DNA from: Pedobacter sp. MC2016-05
GTDB taxonomy: Bacteria > Bacteroidota > Bacteroidia > Sphingobacteriales > Sphingobacteriaceae
NCBI RefSeq assembly: GCF_026239735.1
Contig: NZ_JAPIVT010000001.1
Location: 372,001 to 436,000, forward strand
DNA length: 64,000 nucleotides
Reading direction: 5' to 3'
Of the stretch, positions 1 through 64,000 are shown piece after piece (the first letter of the stretch is position 1; each line of letters begins with the position of its first letter). The notes under the pieces are model-generated. The model did no database searches. It saw only the letters and a list, made by a program, of their open reading frames with translations, and had not been told where the DNA came from. The translations under genes and the position numbers were made by a program.

Positions 1-577
1 TGAAGACGGCCTGAAATTGGTTATTGCCCGTGCAAACGCCATGCAAAAAGCTTGTGAAGCCCAACCTTCCACTATGGCAGCTATTTTAGGCCTAGCTGAT
101 GATGTAGTAGAAAGAATTTGTGCTGAAGTTGATGCAGTAGTGGTTCCGGCAAATTATAACTGCCCGGGCCAGTTGGTTATTTCGGGTAGCATTGAAGGAA
201 TTGATTTAGCCTGTGCTAAATTAACAGAAGCGGGAGCAAAAAGAGCCTTAAAGTTAAATGTAGGTGGTGCTTTTCACTCGCCGTTAATGGAGCCAGCCAA
301 AATTGAATTGCAGGCAGCAATTGAGGCTACAGCTATCTCGGCGCCAATATGTCCAGTTTATCAAAACGTAGATGCCAAACCTTATACTGATCCAGCCCAA
401 ATAAAAGAAAATTTAATTAAACAATTAACGGGTGCGGTACGTTGGACTCAAACTGTTGAGAATATGCTGGCTGATGGTGCAACTGAATTTGTAGAAGTTG
501 GGCCAGGTAGTGTTTTGCAAGGTTTAGTTAAAAAAGTTAGTCGTGAGATACAAACCAGTAGTGCTGCTATTGCTTAA
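1..577 (+). CDS. fabD: Malonyl-CoA:ACP transacylase FabD, C-terminal part (5' end outside window)
   Basis: This is the C-terminal ~190 residues of the enzyme that loads malonyl groups onto acyl carrier protein for fatty acid synthesis in the cytoplasm. The reading frame is open from base 2 (EDGLKLVIARANAMQ...), so the gene begins outside the window. The first internal start codons are not real starts. Seen: the conserved RANAMQ stretch, the GGAFHSPLM segment that carries the family's catalytic histidine, and the EVGPGSVLQGL segment near the end. The active-site serine motif (GHSxGE) must lie upstream, outside the window. A strong intrinsic terminator follows 25 bases after the stop, so this transcript ends here. 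Family assignment is secure. Confidence 0.93.
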   Translation, partial: EDGLKLVIARANAMQKACEAQPSTMAAILGLADDVVERICAEVDAVVVPANYNCPGQLVISGSIEGIDLACAKLTEAGAKRALKLNVGGAFHSPLMEPAKIELQAAIEATAISAPICPVYQNVDAKPYTDPAQIKENLIKQLTGAVRWTQTVENMLADGATEFVEVGPGSVLQGLVKKVSREIQTSSAAIA

Positions 578-601
578 AACCTTTATACTATAAATTATTT
601 T

Positions 602-640
602 CAGCGCCATAAACAAACCGTTTATGGCGCTGTTTTTTGT
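602..640 (+). terminator. Intrinsic terminator after fabD
   Basis: A perfect 13-bp stem (CAGCGCCATAAAC at 602-614 pairing with GTTTATGGCGCTG at 620-632), a 5-base loop and a following TTTTTT run. It separates fabD from the histidine kinase gene. Confidence 0.92.
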
Positions 641-667
641 CAATATTTAATATCTTTATCAAAATCG

Positions 668-3600
668 ATGAAATTGAGCTTTGGTGTAAAAATTAGATTT
701 CTACTGCTGGTTTTAGGTTGCTGCCTCATTGCAACGTCTATTTCATTAAGCAGATTTACTACCAAAAGTGATTTGCTGGAACGCGATGCCAACGAAGTCC
801 AACAGAACTTATCGGTAAAAGAAAGAGACGTTGCTGCATTTTTGGCAAATAAAGCAGAGGTCGCTAAAGCAAAACGGTTCCATGTAAATCCAAATGATGC
901 CATAGATTTTTTAAATACTTATCGAGAGATAAAAGGGATTAACCTCCTTACTTTTAAAAATAATCAATTAAATTTCTGGAGTACCTACCGCGTTACCGAT
1001 ATTGATCCCCGGACGATAAAAGAAGGAAGTTCTGTGCTGTTTTTTTCCAATGGATGGTACGAGGTAATTAAGAGTACGCAAGGTAATTTTAGTTTGGTTT
1101 TCCTTATTTCGATACAATCTCAATATCCATTTAAAGAAACACAGTATTTTCGAAATGATTTAGATCCGCTGTTATCTAATTCAAAATTACTTACACTGGC
1201 ATCATTTACTGATAAAGAAGTTTACAGCATCAAAAGTATTGATAATAAGTTTTTGTTCGGACTGAAGGTGAAATCTGGATACATAGAAGACTATTATTCT
1301 GTTACTCAGTTGTGGCTTTTTGTTGCAGGATTGGTAAGCATTTGCATGTTTTTCAATTCATTAAGCTCCCTAATTGCAAGACGAGGACATATTTTTTGGG
1401 GTACCTTATTCCTGATGATATTCTTTTTAACATTTAGGCTTTCGGATTTGTATTATGGATGGTTTAATCACCGGTTTCCACTCGATCTTTTCGATCCAAG
1501 GATATATTCAGAAAGTTTCTTCATGCCATCACTGGGCGATTTTTTATTGAATGTAATTACGCTTACCTGGTTACTGCTCTTTATGTATAACCACAAAGAG
1601 CAATATAAATTTGCCAAATGGATCAGAGAAAGCAAAATTTTAGGCATTATTATTCATATTCTGTTCTTGGCGTTTATTGCCGCCATAGCCTATTTTAGTG
1701 ACGAGGTTTTTTTTGGATTGATTTACAATTCAAAAATCAATTTCGAAATTATCAATATCTTAAAGCTAAGTGGCTCTAGCTGGGTGAGTATTGTAATCCT
1801 ATGCCTTGTTTGGTTTCAGATTTACTTAATCACCATCATTTGCGTAACAGTCAGCAAGCAACTAGATGTAAGCAATAGGGAAAGATTAATCATCTTTTTA
1901 ACCGGTTTTGCAATTGTTTTCTTCTATAAACTAACAACAGATTTTACTGCTTTTTTTATTGTTTTTGCACTTATCCTTTTAATTGTTTGTAGAAGTATTT
2001 ATATCGAAAAGGCAAAGTTTTCTATAGGCTTGTTCGCCATAGTATTTTTTTGCCTTGCCTTTAATAGTTCTATTAAATACATTAAGTACAAAGATATTAC
2101 CGAACGCAGCCTTCGCGAGCCGCTTGCCCGGAAGGTACAATCATCAGAAGATCCAAATGCGATTGTAGCTTTGGGCAGTTTGGAGGGGAATTTATTAAAT
2201 GATCAATTTTTGGTTACATATTTTGCTGAAAGCGGAAGATCGAACTATGCAGTATTAAAAAACCACCTTAAAAATTATCTGGATGGTTATTTAAGCCGCT
2301 ACGATTATCAGATTTATCCTTACGATAAAAGCGGAGTCGATATCAGCAACCCTAACGGGCAGCGTTTTAAGAAATATAAAGGGCTGGTAGAATCTGGCTC
2401 AGTTAAAATCGAGGGTTCGAATTATTTCTACCAGGTTAATAACACCTTTGGCTATCAGGACTACTTTGGCATCATATCGGTGGTGAACAAGGGGAGTTTA
2501 TTGGGAAACTTAGTTATCGAACTCCGCTCAAAACCATACAATTACAACAATAGATTACCCGATTTGCTCGGAGATCAAAAACTGGTGAGAGATGAGGATT
2601 TCAAAGGATACTCCATTGCGTTATACAGTAATAACCGCTTATTAAATCAATCCGGGAATTATACTTATCCATTGGATGGCAATATTTTCAATGGCAAAAA
2701 GGATAATTTTATTACGAGCAATGATAATAAATTGAATTATAGCCATCTAATTTATAAGCCTACTGAAAGCAAAATGGTTGTAATAAGTAAGCAGAAGGTG
2801 AGCTATGTAGAGCGATTGGCGGCCTTATCCTTCTTTTTTTTAGTATTTATTATTTTCTCATTGGTATTGTATGGCTTAATCTGGTTAATTAAAAATCTGG
2901 ATGATGAACGTGTAGGTTGGTTCAGTATCAATAGATCTTTGATGATTAATGCCAATAAAATTCTTTACAAAACACGTATTCAGGTTTCTATCGTGCTATC
3001 GGTGGTGGCTACTTTACTAATTGTGGGTTGGGTAACATATTATTACATGAATAATGAGTACCGTGGGCAACAAACCATTTCTATAAAAGATAAAATCAGA
3101 AAGGTACAGCAGAATTATGAGAAACAGGTTTTTAGCAGGGGTATAGTGGAAGATGAAGATGCGGTTGCTGATTTTGTAAATTTTGCTGATGTGAACAATG
3201 TTGATCTTAATTTATACAGTACGCAAGGAAACCTGCTCATGACTACCTATCCTAAACTTTATAACCTAAAAGTAATAGGACGAAAAATGGGGCCTCTAGC
3301 TTATACCTACCTGGATAAATTAAAACGATCTGAATATATCAATCCCCGTGAAAAAATTGGTAACTTAACCTATGCCGCAGCCTATGCGCCTATTAGAAAT
3401 GCACAGAACAAAACAATTGCTTATATCGGTTTGCCAAACTATTCCAACGAAGAGGAGTATTCAGACAAAATAGCGCTGTTTGTAAGTAATCTTATAAATA
3501 TTTATGCCTTGGTTTTTGTGGCTGTTGGAGTTTTAGCAGTGTTTTTAGCAAACCAGATTACCAGTCCATTAACGTTTATTCAAGAGAGTATTAGTAGAAC

Positions 3601-4396
3601 CCGGATTGGGCAAGGTAATGAACCCATTGTTTGGCGTAGGCACGATGAAATTGGCTCTCTAATAAAAGAATATAATGGAATGATTGCCGCACTTGAGGCT
3701 AGTGCAGCTAAATTGGCCCGATCGGAAAGGGAAAGCGCATGGCGGGAAATGGCCAAACAGGTAGCCCATGAAATTAAAAACCCACTTACACCTTTAAAAC
3801 TGGGTGTTCAATTGCTTGAAAAATCATGGAAGGAGAATGATCCGAATTTTGAGCATAAGTTTAATAAATTCAGCAAATCTTTCATTGAGCAAATAGATAG
3901 CCTATCTAAAATTGCATCAGAGTTTTCCAATTTTGCTAGAATGCCAGATACCAATTTAGAGAAATTGGATGTAATGCCGGTAATAGAGCAGGCTCGTCAG
4001 GTATATAAAAACAGCGATAACGTAGAAATAAACGTGCTGAACAAATCGGAAAATAGTATCCGGATTCTTGCAGATCATGATCAATTATTAAGAACGTTTA
4101 ATAATCTTTTCAAAAATGCAATTGAGGCCATTGATGATGAATCTCACTGTTGCATTACAGCGGTGCTTTACCATGATGATGAATACGCCTATATTGAAAT
4201 TAAGGATAATGGAAAAGGAATTCCAGCGGTGTTACACGATAAAATCTTTGTGCCTAACTTTACTACGAAAACCTCGGGAACCGGCTTAGGCTTGGCGTTT
4301 GTAAAGCAAGCGGTAGAAAATGCAGGCGGAACCATTAGTTTTACCTCTGTGATTAATGTAGGAACCACATTTTATCTAGCATTTCCGCTGGCTTAG
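668..4396 (+). CDS. Large multi-pass membrane sensor histidine kinase (NtrY-like), orphan
   Basis: A 1242-residue two-component sensor kinase, far longer than the usual 400-700. The N-terminus has one membrane segment and a presumed periplasmic stretch, then a block of about seven hydrophobic helices between residues ~215 and ~470. A second soluble stretch follows, then membrane segments near 755 and 795, another outside domain, and a last helix near 960 leading into a HAMP-like linker. The kinase core is intact: the H box VAHEIKNPLTPLKLG with His1034, an N box (NNLFKNAIEAI), a G1 box (DNGKGIP) and a G2 box (GTGLGLAFVKQ). The HEIKNPLTPL form is typical of NtrY-type kinases. No response regulator gene adjoins it. 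It converges on the next gene with only 13 bases between. The ligand is unknown. Confidence 0.9.
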   Translation: MKLSFGVKIRFLLLVLGCCLIATSISLSRFTTKSDLLERDANEVQQNLSVKERDVAAFLANKAEVAKAKRFHVNPNDAIDFLNTYREIKGINLLTFKNNQLNFWSTYRVTDIDPRTIKEGSSVLFFSNGWYEVIKSTQGNFSLVFLISIQSQYPFKETQYFRNDLDPLLSNSKLLTLASFTDKEVYSIKSIDNKFLFGLKVKSGYIEDYYSVTQLWLFVAGLVSICMFFNSLSSLIARRGHIFWGTLFLMIFFLTFRLSDLYYGWFNHRFPLDLFDPRIYSESFFMPSLGDFLLNVITLTWLLLFMYNHKEQYKFAKWIRESKILGIIIHILFLAFIAAIAYFSDEVFFGLIYNSKINFEIINILKLSGSSWVSIVILCLVWFQIYLITIICVTVSKQLDVSNRERLIIFLTGFAIVFFYKLTTDFTAFFIVFALILLIVCRSIYIEKAKFSIGLFAIVFFCLAFNSSIKYIKYKDITERSLREPLARKVQSSEDPNAIVALGSLEGNLLNDQFLVTYFAESGRSNYAVLKNHLKNYLDGYLSRYDYQIYPYDKSGVDISNPNGQRFKKYKGLVESGSVKIEGSNYFYQVNNTFGYQDYFGIISVVNKGSLLGNLVIELRSKPYNYNNRLPDLLGDQKLVRDEDFKGYSIALYSNNRLLNQSGNYTYPLDGNIFNGKKDNFITSNDNKLNYSHLIYKPTESKMVVISKQKVSYVERLAALSFFFLVFIIFSLVLYGLIWLIKNLDDERVGWFSINRSLMINANKILYKTRIQVSIVLSVVATLLIVGWVTYYYMNNEYRGQQTISIKDKIRKVQQNYEKQVFSRGIVEDEDAVADFVNFADVNNVDLNLYSTQGNLLMTTYPKLYNLKVIGRKMGPLAYTYLDKLKRSEYINPREKIGNLTYAAAYAPIRNAQNKTIAYIGLPNYSNEEEYSDKIALFVSNLINIYALVFVAVGVLAVFLANQITSPLTFIQESISRTRIGQGNEPIVWRRHDEIGSLIKEYNGMIAALEASAAKLARSERESAWREMAKQVAHEIKNPLTPLKLGVQLLEKSWKENDPNFEHKFNKFSKSFIEQIDSLSKIASEFSNFARMPDTNLEKLDVMPVIEQARQVYKNSDNVEINVLNKSENSIRILADHDQLLRTFNNLFKNAIEAIDDESHCCITAVLYHDDEYAYIEIKDNGKGIPAVLHDKIFVPNFTTKTSGTGLGLAFVKQAVENAGGTISFTSVINVGTTFYLAFPLA

Positions 4397-4409
4397 AACT
4401 GTTAGGATA

Positions 4410-5312
4410 TTAACGCAGATCTACCTGGGCTTTACCCATCGTATTGCCATCAGCATATAAAATTACGGTGTAAATCCCTTTGATAAAAGGTTTTGGATTA
4501 GCCCAATCTATCACATAAGTGCTATCATCATTATTATAATTGATATAGATAGAGTGGCTGAACTGCATTTCTTGACCATCGGCTTCAAACCTATTGCCTT
4601 CGTCGGCAAGTAAATTTCCCGCTGGATCGAAAACCCGTAAATAGATGTTGTGGTGACCTTTTTCTGCCAACTCGTTGGCAATAATGTTAAAGCGAACGCT
4701 TAGTTTTTCGGCAGTTGATGATTTGGTAACCTCAACCTTTTTGCCACTTGATTTTGTTCTGAAAGCTACAATATCAGCACTTTGAAGTTTTAATGCAGCT
4801 GCGGTTTTAACTTTTGCATTCAGGTTAGCGTTTTCGCTTTCTAAACCCGAAGCTTTATTGCTCATGTTTTTGAGCGTATTCTCTAAACTATCACGGCTGT
4901 TTTTGAGGAAAATATTGTCTTTTTGAAGCTGGATAACCTGATCATTATAGTTTTTTACAAAAGTTTTTAGCTCGTTGATTTGGTTATTGGCTTTGTCTAA
5001 TTCGCCTTGAGTAATTTCTCCTTTCTCTAAGGCCACCTTTAGTTCGGCAATTTTTTCTCTAGCCAACTTTTGTTCTTCAACCAGTTTTTCATTTAAATCC
5101 AGATTTAGCGCCTCAACTTTATCAAGCTCAACCTCGATTTTTTCTACTTCTAATCTCAACTTATCCTTCTCAGTACTCACGGTAACAAATCGTTCGCTCT
5201 GCTGTCGATCTTTAAAAAACAGGTAAGCATTTGTTCCAATAAGTGCAGCTATAACTATGACCAGGAAGTAAATTTTGTTTCTATCGCCTTTATTAATCTT
5301 TTGTGGTTCCAT
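4410..5312 (-). CDS. Membrane-anchored coiled-coil protein of unknown function
   Basis: 300 residues. One hydrophobic segment lies at residues ~14-32, with no cleavage site evident, so it is probably a signal anchor with the bulk in the periplasm. A long charged heptad-rich region (~40-170, rich in E, K, L and N) should form a coiled coil. The last ~110 residues look like a beta-rich globular domain (…NIYLRVFDPAGNLLAD…, ending with AQVDLR). Automated annotation often labels such proteins as SMC-like because of the coiled coil, but there is no ATPase motif here. It stands alone, convergent with the histidine kinase and divergent from the next gene. I do not recognise a specific function; a cell-envelope structural or scaffold role is only a guess. 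Confidence 0.75.
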   Translation of the reverse strand: MEPQKINKGDRNKIYFLVIVIAALIGTNAYLFFKDRQQSERFVTVSTEKDKLRLEVEKIEVELDKVEALNLDLNEKLVEEQKLAREKIAELKVALEKGEITQGELDKANNQINELKTFVKNYNDQVIQLQKDNIFLKNSRDSLENTLKNMSNKASGLESENANLNAKVKTAAALKLQSADIVAFRTKSSGKKVEVTKSSTAEKLSVRFNIIANELAEKGHHNIYLRVFDPAGNLLADEGNRFEADGQEMQFSHSIYINYNNDDSTYVIDWANPKPFIKGIYTVILYADGNTMGKAQVDLR

Positions 5313-5519
5313 TTTTTAATAATGCTGTATCTTCTTAAATTAATATACTTTTGTTATTCCATAGGTAAATGGAGTACACAATTAATTTTAGCAGGGCGCA
5401 AATTATAATTTTTAATAAAAATTATAAGAGATTTTAAAAAAAATCGTTTAATTGCTAATGTTTGTTTGTATTAAAATTAGCACAAGTACGCATCCTGAAT
5501 CAAAAACAAGACAAGAATA

Positions 5520-7064
5520 ATGCTTAAAAACTTCCTATACGCACTTTTATATTTAACCGTATTACCTTATATATTAAATGCTCAACCTTTAACAAAAATT
5601 GCACCAAAAAGAGAGTTTAGAGGTGTTTGGGTAGCTACAGTAACCAATATCGATTGGCCTTCCCGTCCCGGATTAACCATTGATCAGCAGAAGCAAGAGC
5701 TGATTGGTATTCTAGAAAGACACAAAAGTCAAGGCATGAATGCCATCATTTTGCAGGTGAGGCCCGCTGGCGATGCGTTTTATGCTAAATCGCGTGAGCC
5801 TTGGAGCCAATGGTTAATGGGAAAGCAAGGTTTAGCGCCCGCACCTGGTTACGATCCCTTGGCTTTCGCGATAAAAGAAGCGCATTTTCGGGGTATGGAA
5901 TTACATGCCTGGTTTAATCCTTATCGTGCAAGTATGAGCAGCAGTACTGTTTTTCACGAAGATCATGCATTTCGGAAACATCCAGAATGGTTTTTCATCT
6001 ATGGAGGGAAAAAACAATTTGATCCAGGCATTCCAGAGGTTAGAGAATATATTGTGCAGGTAATATTAGATGTTGTCAAAGGATATGATGTTGATGGAAT
6101 TCATTTTGATGACTATTTCTATCCTTACAAAATTGAGGGGCAAACGATTAATGATGCTGCAACTTTTAGCAAGTATCCAAACAATTTTACTGATGTTAGA
6201 GATTGGCGTAGAAATAACGTCGATCAGCTGATTAAACAATTAGATGATAGCATTCACCATTACAAAAGTTGGGTAAAATTTGGTGTCAGTCCTTTCGGAA
6301 TTTGGCGTAATAAATATGAAGATCCTGAAGGCTCGGCAACAAGTGGTTTATCCAATTATGCAGAGCTTTTTGCTGATAGTAGAAAATGGGTTAAAGAAGG
6401 GTGGGTAGATTATATCAATCCGCAAATCTATTTTACTTTTACCAGAAGAGTTGCTCCGTTCGGTACCTTGCTCGATTGGTGGAGCAATAATAGTTATGGT
6501 AGGCATGTCTACATCGGTCAGGGAGCGTATTTGGTAAACTCCAGAGCAGAAGCAGCTTGGAAAAATTTGACTGAAATCCCTCGGCAGATACGATATATCA
6601 GAGAGCATAACCGCATCCAGGGAAGCGTGTTTTTCAGTTCAAAATCATTAAGTACTGTGGCAAGATCGGTAGGTGATTCTTTGAAAAATGATTTTTATAA
6701 ATATCCGGCCTTGCCTCCGCAAATGCCATGGTTGGATGAAACCCCTCCAAATGAACCACAATCGTTAACAGCTGATGCCCATAAAGATGGCGTACATTTA
6801 AAATGGCAAAATCCACTCAAAGCGAAAGATGGAGAAACGGCCTCGGGCTATGTGATTTATCGCTTTGCTGAAGGCGAGAAAATAGGAGTGTTGGATCCAA
6901 AAAATATTCTCAAAATCAGCTTTGAAGATTATCTAACATTTGTTGATACCTCTGCCGAAACAGGTAAAAGATATAGTTATCTGGTTACAGCACTTGATCG
7001 GTTAAAAAATGAAAGCGAACCAAGTGGCCCGGTAGGTGTAGAAATACCGTTGGCTAAGGAATAA
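5520..7064 (+). CDS. GHL10 / DUF187-type family 10-like glycosyl hydrolase with C-terminal Fn3-like domain
   Basis: 514 residues with a signal peptide (cleavage near LNAQP, ~residue 22). The main domain matches the GHL10 (DUF187, YngK-like) TIM-barrel family: REFRGVWVATVTNIDWPS near the start, GMNAIILQVRPAGDAFY, then DGIHFDDYFYPY and INPQIYFTF. The last ~100 residues (PPNEPQSLTAD… to the end) read as a fibronectin type III-like module. Members are secreted; their substrates are poorly known and some relatives have been linked to cell-wall glycans. It precedes the xylan genes, but the gap to lacI-1 contains a separate operator-promoter, so co-regulation is not shown. It should not be equated with true GH10 xylanases. 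Confidence 0.82.
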   Translation: MLKNFLYALLYLTVLPYILNAQPLTKIAPKREFRGVWVATVTNIDWPSRPGLTIDQQKQELIGILERHKSQGMNAIILQVRPAGDAFYAKSREPWSQWLMGKQGLAPAPGYDPLAFAIKEAHFRGMELHAWFNPYRASMSSSTVFHEDHAFRKHPEWFFIYGGKKQFDPGIPEVREYIVQVILDVVKGYDVDGIHFDDYFYPYKIEGQTINDAATFSKYPNNFTDVRDWRRNNVDQLIKQLDDSIHHYKSWVKFGVSPFGIWRNKYEDPEGSATSGLSNYAELFADSRKWVKEGWVDYINPQIYFTFTRRVAPFGTLLDWWSNNSYGRHVYIGQGAYLVNSRAEAAWKNLTEIPRQIRYIREHNRIQGSVFFSSKSLSTVARSVGDSLKNDFYKYPALPPQMPWLDETPPNEPQSLTADAHKDGVHLKWQNPLKAKDGETASGYVIYRFAEGEKIGVLDPKNILKISFEDYLTFVDTSAETGKRYSYLVTALDRLKNESEPSGPVGVEIPLAKE

Positions 7065-7103
7065 TATCCTAAAACAGCGGAACAGAAATATTTTATATTT
7101 TTA

Positions 7104-7145
7104 TGCAACCGATTGCAATTTCTTTGCAAATTAATCCTAACTTTA
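7104..7145 (+). promoter_or_regulatory. LacI-type operator overlapping the lacI-1 promoter
   Basis: The operator TGCAACCGATTGCA lies at 7104-7117 and is the exact reverse complement of the 14-mers at 17307 and 27716. Its TTG (7113-7115) sits 22 bases before TAACTTTA (7138-7145), a match to the Bacteroidota -7 consensus TAnnTTTG except for the last base. The central CG and half-site spacing are those of LacI/GalR operators. Inference: lacI-1 is autoregulated and the GH10-GH115-GH43 genes behind it are controlled from here. Confidence 0.72.
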
Positions 7146-7182
7146 GTCATGCAAATATAACATAGATTGTGTTGGCGTATTT

Positions 7183-8214
7183 ATGCAAGAAAAAGAAATA
7201 ACCATTTATGATTTAGCAGAGCGATTAAATATCTCTGCGACGACGGTGAGCAGGGGCTTGCAGGATCATCCGGCGATTAATAAAAAAACAAAAAAGAGAA
7301 TATCTAATCTGGCTGCTGAATTAGGTTATCGTTCCAATAAGTTTGCCGTAAATCTCCGTAAGCAAAAAACTAACACTATTGGAGTAATTGTGCCCCGGTT
7401 AAACAGTTTGTTCATGTCATCTGTCCTTTCTGGTATTGAAAGGGTGGCAAACAATGCAGGCTATAATTTAATTATCAGTCAGTCTTTTGAACAGCAGGCT
7501 AAAGAAAAAACTAATGCGAATACCATGTTCAATAGTAGGGTAGATGCGCTTATTGTTTCCTTGGCTGCAGATACGATAGATTTCAGTCATTTCGATACTT
7601 TTACGAAAAAGAACATTCCTATCATATTTTTTGATCGGGTGGAGGAAAGTATTCAGGCTACCAAAGTGTTAATCGATAATTTTAAAGCGGGATATAATGC
7701 TACAGAACACCTGATCAAGCAGGGCTGCAAACAGATTTTACACCTTACAGGCAATATCGCCAGAAATGTATACCACGACAGGTTTGCGGGCTATCAAAAA
7801 GCTTTATCTGATTACCACATCGAGTATGACCCAAATTTATTTATCTCTACTGATTTAACTGAACAAGCGATTCAGAATGTGTTAACAAATGATATTTTGA
7901 AACGGGACAAATTCCCTGATGGATTATTTATTACAAATGATTCTTCTGCAGCTTTTGCGCTCACCATTTTTAAGGAAGCAGGCTTGCGTATTCCAGACGA
8001 TATAGCCATCGTGGGTTTTAACAACGATTTGATATCAAAGGTAACAGAGCCAGCAATTACCACCATAAATTATCCGGGTGCAGAAATGGGCGAAAACATC
8101 GCTAAAATTATGTTAAACCATTTATCCGGAGAGAGTGATTTAAGCTTTACCGATACGGTTTTGCTCAATACAGAACTGATTATCCGAGGATCATCATTGA
8201 AAAATCGAAATTAA
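7183..8214 (+). CDS. LacI/GalR-family transcriptional regulator (lacI-1)
   Basis: 343 residues. The N-terminal LacI helix-turn-helix is TIYDLAERLNISATTVSRGL, followed by the hinge region and NTIGVIVPRLNSLFMSSVLSG, which starts the periplasmic-binding-protein-like effector domain. Later hallmarks include IIFFDRVEESIQ, GLFITNDSSAAFAL and DIAIVGFNNDLISKVTEPAIT. Length is normal for the family. It is the first gene of a run lacI-GH10-GH115-GH43 on one strand, and its own promoter carries the 14-bp operator shared with the other xylan promoters. It is therefore a likely repressor relieved by a xylan-derived sugar or uronic acid. The effector cannot be read from the sequence, and lacI-2 is an alternative reader of the same operator. 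Confidence 0.92.
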   Translation: MQEKEITIYDLAERLNISATTVSRGLQDHPAINKKTKKRISNLAAELGYRSNKFAVNLRKQKTNTIGVIVPRLNSLFMSSVLSGIERVANNAGYNLIISQSFEQQAKEKTNANTMFNSRVDALIVSLAADTIDFSHFDTFTKKNIPIIFFDRVEESIQATKVLIDNFKAGYNATEHLIKQGCKQILHLTGNIARNVYHDRFAGYQKALSDYHIEYDPNLFISTDLTEQAIQNVLTNDILKRDKFPDGLFITNDSSAAFALTIFKEAGLRIPDDIAIVGFNNDLISKVTEPAITTINYPGAEMGENIAKIMLNHLSGESDLSFTDTVLLNTELIIRGSSLKNRN

Positions 8215-8229
8215 GGTACCAGTGCAATA

Positions 8230-8270
8230 AAAGCAGGCTGCCGTTCTGCTTTAAAATTAAACGGCAAAGC
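8230..8270 (+). promoter_or_regulatory. Overlapping alternative hairpins between lacI-1 and GH10
   Basis: Three mutually exclusive pairings are visible: AAAGCAG (8230-8236) with CTGCTTT (8246-8252), TGCCGTT (8239-8245) with AACGGCA (8260-8266), and GCTTT (8248-8252) with AAAGC (8266-8270). The first is followed by AAAA, so it is not a strong terminator. The arrangement could modulate read-through from lacI-1 into the xylanase or simply be a processing or stability element. Confidence 0.4.
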
Positions 8271-8286
8271 ATTAACCAGATATCGT

Positions 8287-9411
8287 ATGGGCAAGGATTA
8301 TAAATTCTGGAAATTTATGGGCGCATTATGGATTTGCTCCTCTGTAGTGCTGTACATCAATTCCTGCAGCGCTCAAATTCCAGCAAATCGTGACCAAACA
8401 TCACGCGGACTTAAAGATTTTTATCAAAAATATTTTTCTATTGGTGTAGCAGTGTCATCGAAAAATCTTAGTGGCGATGAGGCGAAACTAATCAAAAAAC
8501 AATTTAATAGCATTACGGCAGAGAATGCCATGAAAATGAGTTCTTTGCAACCTAGAGAAGGCCAGTTTTATTGGATCGAAGCCGATTCCATCATCAATTT
8601 TGGGCTGAACAATAACATTAAAATCCGCGGACATAACTTATGCTGGCACGAGCAAACACCAGATTGGATTTTTCAAGATAAAGATGGCAAAGAAGTAAGT
8701 AAAGTTGTGTTGTTGCAACGATTAAAAGAACATATAACAACTGTTGTTAATCGATATAAAGGCAAAGTATATGCCTGGGATGTGGTCAATGAAGCAATTG
8801 ACGACAATCCATCACACTATTTAAGGGATTCGAAGTGGTACAAAATCTGCGGCGAAGATTTTATTGCTAAAGCATTCGAATTTGCGCATGCTGCAGATCC
8901 AGATGCTAAACTTTACTACAATGATTACAATACCGAGCGACCAGAGAAGCGCGACCGGATTTATAGATTGCTTAAAGATTTAAAAGAAAAGGGCATTCCT
9001 ATAGATGGAATTGGCCTGCAGGCACATTGGTCGTTGCAGGAACCTACAGAAAAACAGCTTACAGCAGCAATTGAAAAATATTCATCACTGGGATTGAAAA
9101 TTCAGTTTACCGAGGTTGATATGTCTATTTATCCATGGGAAAAAGAAAGAAGGGAACGTAAATCTGGAGAATCAGATCAATTTACCTTAGCGCTCCAGCG
9201 AAAACAGGCTGCGCAATATGCCATGGTTTTCAAGGTATTCCGGAAATTTAAGGCTGCAATTACCAATGTCACTTTCTGGAATATATCCGATCGATACACT
9301 TGGCTGGATGAGTATCCGGTTAAGGGGCGGAAAAATTATCCGCTACTTTTCGATACAAACCTGGAACCCAAAAAAGCGTACTGGGAAGTGATCAATTTTA
9401 AAAATAAATAA
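8287..9411 (+). CDS. GH10 endo-1,4-beta-xylanase
   Basis: 374 residues; hydrolyses internal beta-1,4 bonds of xylan. The N-terminus has a hydrophobic segment ending in a cysteine (YINSCSAQ), so it is probably a lipoprotein, although an Ala-Gln signal-peptidase I site follows directly. The GH10 (beta/alpha)8 barrel is complete: TAENAMKMSSLQP, GHNLCWHEQTPDW, the acid/base motif WDVVNEAIDD (Glu169), GLQAHWS, the nucleophile motif QFTEVDMSIYP (Glu276), and VTFWNISDRYTWLD near the end. It has no binding module, unlike the second GH10 of this locus. It is separated by one base from the GH115 gene downstream, so the two are co-transcribed and probably act together on glucuronoxylan. Confidence 0.95.
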   Translation: MGKDYKFWKFMGALWICSSVVLYINSCSAQIPANRDQTSRGLKDFYQKYFSIGVAVSSKNLSGDEAKLIKKQFNSITAENAMKMSSLQPREGQFYWIEADSIINFGLNNNIKIRGHNLCWHEQTPDWIFQDKDGKEVSKVVLLQRLKEHITTVVNRYKGKVYAWDVVNEAIDDNPSHYLRDSKWYKICGEDFIAKAFEFAHAADPDAKLYYNDYNTERPEKRDRIYRLLKDLKEKGIPIDGIGLQAHWSLQEPTEKQLTAAIEKYSSLGLKIQFTEVDMSIYPWEKERRERKSGESDQFTLALQRKQAAQYAMVFKVFRKFKAAITNVTFWNISDRYTWLDEYPVKGRKNYPLLFDTNLEPKKAYWEVINFKNK

Positions 9412-9412
9412 C

Positions 9413-12277
9413 ATGAAGAAACTTGTCCTCCTTATTGTATCGTTAGCTTTCACGACTATCTCCTTAGCTGCAGGTACCGACCCTTTTATTTTTAAAAAGT
9501 ATACCCCCGGAAGCTTTTCTATTGCCAATAGCGGTATGGTGTCATCTATATTAGTGAGCAGAAACGATTGGCCGGGTGTTACCAGAGCAGCAAGAGATCT
9601 TCAAAACGACCTACACAAAGTCACAGGAATTAATCCAGTTTTTTCTACCGATAAAGCCACTGGCATTACAATTATTATCGGGACTATTGGCAAAAACACA
9701 ATTGTTGATGAGCTCATCAGAAACAACAAAATTAATGTTGCTGGTATCGCTGGAAACTGGGAAAGTACATTGATTGAAGTGGTTAAAAATCCAGTCCCTG
9801 GCGTAGATTCTGCTTTGGTTATTGCTGGCAGCGACAAACGCGGAACCATTTATGGCATTTACGAACTGTGTAGCCAAATCGGTGTTTCGCCATGGTATTA
9901 TTGGGCAGATGTTCCTGTACAAAGAAGTAATAGCTTATTTGCTATCTCGGGCAGGCATATAATTTCATCGCCGGCGGTGAAATACAGAGGTATTTTCTTA
10001 AATGATGAGGCGCCAGCTTTATCTGGTTGGAGCAGGAAAGAATTTGGAGGCTTCAACAGTAAGTTTTATGCCAAAGTGTTTGAGCTTATTCTCAGGTTAA
10101 AGGGCAATTATTTGTGGCCTGCCATGTGGGGCAGTGCTTTTAATGATGATGATAAAATGAATCCGGTTTTGGCCGATGAATATGGCGTGGTTATCGGAAC
10201 ATCACACCACGAGCCTTTAACCCGAGCCCACGATGAGTGGAAAAGATATCAGGGAGGCAAGTGGAATTACGACCAAAATCCAGCACAACTCAGGGAGTTT
10301 TGGGAAAGTGGCTTAAAACGGGTGGCCGATAAAGAGCAACTCATTACGGTTGGTATGCGTGGAGATGGGGATGAGCCGATGACAGAGGGAACAGCTACCG
10401 CTTTGCTTGAGAAAATAGTGAAAGATCAAAGAGATATTATTGAAAAAGTAACCCGAAAACCTGCTTCGGAAACACCACAGCTCTGGGCGCTTTACAAAGA
10501 GGTTCAAGCCTACTATGATAAAGGAATGCGTGTTCCTGATGATATTACGCTGCTGCTCTGCGATGACAATTGGGGCAACATCAGGAAACTCCCAAAGCTA
10601 AATGAAGCACCTAGGAAAGGTGGCTACGGTATTTATTATCACTTTGATTATGTGGGTGATCCGCGAAATTACAAATGGATTAATACCAACCCTATTCAAA
10701 AAGTTTGGGAACAAATGAATTTAGCTTACGAGTATAATGCCAACCAAATTTGGATAGTTAACGTAGGCGATTTAAAGCCGATGGAATTTCCTATTTCGTT
10801 CTTTTTGGATTATGCCTGGGCGCCTGATGCTATTCCATCAGAGAAATTAAAACAATATACAATCGACTGGTCTGCAAAGCAATTCGGCGAAACTTATTCT
10901 GCCGAAATTGCCGATATACTCGATTTTTATTCCAAATATAACGGGCGCATAAAACCAGAGTTGTTAACGGATAGCATATACAGCTTAAACAATTACAACG
11001 AATTTGAAAATGTAGTTTCTGATTACAAAAGGTTGGAGCAAAAGGCAAAATTTATATACGGTCAAATTTCTGCTGATCAAAAAGATGCCTACTACCAATT
11101 GGTGATGCATCCGGTAGAGGCAAGCGCCAATCTTTATGATTTATACTATCATGTGGCTAGAAATAAACTATATGCCAAACAAGGTCGATCGGCTACAAAT
11201 GATATGAGTGAAAAAGTTGCAGAATTGTATAAACGCGACGAGGAAATATCCAATTATTACAATAAGATAATGGCCGGCGGGAAGTGGGATCACATGATGG
11301 ATCAAACCCACATTGGATACACTAATTGGCAACAACCAGAAAAAAATTCCATTCCAAACACCATGGTTTTGACATCAACCGGAGATTTGAGCAAAGCTGA
11401 ATCGGGATTGGCAATTGAGGGTAGCGATGCCTATTGGAGTAAAAATCAAAAAGTGAATATTGCGCTACCAACCTTTAATTACAGTAATCACCAACATTAT
11501 ATTGAATTGTTTAACAAAGCAAAAGGGAGCTTTAGTTATCAGATAAAAGCGCCATCTTATATCCTGGTACAGGAGCCGAAAGGAGAAATAACTACTGAAA
11601 AGCGAATTTTGCTGAGTATCGACTGGGCAAAAGCTCCAAAAGGAAAATCGCAAAACAACATTACAGTTTCGACAAGCGATGGTACTAAGTTAAACGTTCC
11701 AATTTATTTGGATCATACGCTTTCAGCCGATCAAAAATTTGTTGGCTTCATCGCTCAAAATGGCTACATTTCTATGGAAGCACCGAATTATACAAGAGCG
11801 GTAAACAGTAGACCAATTTTTTGGAAAACCTTGGCAAATTATGGCAAAACTTTGGGTGGTATGATTACAGTTCCTGTAACTTCGGCAATTCAGAAAGTTG
11901 ATATTTCTACTCCCCGTTTGGAGTATGATATTTACTTAGATCAGACAGGAACTTTCACTCTGAACAGCTTTATTTCTCCAACCATTGATTTTACAAATTC
12001 AGAAGGTTTAAAATTCGCGATTTCTATTGATGATGACGTGCCGGTTGTTGTCAATATTAGTGCTGATTATAAAACTGAAACCGCTTGGCGAAAATCGGTT
12101 GCGGATAATATAAAAATTTTTAAAACTCCTGTAACTATAAGCAAACCAGGCAGCCACACGATTAAATATTGGATGGTAACTCCAGCTGTGGTATTGCAAA
12201 AGATGGTGCTGGATTTGGGTGGTTTAAAACCGAGTTTCCTGGGGCCCCCAGAAACTTTTAGAAGCGAAATAAATTAA
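9413..12277 (+). CDS. GH115 xylan alpha-1,2-glucuronidase
   Basis: 954 residues, with a signal peptide at 1-~20 (cleavage near SLAAG). The family removes (4-O-methyl-)glucuronic acid from internal and terminal positions of glucuronoxylan. Recognisable GH115 stretches include GTIYGIYELCSQIGVSPWYYWADVP, in the N-terminal domain, then KYRGIFLNDEAPALSGW, GNYLWPAMWGSAFNDDD, GTSHHEPLTRAHDEW and GMRGDGDEPM in the catalytic barrel. The long C-terminal part (beyond ~residue 640) is beta-rich, as expected for the family's C-terminal domain. Length is typical. The start is one base behind the GH10 stop and the gene is followed after 25 bases by GH43, which makes a compact debranching operon. Released glucuronate would feed the uronate pathway that includes uxuA at 16036. 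Confidence 0.94.
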   Translation: MKKLVLLIVSLAFTTISLAAGTDPFIFKKYTPGSFSIANSGMVSSILVSRNDWPGVTRAARDLQNDLHKVTGINPVFSTDKATGITIIIGTIGKNTIVDELIRNNKINVAGIAGNWESTLIEVVKNPVPGVDSALVIAGSDKRGTIYGIYELCSQIGVSPWYYWADVPVQRSNSLFAISGRHIISSPAVKYRGIFLNDEAPALSGWSRKEFGGFNSKFYAKVFELILRLKGNYLWPAMWGSAFNDDDKMNPVLADEYGVVIGTSHHEPLTRAHDEWKRYQGGKWNYDQNPAQLREFWESGLKRVADKEQLITVGMRGDGDEPMTEGTATALLEKIVKDQRDIIEKVTRKPASETPQLWALYKEVQAYYDKGMRVPDDITLLLCDDNWGNIRKLPKLNEAPRKGGYGIYYHFDYVGDPRNYKWINTNPIQKVWEQMNLAYEYNANQIWIVNVGDLKPMEFPISFFLDYAWAPDAIPSEKLKQYTIDWSAKQFGETYSAEIADILDFYSKYNGRIKPELLTDSIYSLNNYNEFENVVSDYKRLEQKAKFIYGQISADQKDAYYQLVMHPVEASANLYDLYYHVARNKLYAKQGRSATNDMSEKVAELYKRDEEISNYYNKIMAGGKWDHMMDQTHIGYTNWQQPEKNSIPNTMVLTSTGDLSKAESGLAIEGSDAYWSKNQKVNIALPTFNYSNHQHYIELFNKAKGSFSYQIKAPSYILVQEPKGEITTEKRILLSIDWAKAPKGKSQNNITVSTSDGTKLNVPIYLDHTLSADQKFVGFIAQNGYISMEAPNYTRAVNSRPIFWKTLANYGKTLGGMITVPVTSAIQKVDISTPRLEYDIYLDQTGTFTLNSFISPTIDFTNSEGLKFAISIDDDVPVVVNISADYKTETAWRKSVADNIKIFKTPVTISKPGSHTIKYWMVTPAVVLQKMVLDLGGLKPSFLGPPETFRSEIN

Positions 12278-12302
12278 TCCAACCTTTTTATAAATTGAAA
12301 AT

Positions 12303-13403
12303 ATGATGAAGAATTTTAAAAAAATGCCTGGCCTGGCATTAATTATGGCAATAGCAGCCACAAGTTCTTGCCAGCAAACCAACAAAACAGCAAGTAAAGC
12401 AACTGCTGATACCTCCAAAAAAACAATGTATTTGTCACAGCCTTTAATTAGTGAAATATACACAGCCGATCCATCAGCGCATCTGTTTAATGGTAAAATT
12501 TATATTTATCCATCTCACGATATAGAGGCAGGAACTCCTGAAAATGATAATGGAGATCATTTTGACATGAAAGATTACCACATTTTAAGCATGGACAGCA
12601 TTAATGGTAAGGTAACCGATAATGGAATTGCCTTGAGCATTAAAGATATTCCTTGGGCTGGTCGTCAACTCTGGGCACCTGATGCTGCGCTCAAGAACGG
12701 AACTTACTATTTATACTTTCCTGTAAAGGATAAAAGCGATGTGTTTCGAATCGGTGTAGCAACATCTAAAAATCCTGTAGGTCCGTTTAAAGCGGAAGCG
12801 AAGCCAATTGAAGGGAGTTATAGCATCGATCCGGCAATTTTTACAGATACAGATGGCTCTACCTATATGTACTTCGGTGGAATTTGGGGTGGACAACTGC
12901 AGCGTTGGAATAATGGAAAGTATGATGCAAATGGTTCAAAAACTGATTCGCAAAAAGAGAATGAGCCATCACTAAACGCAAAAATTGCTAAGTTGACCAA
13001 CAATATGCTTTCATTCGATGGCAGTCCAAAAGATGTGGTTGTTTTGGATGAAAATAATAAGCCCTTACTAACTAAAGATCACGATAGAAGGTTTTTTGAA
13101 GGTGCTTGGATGCACAAATACAATGGAAAATATTACTTTACCTATTCAACAGGAGATACACATTTTCTGGCATCAGCCATTGGTGATACACCTTACGGGC
13201 CATTCAAATATCAAGGTACTTTTATGAATCCCGTAGAAGGCTGGACAACTCATCATTCCATTATCGAAATAAAAGGCAAATGGTATATTTTCTATCACGA
13301 TACGCAGCTTTCTGGAAAAACACATTTAAGAAATGTTAAGGTTACCGAGTTAACGCATAAAGCAGATGGTACAATTGCATTGATTGAGCCGATAAAAAAG
13401 TAA
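12303..13403 (+). CDS. GH43 beta-xylosidase / alpha-L-arabinofuranosidase-type enzyme, lipoprotein
   Basis: 366 residues; the N-terminal signal ends at a lipobox-like AATSSCQQ, so it is predicted to be membrane anchored. It is a single GH43 five-bladed propeller. The three expected acidic residues are visible: the base Asp in TADPSAHLFNGKIYIYPSHD, the pKa-modulating Asp in YSIDPAIFTD, and the acid Glu in FFEGAWMHKYNGKYY. A substrate-side motif WAPDAALKNGTYYLYFP is also present. No C-terminal beta-sandwich follows, unlike the GH43 at 27783. Activity on xylo-oligosaccharides or arabinose side chains is likely from context, but family 43 specificity cannot be fixed from sequence alone. Last gene of the lacI-1 operon. 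Confidence 0.92.
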   Translation: MMKNFKKMPGLALIMAIAATSSCQQTNKTASKATADTSKKTMYLSQPLISEIYTADPSAHLFNGKIYIYPSHDIEAGTPENDNGDHFDMKDYHILSMDSINGKVTDNGIALSIKDIPWAGRQLWAPDAALKNGTYYLYFPVKDKSDVFRIGVATSKNPVGPFKAEAKPIEGSYSIDPAIFTDTDGSTYMYFGGIWGGQLQRWNNGKYDANGSKTDSQKENEPSLNAKIAKLTNNMLSFDGSPKDVVVLDENNKPLLTKDHDRRFFEGAWMHKYNGKYYFTYSTGDTHFLASAIGDTPYGPFKYQGTFMNPVEGWTTHHSIIEIKGKWYIFYHDTQLSGKTHLRNVKVTELTHKADGTIALIEPIKK

Positions 13404-13779
13404 TGCTGATCAACTAACCAAGTCTCAAAGGTTAATAGTTTGAAAGGGGCGGTGGATTTTGAAATCTGAATTTTGGAATAATTTGGAGACTGGCCAAGTT
13501 TTTCCCAGCACGCAAATGCCAACTCAGCTCCGCAAATTTAACTAACTTACCGATTATCAAAGGCTGAGATTGTGAAGGAATTTTATTGATTTTAAAGAGG
13601 TGTCTTTGGGATTTTACTCCGCTAGTCGGGATTCGCCATACCTTCTTGATAAGCCTTTTAGTGAGACGGAAAAGACTCACCACCTCAGCGATGCGAAGCC
13701 TAATTAAACGTCGTTCATCAATTATTTCACTATCTTAAAACAAAGCCTTAATTTAGTTAGCGTAAATTGAACCTGAATC
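13404..13779. other. 376-base spacer without a supported gene
   Basis: No convincing coding sequence. Weak reading frames on the minus strand (13432-13683 and 13295-13522) resemble no family and lack a plausible start context. An imperfect hairpin (GTGAGAC…GACTCAC) sits near 13660-13685. A -7-like TAATTTAG (13749-13756) lies ~24 bases before the next gene and may be its promoter. The rest looks like non-coding intergenic sequence, perhaps an interspersed repeat. Confidence 0.5.
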
Positions 13780-14940
13780 ATGACCGAACCCAAACGACGC
13801 CTGCTATCACTCGACTTTTTTAGAGGATTAACCGTAGCCGCCATGATATTGGTTAATAATCCAGGTAATTGGGGACATATTTATGAACCGTTGGAACATT
13901 CGCAATGGAATGGCTGTACACCTACCGATTTAATTTTCCCTTTTTTCTTGTGGATTGTTGGTGTCTCTATTGCATTTGCCATGAGCGCTAGTAAAGCCGA
14001 TCCGTCGACTCATGGAAAAACGATTGTTAAAGCCATTAAACGCGGTCTAATCCTCTACTTTTTAGGTTTTTTCCTAGCGATTTTTGGTAAACTTATGGCG
14101 GTAATAATCGATGGAAAAAGTTTAATTGAAGCCTTTCAAACTGTTAGACTATTGGGTGTTTTGCAGCGTATAGGAGTTGTTTTCATCATTGGCAGTATTA
14201 TTTTCCTAAAATTTTCAACTAAAAGTTTATTCAGAATATTCACAATTATACTTGCTGTTTATTGGGCATTAATGACTTTTATCCCGGTGCCAGGAGTAGG
14301 TTATCCCAATTTGGAAAAAGAAACTAATTTAGCGGCGTGGATTGATAGAGGCATTTTAACGGAATCCCATATCTGGGCGGCAGCAAAAACTTGGGATCCG
14401 GAAGGTGTATTAAGTACTTTGCCTGCAATTGGGACTTGCCTATTTGGTGTTTTAGTTGGTGTGTGGATGCGTCGAAAAGATGTAGATAATCCAACAAAAG
14501 TAGCTTGGTTGTTTACCACAGGGATTGGTGCAGTAATCTTGGGGCTGCTTTGGGATCTTCAGTTTCCGATAAATAAAGCTTTGTGGACAAGCTCCTACGT
14601 GCTTTATGCGGGGGGCTTGGCTTCCTTGGGTCTCGCACTTTGCTATTGGCTCATCGACGTTCAGGGCTATAAAAAAATTGCCACTCCTTTTGTCGTTTAT
14701 GGGGTTAACGCAATAACTGTTTTCTTTTTAGCCGGATTAATGCCGAGGGTTTTAAATTTAGTAAAAATTACAAATGCTGATGGTTCCAAAACGGCTTTTT
14801 TAGAAAAATTTTACAACACATTTTATACGCCATATTTTACGCCTGTAAATGCATCGTTGGCTTGGGCAATAAGTTACGTACTGGGTTTTTACGTGCTGCT
14901 CTACATCATGTATAGAAAGAATGTAATCATTAAGGTATAA
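13780..14940 (+). CDS. HGSNAT-like multi-pass membrane acyltransferase (DUF5009 type)
   Basis: 386 residues with about ten hydrophobic segments and no signal peptide. The N-terminal signature RRLLSLDFFRGLTVAAMILVN, then GCTPTDLIFPFFLWIVGVSIAFAMS and LGVLQRIGVVF, places it with the heparan-alpha-glucosaminide N-acetyltransferase (HGSNAT)-like family common in Bacteroidota carbohydrate loci. The human enzyme passes acetyl groups from cytosolic acetyl-CoA across a membrane onto glucosamine. The bacterial substrates are unknown. The gene lies between the GH43 and lacI-2 genes and has its own spacer, so it may form a separate unit. A role in acetyl handling during acetylxylan breakdown, or import of a sugar, is only inference. 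Confidence 0.85.
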   Translation: MTEPKRRLLSLDFFRGLTVAAMILVNNPGNWGHIYEPLEHSQWNGCTPTDLIFPFFLWIVGVSIAFAMSASKADPSTHGKTIVKAIKRGLILYFLGFFLAIFGKLMAVIIDGKSLIEAFQTVRLLGVLQRIGVVFIIGSIIFLKFSTKSLFRIFTIILAVYWALMTFIPVPGVGYPNLEKETNLAAWIDRGILTESHIWAAAKTWDPEGVLSTLPAIGTCLFGVLVGVWMRRKDVDNPTKVAWLFTTGIGAVILGLLWDLQFPINKALWTSSYVLYAGGLASLGLALCYWLIDVQGYKKIATPFVVYGVNAITVFFLAGLMPRVLNLVKITNADGSKTAFLEKFYNTFYTPYFTPVNASLAWAISYVLGFYVLLYIMYRKNVIIKV

Positions 14941-14955
14941 TTACTAAATTGCCAG

Positions 14956-14969
14956 AACAATCGATTGAA
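14956..14969 (+). promoter_or_regulatory. Degenerate LacI-type operator before lacI-2
   Basis: AACAATCGATTGAA contains the perfect palindrome CAATCGATTG and matches the local 14-bp operator TGCAATCGGTTGCA at 10 of 14 positions. It lies 42 bases before the lacI-2 start. Inference: autoregulation of lacI-2, or weaker binding by lacI-1. Confidence 0.45.
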
Positions 14970-15011
14970 CTTATCTTGTCAATTTACAGGTTATAAATTA
15001 TCCGATCAAAA

Positions 15012-16034
15012 TTGAAGAAAAAAACGACCATATACGATATAGCGAAAGCGCTTAACATCACCGTCTCTACCGTTTCGAGAGCGCTAAGTGGTTTCCCTGC
15101 AATAAGCGATGCAACAAAAAGAGCTGTCGTAGAAACGGCTAAAAAACTAAATTACAGTCCAAATAAGCTGGCTTCTGCACTCAAATCCGGCAAAACGCAT
15201 ATTATTGGTGTTATTGTACCGAGCGTCCAGGCTCATTTTTTTGCATCTATTATTCATCGTATCGAAGATGGTCTAAAAGATAGCGGCTATCGTGTAATTA
15301 TTTATCAATCGAATGAATCTGTAGAGAATGAAATAAACGGCGTTCGCACTTTGTTGGAAGCTCAAGTAGATGGCATTATGGCTTCTATGTCACTAGAAAC
15401 AGAAGATATTTCTCATTTTGCAGAAATTGTTAAACAGAATAAACCACTCATTCTGTTCGATAGGGTTCATGAAGATTTAGCGGTACCCACTATTACGCTT
15501 GATGATTTTAGAGCAGGTTATGTGGCCACGCAACATTTAATAGATAAAGGATATAAAAAAATTGCATTCGTAACCACTGTTCATCAGATTAAGATTTTTG
15601 ATGATAGGTTAAAAGGTTACAAGGCTGCTTTGGTAGATAATAATTTGCCTGTCCTTGATGGACATATTATTTTCGGTGGGTTATCGATTAAAGATGGGAG
15701 GTTTGGAGCAGGCAAGTTGATGCGCTGTAAAGATCGGCCTGATGCAATTGTTGCCGGAGATGACTTTACCGCTTTGGGCGTAATTAAAAAGCTTAAGGAA
15801 ATTGATGAAACGCCACCAGAAATTGGGGTAATCGGTTTTGCAAACGAAGCGTTTTCGGCTTACATTACACCTAATTTGTCTACCATTGATCAACATCCTG
15901 CTAAAATTGGCAAAGAGTGCGCAAAGATGTTTTTGAAAATGGTAAATCAGGAAGATCCTTACAAGATTATTGAGCACATTGTACTTGATCCGACTGTTGT
16001 AGAAAGGCAATCGACAGATAAAAAGGTAGATTAG
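15012..16034 (+). CDS. LacI/GalR-family transcriptional regulator (lacI-2), TTG start
   Basis: 340 residues. Helix-turn-helix TIYDIAKALNITVSTVSRAL, then the hinge and HIIGVIVPSVQAHFFASIIH opening the effector domain, with PLILFDRVHEDLAVPTI, DAIVAGDDFTALGV and EIGVIGFANEAFSAYITPNLS further on. The only start codon that leaves the helix-turn-helix complete is TTG at 15012, since an in-frame stop lies at 14994 and no ATG intervenes. The stop codon falls two bases from the stop of the convergent uxuA gene, both within a short hairpin. The pairing with uxuA suggests a uronate-responsive regulator, but which of the two LacI proteins reads which operator is open. Confidence 0.9.
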   Translation: MKKKTTIYDIAKALNITVSTVSRALSGFPAISDATKRAVVETAKKLNYSPNKLASALKSGKTHIIGVIVPSVQAHFFASIIHRIEDGLKDSGYRVIIYQSNESVENEINGVRTLLEAQVDGIMASMSLETEDISHFAEIVKQNKPLILFDRVHEDLAVPTITLDDFRAGYVATQHLIDKGYKKIAFVTTVHQIKIFDDRLKGYKAALVDNNLPVLDGHIIFGGLSIKDGRFGAGKLMRCKDRPDAIVAGDDFTALGVIKKLKEIDETPPEIGVIGFANEAFSAYITPNLSTIDQHPAKIGKECAKMFLKMVNQEDPYKIIEHIVLDPTVVERQSTDKKVD

Positions 16035-16035
16035 T

Positions 16036-17205
16036 CTACTCAAATAAGCTTTTTCGAATACCCATCTCCAACCCTCGAAGTTCAGCCAGGCCCTTTAATC
16101 GACCGATTGCAGAATAACCCGGGTAAGGATTTTTAACAAGATCGTCCATCATTTGATGTCCATGGTCTGGTCGCATCGGAATATCTCGATTCTCAGCTTG
16201 CATTAATTCAATAATTTCCTTTACTACCGAGTACATGTCGGCGTTTCCTTCTAAGTGGTTAGCTTCGTAAAAATTGCCTTCTTCATCTCGATGTGTACTT
16301 CTTAGGTGTAGAAAATGAATTCTCGATCCCAGTCTCTGAATCATACCAGGTAGATCGTTATCCGGTCTGGCGCCAAAAGAACCCGTACAAAAACATAAAC
16401 CGTTTGATTTTGCAGGTACACTGTCTATTATATATTGTGCATCACTTTCAGTGCTCATAATTCGTGGCAAGCCTAAAATAGGGTAGGGTGGGTCATCGGG
16501 ATGGATGGCCAGCTGCATACTTTGCCCATCGGCTATAGGTGTAATCTCTGATAAAAATTTCACCAAATTTTCTTTCAAACCTGCCGCTGTAATTCCCTTG
16601 AAGCCCTCTAGCAAAGCAAGCACTTGTTGGGGGGTGAACTGATCATTGCTGCCGGGTAAACCTTGCAGGCAATTATCTGTTAACGTTTTGCGATCCTCTT
16701 CATTTAAATGATTAAAATAAGCTGTTGCCTTTTCTATTTCTTCCGGTAAGTAATCTGTAGCTGCATTTGGTCTTTGAAGCAAAAACAAGTCAAATGCTAT
16801 AAAGGCCGTTTTTTCAAAGCGAAGCGCTAAGGCGCCTGTTTCGGTTGTGTATTTCAAATTGGTTCGCATCCAATCCAAAACGGGCATAAAATTGTACGTT
16901 ATAACCTTCACGCCGCACATAGCTAGGTTTGTCAAGCTTGTTTTATAATTATTTATCCAAGTTTGGTAATCTCCCGCTCGTTTTTTAATGTCTTCATGTA
17001 CTGGCAAGCTTTCTACTACACTCCAAACCATGCCGTGGTCTTCGATTTCTTTTTTTCTTTTTTCAATTTCTGCAGTTGGCCAAATTTCGCCTACAGGAAT
17101 GTGGTGTAAAGCTGTAACTACCCCGCCGCAGCCCGCTTGTTTGATATCGGTTAAAGTTACAATATCGCTTGGTCCGTACCAGCGCATGGTTTGAATCATT
17201 TTCAT
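16036..17205 (-). CDS. uxuA: Mannonate dehydratase UxuA
   Basis: About 389 residues from the start chosen here (ATG at 17205). Converts D-mannonate to 2-keto-3-deoxy-gluconate in glucuronate catabolism, in the cytoplasm, with a divalent metal. Family signatures are clear: [19 protein letters not shown] near the N-terminus, [44 protein letters not shown] and [13 protein letters not shown]. An upstream in-frame ATG at 17247 would add 14 residues ([14 protein letters not shown]) not found in the family and would translate through an operator-like site, so it is rejected. The gene is divergent from susC and shares an operator with it. uxaC and uxuB, needed for the preceding steps from glucuronate, are not in the window. 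Confidence 0.94.
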
Positions 17206-17231
17206 TTTTCGCAGTTTATATGTATAGTTTA

Positions 17232-17245
17232 TGCAATCGGTACAC
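17232..17245 (-). promoter_or_regulatory. Half operator in the uxuA leader
   Basis: TGCAATCGGTACAC matches the first ten bases of the local operator TGCAATCGGTTGCA without interruption and then diverges. It lies 27 bases upstream of the uxuA start. It could be a secondary site assisting repression through looping with the full operator 75 bases away. Confidence 0.4.
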
Positions 17246-17290
17246 AATAAAAATACAGCGTTTTTTATTGTTTAAGATACAATAAAAATA
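17244..17290. repeat. 12-bp direct repeat with internal inverted repeat upstream of uxuA
   Basis: ACAATAAAAATA occurs at 17244-17255 and again at 17279-17290. ACAATAAAAA (17244-17253) also pairs with TTTTTATTGT (17262-17271), forming a possible stem in the uxuA leader. AT richness makes chance possible. Confidence 0.4.
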
Positions 17291-17346
17291 AATTTAAAAA
17301 TTTTTATGCAATCGGTTGCAAATTTATTTTTTAATTTCTACATTTA
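17283..17346. promoter_or_regulatory. LacI-type operator within divergent uxuA / susC promoters
   Basis: The 14-mer TGCAATCGGTTGCA lies at 17307-17320. Towards susC, its TTG (17316-17318) is followed after 20 bases by TACATTTA (17339-17346). On the other strand, the TTG of the same operator is followed after 18 bases by TATTTTTA (17290-17283), pointing at uxuA. Both boxes match TAnnTTTG except the last base. A bound repressor would cover both -33 elements, so one site can silence both genes. Confidence 0.72.
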
Positions 17347-17454
17347 TCATAACCAAATATCCCTAAGTCTTGAATACCAAAATTCTAACCCGGTAAATTG
17401 AGCTAAGATTATTTAAAGTGGCAGCTAATAACTGTTAATTAAACTAAACCGTTT

Positions 17455-20400
17455 ATGAGAAAACCTAGACAAAAAATCTTTTTGCAGCTTATGGTTATGC
17501 TAATACTTTTATTAGGCTTAACCCCAACATTGCTTTTCGCCCAACAAAATTTAAAGGGCAAAGTAGTGGATGAAAAAAATCTTCCTTTGCCTGGTGCAGG
17601 GGTCAAACTAAAAATTTCTGGAAAATCGACCGTTGCTGGTGACGATGGAAGTTTTACCATCAATGCGCCGGAAAACGAAACAGCATTGATTGTTTCTTTT
17701 ATTGGCTATCCATCACAAGAGATTGAAATTAAAAGTGGTGTTTCAGTTTATAATATCACCCTTACGCCAGATTCTAAAAACCTCAACGAGGTAGTGGTAA
17801 TTGGTTACGGTACACAAAAGCGTAGAGATGTAACCGGCTCGGTGGTTTCTTTAAGTGGATCTGCCATTAAAGAAGTTCCCGTAGCCAACATCCAACAAGC
17901 ATTGCAGGGGAGAATGGCGGGGGTTGAGGTACAGTCGGTTGGTACACGTCCGGGTGCAGGCGCACAAATTAGGATTCGTGGAGAAAGATCAATCAATGCT
18001 TCAAATGATCCGCTTTTCGTTGTGGATGGTATACCTTACGGAGGAACCTTAAATGACATCAATCCTGATGACATTGCCAGTTTAGATGTATTGAAAGATG
18101 CTTCTGCAACCGCCATTTATGGTTCTCGTGGGGCAAATGGTGTGGTTTTAATTACCACTAAACGAGGTATTGCTGGCGATACCAGAGTTTCATTTAACAC
18201 TTATTATGGTATTAGCAAAATCACGAATAAGTATAATGTTTACGATGCCGATCAATATAGAGCGCTTCGCGATTACTCCATTTTTAATCAAGATTATTTG
18301 GCCGATGAGAAACAAGGTATTGCAACTGGTAGAAATACCGATTGGCAAGATTTGTTGTACAAAGATGGCTTCATGACTGATAATAATCTAAGTATTTCTG
18401 GCGGTAGCGAACAAAGCCAGTTTTCAGTTGGGGGAGGTTATTTTAAACAAACATCGGCATTGCCTAGTCAAGATTTTACTCGTGCTTCACTGAAAGCCAC
18501 AGGCGATTTCAAAGCAGGTAAATATGTGAAAATAGGATTCAATAATTTAACCAATTACAGCATTACCAATGGTTCGCAATTTGGTTTGAATGTATTTCCG
18601 CTGCTTTCTCTAAGTCCGTTAAGTTCTCCATACAATCCTGATGGATCGGTGAATATCAAGCCTGCAGGAAACTTGGATGATTTAAACACCACTTATAATC
18701 CATTAATGTTGTTAACAAACGATAATCAATGGGTGGATCGTGTTCGCCGTTTCCGTACTTTTAATAGCATTTACGGGGAAGTCCAAATTTTGGACGGGTT
18801 TAAATACAGGTTAAATGCTGGTTTGGATTTCAACCAAGAAGAAGGTGCTCAGTTTAGAGGAACAAACAGTTATTTCAGGCCAGGTCTAGGAAATACAGCC
18901 TCAGTTAATAATGGCACTGGAACAAAATATTCGTTAGATAATTTATTAACCTACGAAAAAACGTTCGCAAAAAAACACCGTGTCTCGGTAACGGCGTTAT
19001 TTGGATTCGAGCGTGAGCAATATCACAATACTTCAGTGAGTAAGGATTCAATCACTGCTGATTTTGTACAATTCTACAATCTTGGTCAATCCTCGGTGGG
19101 TCCGGTAGCCGTATTGGGCGGGAGTGAATCATCGGCCACTTTAATTTCGATGATGTTGAGAGCGAACTATGTTTATAATGATCGATACATGATTACCGTT
19201 ACCGGTCGTAGAGATGGCTCATCCCGCCTAGGTAACGGCAATAAATGGAAACAATATCCGGCAGTTTCGGCAGGGTGGAGCATTAGCAACGAGGATTTTA
19301 TGAAAGATTTCAAGGTAATTTCTAACTTAAAACTTCGTGCAGGTTTTGGTATCACGTCCAATCAGGCGGTACCAGCTTATAGTACTTTAGGCGGTGTGGC
19401 TTCGAATGGAGTTCGATATAATTATGGCCCTTCATCACAAATAGGTTATTATGTATCGCGTATTGTCGATCCTAATTTGGATTGGGAATACACCCGTACC
19501 ACTAACATTGGTTTAGATTTCGGGATTTTAAACAACCGCATAACGGGTAGCATTGATTATTATACTGCAAAAACAGACAAGTTACTATACGGCGTTCCAC
19601 TTCCTCCAACATCAGGAATTTCAGAAAACTATTTAACCAATATTGGTAATGTAGAAAATAAAGGTTTAGAGGTTGCCCTATCCAGTCAAAACTTTAAAAC
19701 TGAAAGTGGTTTTTCCTGGGGAACGGATTTGAATTTCTATTTCAATAGGAATAAGTTAATCGCTTTAAATGGAAATATCACTCAGGTAACGAATGCACAA
19801 CTATTTGTTGGTGAACCATTGACTGCAATTTTCGATTACAATAAAATTGGTATCTGGCAAACAGATGAGGCTGCTGAGGCTGCGAGATATGGTTTTGTGC
19901 CGGGACAATTAAAATTGGAAGATTACAATCGCGATGGCAAATTAACGGTCGATGATAAACATGTAATCGGAAATGCTCAAGCAAAAATTCAAGGGGGTAT
20001 CACTAACCGTTTTAATTTTAAAGGGTTTGATTTTTCATTCGTGGTTTACGCCCGCTTCGGTGGAACATTGATTAGTCAGGTACACCAGCCATTGGCAGGT
20101 TATTTAACCATAAACGATGGCCGTAGAAACCAGTTGGCTGTTGATTATTGGACACCAACCAATCCAACTAACGTCTTCCCTTCACCAAATGTATCTGGTG
20201 GACAAATTACAACAGCGCTTACTAGCGATGCAGGATCAACTTTAGGTTATTACGATGCAAGCTTTGTAAAAATGAGAAGTATAAATCTTGGGTATTCTTT
20301 CACCAACAACATCGCGAGGAAATTAGGTGCTCAAAAAATTAAGGTTTATGTAACCGCACAAAACCCTTTCATTATCTACTCGCCTTATGTTAAAGCTGGT

Positions 20401-20538
20401 GGTATGGATCCAGAGGCCACTGGAACGGGTAATCAAGGAGTTTCAAACCCTGGAAACATTTCAAACAGGGCTTTAACAATTGGTGCGGCAATACCACCAA
20501 CAAGAACGTTTTTGGCAGGCTTAAATGTTACTTTTTAA
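17455..20538 (+). CDS. SusC/RagA-type TonB-dependent outer-membrane transporter (xylan locus)
   Basis: 1027 residues. Signal peptide to ~residue 29 (LLFAQQ), then a carboxypeptidase-regulatory-like fold (NLKGKVVDEKNLPLPGAGV to ~110), a TonB-contact region (NEVVVIGYGTQKRRDVTG), the plug (IRIRGERSINASNDPLFVVD and DVLKDASATAIYGSRGANG) and a C-terminal 22-strand barrel ending in the aromatic-terminated GLNVTF. It imports oligosaccharides captured by the partner SusD. There is no STN domain, so no sigma/anti-sigma signalling is expected. First gene of susC-susD-GH10, spaced 27 and 23 bases, an order that resembles the core xylan-utilisation (Xus) cluster of other Bacteroidota. Xylo-oligosaccharides are the inferred substrate. 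Expression probably depends on the operator at 17307. Confidence 0.93.
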   Translation: MRKPRQKIFLQLMVMLILLLGLTPTLLFAQQNLKGKVVDEKNLPLPGAGVKLKISGKSTVAGDDGSFTINAPENETALIVSFIGYPSQEIEIKSGVSVYNITLTPDSKNLNEVVVIGYGTQKRRDVTGSVVSLSGSAIKEVPVANIQQALQGRMAGVEVQSVGTRPGAGAQIRIRGERSINASNDPLFVVDGIPYGGTLNDINPDDIASLDVLKDASATAIYGSRGANGVVLITTKRGIAGDTRVSFNTYYGISKITNKYNVYDADQYRALRDYSIFNQDYLADEKQGIATGRNTDWQDLLYKDGFMTDNNLSISGGSEQSQFSVGGGYFKQTSALPSQDFTRASLKATGDFKAGKYVKIGFNNLTNYSITNGSQFGLNVFPLLSLSPLSSPYNPDGSVNIKPAGNLDDLNTTYNPLMLLTNDNQWVDRVRRFRTFNSIYGEVQILDGFKYRLNAGLDFNQEEGAQFRGTNSYFRPGLGNTASVNNGTGTKYSLDNLLTYEKTFAKKHRVSVTALFGFEREQYHNTSVSKDSITADFVQFYNLGQSSVGPVAVLGGSESSATLISMMLRANYVYNDRYMITVTGRRDGSSRLGNGNKWKQYPAVSAGWSISNEDFMKDFKVISNLKLRAGFGITSNQAVPAYSTLGGVASNGVRYNYGPSSQIGYYVSRIVDPNLDWEYTRTTNIGLDFGILNNRITGSIDYYTAKTDKLLYGVPLPPTSGISENYLTNIGNVENKGLEVALSSQNFKTESGFSWGTDLNFYFNRNKLIALNGNITQVTNAQLFVGEPLTAIFDYNKIGIWQTDEAAEAARYGFVPGQLKLEDYNRDGKLTVDDKHVIGNAQAKIQGGITNRFNFKGFDFSFVVYARFGGTLISQVHQPLAGYLTINDGRRNQLAVDYWTPTNPTNVFPSPNVSGGQITTALTSDAGSTLGYYDASFVKMRSINLGYSFTNNIARKLGAQKIKVYVTAQNPFIIYSPYVKAGGMDPEATGTGNQGVSNPGNISNRALTIGAAIPPTRTFLAGLNVTF

Positions 20539-20565
20539 ATCTCCTCACTACTTAGATTGATAAAA

Positions 20566-22374
20566 ATGAAAATAAGATATTATATACAAGCCATTCTCCT
20601 CTCAACTATAATTATGTTTGGAGGATGTAAGAAAGCACTTGAAGAACGCCCTTACACAGCATTTACTACAGATTATTTTAAAAGTCCAGAGGGTTTACAG
20701 GCAGCTATCAATTCTGTTTATGCAGGTATGCGTTACGATTATGGCCCAATTGGAGCTGTTTTATTAGCAAATATGGGTACCGACGAATGGACTTTTGGGG
20801 ACCAGGGAAACTCTGGACAAACCCTTGAGTTAGGCACCTACCAAATTCCGCCAACCAATGGATCAATTCTAACCCCATGGAATAGAAACTACTCGAATAT
20901 TAACTTGTGTAACGCAATTTTGCAATTTGCACCGCAGGTAACCATGAGCGATGCCGCAAGAAATGTAATCATGGCCGAAGCCCGTTACTTGCGAGCACAT
21001 TATTACATGTTATTAGTGATTCAATTTGGCGCTGTGCCATTGGATTTAGGTTCTGGTGATCTGGTTTTTACTGATGTAGCATATTATGGCTTCAACCGTA
21101 TTCCATTTAACGATGTCTTGAAAAAGAATTATCAGGCGATGATTAATGACCTGACTTTTGCTAGTCAGAACCTCCCGGTTACACGCCCAACAAATGCTTT
21201 TAAACTTTCGCAATCTGCAGCTTTACATTTGTTATCAAAAATCTATTTGTACCGCGGATATTCTGATGCTAAAGAATCCTCAGATTTTGCCAATGCTTAT
21301 AAAACAGCAATGGAATTAATCAACAATAAGGCGAAATACGGAACTGATTTACTGCAAGATTATAGTCAAGTGCATAAACAAGGCAATGACTACAACAGAG
21401 AAATTTTATATTCTGTTGAGCGTTTGCCATTAAACAATGCAAATAATGAGGTGGCAAATCCAGGTAGCGATTTCGCCGATAAAGTAAACTTATCAAATAA
21501 CTTGTTTAACTGCAATTATCAAAATGCGGTTACTGTAGGTGGAGTTTCATTAATTGATGATCGGCCATTGCAATATGGCCGCCCATTAAGGCAATTGGCA
21601 CCAACGGCGAATGTATTTAATCGTGTTTTTGCTGATAAGGGAAATGATAGCCGCTACGATGCAACCTTCAGAACAATGTGGAGGGTAGCAACCTTGCGAA
21701 CTGGTGCAGAATTGGAGACCTTTAAAACCAGATTGGCTGGTGTAGGTTTCGCCATTGGCGATACGGCAATCTATCTGGCGCCCAGTGATGCCAGAGCGGC
21801 GCAATTGAAAGCGCTAGGTAAAAAGTATAAAGTTTTAGGTCCATCGGAATACTGGTCGAACCAAAACAAAACCAACCAATTGTATCCAAATTTGAAAAAA
21901 TACGACGATAGTGTGCGTAACAACTTTCAAGATGTTTCTGGTAGGCCATACATCGTAGCGAAACTTTCGGAGGTTTACTTAATCGCTGCCGAAGCTGCCC
22001 TTCAGGATGGTCGTGCAGGTGATGCGGTTCCTTTAATTAACACTTTGAGAGAAAGAGCTGCTTTCCGATCGTGGTTTAGTGCTGGTGAGTTGGCAACGAG
22101 AAAGGCAGCAATGACCATTACTGTAGCCCAGGTTAATTTAGATTTTATTTTGGATGAACGTACAAGAGAATTGTGTGGAGAAGGTTTAAGATGGGCAGAT
22201 TTGGCTGTACGTAAAAAATTGGTTGAGCGTGTTAAAGCTTACAACCCTGATGGTGCACCGAATGTGAAAGACTTCCACAATTTGCGTCCGATTCCTCAAA
22301 GTCAAATCAACAGTGTTGTAGATCCGGGTGGAGATTCGAATAGAAACAAATACCAAAACCCGGGATACTACTAG
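20566..22374 (+). CDS. SusD/RagB-type glycan-binding lipoprotein (xylan locus)
   Basis: About 602 residues from ATG 20566; a TTG three codons upstream is possible but less likely. The lipobox is MFGGCKKALEE, so the mature protein is an outer-surface lipoprotein. SusD hallmarks: an N-terminal helical region around RYLRAHYYMLLVIQFGAVPL, TPR-like helices that contact SusC, and the C-terminal DERTRELCGEGLRWADLAVR. It binds glycan and works as the lid of the SusC barrel. It follows susC and precedes the CBM-containing GH10 in one operon, so xylan or xylo-oligosaccharide binding is the likely job. Confidence 0.93.
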   Translation: MKIRYYIQAILLSTIIMFGGCKKALEERPYTAFTTDYFKSPEGLQAAINSVYAGMRYDYGPIGAVLLANMGTDEWTFGDQGNSGQTLELGTYQIPPTNGSILTPWNRNYSNINLCNAILQFAPQVTMSDAARNVIMAEARYLRAHYYMLLVIQFGAVPLDLGSGDLVFTDVAYYGFNRIPFNDVLKKNYQAMINDLTFASQNLPVTRPTNAFKLSQSAALHLLSKIYLYRGYSDAKESSDFANAYKTAMELINNKAKYGTDLLQDYSQVHKQGNDYNREILYSVERLPLNNANNEVANPGSDFADKVNLSNNLFNCNYQNAVTVGGVSLIDDRPLQYGRPLRQLAPTANVFNRVFADKGNDSRYDATFRTMWRVATLRTGAELETFKTRLAGVGFAIGDTAIYLAPSDARAAQLKALGKKYKVLGPSEYWSNQNKTNQLYPNLKKYDDSVRNNFQDVSGRPYIVAKLSEVYLIAAEAALQDGRAGDAVPLINTLRERAAFRSWFSAGELATRKAAMTITVAQVNLDFILDERTRELCGEGLRWADLAVRKKLVERVKAYNPDGAPNVKDFHNLRPIPQSQINSVVDPGGDSNRNKYQNPGYY

Positions 22375-22397
22375 TCAAATAATCAAAGGAAATTAAC

Positions 22398-24053
22398 ATG
22401 AGAAAGAAATTAATTATACCTGGCTTACTGTTATTGACAGTAGTTGGGATGTATTCTTGCAAGAAAGATATATATAAAGGAGCAGATAGCTTGGCCGATG
22501 TACAATTCACTGATAGTGCAGCTGTACTAAAATCGCTGGTGTCTTTCCCATTGGGAATGGCTGCAGAGTACCCGCTTTCGTCAACCAACAACAGTTATTG
22601 GGCTGTTGTAAAACGCGAAGCAGGTTGGATTACATTTGGCAATGAATTGAAAAATGATGCCGTAGTGAAAGCGGATGGAAGTTACGATTTTACAAGGGCT
22701 GATAACTTTTATAATCTTGCCACAACAGCAGGAATTAAAGTTTTTGGCCATACCTTGGTTTGGCACTCGCAGCAACGAGCATCTTATTACAATGGGTTAA
22801 TCGGTGGTGGCGGAAGTGGTTCTGGGCCGACAAATTTGGTTGTAAATCCTGGTTTTGAAAGTACAGCAGTCGGCACGACGGCCGAACCTGCAGATGGTTG
22901 GCAGGTTTTAAATGGTGCCGGGCAATTTGTAAGCACCGGCAGTAATGTAAATGCTGGTGCAAAAGCACTTCAGGTTAATGTGCCTGCTGGCGGACAAAAC
23001 TATAATACACAGATAGCCACAAAAGCGCAAATTCCAGTTACAGCTGGTAAAACTTATACCATTTCTTACTACATAAAAGGTGCTGCGGCACAAAATATTC
23101 AATTCGAAATTCGTCCATATTTAGGGGCTGCTGCGGGTTCGGTAAATTACCAAGGAGGAAAACCTGTAACAACTGCTTATTCAAAAGTTACTTATGATTA
23201 TGCTATTCCAGTTGGTGTAACCGCAATACAGTTGGCGTTTGATTTAGGCGGTACTCAGAATACCCTTTATATCGATGATGTAAGCATCACCGATGCTTCA
23301 ATTGTTGCACCTCCATCGGGCGGTGCCTTAACTGTACTTGTAGATAACGCGATGAAGAATCACATTCAAACAGTAGTTTCTCACTATGTGGGGAAAATTA
23401 CGGCCTGGGATGTAATTAACGAACCGTTTAGTGACGCGGCGGAATTGAGAAATAATTCAAATACGCCCTCGACTGGAAGAACTGATGTATTTGTTTGGCA
23501 AAATTATTTGGGTAGAGATTATGCCGCAAAGGCATTTACTTATGCGAGAGCATCTGATGCTAAGGCAGATTTATACATGAATGATTATAATTTGGAGTCC
23601 AGCACCGCTAAACTGGATGCGTTTGTAGCGATGGCTAAAGAATTAAAAGCTGCGAATACTGGAATTACAGGTGTAGGTACACAAATGCATTGCAACATCA
23701 ACACATCATACAATATGATTAACGACATGTTTCAAAAATTGGCAGCAACTGGATTAAAGGTGAGAATTTCAGAACTCGACATCAGGTTGAATCCTTCAGA
23801 AAAGGTGGGTAATGTAGGTTCCTCAACTGCACTTCAAAACCTTCAGGCAGCAATGTACAATTACGTGGTAAAAGCTTATTTAAAATATGTTCCGGAAGCG
23901 CAACGCGGCGGAATAACCGTTTGGGGTGTTGCAGATACTGATAGTTGGATTACTACCAGCTTAGCTAAAAATGATGCACCACTTTTATTCAATGCTACTT
24001 ATGGAAAAAAACCTGCTTTCTCGGGTTTTGCCAAAGGATTGAAAGGACAATAA
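22398..24053 (+). CDS. GH10 endo-xylanase with carbohydrate-binding module inserted in the catalytic domain
   Basis: 551 residues, lipoprotein signal (GMYSCKKD, Cys21), so probably cell-surface. The GH10 fold begins around residue 45 and reaches GHTLVWHSQQ (~118-127). It is then interrupted by a Gly/Ser linker and a CBM4/9-like beta-sandwich (NLVVNPGFES at ~147 to LYIDDVSITD at ~300). It resumes after a second linker with the acid/base motif WDVINEPFSD (Glu342), GVGTQMHCNIN, the nucleophile motif RISELDIRLNP (Glu459) and ITVWGVADTDSW. Such nested modules are known in surface xylanases of Bacteroidota. It is the third gene of the susCD operon and probably generates the oligosaccharides that SusCD imports. 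A strong terminator follows. Confidence 0.94.
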   Translation: MRKKLIIPGLLLLTVVGMYSCKKDIYKGADSLADVQFTDSAAVLKSLVSFPLGMAAEYPLSSTNNSYWAVVKREAGWITFGNELKNDAVVKADGSYDFTRADNFYNLATTAGIKVFGHTLVWHSQQRASYYNGLIGGGGSGSGPTNLVVNPGFESTAVGTTAEPADGWQVLNGAGQFVSTGSNVNAGAKALQVNVPAGGQNYNTQIATKAQIPVTAGKTYTISYYIKGAAAQNIQFEIRPYLGAAAGSVNYQGGKPVTTAYSKVTYDYAIPVGVTAIQLAFDLGGTQNTLYIDDVSITDASIVAPPSGGALTVLVDNAMKNHIQTVVSHYVGKITAWDVINEPFSDAAELRNNSNTPSTGRTDVFVWQNYLGRDYAAKAFTYARASDAKADLYMNDYNLESSTAKLDAFVAMAKELKAANTGITGVGTQMHCNINTSYNMINDMFQKLAATGLKVRISELDIRLNPSEKVGNVGSSTALQNLQAAMYNYVVKAYLKYVPEAQRGGITVWGVADTDSWITTSLAKNDAPLLFNATYGKKPAFSGFAKGLKGQ

Positions 24054-24071
24054 ACTAAATATGTAGTAATT

Positions 24072-24110
24072 AAGCCATTCCGGTGAACAGGAATGGCTTT
24101 TCTTTTTTAA
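24072..24110 (+). terminator. Intrinsic terminator after the susC-susD-GH10 operon
   Basis: A perfect 10-bp stem (AAGCCATTCC at 24072-24081 with GGAATGGCTT at 24090-24099), an 8-base loop and a T-rich tail (TTTTCTTTTTT). Confidence 0.88.
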
Positions 24111-24111
24111 T

Positions 24112-26031
24112 TTATTTTATGCGGACCTCAAATGGAGAAGCTGGCAATCCTTCTATATTATATAAGTTGGCCCCTTCGGGATTATCTGCCCAAGCATAAC
24201 GTACAAACATGGGTTTGGTGACTTCTTTGTTAAAAACAATCAGTTGATTTCCCTTAATCTCAGCATCAGCCCAGATAAATTTTTGGTCAGCGCCCGCGAT
24301 GGCGAAGTATTTAAGTTTTGTAGCTCCTTTTGCCACGAGCCCTTTACCAATATTTTCAAATGTTAAAATGAGTTTGCCATTTTCCGCCTTTATCGTTTTT
24401 AACGTAGGACCGGAATGTACGGTTTTCTTATCGCCATAAATGAGATTTACAGCTTGTAATGCCAATCGTTTGCCAACATCTTTTTTATTCAAAGGGTGAA
24501 TGTCGTTCCATTCTCCCAAATCAATTGCAACGGCCATCGCAGTATTATTTTCTGATGATAAACGGCGTTGTTCTTCTCTCAGTTCCGCCCAATTGCTTTC
24601 CGTCGGGTTCTCCTTTGCCTCCATAAAATTGGGCAATTGAACATACAAAAATGGAAGATTTTGGTTATGGAATGTTGCTCTCCAATCCGAAATTAAGCTT
24701 TTCATTAAAGCGTAATATGCTTTCGGATCATAAGTATTCGCTTCACCTTGATACCATACAGCGGCTTTTATCTTTAGGTTTGCCAAAGGTGCAATCATGG
24801 CATTATATAAGCCTACGGGTTTCCAGCGCACAAAAGTTTGTGAGGGTGAAGGTTTCGATGCTACTCCTAACTTATATTTCCACTTACCGGTTAAATTAAC
24901 AGTATCGTTTCCTGCTAGCAATAAATACTCTTTATCCATTACAAAACCACCGTTTCCTGAATTATTTACAATACGGACGGTAATGGTGTTCTTCCCCGCT
25001 TTTAAAATTCCACTATTAAAGAGATATCTTCTTGGTGGATATTGATAACTGGTGGCTCCAACAAATTTTCCGTTAATAAATACCGAGTCGGCATCAACTA
25101 TTCTTCCCAGCAACAATTTCGATGATTTGCCCACCATATTTTGGGGGATAGTGACCTCTTTTTTAAACCAAACAATACCATTAACTTTTCCCATTGGCTC
25201 ATTTGCCCAATAACCAGGGATATTCATTTCTGACCAATCCTTATCATTGATGTTGTTTCGCCAGTTGTTTTTCAATCCTTCATCGCCGTTATTTAATTGG
25301 GTATACCAAGCTTTAGATGCCGCCTGATCTGAAGATTCAATTCGTTTAATGAGCTGATCGTCTTGAAATTCCAGTAGTTCTTTTTCTAGTTGGGGAAAGT
25401 TTTTAATGGCGCTTTCGCTAATCCAAGATTGTGCCGGAGAACCGCCCAATGCAGCATTAATAATTCCAACCGGGACTTTGTTTTTTTTATAGATATCTAA
25501 AGCAAAAAAATAGGCTACACCCGAAAAGTCAAGTAGGGTCGTAGGATTGGCTGTGTGCCAAGACCCAGCTGAAAAATCTTTCCGTTTTGCCTTAAAGTCA
25601 TATTCATCGGGTACTAAAAACTGCCTAATATTAGAGTTGTTGCTGTTGGCTATTTCATTCGGATATTGGTCTACTAATCTGCCCATCGGCAGTTCCATGT
25701 TGGATTGTCCGCTAAATAAAAAAACATCACCAAATAAAATGTCTTTCAATATAATTTTATTACTTGCCGAAAACACCATTTGATACGGTCCACCAGCCTT
25801 TTGTGGTGGAAGTTTAATGCTCCAATTGCCATTTTGATCGGCTTTGCCTAAATAAGGCTTGCCCTTAAACTGCAATGTGACCGATTCGTTTGCCGCAGCC
25901 CAACCCCAAATTTTTGTGCTATCATTGCGCTGCAGAACCATCCCGTCGCTAAGCAGTCTTGGAAGCTTAATTTGTGCGTAACAGATTGAATTACTCAAAA
26001 AGATAATTGGAATTATAAACCACTTTTTCAT
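24112..26031 (-). CDS. SGNH-type sialate/acetylxylan esterase with inserted beta-sandwich domain
   Basis: 639 residues, signal peptide to ~residue 19 (ICYAQ). Family of 9-O-acetylesterase-like SGNH hydrolases. Seen: KDILFGDVFLFSGQSNMELP with the catalytic serine, IINAALGGSPAQSWIS, AAVWYQGEANT, and GEWNDIHPLNKKDVG with the catalytic Asp-His pair. Between the two halves of the catalytic domain (~residues 270-390) lies a galactose-binding-like jelly roll (IPGYWANEP…GIVWFKKEVTIP…ADSVFINGKFVGAT), as in many Bacteroidota members. In this context removal of acetyl groups from xylan is likely, though other acetylated sugars cannot be excluded. Its start overlaps the stop of the upstream GH35 gene by one base (TAATG), so the two are translationally coupled. 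Confidence 0.88.
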   Translation of the reverse strand: MKKWFIIPIIFLSNSICYAQIKLPRLLSDGMVLQRNDSTKIWGWAAANESVTLQFKGKPYLGKADQNGNWSIKLPPQKAGGPYQMVFSASNKIILKDILFGDVFLFSGQSNMELPMGRLVDQYPNEIANSNNSNIRQFLVPDEYDFKAKRKDFSAGSWHTANPTTLLDFSGVAYFFALDIYKKNKVPVGIINAALGGSPAQSWISESAIKNFPQLEKELLEFQDDQLIKRIESSDQAASKAWYTQLNNGDEGLKNNWRNNINDKDWSEMNIPGYWANEPMGKVNGIVWFKKEVTIPQNMVGKSSKLLLGRIVDADSVFINGKFVGATSYQYPPRRYLFNSGILKAGKNTITVRIVNNSGNGGFVMDKEYLLLAGNDTVNLTGKWKYKLGVASKPSPSQTFVRWKPVGLYNAMIAPLANLKIKAAVWYQGEANTYDPKAYYALMKSLISDWRATFHNQNLPFLYVQLPNFMEAKENPTESNWAELREEQRRLSSENNTAMAVAIDLGEWNDIHPLNKKDVGKRLALQAVNLIYGDKKTVHSGPTLKTIKAENGKLILTFENIGKGLVAKGATKLKYFAIAGADQKFIWADAEIKGNQLIVFNKEVTKPMFVRYAWADNPEGANLYNIEGLPASPFEVRIK

Positions 26032-27647
26032 TATTGATAGGAGTAAAGTTTAATTTTTTGGATACTGTAATCGCCTTCAGCAATTCTTAAATGTCTGCCT
26101 TGATGGTTTTGATCTCCATTTAACCTCAAGCCTGGAATCCACTTTCCATTTTCAAAAACACCTTCGTCTATCTGGGCAATGCCGGCTCTAAAGTTATCTT
26201 TTAGGGGTTTAAATGTGGCCACTATTCCAGTTCCTGCAATGATAAATTCATCAGGAGCCAATTGGATAATCAATCCGCCTGTAATTGGCCAATTTTCATC
26301 TTTTGCTTTACCCGACCAACCCAGATTTAAATCATGAGAAAAGAGAAAGATGTAGTCGCCCAAACGAATTTCCTGTTTAGAATTGGCTTTGTCGAACAAG
26401 ATACCATTGATGGTTTTTTTACCCTGATGCTGTAAAATAAGCGGACTTAATTGATCTAGTAATTTATATGCAGAACCAATGTCGGCATTCATTTTTTCAT
26501 CCCCGTTCTCAATAGAAAATGGAGAAAAGCCCATGGAATTGTAATGGCCAATGGCATAAAATGCTTTTGCGCCAACGCCTTGTTCAAAACGAATTTCTGG
26601 GATAAATAGCGTGTTTTCACCACGAACATATAAATCATTCCAATATTTAAAGTCTGGATTATAAAAATCTGGAGAAAACATGTCGATGCTTGGTGCGCCT
26701 GCTTTCCAAATATCCATAATATGAGGTAGCGGACCAGCGCTTGGATATTCTCCCGGTTTGGCTTCTTTTTTATAGTTTAATGCTGCATTTAAATACATTG
26801 GTAAGTTATATTTTGCTTTTCCAGCTCTGGTTAACTTATTGATGAAGTCCGCATAGTTCCAGGCCATAAAAATCTCCTCGGTAGCCAAATTCTTGCCAAA
26901 TACATCTTCCCAGTTACCGATAGTCTTCGATCCATTCTTTGTCCAAGCCGCACTAAACTCTGGTATTAAATTATTTTTATTTTTTTTTAAATAATCCGCT
27001 AATTTCACCGGAATGGGTTTTTTGAAGGCTGCATTCGCCAATATGCTATGGTCTCTGGCGTCCGGCAACATGCCAATTTCATTTTCCACCTGTATCATAA
27101 TTACAGTCTGGTCGCTACTATCGATTTTCTTTATGAACGATGTGAGCGCCTCGAAAGCTTTGATGTCCGCATTTAAACTGTTATCAGAAAATGGACTTAA
27201 TATTTCTTGCCCTATTCCGTTTTTATCTGTTGCTCTGGGAAACCTTTTCTGATCTTTTTTTACCCAAACGGGGGCATAACAAGACATACTATTCTTCCAG
27301 GCCCCGAACCATAAGAATATTAATTTCAGATCATTCTTTCTGGCATTAGCAATTAAGTCATTAACCAAATCAAAATTAAATTTTCCTTCTTCGGGCTCAA
27401 TTAATTCCCAATATACAGGCGCCAAAATTGTATTTGCATTTAAGCTTTTAACTTTTCTCCAAATGGGCTTCATGTAATCGGTATTGGATGAACTTGAGTT
27501 GCCTAGCTCGCCGCCTAAAATTAGGTATGGTTTATCTCGAACATAGAGTTGCTTGATGTCTCCTTGTTGTTTCAAGTAGGGCTGAGCAAATAAACTTAAT
27601 GTAGAAGAAGTTAATAGCGTAAACAATAACATGCGAGTCTTTCTCAT
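26031..27647 (-). CDS. GH35-type beta-galactosidase with DUF5597 C-terminal domain
   Basis: About 538 residues from ATG 27647. An ATG at 27677 would add a further 10 residues before the signal peptide. The TIM barrel reads as GH35/GH42-like: KPYLILGGELGNSS, ANTILAPVYWELIEPEEGKFNF, the acid/base motif VIMIQVENEIGM, and the nucleophile region LFIPEIRFEQGVGAKAFYAIG. The C-terminal part (HQGKKTINGIL onwards) corresponds to DUF5597. Similar proteins include the GH35 galactosidases that trim plant cell-wall side chains. It may remove galactose capping from xylan or xyloglucan. It is the first gene of a two-gene operon with the esterase, under the operator at 27716. Confidence 0.82.
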   Translation of the reverse strand: MRKTRMLLFTLLTSSTLSLFAQPYLKQQGDIKQLYVRDKPYLILGGELGNSSSSNTDYMKPIWRKVKSLNANTILAPVYWELIEPEEGKFNFDLVNDLIANARKNDLKLIFLWFGAWKNSMSCYAPVWVKKDQKRFPRATDKNGIGQEILSPFSDNSLNADIKAFEALTSFIKKIDSSDQTVIMIQVENEIGMLPDARDHSILANAAFKKPIPVKLADYLKKNKNNLIPEFSAAWTKNGSKTIGNWEDVFGKNLATEEIFMAWNYADFINKLTRAGKAKYNLPMYLNAALNYKKEAKPGEYPSAGPLPHIMDIWKAGAPSIDMFSPDFYNPDFKYWNDLYVRGENTLFIPEIRFEQGVGAKAFYAIGHYNSMGFSPFSIENGDEKMNADIGSAYKLLDQLSPLILQHQGKKTINGILFDKANSKQEIRLGDYIFLFSHDLNLGWSGKAKDENWPITGGLIIQLAPDEFIIAGTGIVATFKPLKDNFRAGIAQIDEGVFENGKWIPGLRLNGDQNHQGRHLRIAEGDYSIQKIKLYSYQ

Positions 27648-27690
27648 AAATATTTTAATGGTTAGAATGATTTTCATCAAAATGGAAGCA

Positions 27691-27756
27691 CTAAAATAAG
27701 AAAAAAAATAGTTTCTGCAATCGGTTGCATTTATAGGTTTGATTTTTTACCTTTCA
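27691..27756. promoter_or_regulatory. LacI-type operator within divergent GH35 / GH43 promoters
   Basis: TGCAATCGGTTGCA lies at 27716-27729, identical to the site at 17307. Towards GH43, its TTG (27725-27727) is followed after 21 bases by TACCTTTC (27749-27756). On the minus strand, the operator TTG is followed after 19 bases by TATTTTAG (27698-27691), pointing at the GH35 gene. The geometry is the same as at 17307: one operator overlaps the -33 elements of both promoters. Confidence 0.72.
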
Positions 27757-27782
27757 ATATTCAACCAAATAATTACTATAAA

Positions 27783-29423
27783 ATGAGAAAGCTTCTTCTA
27801 GTTTTTTTCTGCTCAATTGCAATCGCTGGTTCAGCACAAATAAAATTCACCAATCCGATCCTTGCTGGCTTCTACCCAGATCCAAGTGTAACAAAGGTTG
27901 GCGCCGATTACTATTTGGTTAACTCTACGTTTTCCTACTTCCCTGGTATTCCTGTTTTTCATAGTAAGGATTTAAAAAACTGGCAGCAGATCGGAAATGT
28001 CATCGACCGGCCAAGTCAGATGAATTTTTTGGGTGATGGTGTATCCAGAGGACTATTCGCTCCATCAATAAATTTCCATAAGGGGTTGTATTATGTGACC
28101 TGTACCCTCATCGATCGAAAGGGAAATTTTGTAGTTACCTCTAAAAATCCTGCCGGGCCTTGGAGTGATCCGGTTTGGTTACCGGAGGTTAAGGGTATCG
28201 ATCCATCTTTATTCTTTGATCAAAATAGGGCATACATCGTTTACAATAGTGATGCGCCAGATAATAAACCATTATACAGCGGACATAGGACCATTCGCGT
28301 TTATGAATTTGATCCCATTAACTTGAGGGTTATAGGAGAGGAAAGCCAATTGGTGAATGGGGGAGTGGATATTAGCAAAAAACCGGTTTGGATTGAAGGG
28401 CCTCATATTTTCAGGCGTGGTGATTGGTATTATTTATGTGCTGCCGAAGGCGGAACTTCAGTTAATCATTCGCAAGTTATTTTAAGAAGTAAATCGGCTA
28501 CTGGACCATACGTCGCTTACAAAAATAACCCCATTCTTACACAAAGAAACCTTGATCCGAACCGGAATAACCCCATTACCTCTGCTGGCCATGCCGAGCT
28601 TGTCGAAGGACCGGATGGAAAAACTTATGCCGTATTTTTAGCTGTTCGTCCCTACGAAGGCGATTTTTACAATACCGGTAGGGAAACTTTTATTGCGCCA
28701 GTAAAGTGGGTAAATGAATGGCCGATAATCAATCCTGAAAGTAAGGAGATTAAATACAGTTACTCAGCAGATTTTAAGGAGGTAAAGAATAAATACGCAA
28801 GGCCTCAGAGTGGTAATTTTTCATATCGGATTAAATTTAAAGATAAATTTGATCCTGCTTTGCTTTTCTTAAGAACTTTAGATAATTCTTGGTATAGGCT
28901 CAATCAATCAGGGCTGACGATGAATTTACTTTCAGAGACGGTAATGGGAAATGGTAACCCAGCATTTATTGGCAAACGCCAGCAACATTTAAAATGCGAA
29001 GCTAGTACAGAATTGATTTTTAATGCTAAAACCGATAATGAAAAAGCAGGAATAACGATATTTCAAAGCGAATACAACTTTTATTATTTGTGTAAATCTA
29101 TATCGAATGGACAACCGGTTTTACAATTATACAAAGGAAATAGAGATTCAAAATCGATGGATTTACTTGCTGAAACTAATTTTGCCGGCGTGAACGTTTA
29201 TCTTAAAATAGAAGCAGATAAGGATAAATATAACTTCTATTATACCACTAAAGCAAATGATTGGAAACTCCTTCAGGCCAATGTTGATGGTAAGTTTTTA
29301 AGTACAAAAGTGGCAGGTGGTTTTGTGGGTTCATTGTTTGGGCTGTATGCAACTTCCTCTGGTACTCCTTCCATTAATAGCGCCAACTTCAAATGGTTGG
29401 ATTATCGTGGAAATGATCTGTAA
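27783..29423 (+). CDS. GH43 beta-xylosidase / arabinofuranosidase with C-terminal beta-sandwich
   Basis: 546 residues with a signal peptide (IAGSAQ, ~19). The N-terminal GH43 propeller (~22-320) shows NPILAGFYPDPSVTKVGADYY with the base Asp, VKGIDPSLFFD with the second Asp, and VWIEGPHIFRRGDWYYL with the acid Glu. From ~330 onward a concanavalin-like beta-sandwich (GH43 C2 type) follows, which in characterised XynB-like enzymes shapes the active site. This two-domain type is usually exo-acting on xylo-oligosaccharides. Monocistronic, divergent from the GH35/esterase operon and sharing its operator; ends at a hairpin shared with the convergent NagB-PIG-L gene. Confidence 0.93.
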   Translation: MRKLLLVFFCSIAIAGSAQIKFTNPILAGFYPDPSVTKVGADYYLVNSTFSYFPGIPVFHSKDLKNWQQIGNVIDRPSQMNFLGDGVSRGLFAPSINFHKGLYYVTCTLIDRKGNFVVTSKNPAGPWSDPVWLPEVKGIDPSLFFDQNRAYIVYNSDAPDNKPLYSGHRTIRVYEFDPINLRVIGEESQLVNGGVDISKKPVWIEGPHIFRRGDWYYLCAAEGGTSVNHSQVILRSKSATGPYVAYKNNPILTQRNLDPNRNNPITSAGHAELVEGPDGKTYAVFLAVRPYEGDFYNTGRETFIAPVKWVNEWPIINPESKEIKYSYSADFKEVKNKYARPQSGNFSYRIKFKDKFDPALLFLRTLDNSWYRLNQSGLTMNLLSETVMGNGNPAFIGKRQQHLKCEASTELIFNAKTDNEKAGITIFQSEYNFYYLCKSISNGQPVLQLYKGNRDSKSMDLLAETNFAGVNVYLKIEADKDKYNFYYTTKANDWKLLQANVDGKFLSTKVAGGFVGSLFGLYATSSGTPSINSANFKWLDYRGNDL

Positions 29424-29430
29424 TTGGCTC

Positions 29431-29471
29431 ACGAAGTTTTGTTTGCCTTTCATTTTGTATGGAAACTTCGT
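29431..29471. repeat. Inverted repeat after the GH43 gene
   Basis: ACGAAGTTT (29431-29439) pairs with AAACTTCGT (29463-29471) across a 23-base loop. No U run follows, so it is not an obvious terminator. Confidence 0.4.
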
Positions 29472-29564
29472 CAGCTCCTCAGTTAAAATCTGAAAACGCA
29501 ATTTGAAAAACTGTCAGGTCTTTCTGTGTTCCTGGACATTGAGACTTCACCGGTCAGTAAACCA

Positions 29565-29592
29565 AAATCCTCACTTTTTCAAGTGAGGATTT
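29565..29592. terminator. Hairpin between convergent GH43 and NagB-PIG-L genes
   Basis: A perfect 12-bp stem (AAATCCTCACTT at 29565-29576 with AAGTGAGGATTT at 29581-29592) and a 4-base loop. The flanks are AT-rich but lack a long U run. It may serve both convergent transcripts. Confidence 0.65.
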
Positions 29593-29608
29593 ATATTATA
29601 AAATTCTG

Positions 29609-31534
29609 CTAGTCAATAAACTTCCACCTTACAAAAGCTTCCATCGCTTCGTATTCTGCCAAGCCTAGTTCATCATAAGCTTTTGCCGTTTCACGGTTTC
29701 TGTCTTCTGCACGTTGCCAAAATTCTCTTGCATCGTCGCCAGGAAAAACAGCCCTATCTTTCTGACTTTGGTGTTTAAATATTGCATTTCTTTTGCGTTC
29801 CAACTCCTGCGGAGAAATAGGCACAGCCATTTCAATCTCATGGGTTTCAAATTCATGCCAGGCACCACGATACATCCATAACCAACAATCTTGTGCCCAC
29901 GCTTCTGTTTTGCGAAGACGTGTCAATGCAGCTAAAATAATATTAAAACACACGATATGTGTTCCGTGAGGATCTTCAAAATCTCCGGCTGCAAAAACCT
30001 GTTGTGGTTTTACTTTCTGTAGGAGGTCAATTGTCAAATCGATGTCAGCATCGGTAACCGGATTTTTTTGATTTTTACCACTTTCATAAAAAGGTAGCGC
30101 CTGAAAATGAATATGGTCATCTTCCAATCCGCAATAACGAGCACCAGCTATCGCCTCACCTTTTCTAATCAAACCTTTAACGGTTTGTATTTCTGGGGTA
30201 TCAACCTGGTTAGGTTTCTTCTGATCGATAAAGGTTCTCATCTTATTGTATAATTCCGTTAGATATGAATTATCCATACCCATCTTTTCTGTAAAATCTA
30301 CATTAAATTCTACAAAACGAAGGGCATCATCGTCCCAAACCGCAGTATTGCCAGAGGTCTGGTAAGCCACATGAACATCATGTTTTTGATCCACCAAACG
30401 AATAAAGGTTCCGCCCATTGAAATTACATCATCATCTGGGTGCGGAGAGAAAATAATCACCCGTTTTTTAGCTGGTTCTGCTCTTTCCGGACGTTGAGAA
30501 TCATCCGCATTTGGCTTTCCACCTGGCCAGCCAGTAATGGTGTGCTGTAACTTGTTAAAAATATGGATGTTGATATTGTAAACCGGCCCTTTTTCAGTCG
30601 CCAATTGCGCCATACCATTATTGTTGTAATCGTCTTCAGTTAATTTTAAAACCGGTTTCTTCAATGTATTGGCCAGCCAAATCACTGCTTTACGAATCAA
30701 GTCTTCTGTCCAAACGCAATCTTTAACCAACCATGGGGTATCAAAACGGGTCAGTTCTGCTGCCGCCGGAGTATCTAAAATAAATTCAACATGCTCTGAA
30801 AGCTGAAGGTAAGTCGCCGGAACATCACCAGAGATTTCACCTTCTACCGCTTTTTTAATAATAGAAGCTTTTTTGCGGCTCCAGGCCATTAAGATAATTT
30901 CTCTGGCTTTAAAAATAGTACCAATCCCCATGGTAATGGCTTTGGTAGGTACAAACGTTTTTCCACCGAAATCCCGAGCGGCATCACGACGGGTTAAATC
31001 ATCAAGAGTAACCAAGCGTGTGCCGGAATTTGGTGCCGAACCAGGCTCATTGAAACCAATGTGACCCGTACGACCAATACCCAAAATCTGGATATCCAGT
31101 CCACCAAGATCTCCGATTTTTTTTTCGTAATCTAAACAAAATGCAGGAATATCTTCCAAAGGAAGCGTTCCGTCAGGGATGTGAACATTGCTTTTATCAA
31201 TGTCGATATGATCGAAAAGATTTTCGTTCATAAAAGTAACATAACTCTGTGCGGCGGTAGGCTGCATTGGATAGTATTCATCCAGGTTGAAAGTTATTAC
31301 GTTTTTAAAACTTAAACCCTCTTCTTTGTGCAGCCTAACCAGTTCGGCATAAACTGCAATGGGGGTAACACCTGTTGCTAAGCCCAGTACTGCAGGTGCG
31401 TTGTTTGCTTGTTTTGATTTAATGAGGTTGGCAATTCTGTGCGCCACATTAATGGAAGCAATTTTTGGATTTTCGAACACGCTCACAGGGAGTTTCTCGA
31501 AACGTGTCTCCTCCAGTAGATTTAATCTAGCCAT
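29609..31534 (-). CDS. nagB: Glucosamine-6-phosphate deaminase fused to PIG-L-type deacetylase
   Basis: 641 residues from ATG 31534; a longer frame to 31597 adds residues outside the family and is rejected. The N-terminal half (~1-300) is NagB: LGLATGVTPIAVYAELVRL, VITFNLDEYYPM, and GIGRTGHIGFNEPGS with the catalytic His and Glu. NagB converts glucosamine-6-phosphate to fructose-6-phosphate and ammonia. The C-terminal half (~370-600) is a PIG-L/LmbE metal-dependent deacetylase with VIIFSPHPDDDVISMGG and FEDPHGTHIVCF. This fusion is common in Bacteroidota and is usually annotated as NagB-like. Having both domains suggests a coupled deacetylation-deamination of an amino sugar, which is inference. 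Divergent from anmK. Confidence 0.92.
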   Translation of the reverse strand: MARLNLLEETRFEKLPVSVFENPKIASINVAHRIANLIKSKQANNAPAVLGLATGVTPIAVYAELVRLHKEEGLSFKNVITFNLDEYYPMQPTAAQSYVTFMNENLFDHIDIDKSNVHIPDGTLPLEDIPAFCLDYEKKIGDLGGLDIQILGIGRTGHIGFNEPGSAPNSGTRLVTLDDLTRRDAARDFGGKTFVPTKAITMGIGTIFKAREIILMAWSRKKASIIKKAVEGEISGDVPATYLQLSEHVEFILDTPAAAELTRFDTPWLVKDCVWTEDLIRKAVIWLANTLKKPVLKLTEDDYNNNGMAQLATEKGPVYNINIHIFNKLQHTITGWPGGKPNADDSQRPERAEPAKKRVIIFSPHPDDDVISMGGTFIRLVDQKHDVHVAYQTSGNTAVWDDDALRFVEFNVDFTEKMGMDNSYLTELYNKMRTFIDQKKPNQVDTPEIQTVKGLIRKGEAIAGARYCGLEDDHIHFQALPFYESGKNQKNPVTDADIDLTIDLLQKVKPQQVFAAGDFEDPHGTHIVCFNIILAALTRLRKTEAWAQDCWLWMYRGAWHEFETHEIEMAVPISPQELERKRNAIFKHQSQKDRAVFPGDDAREFWQRAEDRNRETAKAYDELGLAEYEAMEAFVRWKFID

Positions 31535-31673
31535 TTTATTTATGGTTTTTAATGTACGGAGCAGTAAATATAGAGAGTTATGCCCAATTTCTAACAAAGG
31601 TTATTTACTTTTATTGCAAGTATTTCCTTAAAATTCGATTAAGGCTATAAACAAACGTTTGATCAAAATTATC

Positions 31674-32870
31674 ATGAACATCCAAATTCAAAATCTTTAT
31701 CACAAGGCGCAAAAAGACCAGCGTTTAATTATCGGGTTAATGAGCGGGACATCAATGGATGGTTTGGATATTGCATTATGTGTGGTAAAGGGAAGTGGCC
31801 CCGAAACGGATATTAACATACTTGAATTTAAAACCGGAGAATATTCTGACGATTTCAGAGCAAAGATTAAAGCCATTTTTTCTAAAAAGCAAGTGGATTT
31901 AGAGTTGGTGTGTTTGATGAATGAGCACATTGCCAATACACATGCCGAGCTGATTAATCAGGCTTTGAAAGAATGGGGCTATACAAATGATCAAATTGAT
32001 TTTATTGCCAGCCATGGGCAAACCATTTTTCATGCGCCCAAATCTCTTCATCAACTTGTAGATTATCCAAATGGAACACTTCAGATTGGAGATGGCGATC
32101 ACATTGCTGTAAAAACAGGAATCATTACTTTATCTGATTTTAGGCAAAAACATTTAGCCGCTGGAGGTGAAGGTGCACCCTTAGCAGTTTATGGTGACTA
32201 TCTAATTTTTTCGAAGTGGGGAGAAGATCGGGTGATGCTCAATATTGGAGGTATCGCTAACTTTACTTATTTGCCTGGAAATCTAAATGCATCAGAAATT
32301 TTTTCAACTGATGTTGGTCCGGGGAATACCCTGATGGATCAATTTATGCAACACTACTACAATCAGTTTTACGATAACAATGGTGCTGTTGCGAAATCGG
32401 GTAAGTTAAATGAAGCCTTGTTGAAGGAATTATTAAAATGCGACTTTTTTGAGTTGGATTTTCCAAAAACTACAGGTCCTGAACTGTTTAATCTGGATTA
32501 CTTACAGGCAGCGCAAAAACAGTCTTCAACATTGGACTTAGCAACTGAAGAGGTGATGACCACATTATGCCATTTCTCGGCAGAAACCATTTCGAATGCT
32601 GTGAAACGATGCTTTGGCAACGAGCCTAATGCACAAATTTTCATGAGCGGTGGAGGGATGCATAATCCACTTTTGGTAGAACTGTTAAGAGAAAAGCTCC
32701 CTCATTGTAATTTCTTCACCACTGATGACTTAAACATTAATCCCGATGCAAAGGAGGCTGTTTTATTTGCTGTATTAGCCAATGAAACGATATGTGGTTC
32801 GCCCATAAATTTCGGCGATAGAAAAGGTGTACCTTCTATTTGCATGGGGAAAATAAGTTTGCCGGAATAA
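31674..32870 (+). CDS. anmK: Anhydro-N-acetylmuramic acid kinase AnmK
   Basis: 398 residues from ATG 31674; the TTG five codons earlier is not favoured. AnmK phosphorylates and opens 1,6-anhydro-MurNAc to MurNAc-6-phosphate during cell-wall recycling, in the cytoplasm. Signatures: LIIGLMSGTSMDGLDIAL (nucleotide-binding start of the sugar kinase fold), HGQTIFHAPKS, LNIGGIANFTYLPG, FSTDVGPGNTLMDQF, and IFMSGGGMHNPLLVELL. Length fits the family (~370-400). Divergent from the NagB-PIG-L fusion, with which it shares the amino-sugar theme. A murQ etherase is not in the window. Confidence 0.95.
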   Translation: MNIQIQNLYHKAQKDQRLIIGLMSGTSMDGLDIALCVVKGSGPETDINILEFKTGEYSDDFRAKIKAIFSKKQVDLELVCLMNEHIANTHAELINQALKEWGYTNDQIDFIASHGQTIFHAPKSLHQLVDYPNGTLQIGDGDHIAVKTGIITLSDFRQKHLAAGGEGAPLAVYGDYLIFSKWGEDRVMLNIGGIANFTYLPGNLNASEIFSTDVGPGNTLMDQFMQHYYNQFYDNNGAVAKSGKLNEALLKELLKCDFFELDFPKTTGPELFNLDYLQAAQKQSSTLDLATEEVMTTLCHFSAETISNAVKRCFGNEPNAQIFMSGGGMHNPLLVELLREKLPHCNFFTTDDLNINPDAKEAVLFAVLANETICGSPINFGDRKGVPSICMGKISLPE

Positions 32871-32890
32871 ACTTTTTGCCTCCAAGAAAA

Positions 32891-32920
32891 TTTGCATTTT
32901 CAACAATTTCGTTACATTTG
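32891..32920 (+). promoter_or_regulatory. Consensus Bacteroidota promoter before susC-2
   Basis: TTTG at 32891-32894 and a perfect TAnnTTTG box (TACATTTG, 32913-32920), 18 bases apart. The susC-2 start lies 35 bases downstream. This is the cleanest vegetative promoter in the window, with no operator-like palindrome over it. Confidence 0.65.
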
Positions 32921-32955
32921 CTCAAACCCTAACTTAACTACAAAACCAATATTTT

Positions 32956-35900
32956 ATGGAAAAAAGTTACCTCAAATGGTCAACAAGATTTTTTGCAATT
33001 TTGTTGATCCCATTTCTGCTGCTTTTGTTTACAGAAATGGCACAGGCACAGACTAAACGCTATACCATCAGCGGTAAAGTTACCGATGCCGCCAACAATG
33101 ACCCGATTCCGGGTGTTGTTGTGAAAATCTTAAACACAAATTTAGCAACGAGTACCAACGCCAACGGTGGCTATTCATTTTCTGTTGATTTAGCTGCGGG
33201 AACTGCCCAAATTCAATTCTCGTTCGTGGGCTACAAAAGTAAAATCCAACCGGTAGGCCTAGCCACAGGCGATCAGGTTCAGGTAAACGCGACCTTAAGT
33301 GCTGATGCAGTTGGATTGGATGAGGTGATTGTTACGGGAACATCAGCTGGTACTACTCGGAAGGAACTTGGAAGTTATGTAAGTACGGTTAAGGGTGATG
33401 ATTTGAATAAAGCACCAAGCGGAAATGTACTTTCTTCTCTTCAGGGAAAAACTGCAGGCGCCCAGATTAGCCAGAATTCTGGTGACCCGGCGGGCGGCAT
33501 GTCAGTGCGCCTGAGGGGAATAAGTTCAGTAAATTCATCTTCTGAACCATTATATATTATTGATGGAGTAATTGTAAATAATTCGACTACTCGGGTTACC
33601 AATACCTCAGCAAATTACGATGGTGGTAATTTTGTAGGCAGCGTTGGCCAGAATAGAATGGTTGATATTAATCCTGCTGACATTGATCGCATTGAGGTTT
33701 TAAATGGTGCTGCAGCTGCCGCTATTTATGGATCTCGTGCAAACTCTGGTGTAATTCAGATTTTTACCAAAAAAGGTGCAAGTGGTAAAACCCAGGTAAG
33801 CTTTAATACCAGTTTGACCATTAGCGAGTTGAGAAAACAAGTTGAAGTAAATCAATCGCCTACTAAATTTGGTGGTTCGGTAAACTCATTTACGCAAGAC
33901 GTTATTCAAACGGCAATTGTTCCTCCTGCTACCACAGCCGCATTGCTTACCAATACTACTGCAGTTAACAGATATAATTATCAGGATTATATTTTCCAAA
34001 CCGGTTACGGAACTGATAATACGGTTTCGATAAGTGGTGGTAATGACAACACAAAATTTTATACCTCTGCCAGTTATTTTACCAACCAGGGAATTATTAA
34101 AAATACCGATTTTACACGTTACAATTTAAGGGCAAATGTAGACCAGAGAATAACAGATTGGGCTTCCTTGAGCGTGGGTATGAACTATATCCGCAGTGCA
34201 GCAAACGAAAAACCAGATGGAAACTCATTTTTTTCTCCAATGAATTCGGTTACTATTATTGGTAATTTTCACGATATATTTGCCAGAGATGCAAACGGAA
34301 ACTTATTGGCTGTAGGAGAACGGGGCAGAGTTAATCCCGTATCAGTGATAGAGGATATTAAGCAACGGCAGCAAACCAATAGAATTATCGCCAGTGCAAA
34401 TCTAAAATTGAATCCGGTTAAAAATTTAACATTAAATTTCTTAATCGGAGCTGATAATTCTGGTGCAAATGGATCAACTTATATTCCGCCTTTTGCTTAT
34501 AATGTTAATCCAGATTTCTTTGGGGGTGGCGCCGGACTGGATGGTACTTTAAACGGATACGCCAGTTCTGCAAGTAACGCTGCCTTTCAGTTTAATAATG
34601 AAATCAATGCAAATTATCAGGCCAAAATATCTGATCTGATAACCTCTACAACACAATTAGGCTACTCATTTCAGTATGAACAAACCCGTTATCAATTACT
34701 TAACGGTCGCGGTTTAGCACCTTTAATCGAAACCGTAAATGCTGCTGCTACCCAGTTGCCAAGTGTTGATGGCCGGACGCAACTTTCTGTAACTGGTGGT
34801 TACCTGCAACAAACATTTAAATATAAAGATCATTTCTTCTTAACGGGCGCAGTAAGGGTAGATCAATCTACTGTATTTGGAGCCGATAATAGAACACAGA
34901 CTTATTTTAAAGGAAACGCCAGTTACGTTTTATCATCAGCTGACTATTGGAAAGATCTAGGCGTTTCATCGTGGTGGGATACTTTTAAAATCAGAGCTGC
35001 CTATGGCGAATCTGGTAACTTAACTGGAATTGGCGCTTACGATCGAATCAATGCTTATTCTACACAATCATTTTTAGGGAGAGCCTCACTGTTCTCTAGT
35101 GCGCAATTGGCAAATGAAAATGTGAAACCAGAACGTCAACGCGAACTCGAATTAGGTACCGACATGTCGTTTTTCAAAAACAGGTTAGGCATTCAGTTTA
35201 ACTGGTATAATAAAAAAGTCAGCGATTTGCTAATAGCAAGTGTTACTGCTCCAACTATCGGTTTCTCGAGCTTTTTAGATAATATTGGCTCATTAAGAAA
35301 TAAAGGCATTGAGTTGGTTTTAAGCGGAACTCCTCTTAAAGCAAAGGACTTTAGCTGGAACACATCAATCGTGTTCAACAGAAATAGAAATGAAGCTTTG
35401 GATGTTGGTGGTTTAAGATTGTTTAGTACTAATCCAGGCGCTCCCGTGGCCATCATTAATGGAGAGGCAATTGGTGTTTTTTACGGAACATTTTTTGCCC
35501 GCAAACCGGATGGTAGTTTGTTAACAAATGCTGCTGGAATTCCATTACTTGAGCGAGGCATCCAAACATCGGCAACCACATTTACACCGCAACGTGATGC
35601 AAATGGTTTGCCAACCGGAACAACGCTAAGGAAGGTTTTAGGAGATCCAAACCCAGATTATACTGCTTCTTTCGTGAATGATTTCACTTACAAAAGATTT
35701 AATCTTCATGTTCAGTTAGATGCTGTTCAAGGAGGTGATGTTTGGAATGCAGATTGGAGAACCCGCCAAGGTGTTGGTAATGGAAAGGTAGCCGAAGCAG
35801 AACAATTAGGTCAACTGCCTAGGGGCTATGTTGCAGGAGTTTATGCTACAGAAGAATGGAGAATTGATGACGGATCTTTTGTTAAGCTTAGAGAAATTTC

Positions 35901-36105
35901 ACTGAGCTACAACATTGGGAAAGTGAAGTATTTAAGAGATTTAACCGTTACGTTAAGCGGAAGAAATCTGATTTCATGGGACAATTATAAAGGATATGAT
36001 CCAGAATTAAATTCAGGTGGCCAGTCGACGATATTAAGAAATATCGATTTTGGAGCTGTTCCAATTCCAAGAACCTTTAGTTTAGGTTTACAAGTTAAAT
36101 TTTAA
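32956..36105 (+). CDS. SusC/RagA-type TonB-dependent transporter (amino-sugar region)
   Basis: 1049 residues. Signal peptide to ~33 (TEMAQAQ), regulatory-like domain (YTISGKVTDAANNDPIPGVV), TonB-contact region (LDEVIVTGTSAGTTRKELG), plug (SVRLRGISSVNSSSEPLYII and NGAAAAAIYGSRANSGVI), then the barrel ending in SLGLQVKF. No STN domain. It is followed after 17 bases by its SusD partner. Neighbours anmK and nagB-PIG-L hint at an amino-sugar substrate, but no hydrolase lies in this operon, so the ligand is open. A consensus constitutive-type promoter precedes it. Confidence 0.92.
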   Translation: MEKSYLKWSTRFFAILLIPFLLLLFTEMAQAQTKRYTISGKVTDAANNDPIPGVVVKILNTNLATSTNANGGYSFSVDLAAGTAQIQFSFVGYKSKIQPVGLATGDQVQVNATLSADAVGLDEVIVTGTSAGTTRKELGSYVSTVKGDDLNKAPSGNVLSSLQGKTAGAQISQNSGDPAGGMSVRLRGISSVNSSSEPLYIIDGVIVNNSTTRVTNTSANYDGGNFVGSVGQNRMVDINPADIDRIEVLNGAAAAAIYGSRANSGVIQIFTKKGASGKTQVSFNTSLTISELRKQVEVNQSPTKFGGSVNSFTQDVIQTAIVPPATTAALLTNTTAVNRYNYQDYIFQTGYGTDNTVSISGGNDNTKFYTSASYFTNQGIIKNTDFTRYNLRANVDQRITDWASLSVGMNYIRSAANEKPDGNSFFSPMNSVTIIGNFHDIFARDANGNLLAVGERGRVNPVSVIEDIKQRQQTNRIIASANLKLNPVKNLTLNFLIGADNSGANGSTYIPPFAYNVNPDFFGGGAGLDGTLNGYASSASNAAFQFNNEINANYQAKISDLITSTTQLGYSFQYEQTRYQLLNGRGLAPLIETVNAAATQLPSVDGRTQLSVTGGYLQQTFKYKDHFFLTGAVRVDQSTVFGADNRTQTYFKGNASYVLSSADYWKDLGVSSWWDTFKIRAAYGESGNLTGIGAYDRINAYSTQSFLGRASLFSSAQLANENVKPERQRELELGTDMSFFKNRLGIQFNWYNKKVSDLLIASVTAPTIGFSSFLDNIGSLRNKGIELVLSGTPLKAKDFSWNTSIVFNRNRNEALDVGGLRLFSTNPGAPVAIINGEAIGVFYGTFFARKPDGSLLTNAAGIPLLERGIQTSATTFTPQRDANGLPTGTTLRKVLGDPNPDYTASFVNDFTYKRFNLHVQLDAVQGGDVWNADWRTRQGVGNGKVAEAEQLGQLPRGYVAGVYATEEWRIDDGSFVKLREISLSYNIGKVKYLRDLTVTLSGRNLISWDNYKGYDPELNSGGQSTILRNIDFGAVPIPRTFSLGLQVKF

Positions 36106-36122
36106 TCGTTAAAGGAAATTTT

Positions 36123-37421
36123 ATGAAAAATTTAAGAAATAACACCTCAAAATATATTACCTGTTTCGCTTTCTCGTGCATGTTGTTTTCGGCATCATGT
36201 ACGAAAGAATATTTAGACCCATCAAGAGCTAAAACCGATGTTGCATTAACAACTCAACAAGGACTGACAGCCGTTTCTATAGGCTTACAGCGTGTTTACA
36301 CTTTGGGCAGAACTGGCGTAATGTTCAATTCTATTGCAGCAAACGGCTTTGTAACCAATGAGTTTTCACTGCTCAATTCAGGAAATATTCCAGAGTTGCA
36401 GCTAAGTACTGGTGGTAATGCGGTAGATGGAACCAACACCATTTTATTTAATCTTTGGACAAGCGCCAACAAGATTATCTATGATGCAGATTTAGTTATT
36501 GCTAACGCCGGTAATCTTGGAGATAAGGGTTACGCATCAGGATTAATTGCTTATTCAAGTATTTTTAAGGCTCTTGCCATTGGTAATATGGCGCAGTATT
36601 GGGAAAAAATCCCGGATGGAACAGGTAAGAATGTTCAGTTTATCACTAGAGCTGCAGGATTTACAAAAGCAATTGGCGTTTTAGATAATGCGCTAAGCGT
36701 TATTGCAGCAAACCCAATTTCTGCAGGTTTTAATAGCAATGTACCTCCTGCTGTTAATATTGTGAATACTTTACATGCACTAAAAGCAAGATATGCGCTG
36801 TTCTCGGGTAATTATCCATTGGCGTTAACCGAAGCTAACGCAGTAGATTTGACAAAATCATCTGCTTTTGCATTCGATCCAGCCTCACCAAACATTTTAT
36901 TTTCTATTATTTCTTCCAACAATGTTTTTCAGCCGTTAAATGTTAACTTGGGCTTAACTGGCGCTAACGTACCAGATGCGGGAGATAAGAGAATTCTATT
37001 CTATACATTCTTTACAGGAACACCAACTGCAACAATTCGTATGGGCGGCTTTGCCACGGCAACTTCGACAGCGTTTCCAATTTATTTACCTGGGGAAATC
37101 ATTTTGATCAAAGCTGAAGCTTTTGCAAGACAGCCAGATTTAGCTAACGCATTAATTGAGTTGAATAAAGTGGTTACCAAAACATCAGATTTATTTGGTG
37201 TTACGGCAGCTCTGCCGGCATTAAGTGGCACTTATACTCAGCAGCAATTGCTTGATTTAATTTACAAACATCGGTCAATTGAGTTATTTGCTTCTGGCTT
37301 AAAGCTAGAAGACATGAGAAGATTTAATCAGCCACTGGCAGATCGGAAAAGGAATTTTTTCCCTTATCCTTTCCAGGAGCGAGATAATAATCCCAATACT
37401 CCAGCAGACCCCACCTTCTAA
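36123..37421 (+). CDS. SusD/RagB-type lipoprotein, short form
   Basis: 432 residues, shorter than the usual 500-600. Lipobox FSASCTKEYLDP. The N-terminal helical part (LTTQQGLTAVSIGLQRVY…, LWTSANKIIYDADLVIANA) and the C-terminal HRSIELFASGLKLEDMRRF support the SusD family. The short central region suggests a reduced glycan-binding insert. It ends with a proline-rich tail (NNPNTPADPTF). Partner of the SusC just upstream. A strong terminator follows. Confidence 0.88.
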   Translation: MKNLRNNTSKYITCFAFSCMLFSASCTKEYLDPSRAKTDVALTTQQGLTAVSIGLQRVYTLGRTGVMFNSIAANGFVTNEFSLLNSGNIPELQLSTGGNAVDGTNTILFNLWTSANKIIYDADLVIANAGNLGDKGYASGLIAYSSIFKALAIGNMAQYWEKIPDGTGKNVQFITRAAGFTKAIGVLDNALSVIAANPISAGFNSNVPPAVNIVNTLHALKARYALFSGNYPLALTEANAVDLTKSSAFAFDPASPNILFSIISSNNVFQPLNVNLGLTGANVPDAGDKRILFYTFFTGTPTATIRMGGFATATSTAFPIYLPGEIILIKAEAFARQPDLANALIELNKVVTKTSDLFGVTAALPALSGTYTQQQLLDLIYKHRSIELFASGLKLEDMRRFNQPLADRKRNFFPYPFQERDNNPNTPADPTF

Positions 37422-37498
37422 ACAAAGGAGGCTTTCTCAAAAGTCTCTTTTTCACAAGAGACACAAAATAAAATTTTTATCAAATCTTTAATAATACC

Positions 37499-37535
37499 AA
37501 AAGGGCAATTTTCGATTTCAAAATTGCCCTTTTTA
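37499..37535 (+). terminator. Intrinsic terminator after susD-2
   Basis: A perfect 14-bp stem (AAAAGGGCAATTTT at 37499-37512 with AAAATTGCCCTTTT at 37520-37533), a 7-base loop and a following T. The symmetric A/T flanks let it act in either direction. Confidence 0.88.
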
Positions 37536-37624
37536 TCTTCGTTTTCTGGCTATTATTGGTGTTTAGCCAAATCAAATTCCGAAACGACTATCTCGTTTTT
37601 ACCTTTGATACAGCCTCTTTTTTG

Positions 37625-38371
37625 TTATAATATATTTAAATCTTTTGTTCGATAGTTTGCCAAAGCTTCGTTTTGGTGATCTAATTCTGTTATTAAATAG
37701 CTGATGCTTTCAATCGGGCAAACCCGTAGCCTCAAAGAGATATCCAGCTTTTCAGATATACACAGCACCGCAGTTTTTTTGGAACAGGCAATCATCGCCT
37801 TTTTTAATTGATTAATTTCCCAGTAAGTATCTGTCAAGCCATCTTCCGGGTGGATAGCACTGGTGCCCATCACACATAAATCAGCTTTGATTTCAGAAAG
37901 CTGTGTAATTACTTGTCCACCATAGGTAATCTGCGAATTTTTAGAAAACAAGCCGCCGATGAGTATCACTTCCAGGTTATCGTATTTTGCCAATTCGACA
38001 GCCACCAAAGGGCTAATGGTAAAAAAAGTTCCTGCGATATTTTGTGGAAGTTGTTTTACCAGTTCTAAAATAGTGGTCCCACCACCAGTTAAAACCACCA
38101 TCCCATCTTTAAAAAGTGAGGTCGCTTTTTTCGCAATTACTATTTTTATGTCCCTGGCATAAACCGTACTATCATCGAAAGAACTGTGGTATGATTTAGA
38201 CAATGCACCTCCATGAACTTTAAAAAGCAAGTCTTCATCTGCCAATTCTTGTAAATCTCTTCTTATGGTATCTTCCGATACATTAAGTAATTGAACCAAA
38301 TCAGAAGTGAGTACACGATTGTGTAAATTGATTTGGCGCATAATAAAATCATGGCGTTCTTTTTTGAGCAT
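37625..38371 (-). CDS. DeoR-family transcriptional regulator
   Basis: 248 residues, normal length. N-terminal DeoR helix-turn-helix (NRVLTSDLVQLLNVSEDTIR followed by RDLQELADEDLL and the VHGGAL end of the domain). The C-terminal DeoRC sensor domain includes LTGGGTTILELVKQLP, VILIGGLF and MGTSAIHPEDGLTD. Such regulators usually respond to a phosphorylated sugar. It is divergent from susC-3, and the promoters of susC-3 and susC-4 share 10-bp-spaced TGCG repeats that could be its binding sites. With nagB and anmK nearby, an amino-sugar phosphate effector is possible but unproven. Confidence 0.93.
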   Translation of the reverse strand: MLKKERHDFIMRQINLHNRVLTSDLVQLLNVSEDTIRRDLQELADEDLLFKVHGGALSKSYHSSFDDSTVYARDIKIVIAKKATSLFKDGMVVLTGGGTTILELVKQLPQNIAGTFFTISPLVAVELAKYDNLEVILIGGLFSKNSQITYGGQVITQLSEIKADLCVMGTSAIHPEDGLTDTYWEINQLKKAMIACSKKTAVLCISEKLDISLRLRVCPIESISYLITELDHQNEALANYRTKDLNIL

Positions 38372-38416
38372 ATTGATGTTTGGTTTGTACTAAAGTAAAA
38401 ATACTTTTCAATAATT

Positions 38417-38440
38417 TGCGTGTTTATGCGTTTTTAAGCA
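38417..38440 (+). promoter_or_regulatory. 10-bp-spaced TGCG direct repeats upstream of susC-3
   Basis: TGCGT at 38417 and 38427, and a degenerate AGCA at 38437, are separated by exactly one helical turn with T-rich fillers. The same arrangement occurs at 44231 before susC-4. Both sites are followed downstream by ATATTTAC-n5-TATTGC (38507-38525 here). Likely regulator-binding repeats, candidate DeoR targets. Confidence 0.5.
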
Positions 38441-38526
38441 ATTATATATCGTAATAGTTGCATGAAAATCTTTGTTATTTTGTTTTTTTATTAAAAAACA
38501 ATCAGCATATTTACATAACTATTGCT

Positions 38527-38550
38527 AAACATGCGTTAATCTGCATGTTT
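38527..38550. repeat. 8-bp inverted repeat in the susC-3 leader
   Basis: AAACATGC (38527-38534) pairs perfectly with GCATGTTT (38543-38550), with an 8-base loop. It lies 56 bases before the start codon and is not seen before susC-4. An operator or leader hairpin. Confidence 0.4.
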
Positions 38551-38605
38551 GGATAAGCCGGAAAACAAACAACTACAACCTTTTTAAACTTCTTACTAAC
38601 TAATT

Positions 38606-41600
38606 ATGATGAAAAAACTACTTTTTAGTTTTATCGGTATGGTTATGCTGCTTGCGCAAGTATTTGCGCAACAAGCCACCATTACTGGTAAGGTCACATC
38701 AAGTGACGGACCCATTCCTGGTGCATCAATTCGTGTAAAAGGAACCTCAATTGTATCGCAAAGCAATAGTGATGGAAACTTTACTATAAAAGCACTGAAA
38801 ACAGATGTACTTACTTTTTCTTACATTGGTTATAAAACCGTTGAAAGAACTGTAGGTAATAATACAACAATCAATGTTTCCATGCAAGCTGATGCCAGTA
38901 ACCTAAATGAGGTGGTAGTTACAGCCTATGGGATTGATCGTGATGTAAAATCTTTAGGTTATTCAACCCCAAAAGTATCAGGTGATGAGGCTGCTGCCAC
39001 TCAAAGAAATGACTTTTTTGGTTCACTACAAGGTCGTGTTCCAGGGTTGTCCATTAACAGTACAAATGGAAATCCAGGTTCTTCCGCTCAAATTGTTCTA
39101 AGGGGTTTTGTATCTATAAGTGGAGACAATAATGCCTTGATCGTTGTGGATGGTGTTCCTATAAATAACAGCACACTTAATCAAACAAGGGAGCTTGTTT
39201 CTGGTGCGGCGAACAGAGATCAGGATTATTCCAACCGAGGAATGGACATCAACCCGAATGACATTGAAAGCTATGTGATTATGAAAGGTCCTGAAGCTAC
39301 AGCATTGTATGGTAGTGCTGGTGCAAGTGGTGCAATTTTAATCACAACAAAAAAAGGAAAGGCCGGTAGAGGAAGCATTAACTACAATAATTCTTTTAGG
39401 GTAGAGGAATTAAATAAGTTCCCTGAAATTCAAACCAAGTACAATACAGGCCTCTCAAACGGCGTTTACAACATTGGTACGTCTAACTTTTTTGGTCCCG
39501 CATTTTTGCCAACTACTCCTCTTTATGATAATATGCACAACTTCTTTGAGACTGGATTTACTCAAAAGCACAATTTATCATTTGAAGGCGGTACAGATAA
39601 ATTCTCTTATCGCTGGTCTAACGAGTATACCGATTCAAAGGGAACGATTCCGACAACCAGTTATACAAGGATTTCTTCGCGGGTTACCGCAGTGGGGACT
39701 ATTTCACCCATATTAAAGCTAACTACAACTTTTAATTATATCAATTCGAAGAATGATAAGGCCAACAAGGGGGCGAATGGTTCTTTGCTTCAATTAATGC
39801 GTTTTAGTTCGGCCTACAATGTCCGTGATTATCAGGATGCAAATGGAAACCGAATTTTACACCATGCCAGTATCTATGCAGAGTTTGATAACCCTCTTTG
39901 GGATGTGGTTAAAAATGTGAATAATGATAAGGACAATCGTTTTATTGCCAACACCAATATTGAGCTGACCCCTACAAAATGGCTTAGGATTAATGGGATT
40001 ATTGGAGCCGATATCGCCAATACAAAAGGGCTTTCGGTATACCATGCACAATCTTATAGAGGTTCTGGATCTGCTGCAACCCCGACAGGTGGAACAGTTA
40101 TGACATATGATAAACTTGCAAAGGTTTTTAGTGGATCATTAACGGCGTCAGCCAAACATAAGTTCGGAGATTTTAACAATACTTATGTTATTGGTACATC
40201 ATTTTACGATTTTAATGCCGTTACAGATTCGCAGCGTGGAACAAACATGTATGACCCCAACTTTTACAGTATAAACAATACTTTACCCACCACCCAGCGA
40301 ACCCTTACTTACGTCAATCGGTATCGTACGGTAGGCGCCTTTGCCCAAGCTATTTTAGGGTATAAAACCCTGTTATATTTAACCTTATCAGGAAGAGTTG
40401 ACGGGGCTTCTAGATTAATGCCGAACAATCCATATTTCGCATATCCATCGGCTAGTTTGGCTTTTAATTTTACAGATATCGAAAAAGTGAAAGAAAATCT
40501 ACCATGGATGGATAGCGGGAAGCTGAGAGCATCCTTCGCATTAACTGGTAAAGAGCCTTGGAGAGAATATTCGACAGGTACAAATTATGAAGCCAAAAGA
40601 ACTACAGGAGGTGGCTATGCTTACTCATACTACGGAGGTAATCCAAACTTAAAGCCGGAAGTATCTCAAAATTTCGAGATTGGTACTGAAATGCAATTTT
40701 TAAAAAACAGGATCGGTTTAGACTTTAACTTTTATAATCTCTTGAGTAAAGACCAGATCATTAACCCCCGTTTAAGTTATGGAACCGGGTTTGTACTTGA
40801 AATGATGAATGGAGGTACGGTTCGAAATCGTGGTATTGAGGTGCAATTAACTGGTACGCCAATTAAAGGCAAAGATTTCAGCTGGAATACAACTTTCAAC
40901 TTTACGCGGAACCGTGGTGTAGTATTGTCATTAGCAAATGAACTTCCTGAGCTTTATGAATCAGATACCTGGGTTATCGGTGAAATCAGAAGTGCAGTGC
41001 ACCCGGGATATAGTACCGGAGCGATTAGCGGAACTAGGTTCGATAGAAATAATAATGGAGACATTTTAATTAATGTTTCATCTGGGCTACCGACAAGTTC
41101 TGATACACAATATTATCCTATTGGCGATAGAAATCCTAAATTCACATTAGGTTTTGTTAACAGGTTTAGTTACAAAAGCTTTAATCTTTCTTTTTTGTGG
41201 GATTTAAGATATGGTGGTGATGTTGTCAATGGTACAGAATATGCCTCTTATATAAAAGGAATAAGTGTTAAAACCCTTGATCGGGAATTACCGAGAGTAA
41301 TTACCGGAGTTTTAGCGGATGGCTTGCAAAATACAGCAAACCCAACGCCAAACACAATTGCGGTAACACCTTATTATAATTCGAACTATTATTCGTTAAA
41401 TGTTTCGCCAGAAATGTTTGTAGAAAGAAACATTAAAACACTTAGACTGAGAGACGTTACCTTAGGTTATGATTTTCCTCCATCATTGGTTAAGCGCATT
41501 AAATTTATTCAGAGTTTTGGCGCATTCTTAACTGTTACTGATTCGGTTTTGCTTACAAATTACTCTGGTGGAGATCCTGAGAGTAATGCAAATTCACCAG

Positions 41601-41689
41601 GCGTTGGTGGTATCGGCGGTTTCGGAATTGATTATGGTAATGTTGGAAAGCCAATCGGTTTCAACATTGGATTTAGGGTTAAATTATAG
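38606..41689 (+). CDS. SusC/RagA-type TonB-dependent transporter (DeoR locus, first)
   Basis: 1027 residues. Signal peptide (AQVFAQQ, ~22), regulatory-like domain (ATITGKVTSSDGPIPGASIR), TonB-contact region (NEVVVTAYGIDRDVKSLGYS), plug (IVLRGFVSISGDNNALIVVD and MKGPEATALYGSAGASGAIL), barrel ending in NIGFRVKL. No STN domain. The N-terminal region is closely similar to that of susC-4 (44384), which suggests an old tandem duplication of the transporter. Its stop is followed after 8 bases by an ATG of the SusD partner. Substrate unknown, since no hydrolase lies in the operon. Confidence 0.92.
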   Translation: MMKKLLFSFIGMVMLLAQVFAQQATITGKVTSSDGPIPGASIRVKGTSIVSQSNSDGNFTIKALKTDVLTFSYIGYKTVERTVGNNTTINVSMQADASNLNEVVVTAYGIDRDVKSLGYSTPKVSGDEAAATQRNDFFGSLQGRVPGLSINSTNGNPGSSAQIVLRGFVSISGDNNALIVVDGVPINNSTLNQTRELVSGAANRDQDYSNRGMDINPNDIESYVIMKGPEATALYGSAGASGAILITTKKGKAGRGSINYNNSFRVEELNKFPEIQTKYNTGLSNGVYNIGTSNFFGPAFLPTTPLYDNMHNFFETGFTQKHNLSFEGGTDKFSYRWSNEYTDSKGTIPTTSYTRISSRVTAVGTISPILKLTTTFNYINSKNDKANKGANGSLLQLMRFSSAYNVRDYQDANGNRILHHASIYAEFDNPLWDVVKNVNNDKDNRFIANTNIELTPTKWLRINGIIGADIANTKGLSVYHAQSYRGSGSAATPTGGTVMTYDKLAKVFSGSLTASAKHKFGDFNNTYVIGTSFYDFNAVTDSQRGTNMYDPNFYSINNTLPTTQRTLTYVNRYRTVGAFAQAILGYKTLLYLTLSGRVDGASRLMPNNPYFAYPSASLAFNFTDIEKVKENLPWMDSGKLRASFALTGKEPWREYSTGTNYEAKRTTGGGYAYSYYGGNPNLKPEVSQNFEIGTEMQFLKNRIGLDFNFYNLLSKDQIINPRLSYGTGFVLEMMNGGTVRNRGIEVQLTGTPIKGKDFSWNTTFNFTRNRGVVLSLANELPELYESDTWVIGEIRSAVHPGYSTGAISGTRFDRNNNGDILINVSSGLPTSSDTQYYPIGDRNPKFTLGFVNRFSYKSFNLSFLWDLRYGGDVVNGTEYASYIKGISVKTLDRELPRVITGVLADGLQNTANPTPNTIAVTPYYNSNYYSLNVSPEMFVERNIKTLRLRDVTLGYDFPPSLVKRIKFIQSFGAFLTVTDSVLLTNYSGGDPESNANSPGVGGIGGFGIDYGNVGKPIGFNIGFRVKL

Positions 41690-41697
41690 TGAACGAC

Positions 41698-43308
41698 ATG
41701 AAGAAATTATTTAAATTATATATTGCTGCGGCAGTATTATTGCTGATGGGGAGTTGTAAAAAATATTTGGATATTAATACTAATCCGGCTGTTCCTCAAA
41801 CAAGTAAAGCGGAGCTATTGCTTCCACCCATTCTTTTCCAAATGACAAACGGAACATCACAAGATTATCGTTTTATCTGGAAAATTACACAAAACCTAAT
41901 TGGCTCATCGACAGATGATGGCGCTTTGGCTTTTGAAAAACACACCTTTGTACGATCAAGTGATAATGGAGGGGTTATCTGGAGAATGACTTATGTTGAT
42001 CTTGGAATAAATCTGGAAAACCTCATTAACGATGCGGTAACCAATCAAAAATATGAATATGCGGCAATTGGTTATGCCATTAAAGCTTGGGCATATCAAC
42101 AAACAACAGATTTATATGGCCCAATTATCCTTGATGAGGCTTTTACCCCAGGATTGCTAAAGTTTCCTTATAAGGATCAACCAGATGTTTATGCAAAAGT
42201 GAGGTATTACTGCGAACAATCAATCAAATATTCCAATATGAAAAGCCCGCTAAATTATTCCACTCAATTGGCAAGTATTACGGGCGATGGTATTTACAAG
42301 GGCGATATGGCTAAATGGCGGAAGTTTGTATATGCAATTTATGCTTTACAATACAGTCACCTAGTAAACAAGCCTGAATTTAAAACCCAATATGCTGACA
42401 GCGTAGTGAAGTATACCAACCTTTCTTTTGCGAATGAGTCTGAATCGGCTACAGTTTACTTTTCTGCCGCCAGTACGGATGATACCAATCCATTCGGACC
42501 AACTTTAGGTTACATAAATACAGCAGGTACTACATCAACTTATTATGGTCGAATATCAACAACTATCTTAAATTATTTAGCGGGAGGAGTAAGAGGTACG
42601 CCGACTACAAATCCAACCAGCTCTGTTGATCCAAGATTGAGCAGGATGTTACCTGCAAGTACAGCCACAGCCACACTAGGACGTTATATTGCTGGTGTTC
42701 CAACGCAAGGGAGTAGTACGTCCGGCTTGCCAATAGTATTCGGATCTATTCCTGCTGGAGCAATAACATACAATGGCAAGTATATTTATGCTGATGCAGC
42801 AAGATATCCATTGATGACTTATTCACAATTACAGTTTACCAAAGCTGAAGCACTATTGTGGCAGGGAAAAGCAGCTGAAGCCTATACTGCATATAGAGCT
42901 GGTATTTCAGGTCACATGGATTTTTGTAACACTTATGGGAGGGCTTCAAAAGCGCCGGATCCTGTAATAACAACAGCAGAAATTGATGCTTATTTAGCAT
43001 CATCAGAGGTTGCTCAAAGCGCTGCAACACTCACCATTGCTGACATAATGGGTCAAAAGTATATCGCCCAATGGGGATGGGCAGGTTTAGAACAATGGTC
43101 CGATATCAGAAAATATCACTACGATCCATTAGTCTTTAAGCAATTTTATCAGATTCCAACAGCCGATCTTGCGCTAGGAGGAAAATATGCTTACCGGTTC
43201 AGGCCACGCTACAATTCGGAATATGTATGGAATCCTGAAGAGTTGGCTAAGTGGGGTGGTTTAGACATAGATTATATGACTAAGGAAACTTGGTTCAGTC
43301 AGCCGTAA
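41698..43308 (+). CDS. SusD/RagB-family nutrient-binding lipoprotein (PF12771-like)
   Basis: 536 residues from ATG 41698; a GTG at 41689 overlapping the susC stop is the alternative. Lipobox LLLMGSCKKYLDINTNP, a start typical of the second SusD subfamily. Supporting stretches are AELLLPPILFQMTNG, AIGYAIKAWAYQQTTDLYGPII and a C-terminal RPRYNSEYVWNPEELAKWGG. It binds the substrate imported by the upstream SusC. This subfamily differs from the classic SusD of the other pairs in the window, so the two pairs of this locus are not a simple recent duplication. Followed closely by the DUF4397 lipoprotein. Confidence 0.9.
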   Translation: MKKLFKLYIAAAVLLLMGSCKKYLDINTNPAVPQTSKAELLLPPILFQMTNGTSQDYRFIWKITQNLIGSSTDDGALAFEKHTFVRSSDNGGVIWRMTYVDLGINLENLINDAVTNQKYEYAAIGYAIKAWAYQQTTDLYGPIILDEAFTPGLLKFPYKDQPDVYAKVRYYCEQSIKYSNMKSPLNYSTQLASITGDGIYKGDMAKWRKFVYAIYALQYSHLVNKPEFKTQYADSVVKYTNLSFANESESATVYFSAASTDDTNPFGPTLGYINTAGTTSTYYGRISTTILNYLAGGVRGTPTTNPTSSVDPRLSRMLPASTATATLGRYIAGVPTQGSSTSGLPIVFGSIPAGAITYNGKYIYADAARYPLMTYSQLQFTKAEALLWQGKAAEAYTAYRAGISGHMDFCNTYGRASKAPDPVITTAEIDAYLASSEVAQSAATLTIADIMGQKYIAQWGWAGLEQWSDIRKYHYDPLVFKQFYQIPTADLALGGKYAYRFRPRYNSEYVWNPEELAKWGGLDIDYMTKETWFSQP

Positions 43309-43331
43309 ATTTTACATTTAAGATTATTAAC

Positions 43332-44129
43332 ATGAAGATATTTTCTAATTTATTCGCAGCACTAACCATCCTTATAGCAATATCTGGATGTACCAAAAAT
43401 GTTTTGGATTATGGCGAAGTTGAAAAACTGAACAGTGATCAAGCTTTATTAAAAGTAAACTATGCCTCTTATTATTATAACAATAGGGCGATAGCGATAA
43501 AAATAAATGATAAACGTGTGAGTAGTGTCATCACTGCTCGTACTCCGTTTCCTGGTGGAGGTTATAATACTGGTGGTAGTTCAACTGCCGATTTTTTAGC
43601 TGTAACTCCAGGAAACTTAAAGATTTCTATTATTTTACCTAAAAAGAAAGATGATGGAACAGATTCTCTTGTACTTTATTCTACTTCTTTTCAAATTCAG
43701 CCGGGTAAAAACTATGTGGCTCATATTACAGATACCGCTGAGACAACCAAAAGCGTTTTAACGGAAGAAAATTTTGTAAGGCCTGACACTGCCTATTGCA
43801 AATACAGATTTATCAATTTAATGCCTAATGTGCCTTCCGTTGATTTATATTATGGCACTAGTGCCACAGATAATACAAAGGATTCTCTTTTAGCTGGAAA
43901 TGTAAGTTATTTAAATATAACCAATGAAATCAGGCTAAGGTCTGCCCAATCTAAGACATGGAAAGTTAGGCCCGCTGGAGCAGCGATTACTACTGCTACC
44001 GTGTTAGCGAACTACACAAGTGCGAGCACCTTTCTAAATCAGCGGGTTTACACGATTTTTGCAAGCGGTTATAGCGGAATAGCGGCTGCGCCACGAAGGC
44101 CATACGTGTCATTCTTTTTGATTAGATAG
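43332..44129 (+). CDS. DUF4397 surface lipoprotein accompanying SusCD
   Basis: 265 residues from ATG 43332; an upstream TTG would overlap susD and is rejected. Lipobox ILIAISGCTKNV. Two similar beta-sandwich units are suggested: one beginning LLKVNYASYYYNNRAIAIKI, the other beginning CKYRFINLMPNVPSVDLYYG, the pattern of DUF4397. It sits in the slot where surface glycan-binding proteins (SusE/F-like) are found in other loci, 23 bases behind susD. A role as a third, glycan- or peptide-binding surface protein is inferred from position only. A strong terminator follows, closing the three-gene operon. Confidence 0.82.
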   Translation: MKIFSNLFAALTILIAISGCTKNVLDYGEVEKLNSDQALLKVNYASYYYNNRAIAIKINDKRVSSVITARTPFPGGGYNTGGSSTADFLAVTPGNLKISIILPKKKDDGTDSLVLYSTSFQIQPGKNYVAHITDTAETTKSVLTEENFVRPDTAYCKYRFINLMPNVPSVDLYYGTSATDNTKDSLLAGNVSYLNITNEIRLRSAQSKTWKVRPAGAAITTATVLANYTSASTFLNQRVYTIFASGYSGIAAAPRRPYVSFFLIR

Positions 44130-44150
44130 TCTAATTGCGCTATTGGTATT

Positions 44151-44182
44151 ATAAAGGCCAACCTCTCCGGGTTGGCCTTTAT
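44151..44182 (+). terminator. Intrinsic terminator after the DUF4397 gene
   Basis: A perfect 13-bp stem (ATAAAGGCCAACC at 44151-44163 with GGTTGGCCTTTAT at 44170-44182) and a 6-base loop. The stem's own TTTAT plus GGTTT forms the tail. Confidence 0.85.
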
Positions 44183-44224
44183 GGTTTAACTCAAATTGAT
44201 ATTCTCAAGTTGTTTAAAACTGGG

Positions 44225-44255
44225 TGCGTTTGCGCTTTTTTGCGTTTTTGTGCAG
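44225..44255 (+). promoter_or_regulatory. 10-bp-spaced TGCG repeats upstream of susC-4
   Basis: TGCGC (44231), TGCGT (44241) and TGCAG (44251) recur at exactly 10 bases with T-rich fillers, and one more TGCG lies at 44225. ATATTTAC-n5-TATTGC follows at 44308-44326, as upstream of susC-3. Candidate binding repeats for the DeoR regulator. Confidence 0.5.
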
Positions 44256-44383
44256 GGTACAGAAATATTGATAACTAAAATTTGTGTATTTCAAAAAATA
44301 TTTCGTGATATTTACTTCAATATTGCCGTTTTGTGCAGTATTAAAAAAGCTAATCATTCAAACAATATTCTAAACTTACGTTT

Positions 44384-47300
44384 ATGAGAAAAAGGTTACT
44401 ATTAATTTTTCTTGGTACGTTTTTGTTGCTGGCTCATGCCATAGCGCAGCAGATAACTGTTACCGGTAAGGTCACATCGGAAGATGGACCGATACCTGGA
44501 GTTTCTATTCGGGTTAAAGGAGGCTCTTCAGTTGCACAAACTAATGCCGATGGAAGCTATTCTATCAAAGCAGCGAGTGGTGATATTCTAGTTTTTTCTT
44601 ACATTGGATATGTCACTGCCGAAAAACCAGTTGGCACAAGCACCACCGTAAATGTAAGCTTAAAAACAGATGCACAGGGCTTGGACGATGTGGTGGTAGT
44701 TGGTTACGGAACCCAACGCAAAGGTAACTTAACCGGCGCCGTATCTACCATTGATGTTAAAAAGACCTTGGAAGGGAGACCAATAGCTGATGTTGGAAGA
44801 GCATTACAAGGGGCAGCCTCTGGCCTAAGCGTGGTGGTTCCAAGCGGCGAAATTGGATCTGATCCGGTAATTAAAATTCGTGGACAACTGGCATCTTTCG
44901 CAGGTGGTAGTTCGCCATTGATTTTGGTGGACAATGTGGAGATTCCGAGTATTCAATTGGTTAATCCCAACGATATTGCATCGATTACCATTTTGAAGGA
45001 TGCTGCGGCTGCATCGATTTATGGTGCTAAGGCTGCGTTTGGTGTGGTATTGATTACTACAAAACAAGGTTCAGGAAGCGATAAACCCTCTATCAATTAT
45101 TCAAATAACTTCTCTTTCCAAAATGTATGGAAGGATCTAAAAATGGCTGATGTTAATGGTTTGAAATATACAGTCGATGCTTCTGAACGTGTTGGCGTTA
45201 CTACGCCAACCGGGGCATTCTATTATGTGGATAGAGCAAGTTATGAAAAAGCTGTAGCCTGGAAAGAAAAATATGGCAGCACTATAGGGCCTGATGATCC
45301 TACTGTCTTTGGCAGAGATTGGTATGTTCAGGGTGCAAATCAAAAAATGGGTGTAAGAACTTATGATCCATACGATTACATGATTAAGGAATGGGCGCCT
45401 ACTCAGCAACACAACCTATCTGTTGGTGGAACCACCGGAAAAACCTCGTATAATTTAGGTTTAGCCTTATTGGATCAAAGCGGGATGTTGAAACCTGCGA
45501 AGGAAGACCGCTTTACCAGATATAATGCTTCGTTGAAAATTTCGAGTGAAATTAATAAGTATTTAACCATTCGTGGAGGTGCATTATATTCACGGAGAAA
45601 TAAACAATATGCCTACGCGACTAACTCTACAACCGCCGATCCATGGTTATATCTTTACCGTTGGAGCTCATTGTATCCCTTAGGAAAAGATGAAAATGGC
45701 GATATGATTCGTAGTCCGGAAAGTGAAGTTGCGGCTGCAAACACGGCAAACATTTTACTCAATTACGCTAACGTAAATTTGGGAACAACGGTAAACATCA
45801 TGAAAAACTGGAAGGTTGATTTTGATTACACCTTCACCAATCAAAACGAAGATTGGAAGCGACCAGGAACCAGATTTACGGCCAGAAATTCATGGGTGGC
45901 ACCGAAAGCTCGTTTAGATGCAAATGGTGCACCGGTTTATGTGAATGATATGGGGCAGGTGGTATCTAGCACTACAGCTGGCGCTATTGCAGCTTATGAT
46001 TTATCGCTTGATATGTACACCACACCAGGTTCAAGTCCGGATCATTTTGCCAGAACAGCAACAAACTTTTTCATGCATACCATTAATGCATTTACTACTT
46101 ATAATTGGAACATCAAAGAAGATCACGACTTTAAATTTATTTTAGGTTTGAACCGTGTGGCCTCAACTACCGAATCGCAATTCGGAATGATCACCAATCT
46201 TGCTGATATCATCAATCCGCAGTTTAAATTTGGTACAGGTGTACAAACGGTTATTCCGTCATCAAACATCATGGGTACTATTCCAGGAGGAGTAAGCATT
46301 CCAGGTTCTGACAAAAGATGGGAGGCACAGCTAGGTTATTTCGGTCGCGTGAATTACGCCTTCAAAAATAAATACCTAATTGAAGGTAACCTCCGTTATG
46401 ATGGTTCCTCGAAATTCCCAACAGATTTACAGTGGAGATGGTTTCCATCATTCTCTGCAGGTTGGGTAGCGAGTGAAGAGAGTTTCATGTCGTGGACTAA
46501 GCCTGTTTTGGACCAATTGAAATTCAGAGGTTCATGGGGGTCTATTGGCGATCAAACTGTTCCTAATGGCTTGTATATTGCAACAATGCCTAGCGGACAA
46601 TCAACTTGGATTGGGGCAAATGGTGCAAAAGTAAATTTTGTGGGTACCCCTGCTGCGGTAGCTGCAGATATTCAATGGCAAGATATTGTCACTACAAACA
46701 TCGGTGTCGACGCTACTTTATTGAAAAATAAAATGAATGTTTCATTTGATGTTTTTCAAAGAAATACGAATAATATGATTGTGCCTGCAGAGGGGATTCC
46801 GTTAACGTTTGGGGCAGGCGCACCACAAGGAAACTACGGCTCATTACAAACCAGAGGTTGGGAGTTAACGGTTGACTTTAACCATAGATTCAAGAATGGT
46901 TTGGGCATTAACTTCAGAGGAAATATTTCTGATGCCAAAACAAGATTAACAGCTTATGGCTCGGGTACACAGGTTACAGGTAACTATAACGGTAAGGATA
47001 TTGGTGAAATTTGGGGTTATCGCACAGATAGATTATATCAGTTAAGTGATTTTGAACTGGATGGTGCTGGAAAACCAATCCTAATTACTTTAACCGCTGC
47101 CGAAAGCAAACTGAATGCTGGGAAACAAACTTATAAATTGAAAGCTGGGCCTAATGGTGAAAAGCCCGTTTATCAACCTTTCTTGCAAAATTCTGCCAAC
47201 TTCCGTTTTGGTCCCGGTGATGTAAAGTTTCAGGATGTTAACGGCGATGGTGAAATCAGCAATGGCGACGGAACTTTAGCTAATCATGGCGATTTGGAAG

Positions 47301-47851
47301 TAATCGGAAACTCAAATCCAAGTTACGAATACGGGTTTAGATTAGGTGCCGATTTTAAAGGTGTTGACATCAGTGCTTTCTTCCAGGGTGTGGGCAGCCG
47401 TAAAATTTGGGGAGCAGGCTTTTTGGCTATTCCAGGTTTCAACTCTGCTGATGGTGCAATGCCAGAAGCAATTGCAGGTAATTATTGGACGCCACAAACA
47501 CCTGATGCTTTCTATCCAGCTGCCTATAACAATGCGGCAAGCAGTACAACAAACAACATGCAGGTTCAAGATCGATACTTGTTAAATATGGCTTACATCA
47601 GGCTTAAAAATTTAACGGTAGGTTATACCTTCCCACAGTTGTTAACTAAAAGGGTGGGTATAAGTTCACTTAGAGTGTACACAGCATTAGAAAATTTCTT
47701 TACCTGGGATCATTTAGGTGATTTACCGATCGATCCGGAAAGTATAAGTGGGTATTCCGTTTGGGATCAGTCTAACTATAATGGCGGTCGTACAGGAACA
47801 GGAATTCCAGCTTTCAAGAGTGTTTCTTTTGGTTTACAGTTAACATTTTAA
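44384..47851 (+). CDS. SusC/RagA-type TonB-dependent transporter (DeoR locus, second)
   Basis: 1155 residues, the longest SusC here. Signal peptide (HAIAQQ, ~22), regulatory-like domain (ITVTGKVTSEDGPIPGVSIR), TonB-contact region (LDDVVVVGYGTQRKGNLTG), plug (IKIRGQLASFAGGSSPLILV and TILKDAAAASIYGAKAAFGV), then the barrel ending in SFGLQLTF. No STN domain. The next gene starts one base after its stop. The N-terminus resembles that of susC-3, and the promoter region shares the same repeats, so the two transporters are probably switched on together. Substrate unknown. Confidence 0.92.
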   Translation: MRKRLLLIFLGTFLLLAHAIAQQITVTGKVTSEDGPIPGVSIRVKGGSSVAQTNADGSYSIKAASGDILVFSYIGYVTAEKPVGTSTTVNVSLKTDAQGLDDVVVVGYGTQRKGNLTGAVSTIDVKKTLEGRPIADVGRALQGAASGLSVVVPSGEIGSDPVIKIRGQLASFAGGSSPLILVDNVEIPSIQLVNPNDIASITILKDAAAASIYGAKAAFGVVLITTKQGSGSDKPSINYSNNFSFQNVWKDLKMADVNGLKYTVDASERVGVTTPTGAFYYVDRASYEKAVAWKEKYGSTIGPDDPTVFGRDWYVQGANQKMGVRTYDPYDYMIKEWAPTQQHNLSVGGTTGKTSYNLGLALLDQSGMLKPAKEDRFTRYNASLKISSEINKYLTIRGGALYSRRNKQYAYATNSTTADPWLYLYRWSSLYPLGKDENGDMIRSPESEVAAANTANILLNYANVNLGTTVNIMKNWKVDFDYTFTNQNEDWKRPGTRFTARNSWVAPKARLDANGAPVYVNDMGQVVSSTTAGAIAAYDLSLDMYTTPGSSPDHFARTATNFFMHTINAFTTYNWNIKEDHDFKFILGLNRVASTTESQFGMITNLADIINPQFKFGTGVQTVIPSSNIMGTIPGGVSIPGSDKRWEAQLGYFGRVNYAFKNKYLIEGNLRYDGSSKFPTDLQWRWFPSFSAGWVASEESFMSWTKPVLDQLKFRGSWGSIGDQTVPNGLYIATMPSGQSTWIGANGAKVNFVGTPAAVAADIQWQDIVTTNIGVDATLLKNKMNVSFDVFQRNTNNMIVPAEGIPLTFGAGAPQGNYGSLQTRGWELTVDFNHRFKNGLGINFRGNISDAKTRLTAYGSGTQVTGNYNGKDIGEIWGYRTDRLYQLSDFELDGAGKPILITLTAAESKLNAGKQTYKLKAGPNGEKPVYQPFLQNSANFRFGPGDVKFQDVNGDGEISNGDGTLANHGDLEVIGNSNPSYEYGFRLGADFKGVDISAFFQGVGSRKIWGAGFLAIPGFNSADGAMPEAIAGNYWTPQTPDAFYPAAYNNAASSTTNNMQVQDRYLLNMAYIRLKNLTVGYTFPQLLTKRVGISSLRVYTALENFFTWDHLGDLPIDPESISGYSVWDQSNYNGGRTGTGIPAFKSVSFGLQLTF

Positions 47852-47852
47852 A

Positions 47853-49706
47853 ATGATGAAGATGAAATATTTCAAATATATATATGGCCTGCCTCTTTTG
47901 GCAAGTCTATTAATTACTTCTTGCAAAAAAGATGTTTTGGATCGTCCACCATTAACAGATTATGTCGATGGCCAATTCTGGCGGGGTGAGGATGATATTC
48001 GGATGTATGCAAATGCTTACTATCCAAATTATTTTAATGGCTATAATTCTGGGTTTGGGGTAGATTATACTCCTGTTAGAGGGTATACTTTTTCTGATGA
48101 TGTAACAGGGAAAAACGTTCAAACCAATTTTGAAAGCAGTGTACCAACCAGCAGAGGATCAACTCTTGAATCGGCAGATTGGTTAGGTACTTATGCTGGT
48201 CCCACCTGGGATTTTGCCTGGGTCCGCAAGTCAAATGTAATGATCAATAGATTGGACAATGTGGCTAAACCTAAAATTTCTACCGAGGCTTATAACCATT
48301 GGTCGGCTGTGGCAAGGTTTTTTAGAGGTTTTGAATACAGTCGATTGGTAAGCGTGTTTGGCGATGTTCCATATTTTGATAAAGAAGTTTCGGATACGGA
48401 TTTAGCTACTTTATATAAAGATAGAGATGCTAGAGGAGTTGTGATGGATAAAGTATACGATGACTTTAAATTTGTGATGGCCAACATGCGTGAAAATGAT
48501 GGTGCACAATACTTGAACAAGTATATCGCCGCGGCATTTATCTCTAGATTTATGCTCTTTGAAGGAACTTATGAACACTATCACGGTTTAGATGCTGCAA
48601 GAGCTAAAAAATATCTTGAATTTGCAGTAGAAGCTGGAGATTATGTAATCAATAGCAATAAATACAATTTTACCCGCGATTTCAAATCTATTTTCTCAAG
48701 TGATAATCTGGCCGGTCATCCAGAGGTGCTATTGTACAGGACTTATGATGCCGCTTTGGCGGTAACCCATAGTATTGGCTCATATCAAAATGGAACAGAA
48801 GTCGTTGGTGTAGATGCGAACCTGGTTTTAGTTAAATCTTTTTTGTTAAATGATGGTAAGGTTTGGCAAAATTCTGCTGTTACTGGGGCAGATTCATTTA
48901 CCATTGCCGATTTGGTAAAAACCAGAGATCCACGATTTGAAGCGTCATTTTATGATAAAGCACTCATTCCCTCGGCCACTTTGTTGTATGGCTTTAAGTT
49001 CGCTTCAAGAGATGCACTTACTTATATTGGTAAAACGTATCCGGCAGCTTGGGGAAGTAATACCAATACCAGCGATGCGCCAGTAATCCGTTTGGCAGAA
49101 GTGGTGTTAAATTGGGTTGAGGCAAAGGCTGTTTTGGCACAGTATTATGGGGCGGCGGCAGTTACTCAGGCAGATTTAAATAAATCGGTAAATGCGATTA
49201 GAAACCGTCCGTTAGATGCTGCTGCAATTGCAAAAGGCATTTTGAAAACGGCTCCGCTTACCATTGGCGCTCTACCCGTAGATCCTGCCCGCGATACTGA
49301 TGTTCCGGATTTGATATGGGAAATTCGTAGAGAAAGACGCATGGAATTTGTTTTCGAGCATACCAGGCTATTAGATTTAAAACGCTGGAAGAAATTGAAT
49401 AACATGAACTTTAGTACGAATCCAGATTATTTCTTAGGACCATGGGTAAATGTACAAACAGAGGCACCAGCCTATTTAACTTCAGCGAATGCAACAGCCG
49501 GGAATGTTAAAGTAAAAAAAGCCGACGGTTCAATTGTAACTTACAATGGAACAAACGCTGCGGCAATGGTGGGTTATTGGATGGTAACCAATGCAACAAA
49601 CCGAAATGCATTTACCGACAGAGCTTATTTGGCGCCAGTTGGTCAGGCACAAATTATTCAATATCAAGAAAAGGGTTATAAACTTACCCAAACCACAGGT
49701 TGGTAA
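47853..49706 (+). CDS. SusD/RagB-type lipoprotein (partner of susC-4)
   Basis: 617 residues. Lipobox LLITSCKKDVLDRPPLTDY. SusD features: the N-terminal DIRMYANAYYPNYF, AVARFFRGFEYSRLVSVFGD in the helical scaffold, APVIRLAEVVLNWVEAKAVL, and the C-terminal WEIRRERRMEFVFEHTRLLD followed by LKRWKKLN. Together with the preceding SusC it forms a complete import pair. A terminator follows and closes the operon. No enzyme accompanies the pair. Confidence 0.92.
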   Translation: MMKMKYFKYIYGLPLLASLLITSCKKDVLDRPPLTDYVDGQFWRGEDDIRMYANAYYPNYFNGYNSGFGVDYTPVRGYTFSDDVTGKNVQTNFESSVPTSRGSTLESADWLGTYAGPTWDFAWVRKSNVMINRLDNVAKPKISTEAYNHWSAVARFFRGFEYSRLVSVFGDVPYFDKEVSDTDLATLYKDRDARGVVMDKVYDDFKFVMANMRENDGAQYLNKYIAAAFISRFMLFEGTYEHYHGLDAARAKKYLEFAVEAGDYVINSNKYNFTRDFKSIFSSDNLAGHPEVLLYRTYDAALAVTHSIGSYQNGTEVVGVDANLVLVKSFLLNDGKVWQNSAVTGADSFTIADLVKTRDPRFEASFYDKALIPSATLLYGFKFASRDALTYIGKTYPAAWGSNTNTSDAPVIRLAEVVLNWVEAKAVLAQYYGAAAVTQADLNKSVNAIRNRPLDAAAIAKGILKTAPLTIGALPVDPARDTDVPDLIWEIRRERRMEFVFEHTRLLDLKRWKKLNNMNFSTNPDYFLGPWVNVQTEAPAYLTSANATAGNVKVKKADGSIVTYNGTNAAAMVGYWMVTNATNRNAFTDRAYLAPVGQAQIIQYQEKGYKLTQTTGW

Positions 49707-49728
49707 CTAGGTAATAATAATCAGCAAT

Positions 49729-49763
49729 AAAAAAGGGAGCCTTTGCAATTGGCTCCCCTTTTT
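49729..49763. terminator. Terminator between susD-4 and the convergent phosphoesterase gene
   Basis: AAAAAAGGGAGCC (49729-49741) pairs with GGCTCCCCTTTTT (49751-49763) with one mismatch; the loop is 9 bases. A and T tracts on both sides allow use by both transcripts. Confidence 0.82.
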
Positions 49764-49783
49764 GTTGATTAAAAATTTAAGTA

Positions 49784-51619
49784 TTACTTCTTGGCATTTA
49801 TCCAAACCACTTTTCCATCCATAGTACTCATCACAAGATTTTTTCCGTCAACTACATTTACGGTATTAATCATCGAGTTATCAATTTTATGTGCCCATGT
49901 TGTCGATTGCTTTTTTGGATCAATAGCATAAACAACACCGTTTTTGGTTCCAAAAAATACATTGCCGTCTTTCTCAATTAACATAGAAGGTACATGCTCA
50001 TAACCGAAGCCTGCATTATATCGCCAAAGCACACCAGGATCTTGAGGCTGAGCCTTATACGCCACAATTTCATCCTGCATTGTTTTGCCGTAAATAATCG
50101 TGCTATCAGTGGATAGACCAATTGATTCACGAACGGTGGCTTCTTTATTCCTCCAAAGCGTAGTGCCATTATTCACATCAATTGCTGTCAAATATCTATC
50201 TGGAGCAGAAATATACACAATACCCCTTGCCGCTACGGGGGTAACCATTGCCGGAGAAAACATTCTGTTGCCCTGGCCATTGTTCCATTTCCAAAGTAAA
50301 CTGCCTGAATTGATGTCAAGCGCATATAAATGCCTTCCCCATGAACCAAAAATTATTTTACCTTGATAGATAAGTGGCTTACCCACTATTGTGCCTTCAA
50401 CTTCTTTAAATGCCCAAATTTCTTTGCCGGTTTTAGCTTCTAAGGCCCTGAAAGTATTATCACTACCTCCAAGATAAATATTTTTGCCACTAACAACAGG
50501 CGATCCTAAAATTGAGTTTGGAGTTTCTTTTTTCCAAACCTCTTTGCCTGTTTTTTCATTTAGGGCATAAATGCTTCCATCGCCGGATCCGAAAATCACT
50601 AAGTTTTCAACAACTACAGGCGAAGAATAAATGGCGCCCTTGCTATGAAAAGTCCATTCTTTTTTTCCGGTCTTTCTATTTAGTGCCTCTACCAAGCCCA
50701 AACTATTCCCAAAAATAACCCGGCTGGGGGAGCATGCAGGGGTATTTACCACATTGGCATTCGAATGATAAGACCACAATTCTTTCGTATCCGCATATTT
50801 ATTGTTGATGGCAAAATCTGGCCTTTCGTATTTCTTTTGGTCATCCTGAAACGTTTTCAATGCTATTTTTCTCCAAGCCGGAGTAATGAGCTGAGTCGGC
50901 TTTTTAGTTTGAAAGAAAACACTATCCTTGGTCATTCTCACAATGTTATAACCACCAATGCTATCTTTCGCCCTTAAGTTCGAGCGACCCATGGTCGCTT
51001 CTATACCTTCAAAATTATAGGGTTTATTGTTATGACCATGGCCGCAAATGGCATACTGAATGTTGTATTTTTTTAAACGATCGGTTGCTTCGTACCAATT
51101 ATCCAAGCTGTTGTCTAGCGGATAATGATTGGCAAAAACAATGGGCATGTTTTTAGGAGTTGCTTTTAATACACTATCCAGCCAAACAGTCGCATCTCTT
51201 GGAATGTGCCCATCGCTCATTCTTACATAAGGGCCAGACGCACAAGCGATAAAACGATATCCATTATGATCGAAAGTGAATTTATCATTCCCAAATTCTT
51301 TTATAAATCTTACTCCACCAGATTCTGACCAACCTGTATCATGGTTGCCAGGAATAATATGGTATGGCTTTTTTAGGCCTGATAGGATTTGTTTTGCTAA
51401 ACTTAATTCATTATTGGTGCCCATTTCGGTAATGTCGCCAGTAACCATAATAAAGTCTATGTCAGATAATTCATTGATATCGGCCACCGTTCGACGAAGA
51501 TCTTCTTCTCCTGTTGATGATCCGACATGTGTGTCAGTCACAAATGCGTATTTGAAGTCTTGGGCCTGAAGTCCAAAAGACATCAGCAGCGCAAATAATA
51601 AAAAGATGGGGGTCTTCAT
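49784..51619 (-). CDS. Secreted calcineurin-like phosphoesterase fused to a PQQ-type beta-propeller
   Basis: 611 residues with a signal peptide (FGLQAQ, ~20). The N-terminal half (~22-260) is a metallophosphoesterase with the full metal-ligand set: FVTDTHVGSS, MVTGDITEMG, IIPGNHDTGW, VFANHYPLDN and AICGHGHNNKPY. The C-terminal half (~290-610) is a repeat domain with four or more copies of the PQQ/PKD-like blade pattern (SSPVVVENLVIFGSGDGSIY, GSPVVSGKNIYLGGSD, GKPLIYQGKIIFGSW). The propeller probably binds a partner or substrate rather than the cofactor PQQ. The substrate is unknown. Monocistronic, convergent with the susCD genes. Confidence 0.9.
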   Translation of the reverse strand: MKTPIFLLFALLMSFGLQAQDFKYAFVTDTHVGSSTGEEDLRRTVADINELSDIDFIMVTGDITEMGTNNELSLAKQILSGLKKPYHIIPGNHDTGWSESGGVRFIKEFGNDKFTFDHNGYRFIACASGPYVRMSDGHIPRDATVWLDSVLKATPKNMPIVFANHYPLDNSLDNWYEATDRLKKYNIQYAICGHGHNNKPYNFEGIEATMGRSNLRAKDSIGGYNIVRMTKDSVFFQTKKPTQLITPAWRKIALKTFQDDQKKYERPDFAINNKYADTKELWSYHSNANVVNTPACSPSRVIFGNSLGLVEALNRKTGKKEWTFHSKGAIYSSPVVVENLVIFGSGDGSIYALNEKTGKEVWKKETPNSILGSPVVSGKNIYLGGSDNTFRALEAKTGKEIWAFKEVEGTIVGKPLIYQGKIIFGSWGRHLYALDINSGSLLWKWNNGQGNRMFSPAMVTPVAARGIVYISAPDRYLTAIDVNNGTTLWRNKEATVRESIGLSTDSTIIYGKTMQDEIVAYKAQPQDPGVLWRYNAGFGYEHVPSMLIEKDGNVFFGTKNGVVYAIDPKKQSTTWAHKIDNSMINTVNVVDGKNLVMSTMDGKVVWINAKK

Positions 51620-51745
51620 TGTTGTTAGTTTAAAATGCAGATATAAAAATCGTTTTTTTTTAAGCTAACTAAGTGCTGTAATGCCAATTTTACAGAGGTC
51701 CGGATAGGGGAAAGCTTACCGGAGGCTTAATCTTTGAAATAGTTA

Positions 51746-51773
51746 AAGTGCCGGAAAAATTATTCCGGCGCTT
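51746..51773 (-). terminator. Hairpin after the outer-membrane beta-barrel gene
   Basis: AAGTGCCGGAA (51746-51756) pairs with TTCCGGCGCTT (51763-51773), with one G-T pair and a 6-base loop. It lies 7 bases beyond the stop of the minus-strand gene. The U tail is weak. Confidence 0.6.
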
Positions 51774-51780
51774 ATGTCAA

Positions 51781-52383
51781 TTACAATATCTTAAAGCCCA
51801 AACTTAACTGAAATAAGTTAGGCTTTTGAGTATACTTTTCACTTTTACTAATGTTTGATAGGCCCGCTTCATAACGTAGATCCACAGAAATTGACCCTAC
51901 ATCTACCCCTGCACCAGCTTGGATTCCAATAGCTTGATTTTTGTAATTGTCAAAATCTGTAGCTTGATCGTAGGCACTGCTAAAGCTAGAATTTTCATCC
52001 AGAACAAATGATACCACTGGTCCGGCCATCAATCTGAAATTTAGGTTCTTTGCACCGAATTTCGTTCCCAGTAAAACAGGAATATCCAAGGTGGTGAATT
52101 TTACTTTACCTTCTGCAGCAACCTCGGTATTGTTATTATTGGTAAAGCTGATAAACTTATTGCCTTTGCTGCCAATGTAGGCTTCTGGTTGTACATAAAA
52201 ACTTGCACCACCAATACGTGCCCATGCACCAATTTGATAACCTAATCGGTTTTCTTCGCTAGCGAAATCGGCATTGAGTTTAGCCAGGTTTACACCCGCT
52301 TTGATACCTAAATTAAAGGTTTGTGCCTGAGATGTTACCCAGCCAGCGGTTAGGAAAACAATAGAAAGGATGATTCTTTTCAT
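51781..52383 (-). CDS. Small outer-membrane beta-barrel (porin-family) protein
   Basis: 200 residues with a signal peptide (WVTSQAQ, ~20). The mature part starts TFNLGIKAGVNLAKLN and alternates hydrophobic and polar residues, consistent with an 8-stranded barrel (OMP_b-brl_2 type). It includes LDIPVLLGTKFGAKNLNFRL, MAGPVVSFVLDE and VSVDLRYEAGLSN-like strands, and ends LFQLSLGFKIL with a terminal hydrophobic residue as usual for barrel proteins. Such proteins are abundant in Bacteroidota and rarely have a known role. It stands alone between the phosphoesterase and the small gene on the other strand. Confidence 0.85.
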   Translation of the reverse strand: MKRIILSIVFLTAGWVTSQAQTFNLGIKAGVNLAKLNADFASEENRLGYQIGAWARIGGASFYVQPEAYIGSKGNKFISFTNNNNTEVAAEGKVKFTTLDIPVLLGTKFGAKNLNFRLMAGPVVSFVLDENSSFSSAYDQATDFDNYKNQAIGIQAGAGVDVGSISVDLRYEAGLSNISKSEKYTQKPNLFQLSLGFKIL

Positions 52384-52528
52384 TTTTTTGAGTGTTTAAA
52401 TGTTTGCGTGTTTAATCAATTGGATTTTATAATCCGCAGTTCAGCACAATTATCGTGCAAAACACTCCTATTAACTTTGTTTTTTGTAATGCCATCACAA
52501 AAAAATGGCGATGTGAGCAAATATTTTT

Positions 52529-52536
52529 TACTTTTG
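52529..52536 (+). promoter_or_regulatory. -7 promoter box before the 71-residue gene
   Basis: TACTTTTG is a perfect TAnnTTTG match 18 bases before the ATG at 52555. A clear TTTG at -33 is not present. It shows that the longer reading frame beginning at 52408 is not the translated one. Confidence 0.5.
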
Positions 52537-52554
52537 CATCAAATAAAATCTGCT

Positions 52555-52770
52555 ATGGCTAATTTTCAACTTACTTCTGAAACTGCTTTTAAAGTAAAAA
52601 CTAAATTTTTAAGGAAATACCGCGATCTAGCGAACGAACCTTTAGAGTTTACCCCTGGTAAAGAAGATCAATTGATTGAAGATTTAATGCGCTTGGTAAA
52701 ACGTGACCGGACGTATATCGAATTTACCATTCAGAAAGCATTAGCGGATACTAAAGGCAACAGACTTTAA
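52555..52770 (+). CDS. Small conserved-looking cytoplasmic protein, function unknown
   Basis: 71 residues from ATG 52555. The in-frame extension back to 52408 has no good start and contains the promoter box, so it is rejected. The protein is highly charged and probably helical (MANFQLTSETAFKVKTKFLR…, TPGKEDQLIEDLMRLVKRDR, IEFTIQKALADTKGN). No signal peptide and no membrane segment. I do not recognise the family. It lies between a barrel protein and an S41 protease, with its own promoter-like box. The clean start context and normal codon use support a real gene. Confidence 0.68.
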   Translation: MANFQLTSETAFKVKTKFLRKYRDLANEPLEFTPGKEDQLIEDLMRLVKRDRTYIEFTIQKALADTKGNRL

Positions 52771-52907
52771 GTTACTATCCGTTTTTCGCTTTTCTGCCTA
52801 AAGCACTTCCAGATATCTATTTTTAATGTTTAGGCGTTTTCGTACATTTACCTTTATAAAATACAATCATCCATCAGCTTGCTGTTTTGGATTCCAGAAT
52901 TTAAGGT

Positions 52908-54599
52908 ATGAAGAAACTAAAATATTATGTTTTAGCAGCAGGCTTGACTTTGGCTGTTTTCTCTTTTTCGTTTAGGGAAGATTTATTTCTGGTATCTAAA
53001 AACCTAGACATTTTCGCGTCACTTTACAAAGAAATCAATATCAATTATGTCGATGAAACCAATGCGCCTCAGTTAATGAAGACAGGGATTGATGCGATGT
53101 TGGAAACCCTCGATCCTTACACAGAATATGTTCCCGAATCGGAAATTGAAGATTATAAACTAAAATATATCAGTACCCAATACGGAGGAATAGGCGCAGC
53201 AACGGTACTGATCGATGGAAAACTTTTTGTAAACGATGTCAGTGAGGGCTATCCGGCTAACAAGGGCGATGTTAAACCTGGAGACCAAATATTAAAAATA
53301 AATGGGATCCAGATTAAAGGTAAAGATCGTGCACAAATTAGTCAGTTGTTACGTGGGCCAAAAGGTACACCTGTTGATTTAACGTTGATGAGAGACGGTA
53401 AAGAGATTGCCAGGAAATTAAATCGTGATGAAATTAAGCAACCCAACGTATCCTACTCGGGCATGGTTGGCGATGGCATTGGGTACATCAGATTGGATAA
53501 ATTCTTAGAAAATTCTGGTCAGGAAGTAAAGGATGCTTTGGTTAACCTTAACAAAGAAAACCCCAAAGGCATTGTTTTGGACTTGAGAAATAATGGCGGT
53601 GGTATTTTGCAGGAGGCTGTTAAAATTGTAAACCTATTTGTAGATAAAGATCAGTTGGTGGTGATTCAAAAAGGCAAAAATGCCGAAAAAACCATCACCT
53701 ATAAGACGCAGATGCTACCTGTGTCTCCCTCAGTTCCTTTGGTTGTGTTGGTAAATGGAAATTCTGCGTCGGCTTCCGAAATTGTGGCCGGTTCGCTACA
53801 GGATTTAGATCGGGCGATTGTAGTTGGCCAACGTAGTTACGGCAAAGGTTTGGTGCAGCAAACATTTAATCTTCCATATAACAGTTTGGTAAAAGTTACC
53901 GTAGCCAAGTATTACACACCCTCGGGCAGATGTATTCAAAAACTCGATTACACCCACAAGGATATCAATGGACTTGCTGAGCGATTTGCCGATTCTACAA
54001 TCGCTATGTATCAAACGAAAGCTGGCAGAAATGTTTATAGCGGGAATGGTGTTTACCCAGATTTGGTAGTCAATGCAGATAAACTTAGTCCGGTTACTAT
54101 TACCATGATTAACAAAAGTTTATTCTTTAACTATGCTAATATCTTTTCAAAAAAAACTACAAAGTTGGAATCAGCTAAAACTTTCCAGGTTTCAGATGCA
54201 GATTACGCTGCATTTGTAAGCACCTTGGCTGATAAAGATCTCGCCTATCAAAGTAAAACAGAAAGACTGTTATTGGACTTACGTGCGGAGGCAGAAAAAG
54301 AAAATAAATCAGTAGAAGTGAAAGCCGATTTAGAAAATTTGAAATATAAGCTTACCTCATCTAAAAAGAATGATCTGGCTACACATAAGTCGGAAATTAA
54401 AAGGGTTTTAGAAGCGCAAATTATAAGCAGATATTTTTACGAGAAAGGTAGAATAGAGCAGAGTTTCCAATACGATAAAGAACTTGCAGCAGCGAAAACC
54501 TTGTTTGCCAATCAAACTCGAATGTTGGCAATTTTGAAGGGCGATGGCAATTACAAAGTAATTGGTAAGCCAGTTAAGGAAGTAACAGGCATAGATTAA
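52908..54599 (+). CDS. S41-family C-terminal processing peptidase (CtpA-like) with PDZ domain
   Basis: 563 residues. The N-terminal hydrophobic segment (YVLAAGLTLAVFSFSF) acts as a signal peptide or anchor, so it is periplasmic. Order of domains: N-terminal helical part with MLETLDPYTEYVP, PDZ (~85-170; GDVKPGDQILKINGIQIKG), then the protease core with GIVLDLRNNGGGILQEAV, LVNGNSASASEIVAGSLQD carrying the catalytic serine, and QRSYGKGLVQQTF carrying the lysine. The C-terminal ~180 residues are charged and helical. Role: tail-specific cleavage of periplasmic proteins. It is followed after 34 bases by the GH29 gene, which may be co-transcribed. Confidence 0.94.
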   Translation: MKKLKYYVLAAGLTLAVFSFSFREDLFLVSKNLDIFASLYKEININYVDETNAPQLMKTGIDAMLETLDPYTEYVPESEIEDYKLKYISTQYGGIGAATVLIDGKLFVNDVSEGYPANKGDVKPGDQILKINGIQIKGKDRAQISQLLRGPKGTPVDLTLMRDGKEIARKLNRDEIKQPNVSYSGMVGDGIGYIRLDKFLENSGQEVKDALVNLNKENPKGIVLDLRNNGGGILQEAVKIVNLFVDKDQLVVIQKGKNAEKTITYKTQMLPVSPSVPLVVLVNGNSASASEIVAGSLQDLDRAIVVGQRSYGKGLVQQTFNLPYNSLVKVTVAKYYTPSGRCIQKLDYTHKDINGLAERFADSTIAMYQTKAGRNVYSGNGVYPDLVVNADKLSPVTITMINKSLFFNYANIFSKKTTKLESAKTFQVSDADYAAFVSTLADKDLAYQSKTERLLLDLRAEAEKENKSVEVKADLENLKYKLTSSKKNDLATHKSEIKRVLEAQIISRYFYEKGRIEQSFQYDKELAAAKTLFANQTRMLAILKGDGNYKVIGKPVKEVTGID

Positions 54600-54633
54600 A
54601 TCATCCTTTCGGAAACCAAATTTAACCTCAGTT

Positions 54634-55959
54634 ATGAAAAAATTATGCCTGATCATTACATTAATTGTAAATGGATTACTTGCTGGTGCGCAAAATTATG
54701 TGCCTGCTCCATCCAATATCGAAGCACGTAAGTGGTTTGCTGATGCTCGCTTCGGACTTTTTATTCATTGGGGTCCTTTTAGCATCCCAGGCAGTGGCGA
54801 GTGGGTAATGAACGAGCGAAAAGTTACCGTGGAAAACTACACCCGTTTGGGGAAATTCTTCAATCCCATCGATTTCGATGCGCAAAAATGGGTTGCTACG
54901 GCTAAAAATGCCGGAATGAAGTATATCACCTTAATCACCAGACACCATGATGGTTTTAGCATGTGGGATACCAAATATTCGGATTTCAATATCATGAACA
55001 CCCCTTACAAGAAGGATATTGTGAAGATGATGGCAGATGAGTGTAGAAAGCAAGGTATTAAACTTTTTCTTTACTATTCCATATTGGATTGGCGTCGAGA
55101 GGATTATCCGCATGAAACGGGCAGAACCGGCCAGTTTAGCGGTAGAAAAGGACATGGGAATTACGCAAGTTATCTTCAGTTTATGAAAAGCCAGCTTACC
55201 GAATTGCTCACCAACTATGGCCAAATTGGCGGTATTTGGTTTGATGGTCATTGGGATCAAACCGCTCCGGAAGGGGAGAAAGACCGAACTTCTAGACTCG
55301 ATTGGAAGTATGAAGAGATTTATGGTTTGATTCACAAGCTTCAGCCTCAATGCATGATCGGTAATAACCACCACCTTTCTCCCTTACCAGGAGAGGATTT
55401 CCAAATGTTTGAACAAGATTTACCCGGAGAGAATAAATCTGGATTAAGCTTTCAGGAAGCAAGTGTGCAAATGCCTTTGGAGGCTTGCCAGACCATAAAC
55501 GGTTCGTGGGGGTTTAGCTTAACCGATACATCTTATAAAAGTGAAACCAGACTTATTCAAACCCTGGTAAAGGCAGCAGCTTTAGGTGCTAACTTATTGT
55601 TAAATATAGGCCCTATGCCAAATGGAGAAATCCAACCAGAGTTTACTGATCGATTAAATAGTATGGGCGATTGGTTAAAAATATATGGAGAAAGTATTTA
55701 TGGTACCAACGCAGGTTATTTAAAACCGCAAGATTGGGGATGCATTACGCAAAAAAGCGATAAGCTATATATTCATATTTTTAAAGCTCAGCCTGAAATT
55801 TTGCTGAACGGTTTCCCATTCAAGAAAATACAAAAAGCTTATTATTTGAAAAATAAGAGAGTGGTAAATGCAGCGTTAAAAAACGGTTCGCTACATATTC
55901 CTATTTATGGGAATATCAACAAGAATGATGAGGTAATTGTGCTAGAAATCAAGAAATAG
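54634..55959 (+). CDS. GH29 alpha-L-fucosidase
   Basis: 441 residues with a signal peptide (GLLAGAQ, ~20). Removes alpha-linked fucose by a retaining mechanism. GH29 markers: RKWFADARFGLFIHWGPFSI at the start of the barrel, YITLITRHHDGFSMWDTKYS, and GGIWFDGHWDQT containing the nucleophile Asp204. A short C-terminal beta-sandwich follows (KIQKAYYLKNKRVVN…), with a shortened end compared with longer GH29s. It heads a run of enzymes (GH29, GH92, GH2) with the same strand and a shared theme of glycoprotein glycan trimming. Confidence 0.94.
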   Translation: MKKLCLIITLIVNGLLAGAQNYVPAPSNIEARKWFADARFGLFIHWGPFSIPGSGEWVMNERKVTVENYTRLGKFFNPIDFDAQKWVATAKNAGMKYITLITRHHDGFSMWDTKYSDFNIMNTPYKKDIVKMMADECRKQGIKLFLYYSILDWRREDYPHETGRTGQFSGRKGHGNYASYLQFMKSQLTELLTNYGQIGGIWFDGHWDQTAPEGEKDRTSRLDWKYEEIYGLIHKLQPQCMIGNNHHLSPLPGEDFQMFEQDLPGENKSGLSFQEASVQMPLEACQTINGSWGFSLTDTSYKSETRLIQTLVKAAALGANLLLNIGPMPNGEIQPEFTDRLNSMGDWLKIYGESIYGTNAGYLKPQDWGCITQKSDKLYIHIFKAQPEILLNGFPFKKIQKAYYLKNKRVVNAALKNGSLHIPIYGNINKNDEVIVLEIKK

Positions 55960-56090
55960 ACATTGTTGGATTACTGAAAAATATTTAGTCATTGACAACC
56001 TTCGTCAGTAAAAGAAGCAGGATTAATTGAGTAAACGTGATCAACTTTTCCCGAATAATTCTCTAAGTCCGTTTATAATTTATTAATTTG

Positions 56091-56102
56091 TAAATCGATT
56101 TA
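56091..56102. promoter_or_regulatory. 12-bp perfect palindrome before the GH92 gene
   Basis: TAAATCGATTTA is a perfect palindrome with a central CG, 18 bases before the GH92 start codon. The form is like LacI/GalR-type operators but the sequence differs from the xylan operator. No function proven. Confidence 0.4.
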
Positions 56103-56120
56103 GCTTATCCTATTTAGACT

Positions 56121-58379
56121 ATGAAAATTTTTAGTGCAAAATTAATCTTTTTTGCTGCGTCCATATTATTCACAAATGGAATCAGCGCCCAGCAAAATTC
56201 AAAACTAACCCAGTTTGTAGACCCCATTATTGGTTCTGCAAAACACGGGCATGTATTTGTTGGCGCAAATGTTCCTTTCGGAGCGGTGCAACTTGGTCCA
56301 AACAATATTATGGAAGGCTGGGATTGGTGCAGCGGCTATAATTACGTAAGCAATACCATCACTGGTTTTTCGCATACACACTTAAGTGGAACCGGTATTG
56401 GCGATTTAGGCGACATTTCAATTATGCCCGTAACCGGAGCAACTACTTTAGAAAAAGGTAAAAAGGGAGAAGAAGATAAAGGCTACCTTTCTACGTTTTC
56501 GCACCAAAATGAATATGCCAAAGCAGGTTATTACAGTGTTTTACTCGATAAGTACAAAATCAAAGCAGAATTAACGGCTACTGAACGTGTAGGTTTTCAT
56601 CAATACACCTTCCCGAAAAATGCCCCAAGGCCACATGTTATGATCGATTTGGTGGAAGGTATTGGTTGGGATGCACCAACAAATGCATCTTTTAAACAAA
56701 TCGACGCCAATACCATTGTCGGGAATAGAAATTCTAAAGGCTGGGCAAATGATCAGCGCTTATATTTCGTCATCAAGTTTTCTCAACCCTTAAAAAGCTT
56801 TGATATTTATGAAGATAATCAGCTGAAAGAAAGCAAAGATAATGATGGCAAAAAGCTCAAAGCAGTAGCCAGATTCGCATCAATTAACAATAATAAGCTT
56901 CAAATAAAAGTTGCCTTATCTCCGGTAAGCATCGAAAATGCCATCTTAAACCTTTCAACAGAATTGCCAGGATGGGATTTTGCATCCACAACGAAGAAAG
57001 CTGATGGGAAATGGGAAAAGGAATTGTCGAAGGTTAAAATCAATGCTTCTGCCAATACAAAAAAAATATTCTATACCGCTTTATTTCATACCATGACGGC
57101 ACCTTCACTTTTTAACGATGTGAACAACGATTATTTGGGCACCGACAAGAAAGTATATAAACAGGCAAATTTCACCAACTACACTACTTTTTCACTTTGG
57201 GATACTTACAGGGCAGCGCATCCATTATATACTATCTTGCATCAGGATCGGGTGAGTGATGTGGTGAATACCATGTTGGCGATTTATAAGGAGCAGGGCA
57301 AACTTCCGGTTTGGCATTTAATGGGCAACGAAACCAATACCATGGTGGGCTATCACGCTGTTCCGGTTATAGTAGACGCTTATTTAAAAGGCTACCGCGG
57401 TTTTGATGCAAATCTTGCTTATCAAGCAGTAAAACAATCTGCTATGCAAAAAACGGAAGGCATCGATTACATTCAGCAACTTAAGTACATTCCAGCCGAT
57501 AAGGTTAATGAATCTGTTGCGAAAGCCCTGGAGTATGCAATCGACGATTACTGTATAGCCATGTTCGCAAAGGCGCTGAATAAAACTGAGGATTATCAAT
57601 ATTTTAGCAAAAGAGCACAGCTTTACAGACAATATTTTGATCAGGATGTTCAGTTTATGCGTGGTAAAATGGCTGATGGCAAATGGCGTATGCCTTTTAG
57701 TCCGGTTAAAGCCAAACACCGTGAAGATGATTATACAGAGGGTAATGCCTGGCAATATACCTGGTTAGTTCCCCAGGATGTGGAGGGTTTGATCAATCTT
57801 TTTGGTGGCGATAAACCTTTTGTAAATAAGCTCGATTCCTTATTTATCGTTCCTGCCGATTTAGGTGAAAACAGCTCACCTGATATCTCTGGTTTGATAG
57901 GCAATTATGCTCAGGGAAATGAGCCCGGTCACCACATTCCTTATTTATATGCTTATGCTGGTCAGCCCTGGAAAACAGCCGAATTGATTCGCAAAATCGA
58001 TAAAGATTTCTTTACTGCGAAGCCGGATGGTTTGTGTGGAAACGAAGATGTAGGTCAAATGAGCGCCTGGTATGTTTTTTCTGCGCTTGGTTTTTATCCT
58101 GTAAATCCCGCCAATGGAACCTATGTTTTCGGTACGCCTTTAATTAATTCGGCAAGCATTAAGTTGGAAGGAAATAAAAACTTCGACATTAAAGTGCTAG
58201 GAAACTCTGTGGCAAATAAGTACATAGAACGCATTTTAATTAACGGCAAGCCTTATAATAAATCGTTTATTGAGCATAAAACCATTGTAAATGGCGGTTC
58301 AATGGAAATTTACATGGGCAGTACCCCATCAAAATTATGGGGCATTAATGCTGCAGATCGACCAGTTTCAGGTAAATAG
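56121..58379 (+). CDS. GH92 exo-alpha-mannosidase
   Basis: 752 residues, signal peptide to ~24 (GISAQQ). Calcium-dependent inverting enzyme that removes terminal alpha-mannose. GH92 markers: QFVDPIIGSAKHGHVFVGAN, PFGAVQLGPNNIMEGWDWCS, FSHTHLSGTGIGDLGD, the catalytic-domain LWDTYRAAHPLYTILH, GNAWQYTWLVPQDVEGL, GNEPGHHIPYLYAYAGQPWK and CGNEDVGQMSAWYVFSALGFYPVNP, the last with expected catalytic acids. Length is typical. Neighbouring GH29 and GH2 enzymes suggest N-glycan or mannan side-chain processing. Which linkage (alpha-1,2, 1,3 or 1,6) it prefers cannot be read from sequence. Confidence 0.95.
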   Translation: MKIFSAKLIFFAASILFTNGISAQQNSKLTQFVDPIIGSAKHGHVFVGANVPFGAVQLGPNNIMEGWDWCSGYNYVSNTITGFSHTHLSGTGIGDLGDISIMPVTGATTLEKGKKGEEDKGYLSTFSHQNEYAKAGYYSVLLDKYKIKAELTATERVGFHQYTFPKNAPRPHVMIDLVEGIGWDAPTNASFKQIDANTIVGNRNSKGWANDQRLYFVIKFSQPLKSFDIYEDNQLKESKDNDGKKLKAVARFASINNNKLQIKVALSPVSIENAILNLSTELPGWDFASTTKKADGKWEKELSKVKINASANTKKIFYTALFHTMTAPSLFNDVNNDYLGTDKKVYKQANFTNYTTFSLWDTYRAAHPLYTILHQDRVSDVVNTMLAIYKEQGKLPVWHLMGNETNTMVGYHAVPVIVDAYLKGYRGFDANLAYQAVKQSAMQKTEGIDYIQQLKYIPADKVNESVAKALEYAIDDYCIAMFAKALNKTEDYQYFSKRAQLYRQYFDQDVQFMRGKMADGKWRMPFSPVKAKHREDDYTEGNAWQYTWLVPQDVEGLINLFGGDKPFVNKLDSLFIVPADLGENSSPDISGLIGNYAQGNEPGHHIPYLYAYAGQPWKTAELIRKIDKDFFTAKPDGLCGNEDVGQMSAWYVFSALGFYPVNPANGTYVFGTPLINSASIKLEGNKNFDIKVLGNSVANKYIERILINGKPYNKSFIEHKTIVNGGSMEIYMGSTPSKLWGINAADRPVSGK

Positions 58380-58398
58380 CGATTTGGACATTTACGGG

Positions 58399-58443
58399 AG
58401 ATCGTTTTGGCCAGGGTAGCCCTGCTTTTCTTCCGATCTTTTT
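58399..58443 (+). terminator. Nested hairpin after the GH92 gene
   Basis: The inner stem CAGGG (58412-58416) pairs with CCCTG (58420-58424). An outer stem AGATCG (58399-58404) pairs with CGATCT (58434-58439), followed by TTTTT. A possible terminator, though the inner and outer stems are separated by unpaired bases. Confidence 0.5.
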
Positions 58444-58578
58444 GGTGAAAGTATGCAGATAATTAAAATCAACCTGAACAAAAAGGATTTCCATACCGTC
58501 AGGTTTATAATTAGCGTTTGGGATTACTTAGGCCACCTCAACAAAAATTAATTTATACTACATTTAAAAAACTCATTT

Positions 58579-61179
58579 ATGAGGAAATTATTCTTCTCGC
58601 TTCTATTTTTAGCTGCTTTAAACACCCAGGCTCAACGTTATGAGCTTAATTCTGGCTGGCTTTGTGCCAATATTAAAGATGCTAATGCGACCGGAAACCA
58701 AATTTCCAGTTCGAACTTCGTGCTAAATAACTGGTTACCCGCTACAGTTCCGGGGACGGTTTTAACCACTTTGCTCAACAACAAAATGGTTCCTGATCCA
58801 TTTTACGGAATGAACAATGAGAAAATTGCCGACATCTATAAAACGGGGAACGAGCATTATACCTATTGGTTTGTGAAGGACTTTGATGAAAAAGCTATCG
58901 GCAACGAACAGGTATGGATACAATTTCGTGGGATAAATTATAAAGCTGATTTTTTTCTCAATGGGAAGAAGATCAATGCGAAAACGCATGAAGGCATGCA
59001 TATTCGTGCGAACTACAATATCACAAAATTTCTTTCTGTCACCGGCAAAAACCGCTTGGCCGTAATCGTTTATCCACCAGATTTTCCCGGCAATCCAAAC
59101 GGCGGGCAAGGTGGCGACGGAACAATTGCGAAAGGATTAACCACGCAATATACGGCGGGCTGGGATTGGATTCAGCCTACCCGTGATCGAAACACAGGCA
59201 TTTGGGATAAGGTAATCATCGAAAAAACAAGATCCATCAACTTAAAAAACCCTCACATAGTTACGCTGGTTCCTGGCAAAAGAGTACCGAATGCCAAGCA
59301 ACAACCAGCCACTATCAAAGTTTCGATTGAGGTCGAAAACCCAACAGCTAAAGCCGTTGCAGGTATCTTGCAATATCAGATTGCTGGAAAAACGGTTAGT
59401 AAAACCGTATCTATCGCTGCGAATAAAAATGCAGAAATAACATTTGCAGATTTAGCTTTGGAAAACCCTAAGCTTTGGTGGCCTAGTGGTTATGGAAAGC
59501 AGGACTTATATCCTGTAAACATCAAGTTTTTAAGTGCGAGCCAGGTTTTGGATCAGGAAAATTTACAGGTTGGCATCCGCCAGATCAATAATATCTGGAA
59601 TGAGCGTACACAAAGTATGGGCGCTTATGTGAACGGCCAAAAGATTTTCATCAAAGGCGGTAACTGGATCATCTCCGATGCGATGCTGCGTTTCTCCGAT
59701 GCCCGTTATGATGCTGAAGTTCGTTACCACAAGGATATGAACCTAAACCTGATCAGGATTTGGGGCGGTGCCATTTTAGAAAGACCTGAGTTTTATAACG
59801 CCTGTGATAAGTATGGCTTACTCGTTTTTCAGGATTTTTGGTTCAGTGGCGACTGCAATGGCCGTTGGGTTGATCCCTTAAAAAAAGAAGATCAATGGAC
59901 GAGGAGGAATTATCCAGACAATCATCCATTGGTTTTAACAGCGATTGAAGATCAGGTAAAAATGATTCGCAATCATGCTTCACTTGCTTTCTGGTGCGGC
60001 GGAAATGAAATTACGCCTCCAGAGGACATTCTAAATCCGATTAAAAATGATATTCTGCCACGATTGGATGGAACACGGAGGTTTTTCGATTTCTCGAATA
60101 GTGATGAGATGTCCTACAATTCGATCGGTGGTAATGGCGATGGGCCTTACGGTATTCAAGATCCAAAAAGCTTTTGGGCGGAAAAAACATTTCCCTACAA
60201 CTCCGAAGTGGGTTCAGTCGGCGTAGGAGATTACGAATCACTGGAGCGTTTTATCCCGAAAGAAAATAGGGTTGCACCACAATTTAAAAGCAAACCTGAT
60301 TCGGTTTGGGATTATCATAAATACATTGGTTACGATCAATATATTAATCCTTACGGTAAAGCTAAAGATGTAAAGGATTTTGCAATGAAGGCACAGCTCG
60401 TTAACTATGATCAATATCGTGCTTTGATGGAAGGCTTCTCTAACAAAATGTGGGATTGGTACACGGGTTCTATTATCTGGAAAACACAAAACCCATGGAC
60501 GGCCCTTCGTGGTCAAATGTACGATTACTACCTCGACCCAAATGCCTGCCTTTATGGTTTGCGCAAAGGAAGTGAGCCACTTCATATCATGATGAACCCC
60601 CTTGACAGCATGGTAACGGTAGTGAATAACGGCTTTACAGATCGTAATAATTTAATGGTTCAGGCCAAGGTGTATGATATGGACGGAAAGGATTATTTCT
60701 ATTCGCAGGTTTTCAACTCCATTGGTGCATCTTCCGTTCGTCGATTTTTTCCAATAAATGATTTCCTGAAGAAACTTGACCAAAAGGATGGCGTTTTTGT
60801 CTCACTCAAACTGTTGAATGAAAAGCAGGAAATTTTAAGTGAAAATATTTACTGGCTGGCCGATAAGGATGGGAATTATAAGGGCTTGCAAAATTTAAAA
60901 CCAGCGGCTTTAAAGGTGACTGCGCTCAAAAAATCCGATGAGAAGGTGGAGGTAACATTGACTAATCCCGGAGGCAATCCGGTGGCTTTTTTCAACCGTG
61001 TTGCGTTGATCAATAGCCAAACAGGCAAGCGGATTTTGCCAGCTTTTTATGATGATAACTACGTGAGTATATTGCCTGGAGAAAGCAGGTTGATAACAGT
61101 GGAATATAACGGAGACCAAAAAACTGCTATTGAGGTTTACGGCTGGAATGTAGAGAGACAAAAAGTAACTGTTCAGTAA
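58579..61179 (+). CDS. GH2 beta-mannosidase / exo-beta-glucosaminidase-type hydrolase
   Basis: 866 residues, signal peptide to ~18 (LNTQAQ). The GH2 layout is complete: an N-terminal sugar-binding domain (ATVPGTVLTTLLNN…, WIQFRGINYKADFFLNGKKI), an immunoglobulin-like domain, the TIM barrel with LIRIWGGAILERPEFYNACD, the acid/base motif WCGGNEITPPEDI (Glu477) and the nucleophile motif PYNSEVGSVGV (Glu543), and two C-terminal sandwiches. This subgroup includes exo-beta-D-glucosaminidases and mannosylglycoprotein endo-beta-mannosidase, which act on GlcNAc- or mannose-containing cores. With GH92 and GH29 next to it, cutting the Man-beta-GlcNAc core of N-glycans is plausible, though beta-mannosidase or glucosaminidase activity is not excluded. 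Confidence 0.88.
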   Translation: MRKLFFSLLFLAALNTQAQRYELNSGWLCANIKDANATGNQISSSNFVLNNWLPATVPGTVLTTLLNNKMVPDPFYGMNNEKIADIYKTGNEHYTYWFVKDFDEKAIGNEQVWIQFRGINYKADFFLNGKKINAKTHEGMHIRANYNITKFLSVTGKNRLAVIVYPPDFPGNPNGGQGGDGTIAKGLTTQYTAGWDWIQPTRDRNTGIWDKVIIEKTRSINLKNPHIVTLVPGKRVPNAKQQPATIKVSIEVENPTAKAVAGILQYQIAGKTVSKTVSIAANKNAEITFADLALENPKLWWPSGYGKQDLYPVNIKFLSASQVLDQENLQVGIRQINNIWNERTQSMGAYVNGQKIFIKGGNWIISDAMLRFSDARYDAEVRYHKDMNLNLIRIWGGAILERPEFYNACDKYGLLVFQDFWFSGDCNGRWVDPLKKEDQWTRRNYPDNHPLVLTAIEDQVKMIRNHASLAFWCGGNEITPPEDILNPIKNDILPRLDGTRRFFDFSNSDEMSYNSIGGNGDGPYGIQDPKSFWAEKTFPYNSEVGSVGVGDYESLERFIPKENRVAPQFKSKPDSVWDYHKYIGYDQYINPYGKAKDVKDFAMKAQLVNYDQYRALMEGFSNKMWDWYTGSIIWKTQNPWTALRGQMYDYYLDPNACLYGLRKGSEPLHIMMNPLDSMVTVVNNGFTDRNNLMVQAKVYDMDGKDYFYSQVFNSIGASSVRRFFPINDFLKKLDQKDGVFVSLKLLNEKQEILSENIYWLADKDGNYKGLQNLKPAALKVTALKKSDEKVEVTLTNPGGNPVAFFNRVALINSQTGKRILPAFYDDNYVSILPGESRLITVEYNGDQKTAIEVYGWNVERQKVTVQ

Positions 61180-61570
61180 TACTTGGTTCTATCCTTAGTT
61201 TATTAACTTCAATGGTCTGAATAATCGAAAATTAATCTGTGATTTTTGTATTCTGTTATTAAAACCTTCTTTTTATAAGGAATTTAATTGGAATTGTTAG
61301 ACTATATATAAACTTTGCTCACGGTATATCGGTTTTAGCTAAGTTTTTTATAACTAAGTAATATTTTAAATGTTATTTATAATATTGCGTCGATAAAAAT
61401 TAACTAAAAAGTTAGTGTTAATATTATTTTAACCATAAGATAATATTAATGTCATAAATTCTACAGGTCGTCAGATTTACCGCAATTTCCGGATTAATAT
61501 TTGAAATTATTTTTCATATCCCCTAAATTAGTTGGCTTAAACTAATAAATCAAACAACTAATTTAAATTC
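61180..61570. other. AT-rich spacer before susC-5
   Basis: 391 bases without a supported gene. It contains short inverted repeats, including ATTAGTT (61527-61533) with AACTAAT (61540-61546), and a weak promoter-like pair of TTTG (61500-61503) and TAAATTAG (61524-61531). No operator matching the xylan palindrome is seen. Confidence 0.5.
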
Positions 61571-64000
61571 ATGAAAAAACTTTTACAAAGTTTGTTCGTG
61601 CTTTTGTTTTTTGCATCTAATGCAATGGCTCAAGATCGAACAATTACTGGGACAGTAACATCAAGTGAAGACGGTCTCCCAATTCCAGGAGCGTCCGTAA
61701 AAATCAAAGAGACAACAGGTTCAGGAACGTTAACAGGTAACGATGGTAAATATTCCATTCGCGTTAGCCAGAGTGCAAAAACACTTGTCATCTCTTCTCT
61801 TGGTTTTTTAACACGTGAAGTAGCGATTAGCGGAACAACCGTTAACTTAGCATTAACAACCGATACCAAATCATTGGATGAAGTATTAATTGTTGGTTAT
61901 GGTACCGCTAAAAAGGAAACTTTTACTGGTTCAACTGCTCAAATCAACGCTGGTGAGTTCGAAAAAAGACCGCTTACAAACGTACTTAGTGCAGTTGTAG
62001 GCGCTGCTCCTGGTATTCAAACCAATCTTGCAGGTGGTGCACCAGGCTCTTCTGCCGCAATTCGCGTAAGAGGATTTGGTTCTATCTCTGCCTCAAACTC
62101 TGCTTTAATTGTAGTTGATGGAGTGGTTTATGATGGTGGTATGTCAAACATTAATCCGGACGATGTTGAAAATGTATCTATTTTAAAGGATGCTTCGACA
62201 ACTGCGCTATATGGCTCAAGAGCAGCTAACGGAGTAGTAATGATTACAACAAAAAAAGGTAAGAAGAATTCTGATAATTTAACTTTTAAGGCATCAGTTG
62301 GATGGTTGGATCGGGGTTTACCAGAATATGAGCGTGTTGATGCCAATACGTACTATCCATTAATGTGGGAAGTGCAAAGAAATACTTTACAATATGGTTC
62401 TTTAGCCATTCCTCGTAATATCGCGGGCCAGATTGCTGCTGGTACATTAAGTAGTTATAATGGTGCAAATTACACTGGTGTTAAATCACTGTTAGGTTAC
62501 AATCCTTACAATGTTGCTGATAACCAAATTGTATCCGCCGATGGTATTTTGAATCCTAATGCGTCATTGTTATATGGTGATGACTTAGATTGGGCTGATG
62601 CAGCTAGTCAAGGTGGCAAGAAAAGACAAAATTATAACATGACTTACTCAGGTGGTAATGAAAAATCTGATTTTTTTGCTTCAGTTGGTTACACAAATGA
62701 AGAAGGATTTCTTATAAAATCTGGATTAAAAAGATACAACGGTCGTGTGGCTGTGAATTCAAATCCAGTAAAATGGTTTAAAACGGGGTTAAATTTGAGT
62801 GGGACTTACAGTAAATCATTAACAGATAATGTTGGTGATGGCGGATCTTCAGTGGTTAATCCTTTTTATATTTCCCGTTATATTGGCCCAATCTATCCGG
62901 TATACCTTCACAATGCTACAACTGGTGATTATGTATTGGATGCCAATGGACAACGTCAGTTTGATTTTGGTAACGGCCGTCCGTTCTCTCAAGGTCGCCA
63001 CACTATTTTTGAAAATATAAATGATTCGCAGAGATCAGTAAGAGGCGTTATCAATGCTAGGACTTATGCAACCGTTAATATCACCAAAGATTTAAAAGCG
63101 ACTACTAATGTAAGTTTCGATTTGCAGGATATTCACGAGCGCTTATATGATAACCCGATTGTAGGTGATGGAGCTCCAGCAGGTAGGGCTTATCAATATT
63201 TATACCGTACAACCAATATTACCTTTAACCAATTATTAGAATATAATAAGCAATTCGGTAAACATAACGTTAATGCCCTTGCAGGACATGAAACTTTCAC
63301 GCGTAAGTATAATGAACTTTCAGGTAGCAGAAGTGGACAAAGTTTTGATGGAATCACAGAACTATCAAACTTTGCAACTGTTTTAGGTACAAGTTCTTTT
63401 GAGGATAATTATGCTCTTGAAAGTTATTTAGGTCGTATTAATTACGATTTTGATGGAAAATATTTATTAAGTGCTAACTTTCGTAGAGATGGTAATTCGA
63501 GATTTTCATCAGCGGTACGTTGGAATAATTTCTATGGTATAAGCGCAGGCTGGAATATCCACAAAGAGGCTTTCTTTAATGCTAAATGGGTAGACCAACT
63601 AAAGCTAAGATCTTCATATGGAGAATTGGGTAATGATGCTGGGATCGATTATTACGCTTACAAAGCTTTATATAATTTAGGCAATAATAACCAGGCTGAA
63701 TCCGGATCTAGACAAGCTAGGTTATCAAATCCAACTTTAACCTGGGAGACTGCAAAAAACTTGGATGTAGCTTTGGAATTTGGCTTGTTTAAAAACAGAT
63801 TAACAGGTACTGTCGAGTATTTTAACAGAATTACCGATGGTTTAATTTTTGATGTACCCCAACCATTATCAAACGGAGGATCAACTACAAGTCCGTATTA
63901 TTTCGCTATTCCTACTAACATTGGAAGTTTGTATAACAGAGGTTGGGAAGCGCAGATTACCGGAGAGGTTGTTCGCAATAAAGATTTCAAATATACAGCA
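61571..64000 (+). CDS. SusC/RagA-type TonB-dependent transporter, 3' end outside window
   Basis: The frame is open from ATG 61571 to the window end (810 codons), so about 200 residues of barrel are missing. Signal peptide (SNAMAQ, ~21), regulatory-like domain (RTITGTVTSSEDGLPIPGAS), TonB-contact region (LDEVLIVGYGTAKKETFTGS), plug (AIRVRGFGSISASNSALIVV and ILKDASTTALYGSRAANGVV), then barrel strands. No STN domain. It is the next gene after GH29, GH92 and GH2 on the same strand, and probably imports oligosaccharides they release or act on. A SusD partner should follow outside the window. Confidence 0.92.
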   Translation, partial: MKKLLQSLFVLLFFASNAMAQDRTITGTVTSSEDGLPIPGASVKIKETTGSGTLTGNDGKYSIRVSQSAKTLVISSLGFLTREVAISGTTVNLALTTDTKSLDEVLIVGYGTAKKETFTGSTAQINAGEFEKRPLTNVLSAVVGAAPGIQTNLAGGAPGSSAAIRVRGFGSISASNSALIVVDGVVYDGGMSNINPDDVENVSILKDASTTALYGSRAANGVVMITTKKGKKNSDNLTFKASVGWLDRGLPEYERVDANTYYPLMWEVQRNTLQYGSLAIPRNIAGQIAAGTLSSYNGANYTGVKSLLGYNPYNVADNQIVSADGILNPNASLLYGDDLDWADAASQGGKKRQNYNMTYSGGNEKSDFFASVGYTNEEGFLIKSGLKRYNGRVAVNSNPVKWFKTGLNLSGTYSKSLTDNVGDGGSSVVNPFYISRYIGPIYPVYLHNATTGDYVLDANGQRQFDFGNGRPFSQGRHTIFENINDSQRSVRGVINARTYATVNITKDLKATTNVSFDLQDIHERLYDNPIVGDGAPAGRAYQYLYRTTNITFNQLLEYNKQFGKHNVNALAGHETFTRKYNELSGSRSGQSFDGITELSNFATVLGTSSFEDNYALESYLGRINYDFDGKYLLSANFRRDGNSRFSSAVRWNNFYGISAGWNIHKEAFFNAKWVDQLKLRSSYGELGNDAGIDYYAYKALYNLGNNNQAESGSRQARLSNPTLTWETAKNLDVALEFGLFKNRLTGTVEYFNRITDGLIFDVPQPLSNGGSTTSPYYFAIPTNIGSLYNRGWEAQITGEVVRNKDFKYTA

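Follow-up and report, generated by a model that had tools for sequence, protein, structure and literature searches.

The window analysed here is a stretch of 64,000 nt from Pedobacter sp. MC2016-05 (assembly GCF_026239735.1, contig NZ_JAPIVT010000001.1, positions 372,001-436,000, forward strand). It contains a gene for a DeoR-family regulator that is divergent to the first of two susCD operons. The genes of the locus are:

29609..31597, minus strand: nagB-like + PIG-L deacetylase fusion (PRK02122, 1066 bits; Glucosamine_iso and PIG-L domains)
31659..32870, plus strand: anmK, anhydro-N-acetylmuramic acid kinase (NF007149, 646 bits, cut-off 616)
37625..38371, minus strand: deoR, DeoR-family regulator, divergent to susC-1 (Pfam HTH_DeoR 2e-15, DeoRC 4.4e-31)
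38606..41689, plus strand: susC-1, TonB-dependent receptor (Pfam)
41689..43308, plus strand: susD-1 (SusD-like_2, Pfam)
43290..44129, plus strand: DUF4397 protein, after susD-1 (Pfam)
44384..47851, plus strand: susC-2 (Pfam)
47853..49706, plus strand: susD-2 (Pfam)

The DeoR protein carries an N-terminal HTH_DeoR domain and a C-terminal DeoRC sensor domain, both above the Pfam cut-offs. It stays under the cut-off of all ten NCBIfam models listed (AgaR, GlpR, SrlR, UlaR, DeoR and others), and no solved structure matched it by sequence search at E<=0.001. deoR is the sole regulator among the window genes scanned between 29609 and 54599 (32956-36105 lay outside the scan). The nagB-like/PIG-L fusion gene and anmK are conserved neighbours, found in 37 and 39 of 47 loci, respectively.

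Candidate operators at both susC promoters

Each susC promoter appears to have a candidate operator O1 of three 10-bp units upstream and a candidate operator O2 of two, sometimes three, units just downstream of a promoter-like core:

38390..38397, minus strand: putative -7-like box of deoR, TACTTTAG (majority in relatives TACATTCG), from sequence and conserved columns
38417..38446, plus strand: O1 of promoter 1, three 10-bp units TGCGTGTTTA TGCGTTTTTA AGCAATTATA (29.6 bits)
38507..38514, plus strand: promoter-like core ATATTTAC of susC-1 (ATATTTAC or ATATTAGC in 44 of 46 relatives)
38520..38525, plus strand: TATTGC, 5 bases after ATATTTAC, not conserved (columns 38516-38529, mean identity 0.568)
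38532..38551, plus strand: O2 of promoter 1, two 10-bp units TGCGTTAATC TGCATGTTTG (21.9 bits)
44231..44260, plus strand: O1 of promoter 2, three 10-bp units TGCGCTTTTT TGCGTTTTTG TGCAGGGTAC (29.5 bits)
44308..44315, plus strand: promoter-like core ATATTTAC of susC-2 (ATATTTAC in 12 of 16 second promoters)
44324..44343, plus strand: O2 of promoter 2, two 10-bp units TGCCGTTTTG TGCAGTATTA (11.0 bits; R1 E 1.22)

The earlier note had described TGCG blocks at 10-bp steps in both susC promoters. This holds for the first two units of each O1 (starts 38417 and 38427; 44231 and 44241), while the third units begin with AGCA (38437) and TGCA (44251); an extra TGCG at 44225 is out of register. That observation is mostly right yet incomplete, the downstream operators O2 (unit starts 38532/38542 and 44324/44334) having been overlooked. 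O2 of promoter 2 is the lowest-scoring of the four window operators; the relatives L046, L048, L050 and L068 carry TGCTGTTTTATGCGGTATT at its position. The susC promoters at 32956 and 17455 had been said to lack the repeat block, and indeed no window site of at least 9 bits lies outside the two DeoR-locus promoters; the 17455 promoter has one lone TGCA-n6-TGCA, below 9 bits.

In the alignment of promoter 1 (46 rows; L070 and L084 left out), conserved islands coincide with O1, core and O2 (mean column identity 0.878, 0.839 and 0.864), against 0.57-0.70 in the other stretches. The variant core ATATTAGC is found in 22 of 46 relatives at this promoter. Since TATTTACT agrees (by eye) with the -7 consensus TAnnTTTG, as given in an excerpt of PMC9723704, at just 3 of its 6 fixed bases, a canonical -7 box for susC was rejected and the core is termed promoter-like. 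Within the window, ATATTTAC alone is not enriched (7 found, 5.14 expected). TACTTTAG, 19 bp from O1, differs by eye from TAnnTTTG at one fixed base and would be the -7-like box of deoR.

The combination ATATTTAC-n5-TATTGC had been regarded as an element shared by both promoters. It is present at both (38507/38520 and 44308/44321), and these two window occurrences compare with none in 100 shuffles. However, it occurs in 0 of 46 orthologous promoters 1 and in 3 of 16 second promoters, and TATTGC at 44321-44326 is the start (first half-site) of O2 at promoter 2. We therefore rejected the combination as a unit: TATTGC is not kept at susC-1 and belongs to O2 at susC-2.

Conservation and co-occurrence with deoR

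Bare TGCG-n6-TGCG occurs twice in the window against 1.08 expected, and as 31 of 100 shuffles had at least two copies, the bare pattern is not significant. Our main comparison set comprises 46 named Pedobacter deoR-susC regions orthologous to the window locus; promoter counts leave out L084, which misses the 5' end of deoR. In the orthologous promoters, TGC[GA]-TGC[GA] spacings were 10 bp in 132 cases, 20 bp in 45 and never 9 or 11 bp, while susC coding stretches of equal length, taken as control, gave zero at 10 bp. The repeats are judged real because they are conserved with this strict spacing. A search upstream of susC near deoR orthologues, proposed in the earlier note, found O1 and O2 both kept in 45 of the 46 regions at 9 bits or more, and in 44 at 14 bits. 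All 46 loci have an O1 40-60 bp upstream of the deoR start; only in L070 and L079 does it have two units. The O1-core-O2 set is also present in 13 of 16 further (second) susC promoters, plus the window, and the O1-O2 pair also precedes receptors just 38-39% like the window susC-2. The weight matrix was built without O1 of L082 and P1 of L070 (misregistered or partial) and model R1 was trained on 51 of 109 listed sites; having been trained on loci that they then scored, both describe the sites and do not test them. Eleven extra regions, nine with pairs, were chosen via R1 matches, so their pair rate carries no meaning.

Co-occurrence was surveyed in 60 genomes of the genus, 49 with a DeoR orthologue and 11 without. 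Sites at E<0.01 were found in 44 of the 49 and in 1 of the 11 (Fisher 4e-7), a cut-off chosen after looking, for features that are neighbouring and co-inherited and with a model trained on such loci. At the stricter cut-off of 0.001 the numbers are 37 of 49 and 1 of 11. Five orthologue-bearing genomes have no site at E<0.01 (G140, G172, G177, G182, G200); G197 has a site despite lacking a DeoR orthologue, and its locus L129 (3 kb) contains no match to deoR or susC. More distant DeoR copies in the genus fare worse: sites of 12 bits are absent from L145 (55% identical), and L144 (70%) has one weak site.

Beyond the genus, 9 of 31 regions have a forward pair of 10-bp units within 350 bp upstream of deoR, against 0.00-0.03 per region in base shuffles; this count covers the forward strand, and L037 and L219 have a reverse-strand pair. 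Such a pair is found in 4 of 4 anmK-linked and 0 of 7 nagA-linked regions, and a link to nagA was accordingly rejected. The HTH recognition segment is nearly identical in the nagA-linked DeoR proteins without upstream repeats, so that co-variation of protein and site is not evident, which counts against DeoR as the binder.

Further candidate targets

In the own genome, R1 gave at least 17 matches at E<=10 in a non-exhaustive scan (150 of 2251 first-look candidates scored). Four are the sites described above. None of the other 13 (E 0.27-9.7) is convincing as a further target: eight fall within reading frames, four (L091, L092, L099 and L100) occupy gaps, and the placement of L097 is ambiguous. 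L092 is located 174 bp before another susC (12.9 bits) and has no O2 partner. As regards a GlcNAc/MurNAc (NagR-like) regulon with operators before amino-sugar catabolic genes, neither anmK nor the nagB-like gene of the window has a site of 9 bits; in one other genus, L150 has a 16.8-bit site 69 bp before anmK, between anmK and a divergent nagB-like gene. NamZ, suggested as a core target by L132, L140 and L151, was rejected: 50 of 52 NamZ regions have no 14-bit site within 900 bp or known pair further up. L140 is the only one with a 14-bit site within 900 bp, and in L132 the operator pair precedes a NAGPA-NamZ-susC run. In G196, some good sites stand before genes of other kinds, one for an esterase (L134) and one for a protein with a Por secretion tail (L135). 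With PF01979, 10 matches were obtained in the own genome.

Spacing between O1 and O2

In 69 promoters, the O1-O2 distance takes only the values 93, 102-104 and 111-115 bp, with 94-101 and 105-110 empty; 53 of the 69 belong to the 111-115 bp class. The 104 bp class has 15 bp instead of 25 between core and O2, and the 93 bp class 77 bp instead of 89 between O1 and core. The distances from O1 to the deoR start (40-60 bp) and from O2 to the susC start (55-129 bp) vary more. In a circular test, R was 0.84-0.87 (29 clusters) and alike at 10.0, 10.4, 10.5 and 11.0 bp, with about 0.87 at any period between 10.0 and 10.5 bp, which makes the phasing statistic uninformative; few of the shifts seem to be independent events, and for L079, L080, L139 and L143 the register of the units can be read in more than one way.

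Discussion

We show here, by sequence comparison, a predicted operator pair that is conserved and linked to the neighbouring deoR. We consider it likely that the repeats are tandem operators of the divergent DeoR, which would repress itself and both susCD operons from both promoter sides, perhaps by bridging, and would be released by an amino-sugar phosphate; binder, repression, effector and bridging are what we infer. DeoR subunits would occupy successive units on one helix face. Such side-by-side binding, a proposal of the earlier note, is supported by comparison, through conservation in orthologous loci, DeoR co-occurrence and the 10-11 bp motifs of the DeoR family (excerpt of PMC3870299); it has passed one of the two tests set in that note, conservation of the repeats, and survives without its ATATTTAC-n5-TATTGC part. 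O1 would overlap the presumed -33 region of deoR, a position suggesting that DeoR may repress its own gene. DeoR on O2 would block the susC start, and the O1/O2 register suggests possible contacts between bound oligomers on the two sides of the promoter as well. Binding of an amino-sugar phosphate, derived from sugars of the cell wall or of chitin type, to DeoRC would free the DNA, turning on the two SusCD uptake systems. The predicted regulon is small, deoR and two susCD operons in the MC2016-05 genome, and the repeats are a concrete, testable candidate operator through which a repressor of the DeoR type could control SusCD genes.

That the repeats reflect chance or the composition bias of AT-rich promoters has next to no probability. 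TGCG-n6-TGCG is indeed expected about once per window, and a 21-base pattern allowing as many as 3 mismatches shows no genome-wide excess (31 matches, 34 in the reversed control), but the only genome matches with 0-1 mismatch are the two susC promoters, and conservation in 45 of 46 loci, along with the strict 10-bp spacing, already contradicts this reading. The repeats might instead serve another trans-acting regulator encoded elsewhere, with deoR merely adjacent. In some genomes, sites or pairs are remote from the deoR orthologue, on other contigs (L132, L138, L140), which indicates a factor acting in trans; the site in G197 fits as well, and the L132 pair has a more distant DeoR copy (51%) at a distance of about 12 kb. 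We nevertheless hold this to be improbable, given the co-occurrence of sites and deoR orthologue across the 60 genomes, the invariable O1 before deoR in the named loci and the 10-11 bp direct repeats being a known motif form of the family (excerpt of PMC3870299). An activator role of DeoR at O1, with repression only at deoR or O2, seems unlikely too: activators do commonly bind where the O1 units are placed, about 57-89 bp upstream of the core, and NCBIfam names an L-fucose operon activator in the DeoR family, yet O2 just downstream of the core is in a repressor position and conserved like O1.

Under DeoR control, the two operators may act separately or together. DeoR may bind only locally, with the O1-O2 spacing inherited or set by the distance between operator and RNA polymerase and no bridging or looping, to which we give somewhat less than an even chance. 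The dominance of one spacer class, largely by descent, the circular test being no sharper at 10.4 bp than at the other periods, the 10-bp shifts in spacing readings that follow from the choice of repeat unit and the stiffness of DNA of about 100 bp agree with this, while the skipped distances in all 69 promoters, with flanking distances that spread more, and the altered distances to the core in the 104 and 93 bp classes speak against it. More tentatively, two tandem DeoR arrays could hold one promoter between them as a helically phased double-array operator, bridged directly over about 9, 10 or 11 turns. This would be a portable cassette kept while SusCD receptors are exchanged between species, placing diverse receptors under one sugar-phosphate switch. 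The natural series of spacings offers material on bridging, and a conserved promoter before differing receptors hints how Bacteroidota could swap an outer-membrane receptor under the same control.

SusCD loci in Bacteroidota can be under the control of SusR, of a hybrid two-component system or of an ECF sigma/anti-sigma pair; unlike at these loci, a DeoR-type regulator with predicted operators on both promoter sides would act here. Regulators of the AgaR, FruR and SugR type have a DeoRC sensor domain and repeat-type operators. Unlike AgaR, the DeoR protein here reaches 98 of the 260 bits of the AgaR cut-off, and its putative targets are SusCD outer-membrane systems. Among the literature matches listed there was no DeoR operator at Pedobacter susC genes. 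The type of arrangement, tandem 10-11 bp operators of DeoR-family regulators, is already known and the particular site appears to be new. The motif of the DeoR-family regulator RhaR consists of imperfect direct repeats recurring every 10-11 bp; in vitro, RhaR shifts an array of four units upstream of its own gene, and L-rhamnulose releases it (excerpt of PMC3870299). Similarly, direct repeats with a 10-bp period precede both the regulator gene deoR and the target susC genes, where binding is predicted; in contrast, the unit is TGCGtgtTTT here and TCGAAA in Chloroflexus, the pathway is another one, and two arrays flank one promoter, an arrangement that the same excerpt does not mention for RhaR. 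E. coli DeoR bridges separate operators to repress the deo operon (excerpt of PMC8053113). Two separated operators at one promoter are likewise found here, where bridging would be analogous, although the deo operators lie about 600 bp apart at tandem promoters and the candidate operators described here are arrays 93-115 bp apart at a single promoter.

Results

The window carries a single regulator gene among the scanned neighbouring genes, deoR, whose product belongs by its domains to the DeoR family, matches no named subfamily and is 98% identical to that of Pedobacter sp. Leaf41, the closest named locus, which suggests a Pedobacter origin for the window. The gene diverges from susC-1/susD-1/DUF4397, which are followed by susC-2/susD-2 (susC genes encode TonB-dependent receptors). 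The features discussed here are:

37625-38371, minus strand: deoR-family gene, divergent to susC-1/susD-1/DUF4397
38532/38542: downstream array (O2) of susC-1
44324/44334: downstream array (O2) of susC-2, weak (11.0 bits in the site weight matrix)

TGCG-like units recur every 10 bp in two places, the deoR/susC-1 gap and the region preceding susC-2, forming an upstream array, O1, at each. An earlier note had located these repeats correctly, but the third units read AGCA (38437) and TGCA (44251). An additional TGCG (44225) lies 6 bp ahead of the first O1 unit of the second promoter, out of register. As a bare pattern in this single window, TGCG-n6-TGCG is no more than chance (2 occurrences vs 1.08 expected). 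Compared across species, the repeat sequences do exceed chance, and they are kept in orthologous loci: across the deoR-susC regions of 46 named Pedobacter loci (47 were identified, and L084 was set aside for its cut deoR) TGC[GA] pairs are spaced by 10 bp 132 times, by 20 bp 45 times and by 9 or 11 bp never, and susC coding sequence of equal length gave 0 at 10 bp.

Each promoter has a second array, overlooked in the earlier note, that sits downstream of the core and has the consensus TGCGttattnTGCGtgttt; both arrays are predicted DeoR operators. The core sequence is ATATTTAC in 22/46 loci and ATATTAGC in another 22. In an alignment of 46 rows, window included, the best conserved columns are those of O1 (0.878), core (0.839) and O2 (0.864); the lowest value belongs to the TATTGC stretch (0.568). 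From this profile, ATATTTAC reads as a promoter-like core, and TATTGC, which had been taken for an element common to both promoters, has to be given up as such, being unconserved at susC-1 and the first O2 half-site at susC-2.

With a threshold of 9 bits, O1 and O2 occur together in 45 of these 46 regions (44 at 14 bits). The exception is L070 (Pedobacter frigidisoli), where an insertion lies between O1 and the promoter core:

L070, reverse-complement coordinates 10873-16590: IS1595-type element, inverted ends of 26 bp, which divides the control region in two

A two-unit O1 remains next to deoR, while core and O2 remain before a susC-2 type gene, a natural test of what losing O1 means for susC. 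Of the 16 loci with a second susC promoter, 13 carry the O1-O2 pair there; neither operator is present in L056 or L057, and L070 has O2 alone.

We measured the O1-O2 distance in 69 promoters that carry both arrays (46 at deoR and 14 second promoters, both with the window, plus 9 extras chosen by model hits). It is 93 (n=6), 102-104 (n=10) or 111-115 (n=53) with none in between, in a sample of related species and with readings that unit choice can move by 10 in L079, L080, L139 and L143. The window has 115 and 93. More variable are the stretches separating O1 from the start of deoR (40-60) and O2 from that of susC (55-129). The three spacing classes are close to 9, 10 and 11 turns of ~10.4 bp, and about three spacing shifts look independent (the 104 class; the class of the window, L046, L048, L050 and L068; and L132). 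A circular test over periods of 10.0-11.0 gave much the same R (0.83-0.87) with 29, 20 or 14 spacer clusters. The spacing is no more than suggestive of helical phasing of O1 and O2.

The operator-core-operator block is kept while the receptor behind it varies. Among the first susC genes after deoR in the 47 loci (L039-L085), 11 are at least 84% like susC-1, 5 are 58-62% like it and 27 just 38-49%; 3 are of susC-2 type (in L070 across the insertion) and 1 resembles another window receptor (32956). The sequences look as if receptors had been swapped between species behind a fixed promoter.

Discussion

The neighbouring DeoR protein had been named as the candidate binder. In a scan of 60 genomes of the genus (117 candidates scored per genome, strict filters), a site at E<0.01 in the sequence model is found in 44 of 49 genomes with a DeoR orthologue vs 1 of 11 without; at E<0.001 the numbers are 37/49 and 1/11. 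Outside the genus, 9 of 31 regions around DeoR homologues (53-58% identity) show a pair of forward-strand units no more than 350 bp upstream of deoR, counting a weak TGCA pair in L220, and base shuffles give 0.00-0.03 pairs per region. Such pairs are present in 4/4 anmK-linked regions, 7/10 with susC alongside and 0/7 next to nagA-like genes. The HTH recognition stretch is near-identical between repeat-bearing and repeat-lacking proteins, an argument against any simple code that would match protein to site. Placed on a tree, 39 of these proteins require 6 changes in the repeat-bearing state, 5 of them imposed by branches with good support. Shuffles require more (13.1), but the state still does not trace to a single origin. 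The nagA-adjacent homologues without repeats despite an almost identical HTH (L031, L032, L035, L038, L208, L213 and L218) are 55-57% identical to the window protein. One genome has two DeoR copies in tandem (L133, 14838-15581 and 16011-16754), with 73% and 75% likeness to the window protein.

RhaR regulators, also of the DeoR family, have direct-repeat motifs with a 10-11 bp period, compared with 10 bp here, and one array of four units is reported to be shifted by its own protein (PMC3870299). E. coli DeoR is reported to loop between operators ~600 bp apart (PMC8053113). A similar mode of action is probable for the system described here; what sets it apart is the tidy layout of two arrays in an otherwise known kind of system.

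Because the model finds four sites and the other candidates scored in this genome, in a non-exhaustive scan, were unconvincing, the predicted regulon is deoR plus two susCD operons. A weak 12.9-bit site 174 bp before another susC (L092, C5:126137-126156, minus strand), without an O2 partner, is possibly a third target. The neighbours anmK (39/47 loci) and a nagB-like/deacetylase fusion (37/47), counted over loci of which some lie on contigs that end before these genes could appear, suggest a link to amino sugars from the cell wall or from chitin. Neither gene has a site in the window. The NamZ exo-muramidase gene follows an O1-O2 pair in L132, within a phosphodiester glycosidase-NamZ-susC run, and a site in L140; 50 other NamZ regions had none within 900 bp. 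In genome G196 further sites precede an esterase (L134) and a secreted protein (L135). The proposed effector, an amino-sugar phosphate, is therefore deduced from the DeoRC domain together with the neighbouring genes. In another genus (L151), NamZ and a DeoR homologue are divergent (7120-8364 / 8609-9352), and the region upstream of that deoR holds a pair of 10-bp units. In L150, likewise from another genus, a 16.8-bit site at 6491 lies 69 bp before anmK (6560), between it and a divergent nagB-like gene, and would link the regulator to amino-sugar metabolism.
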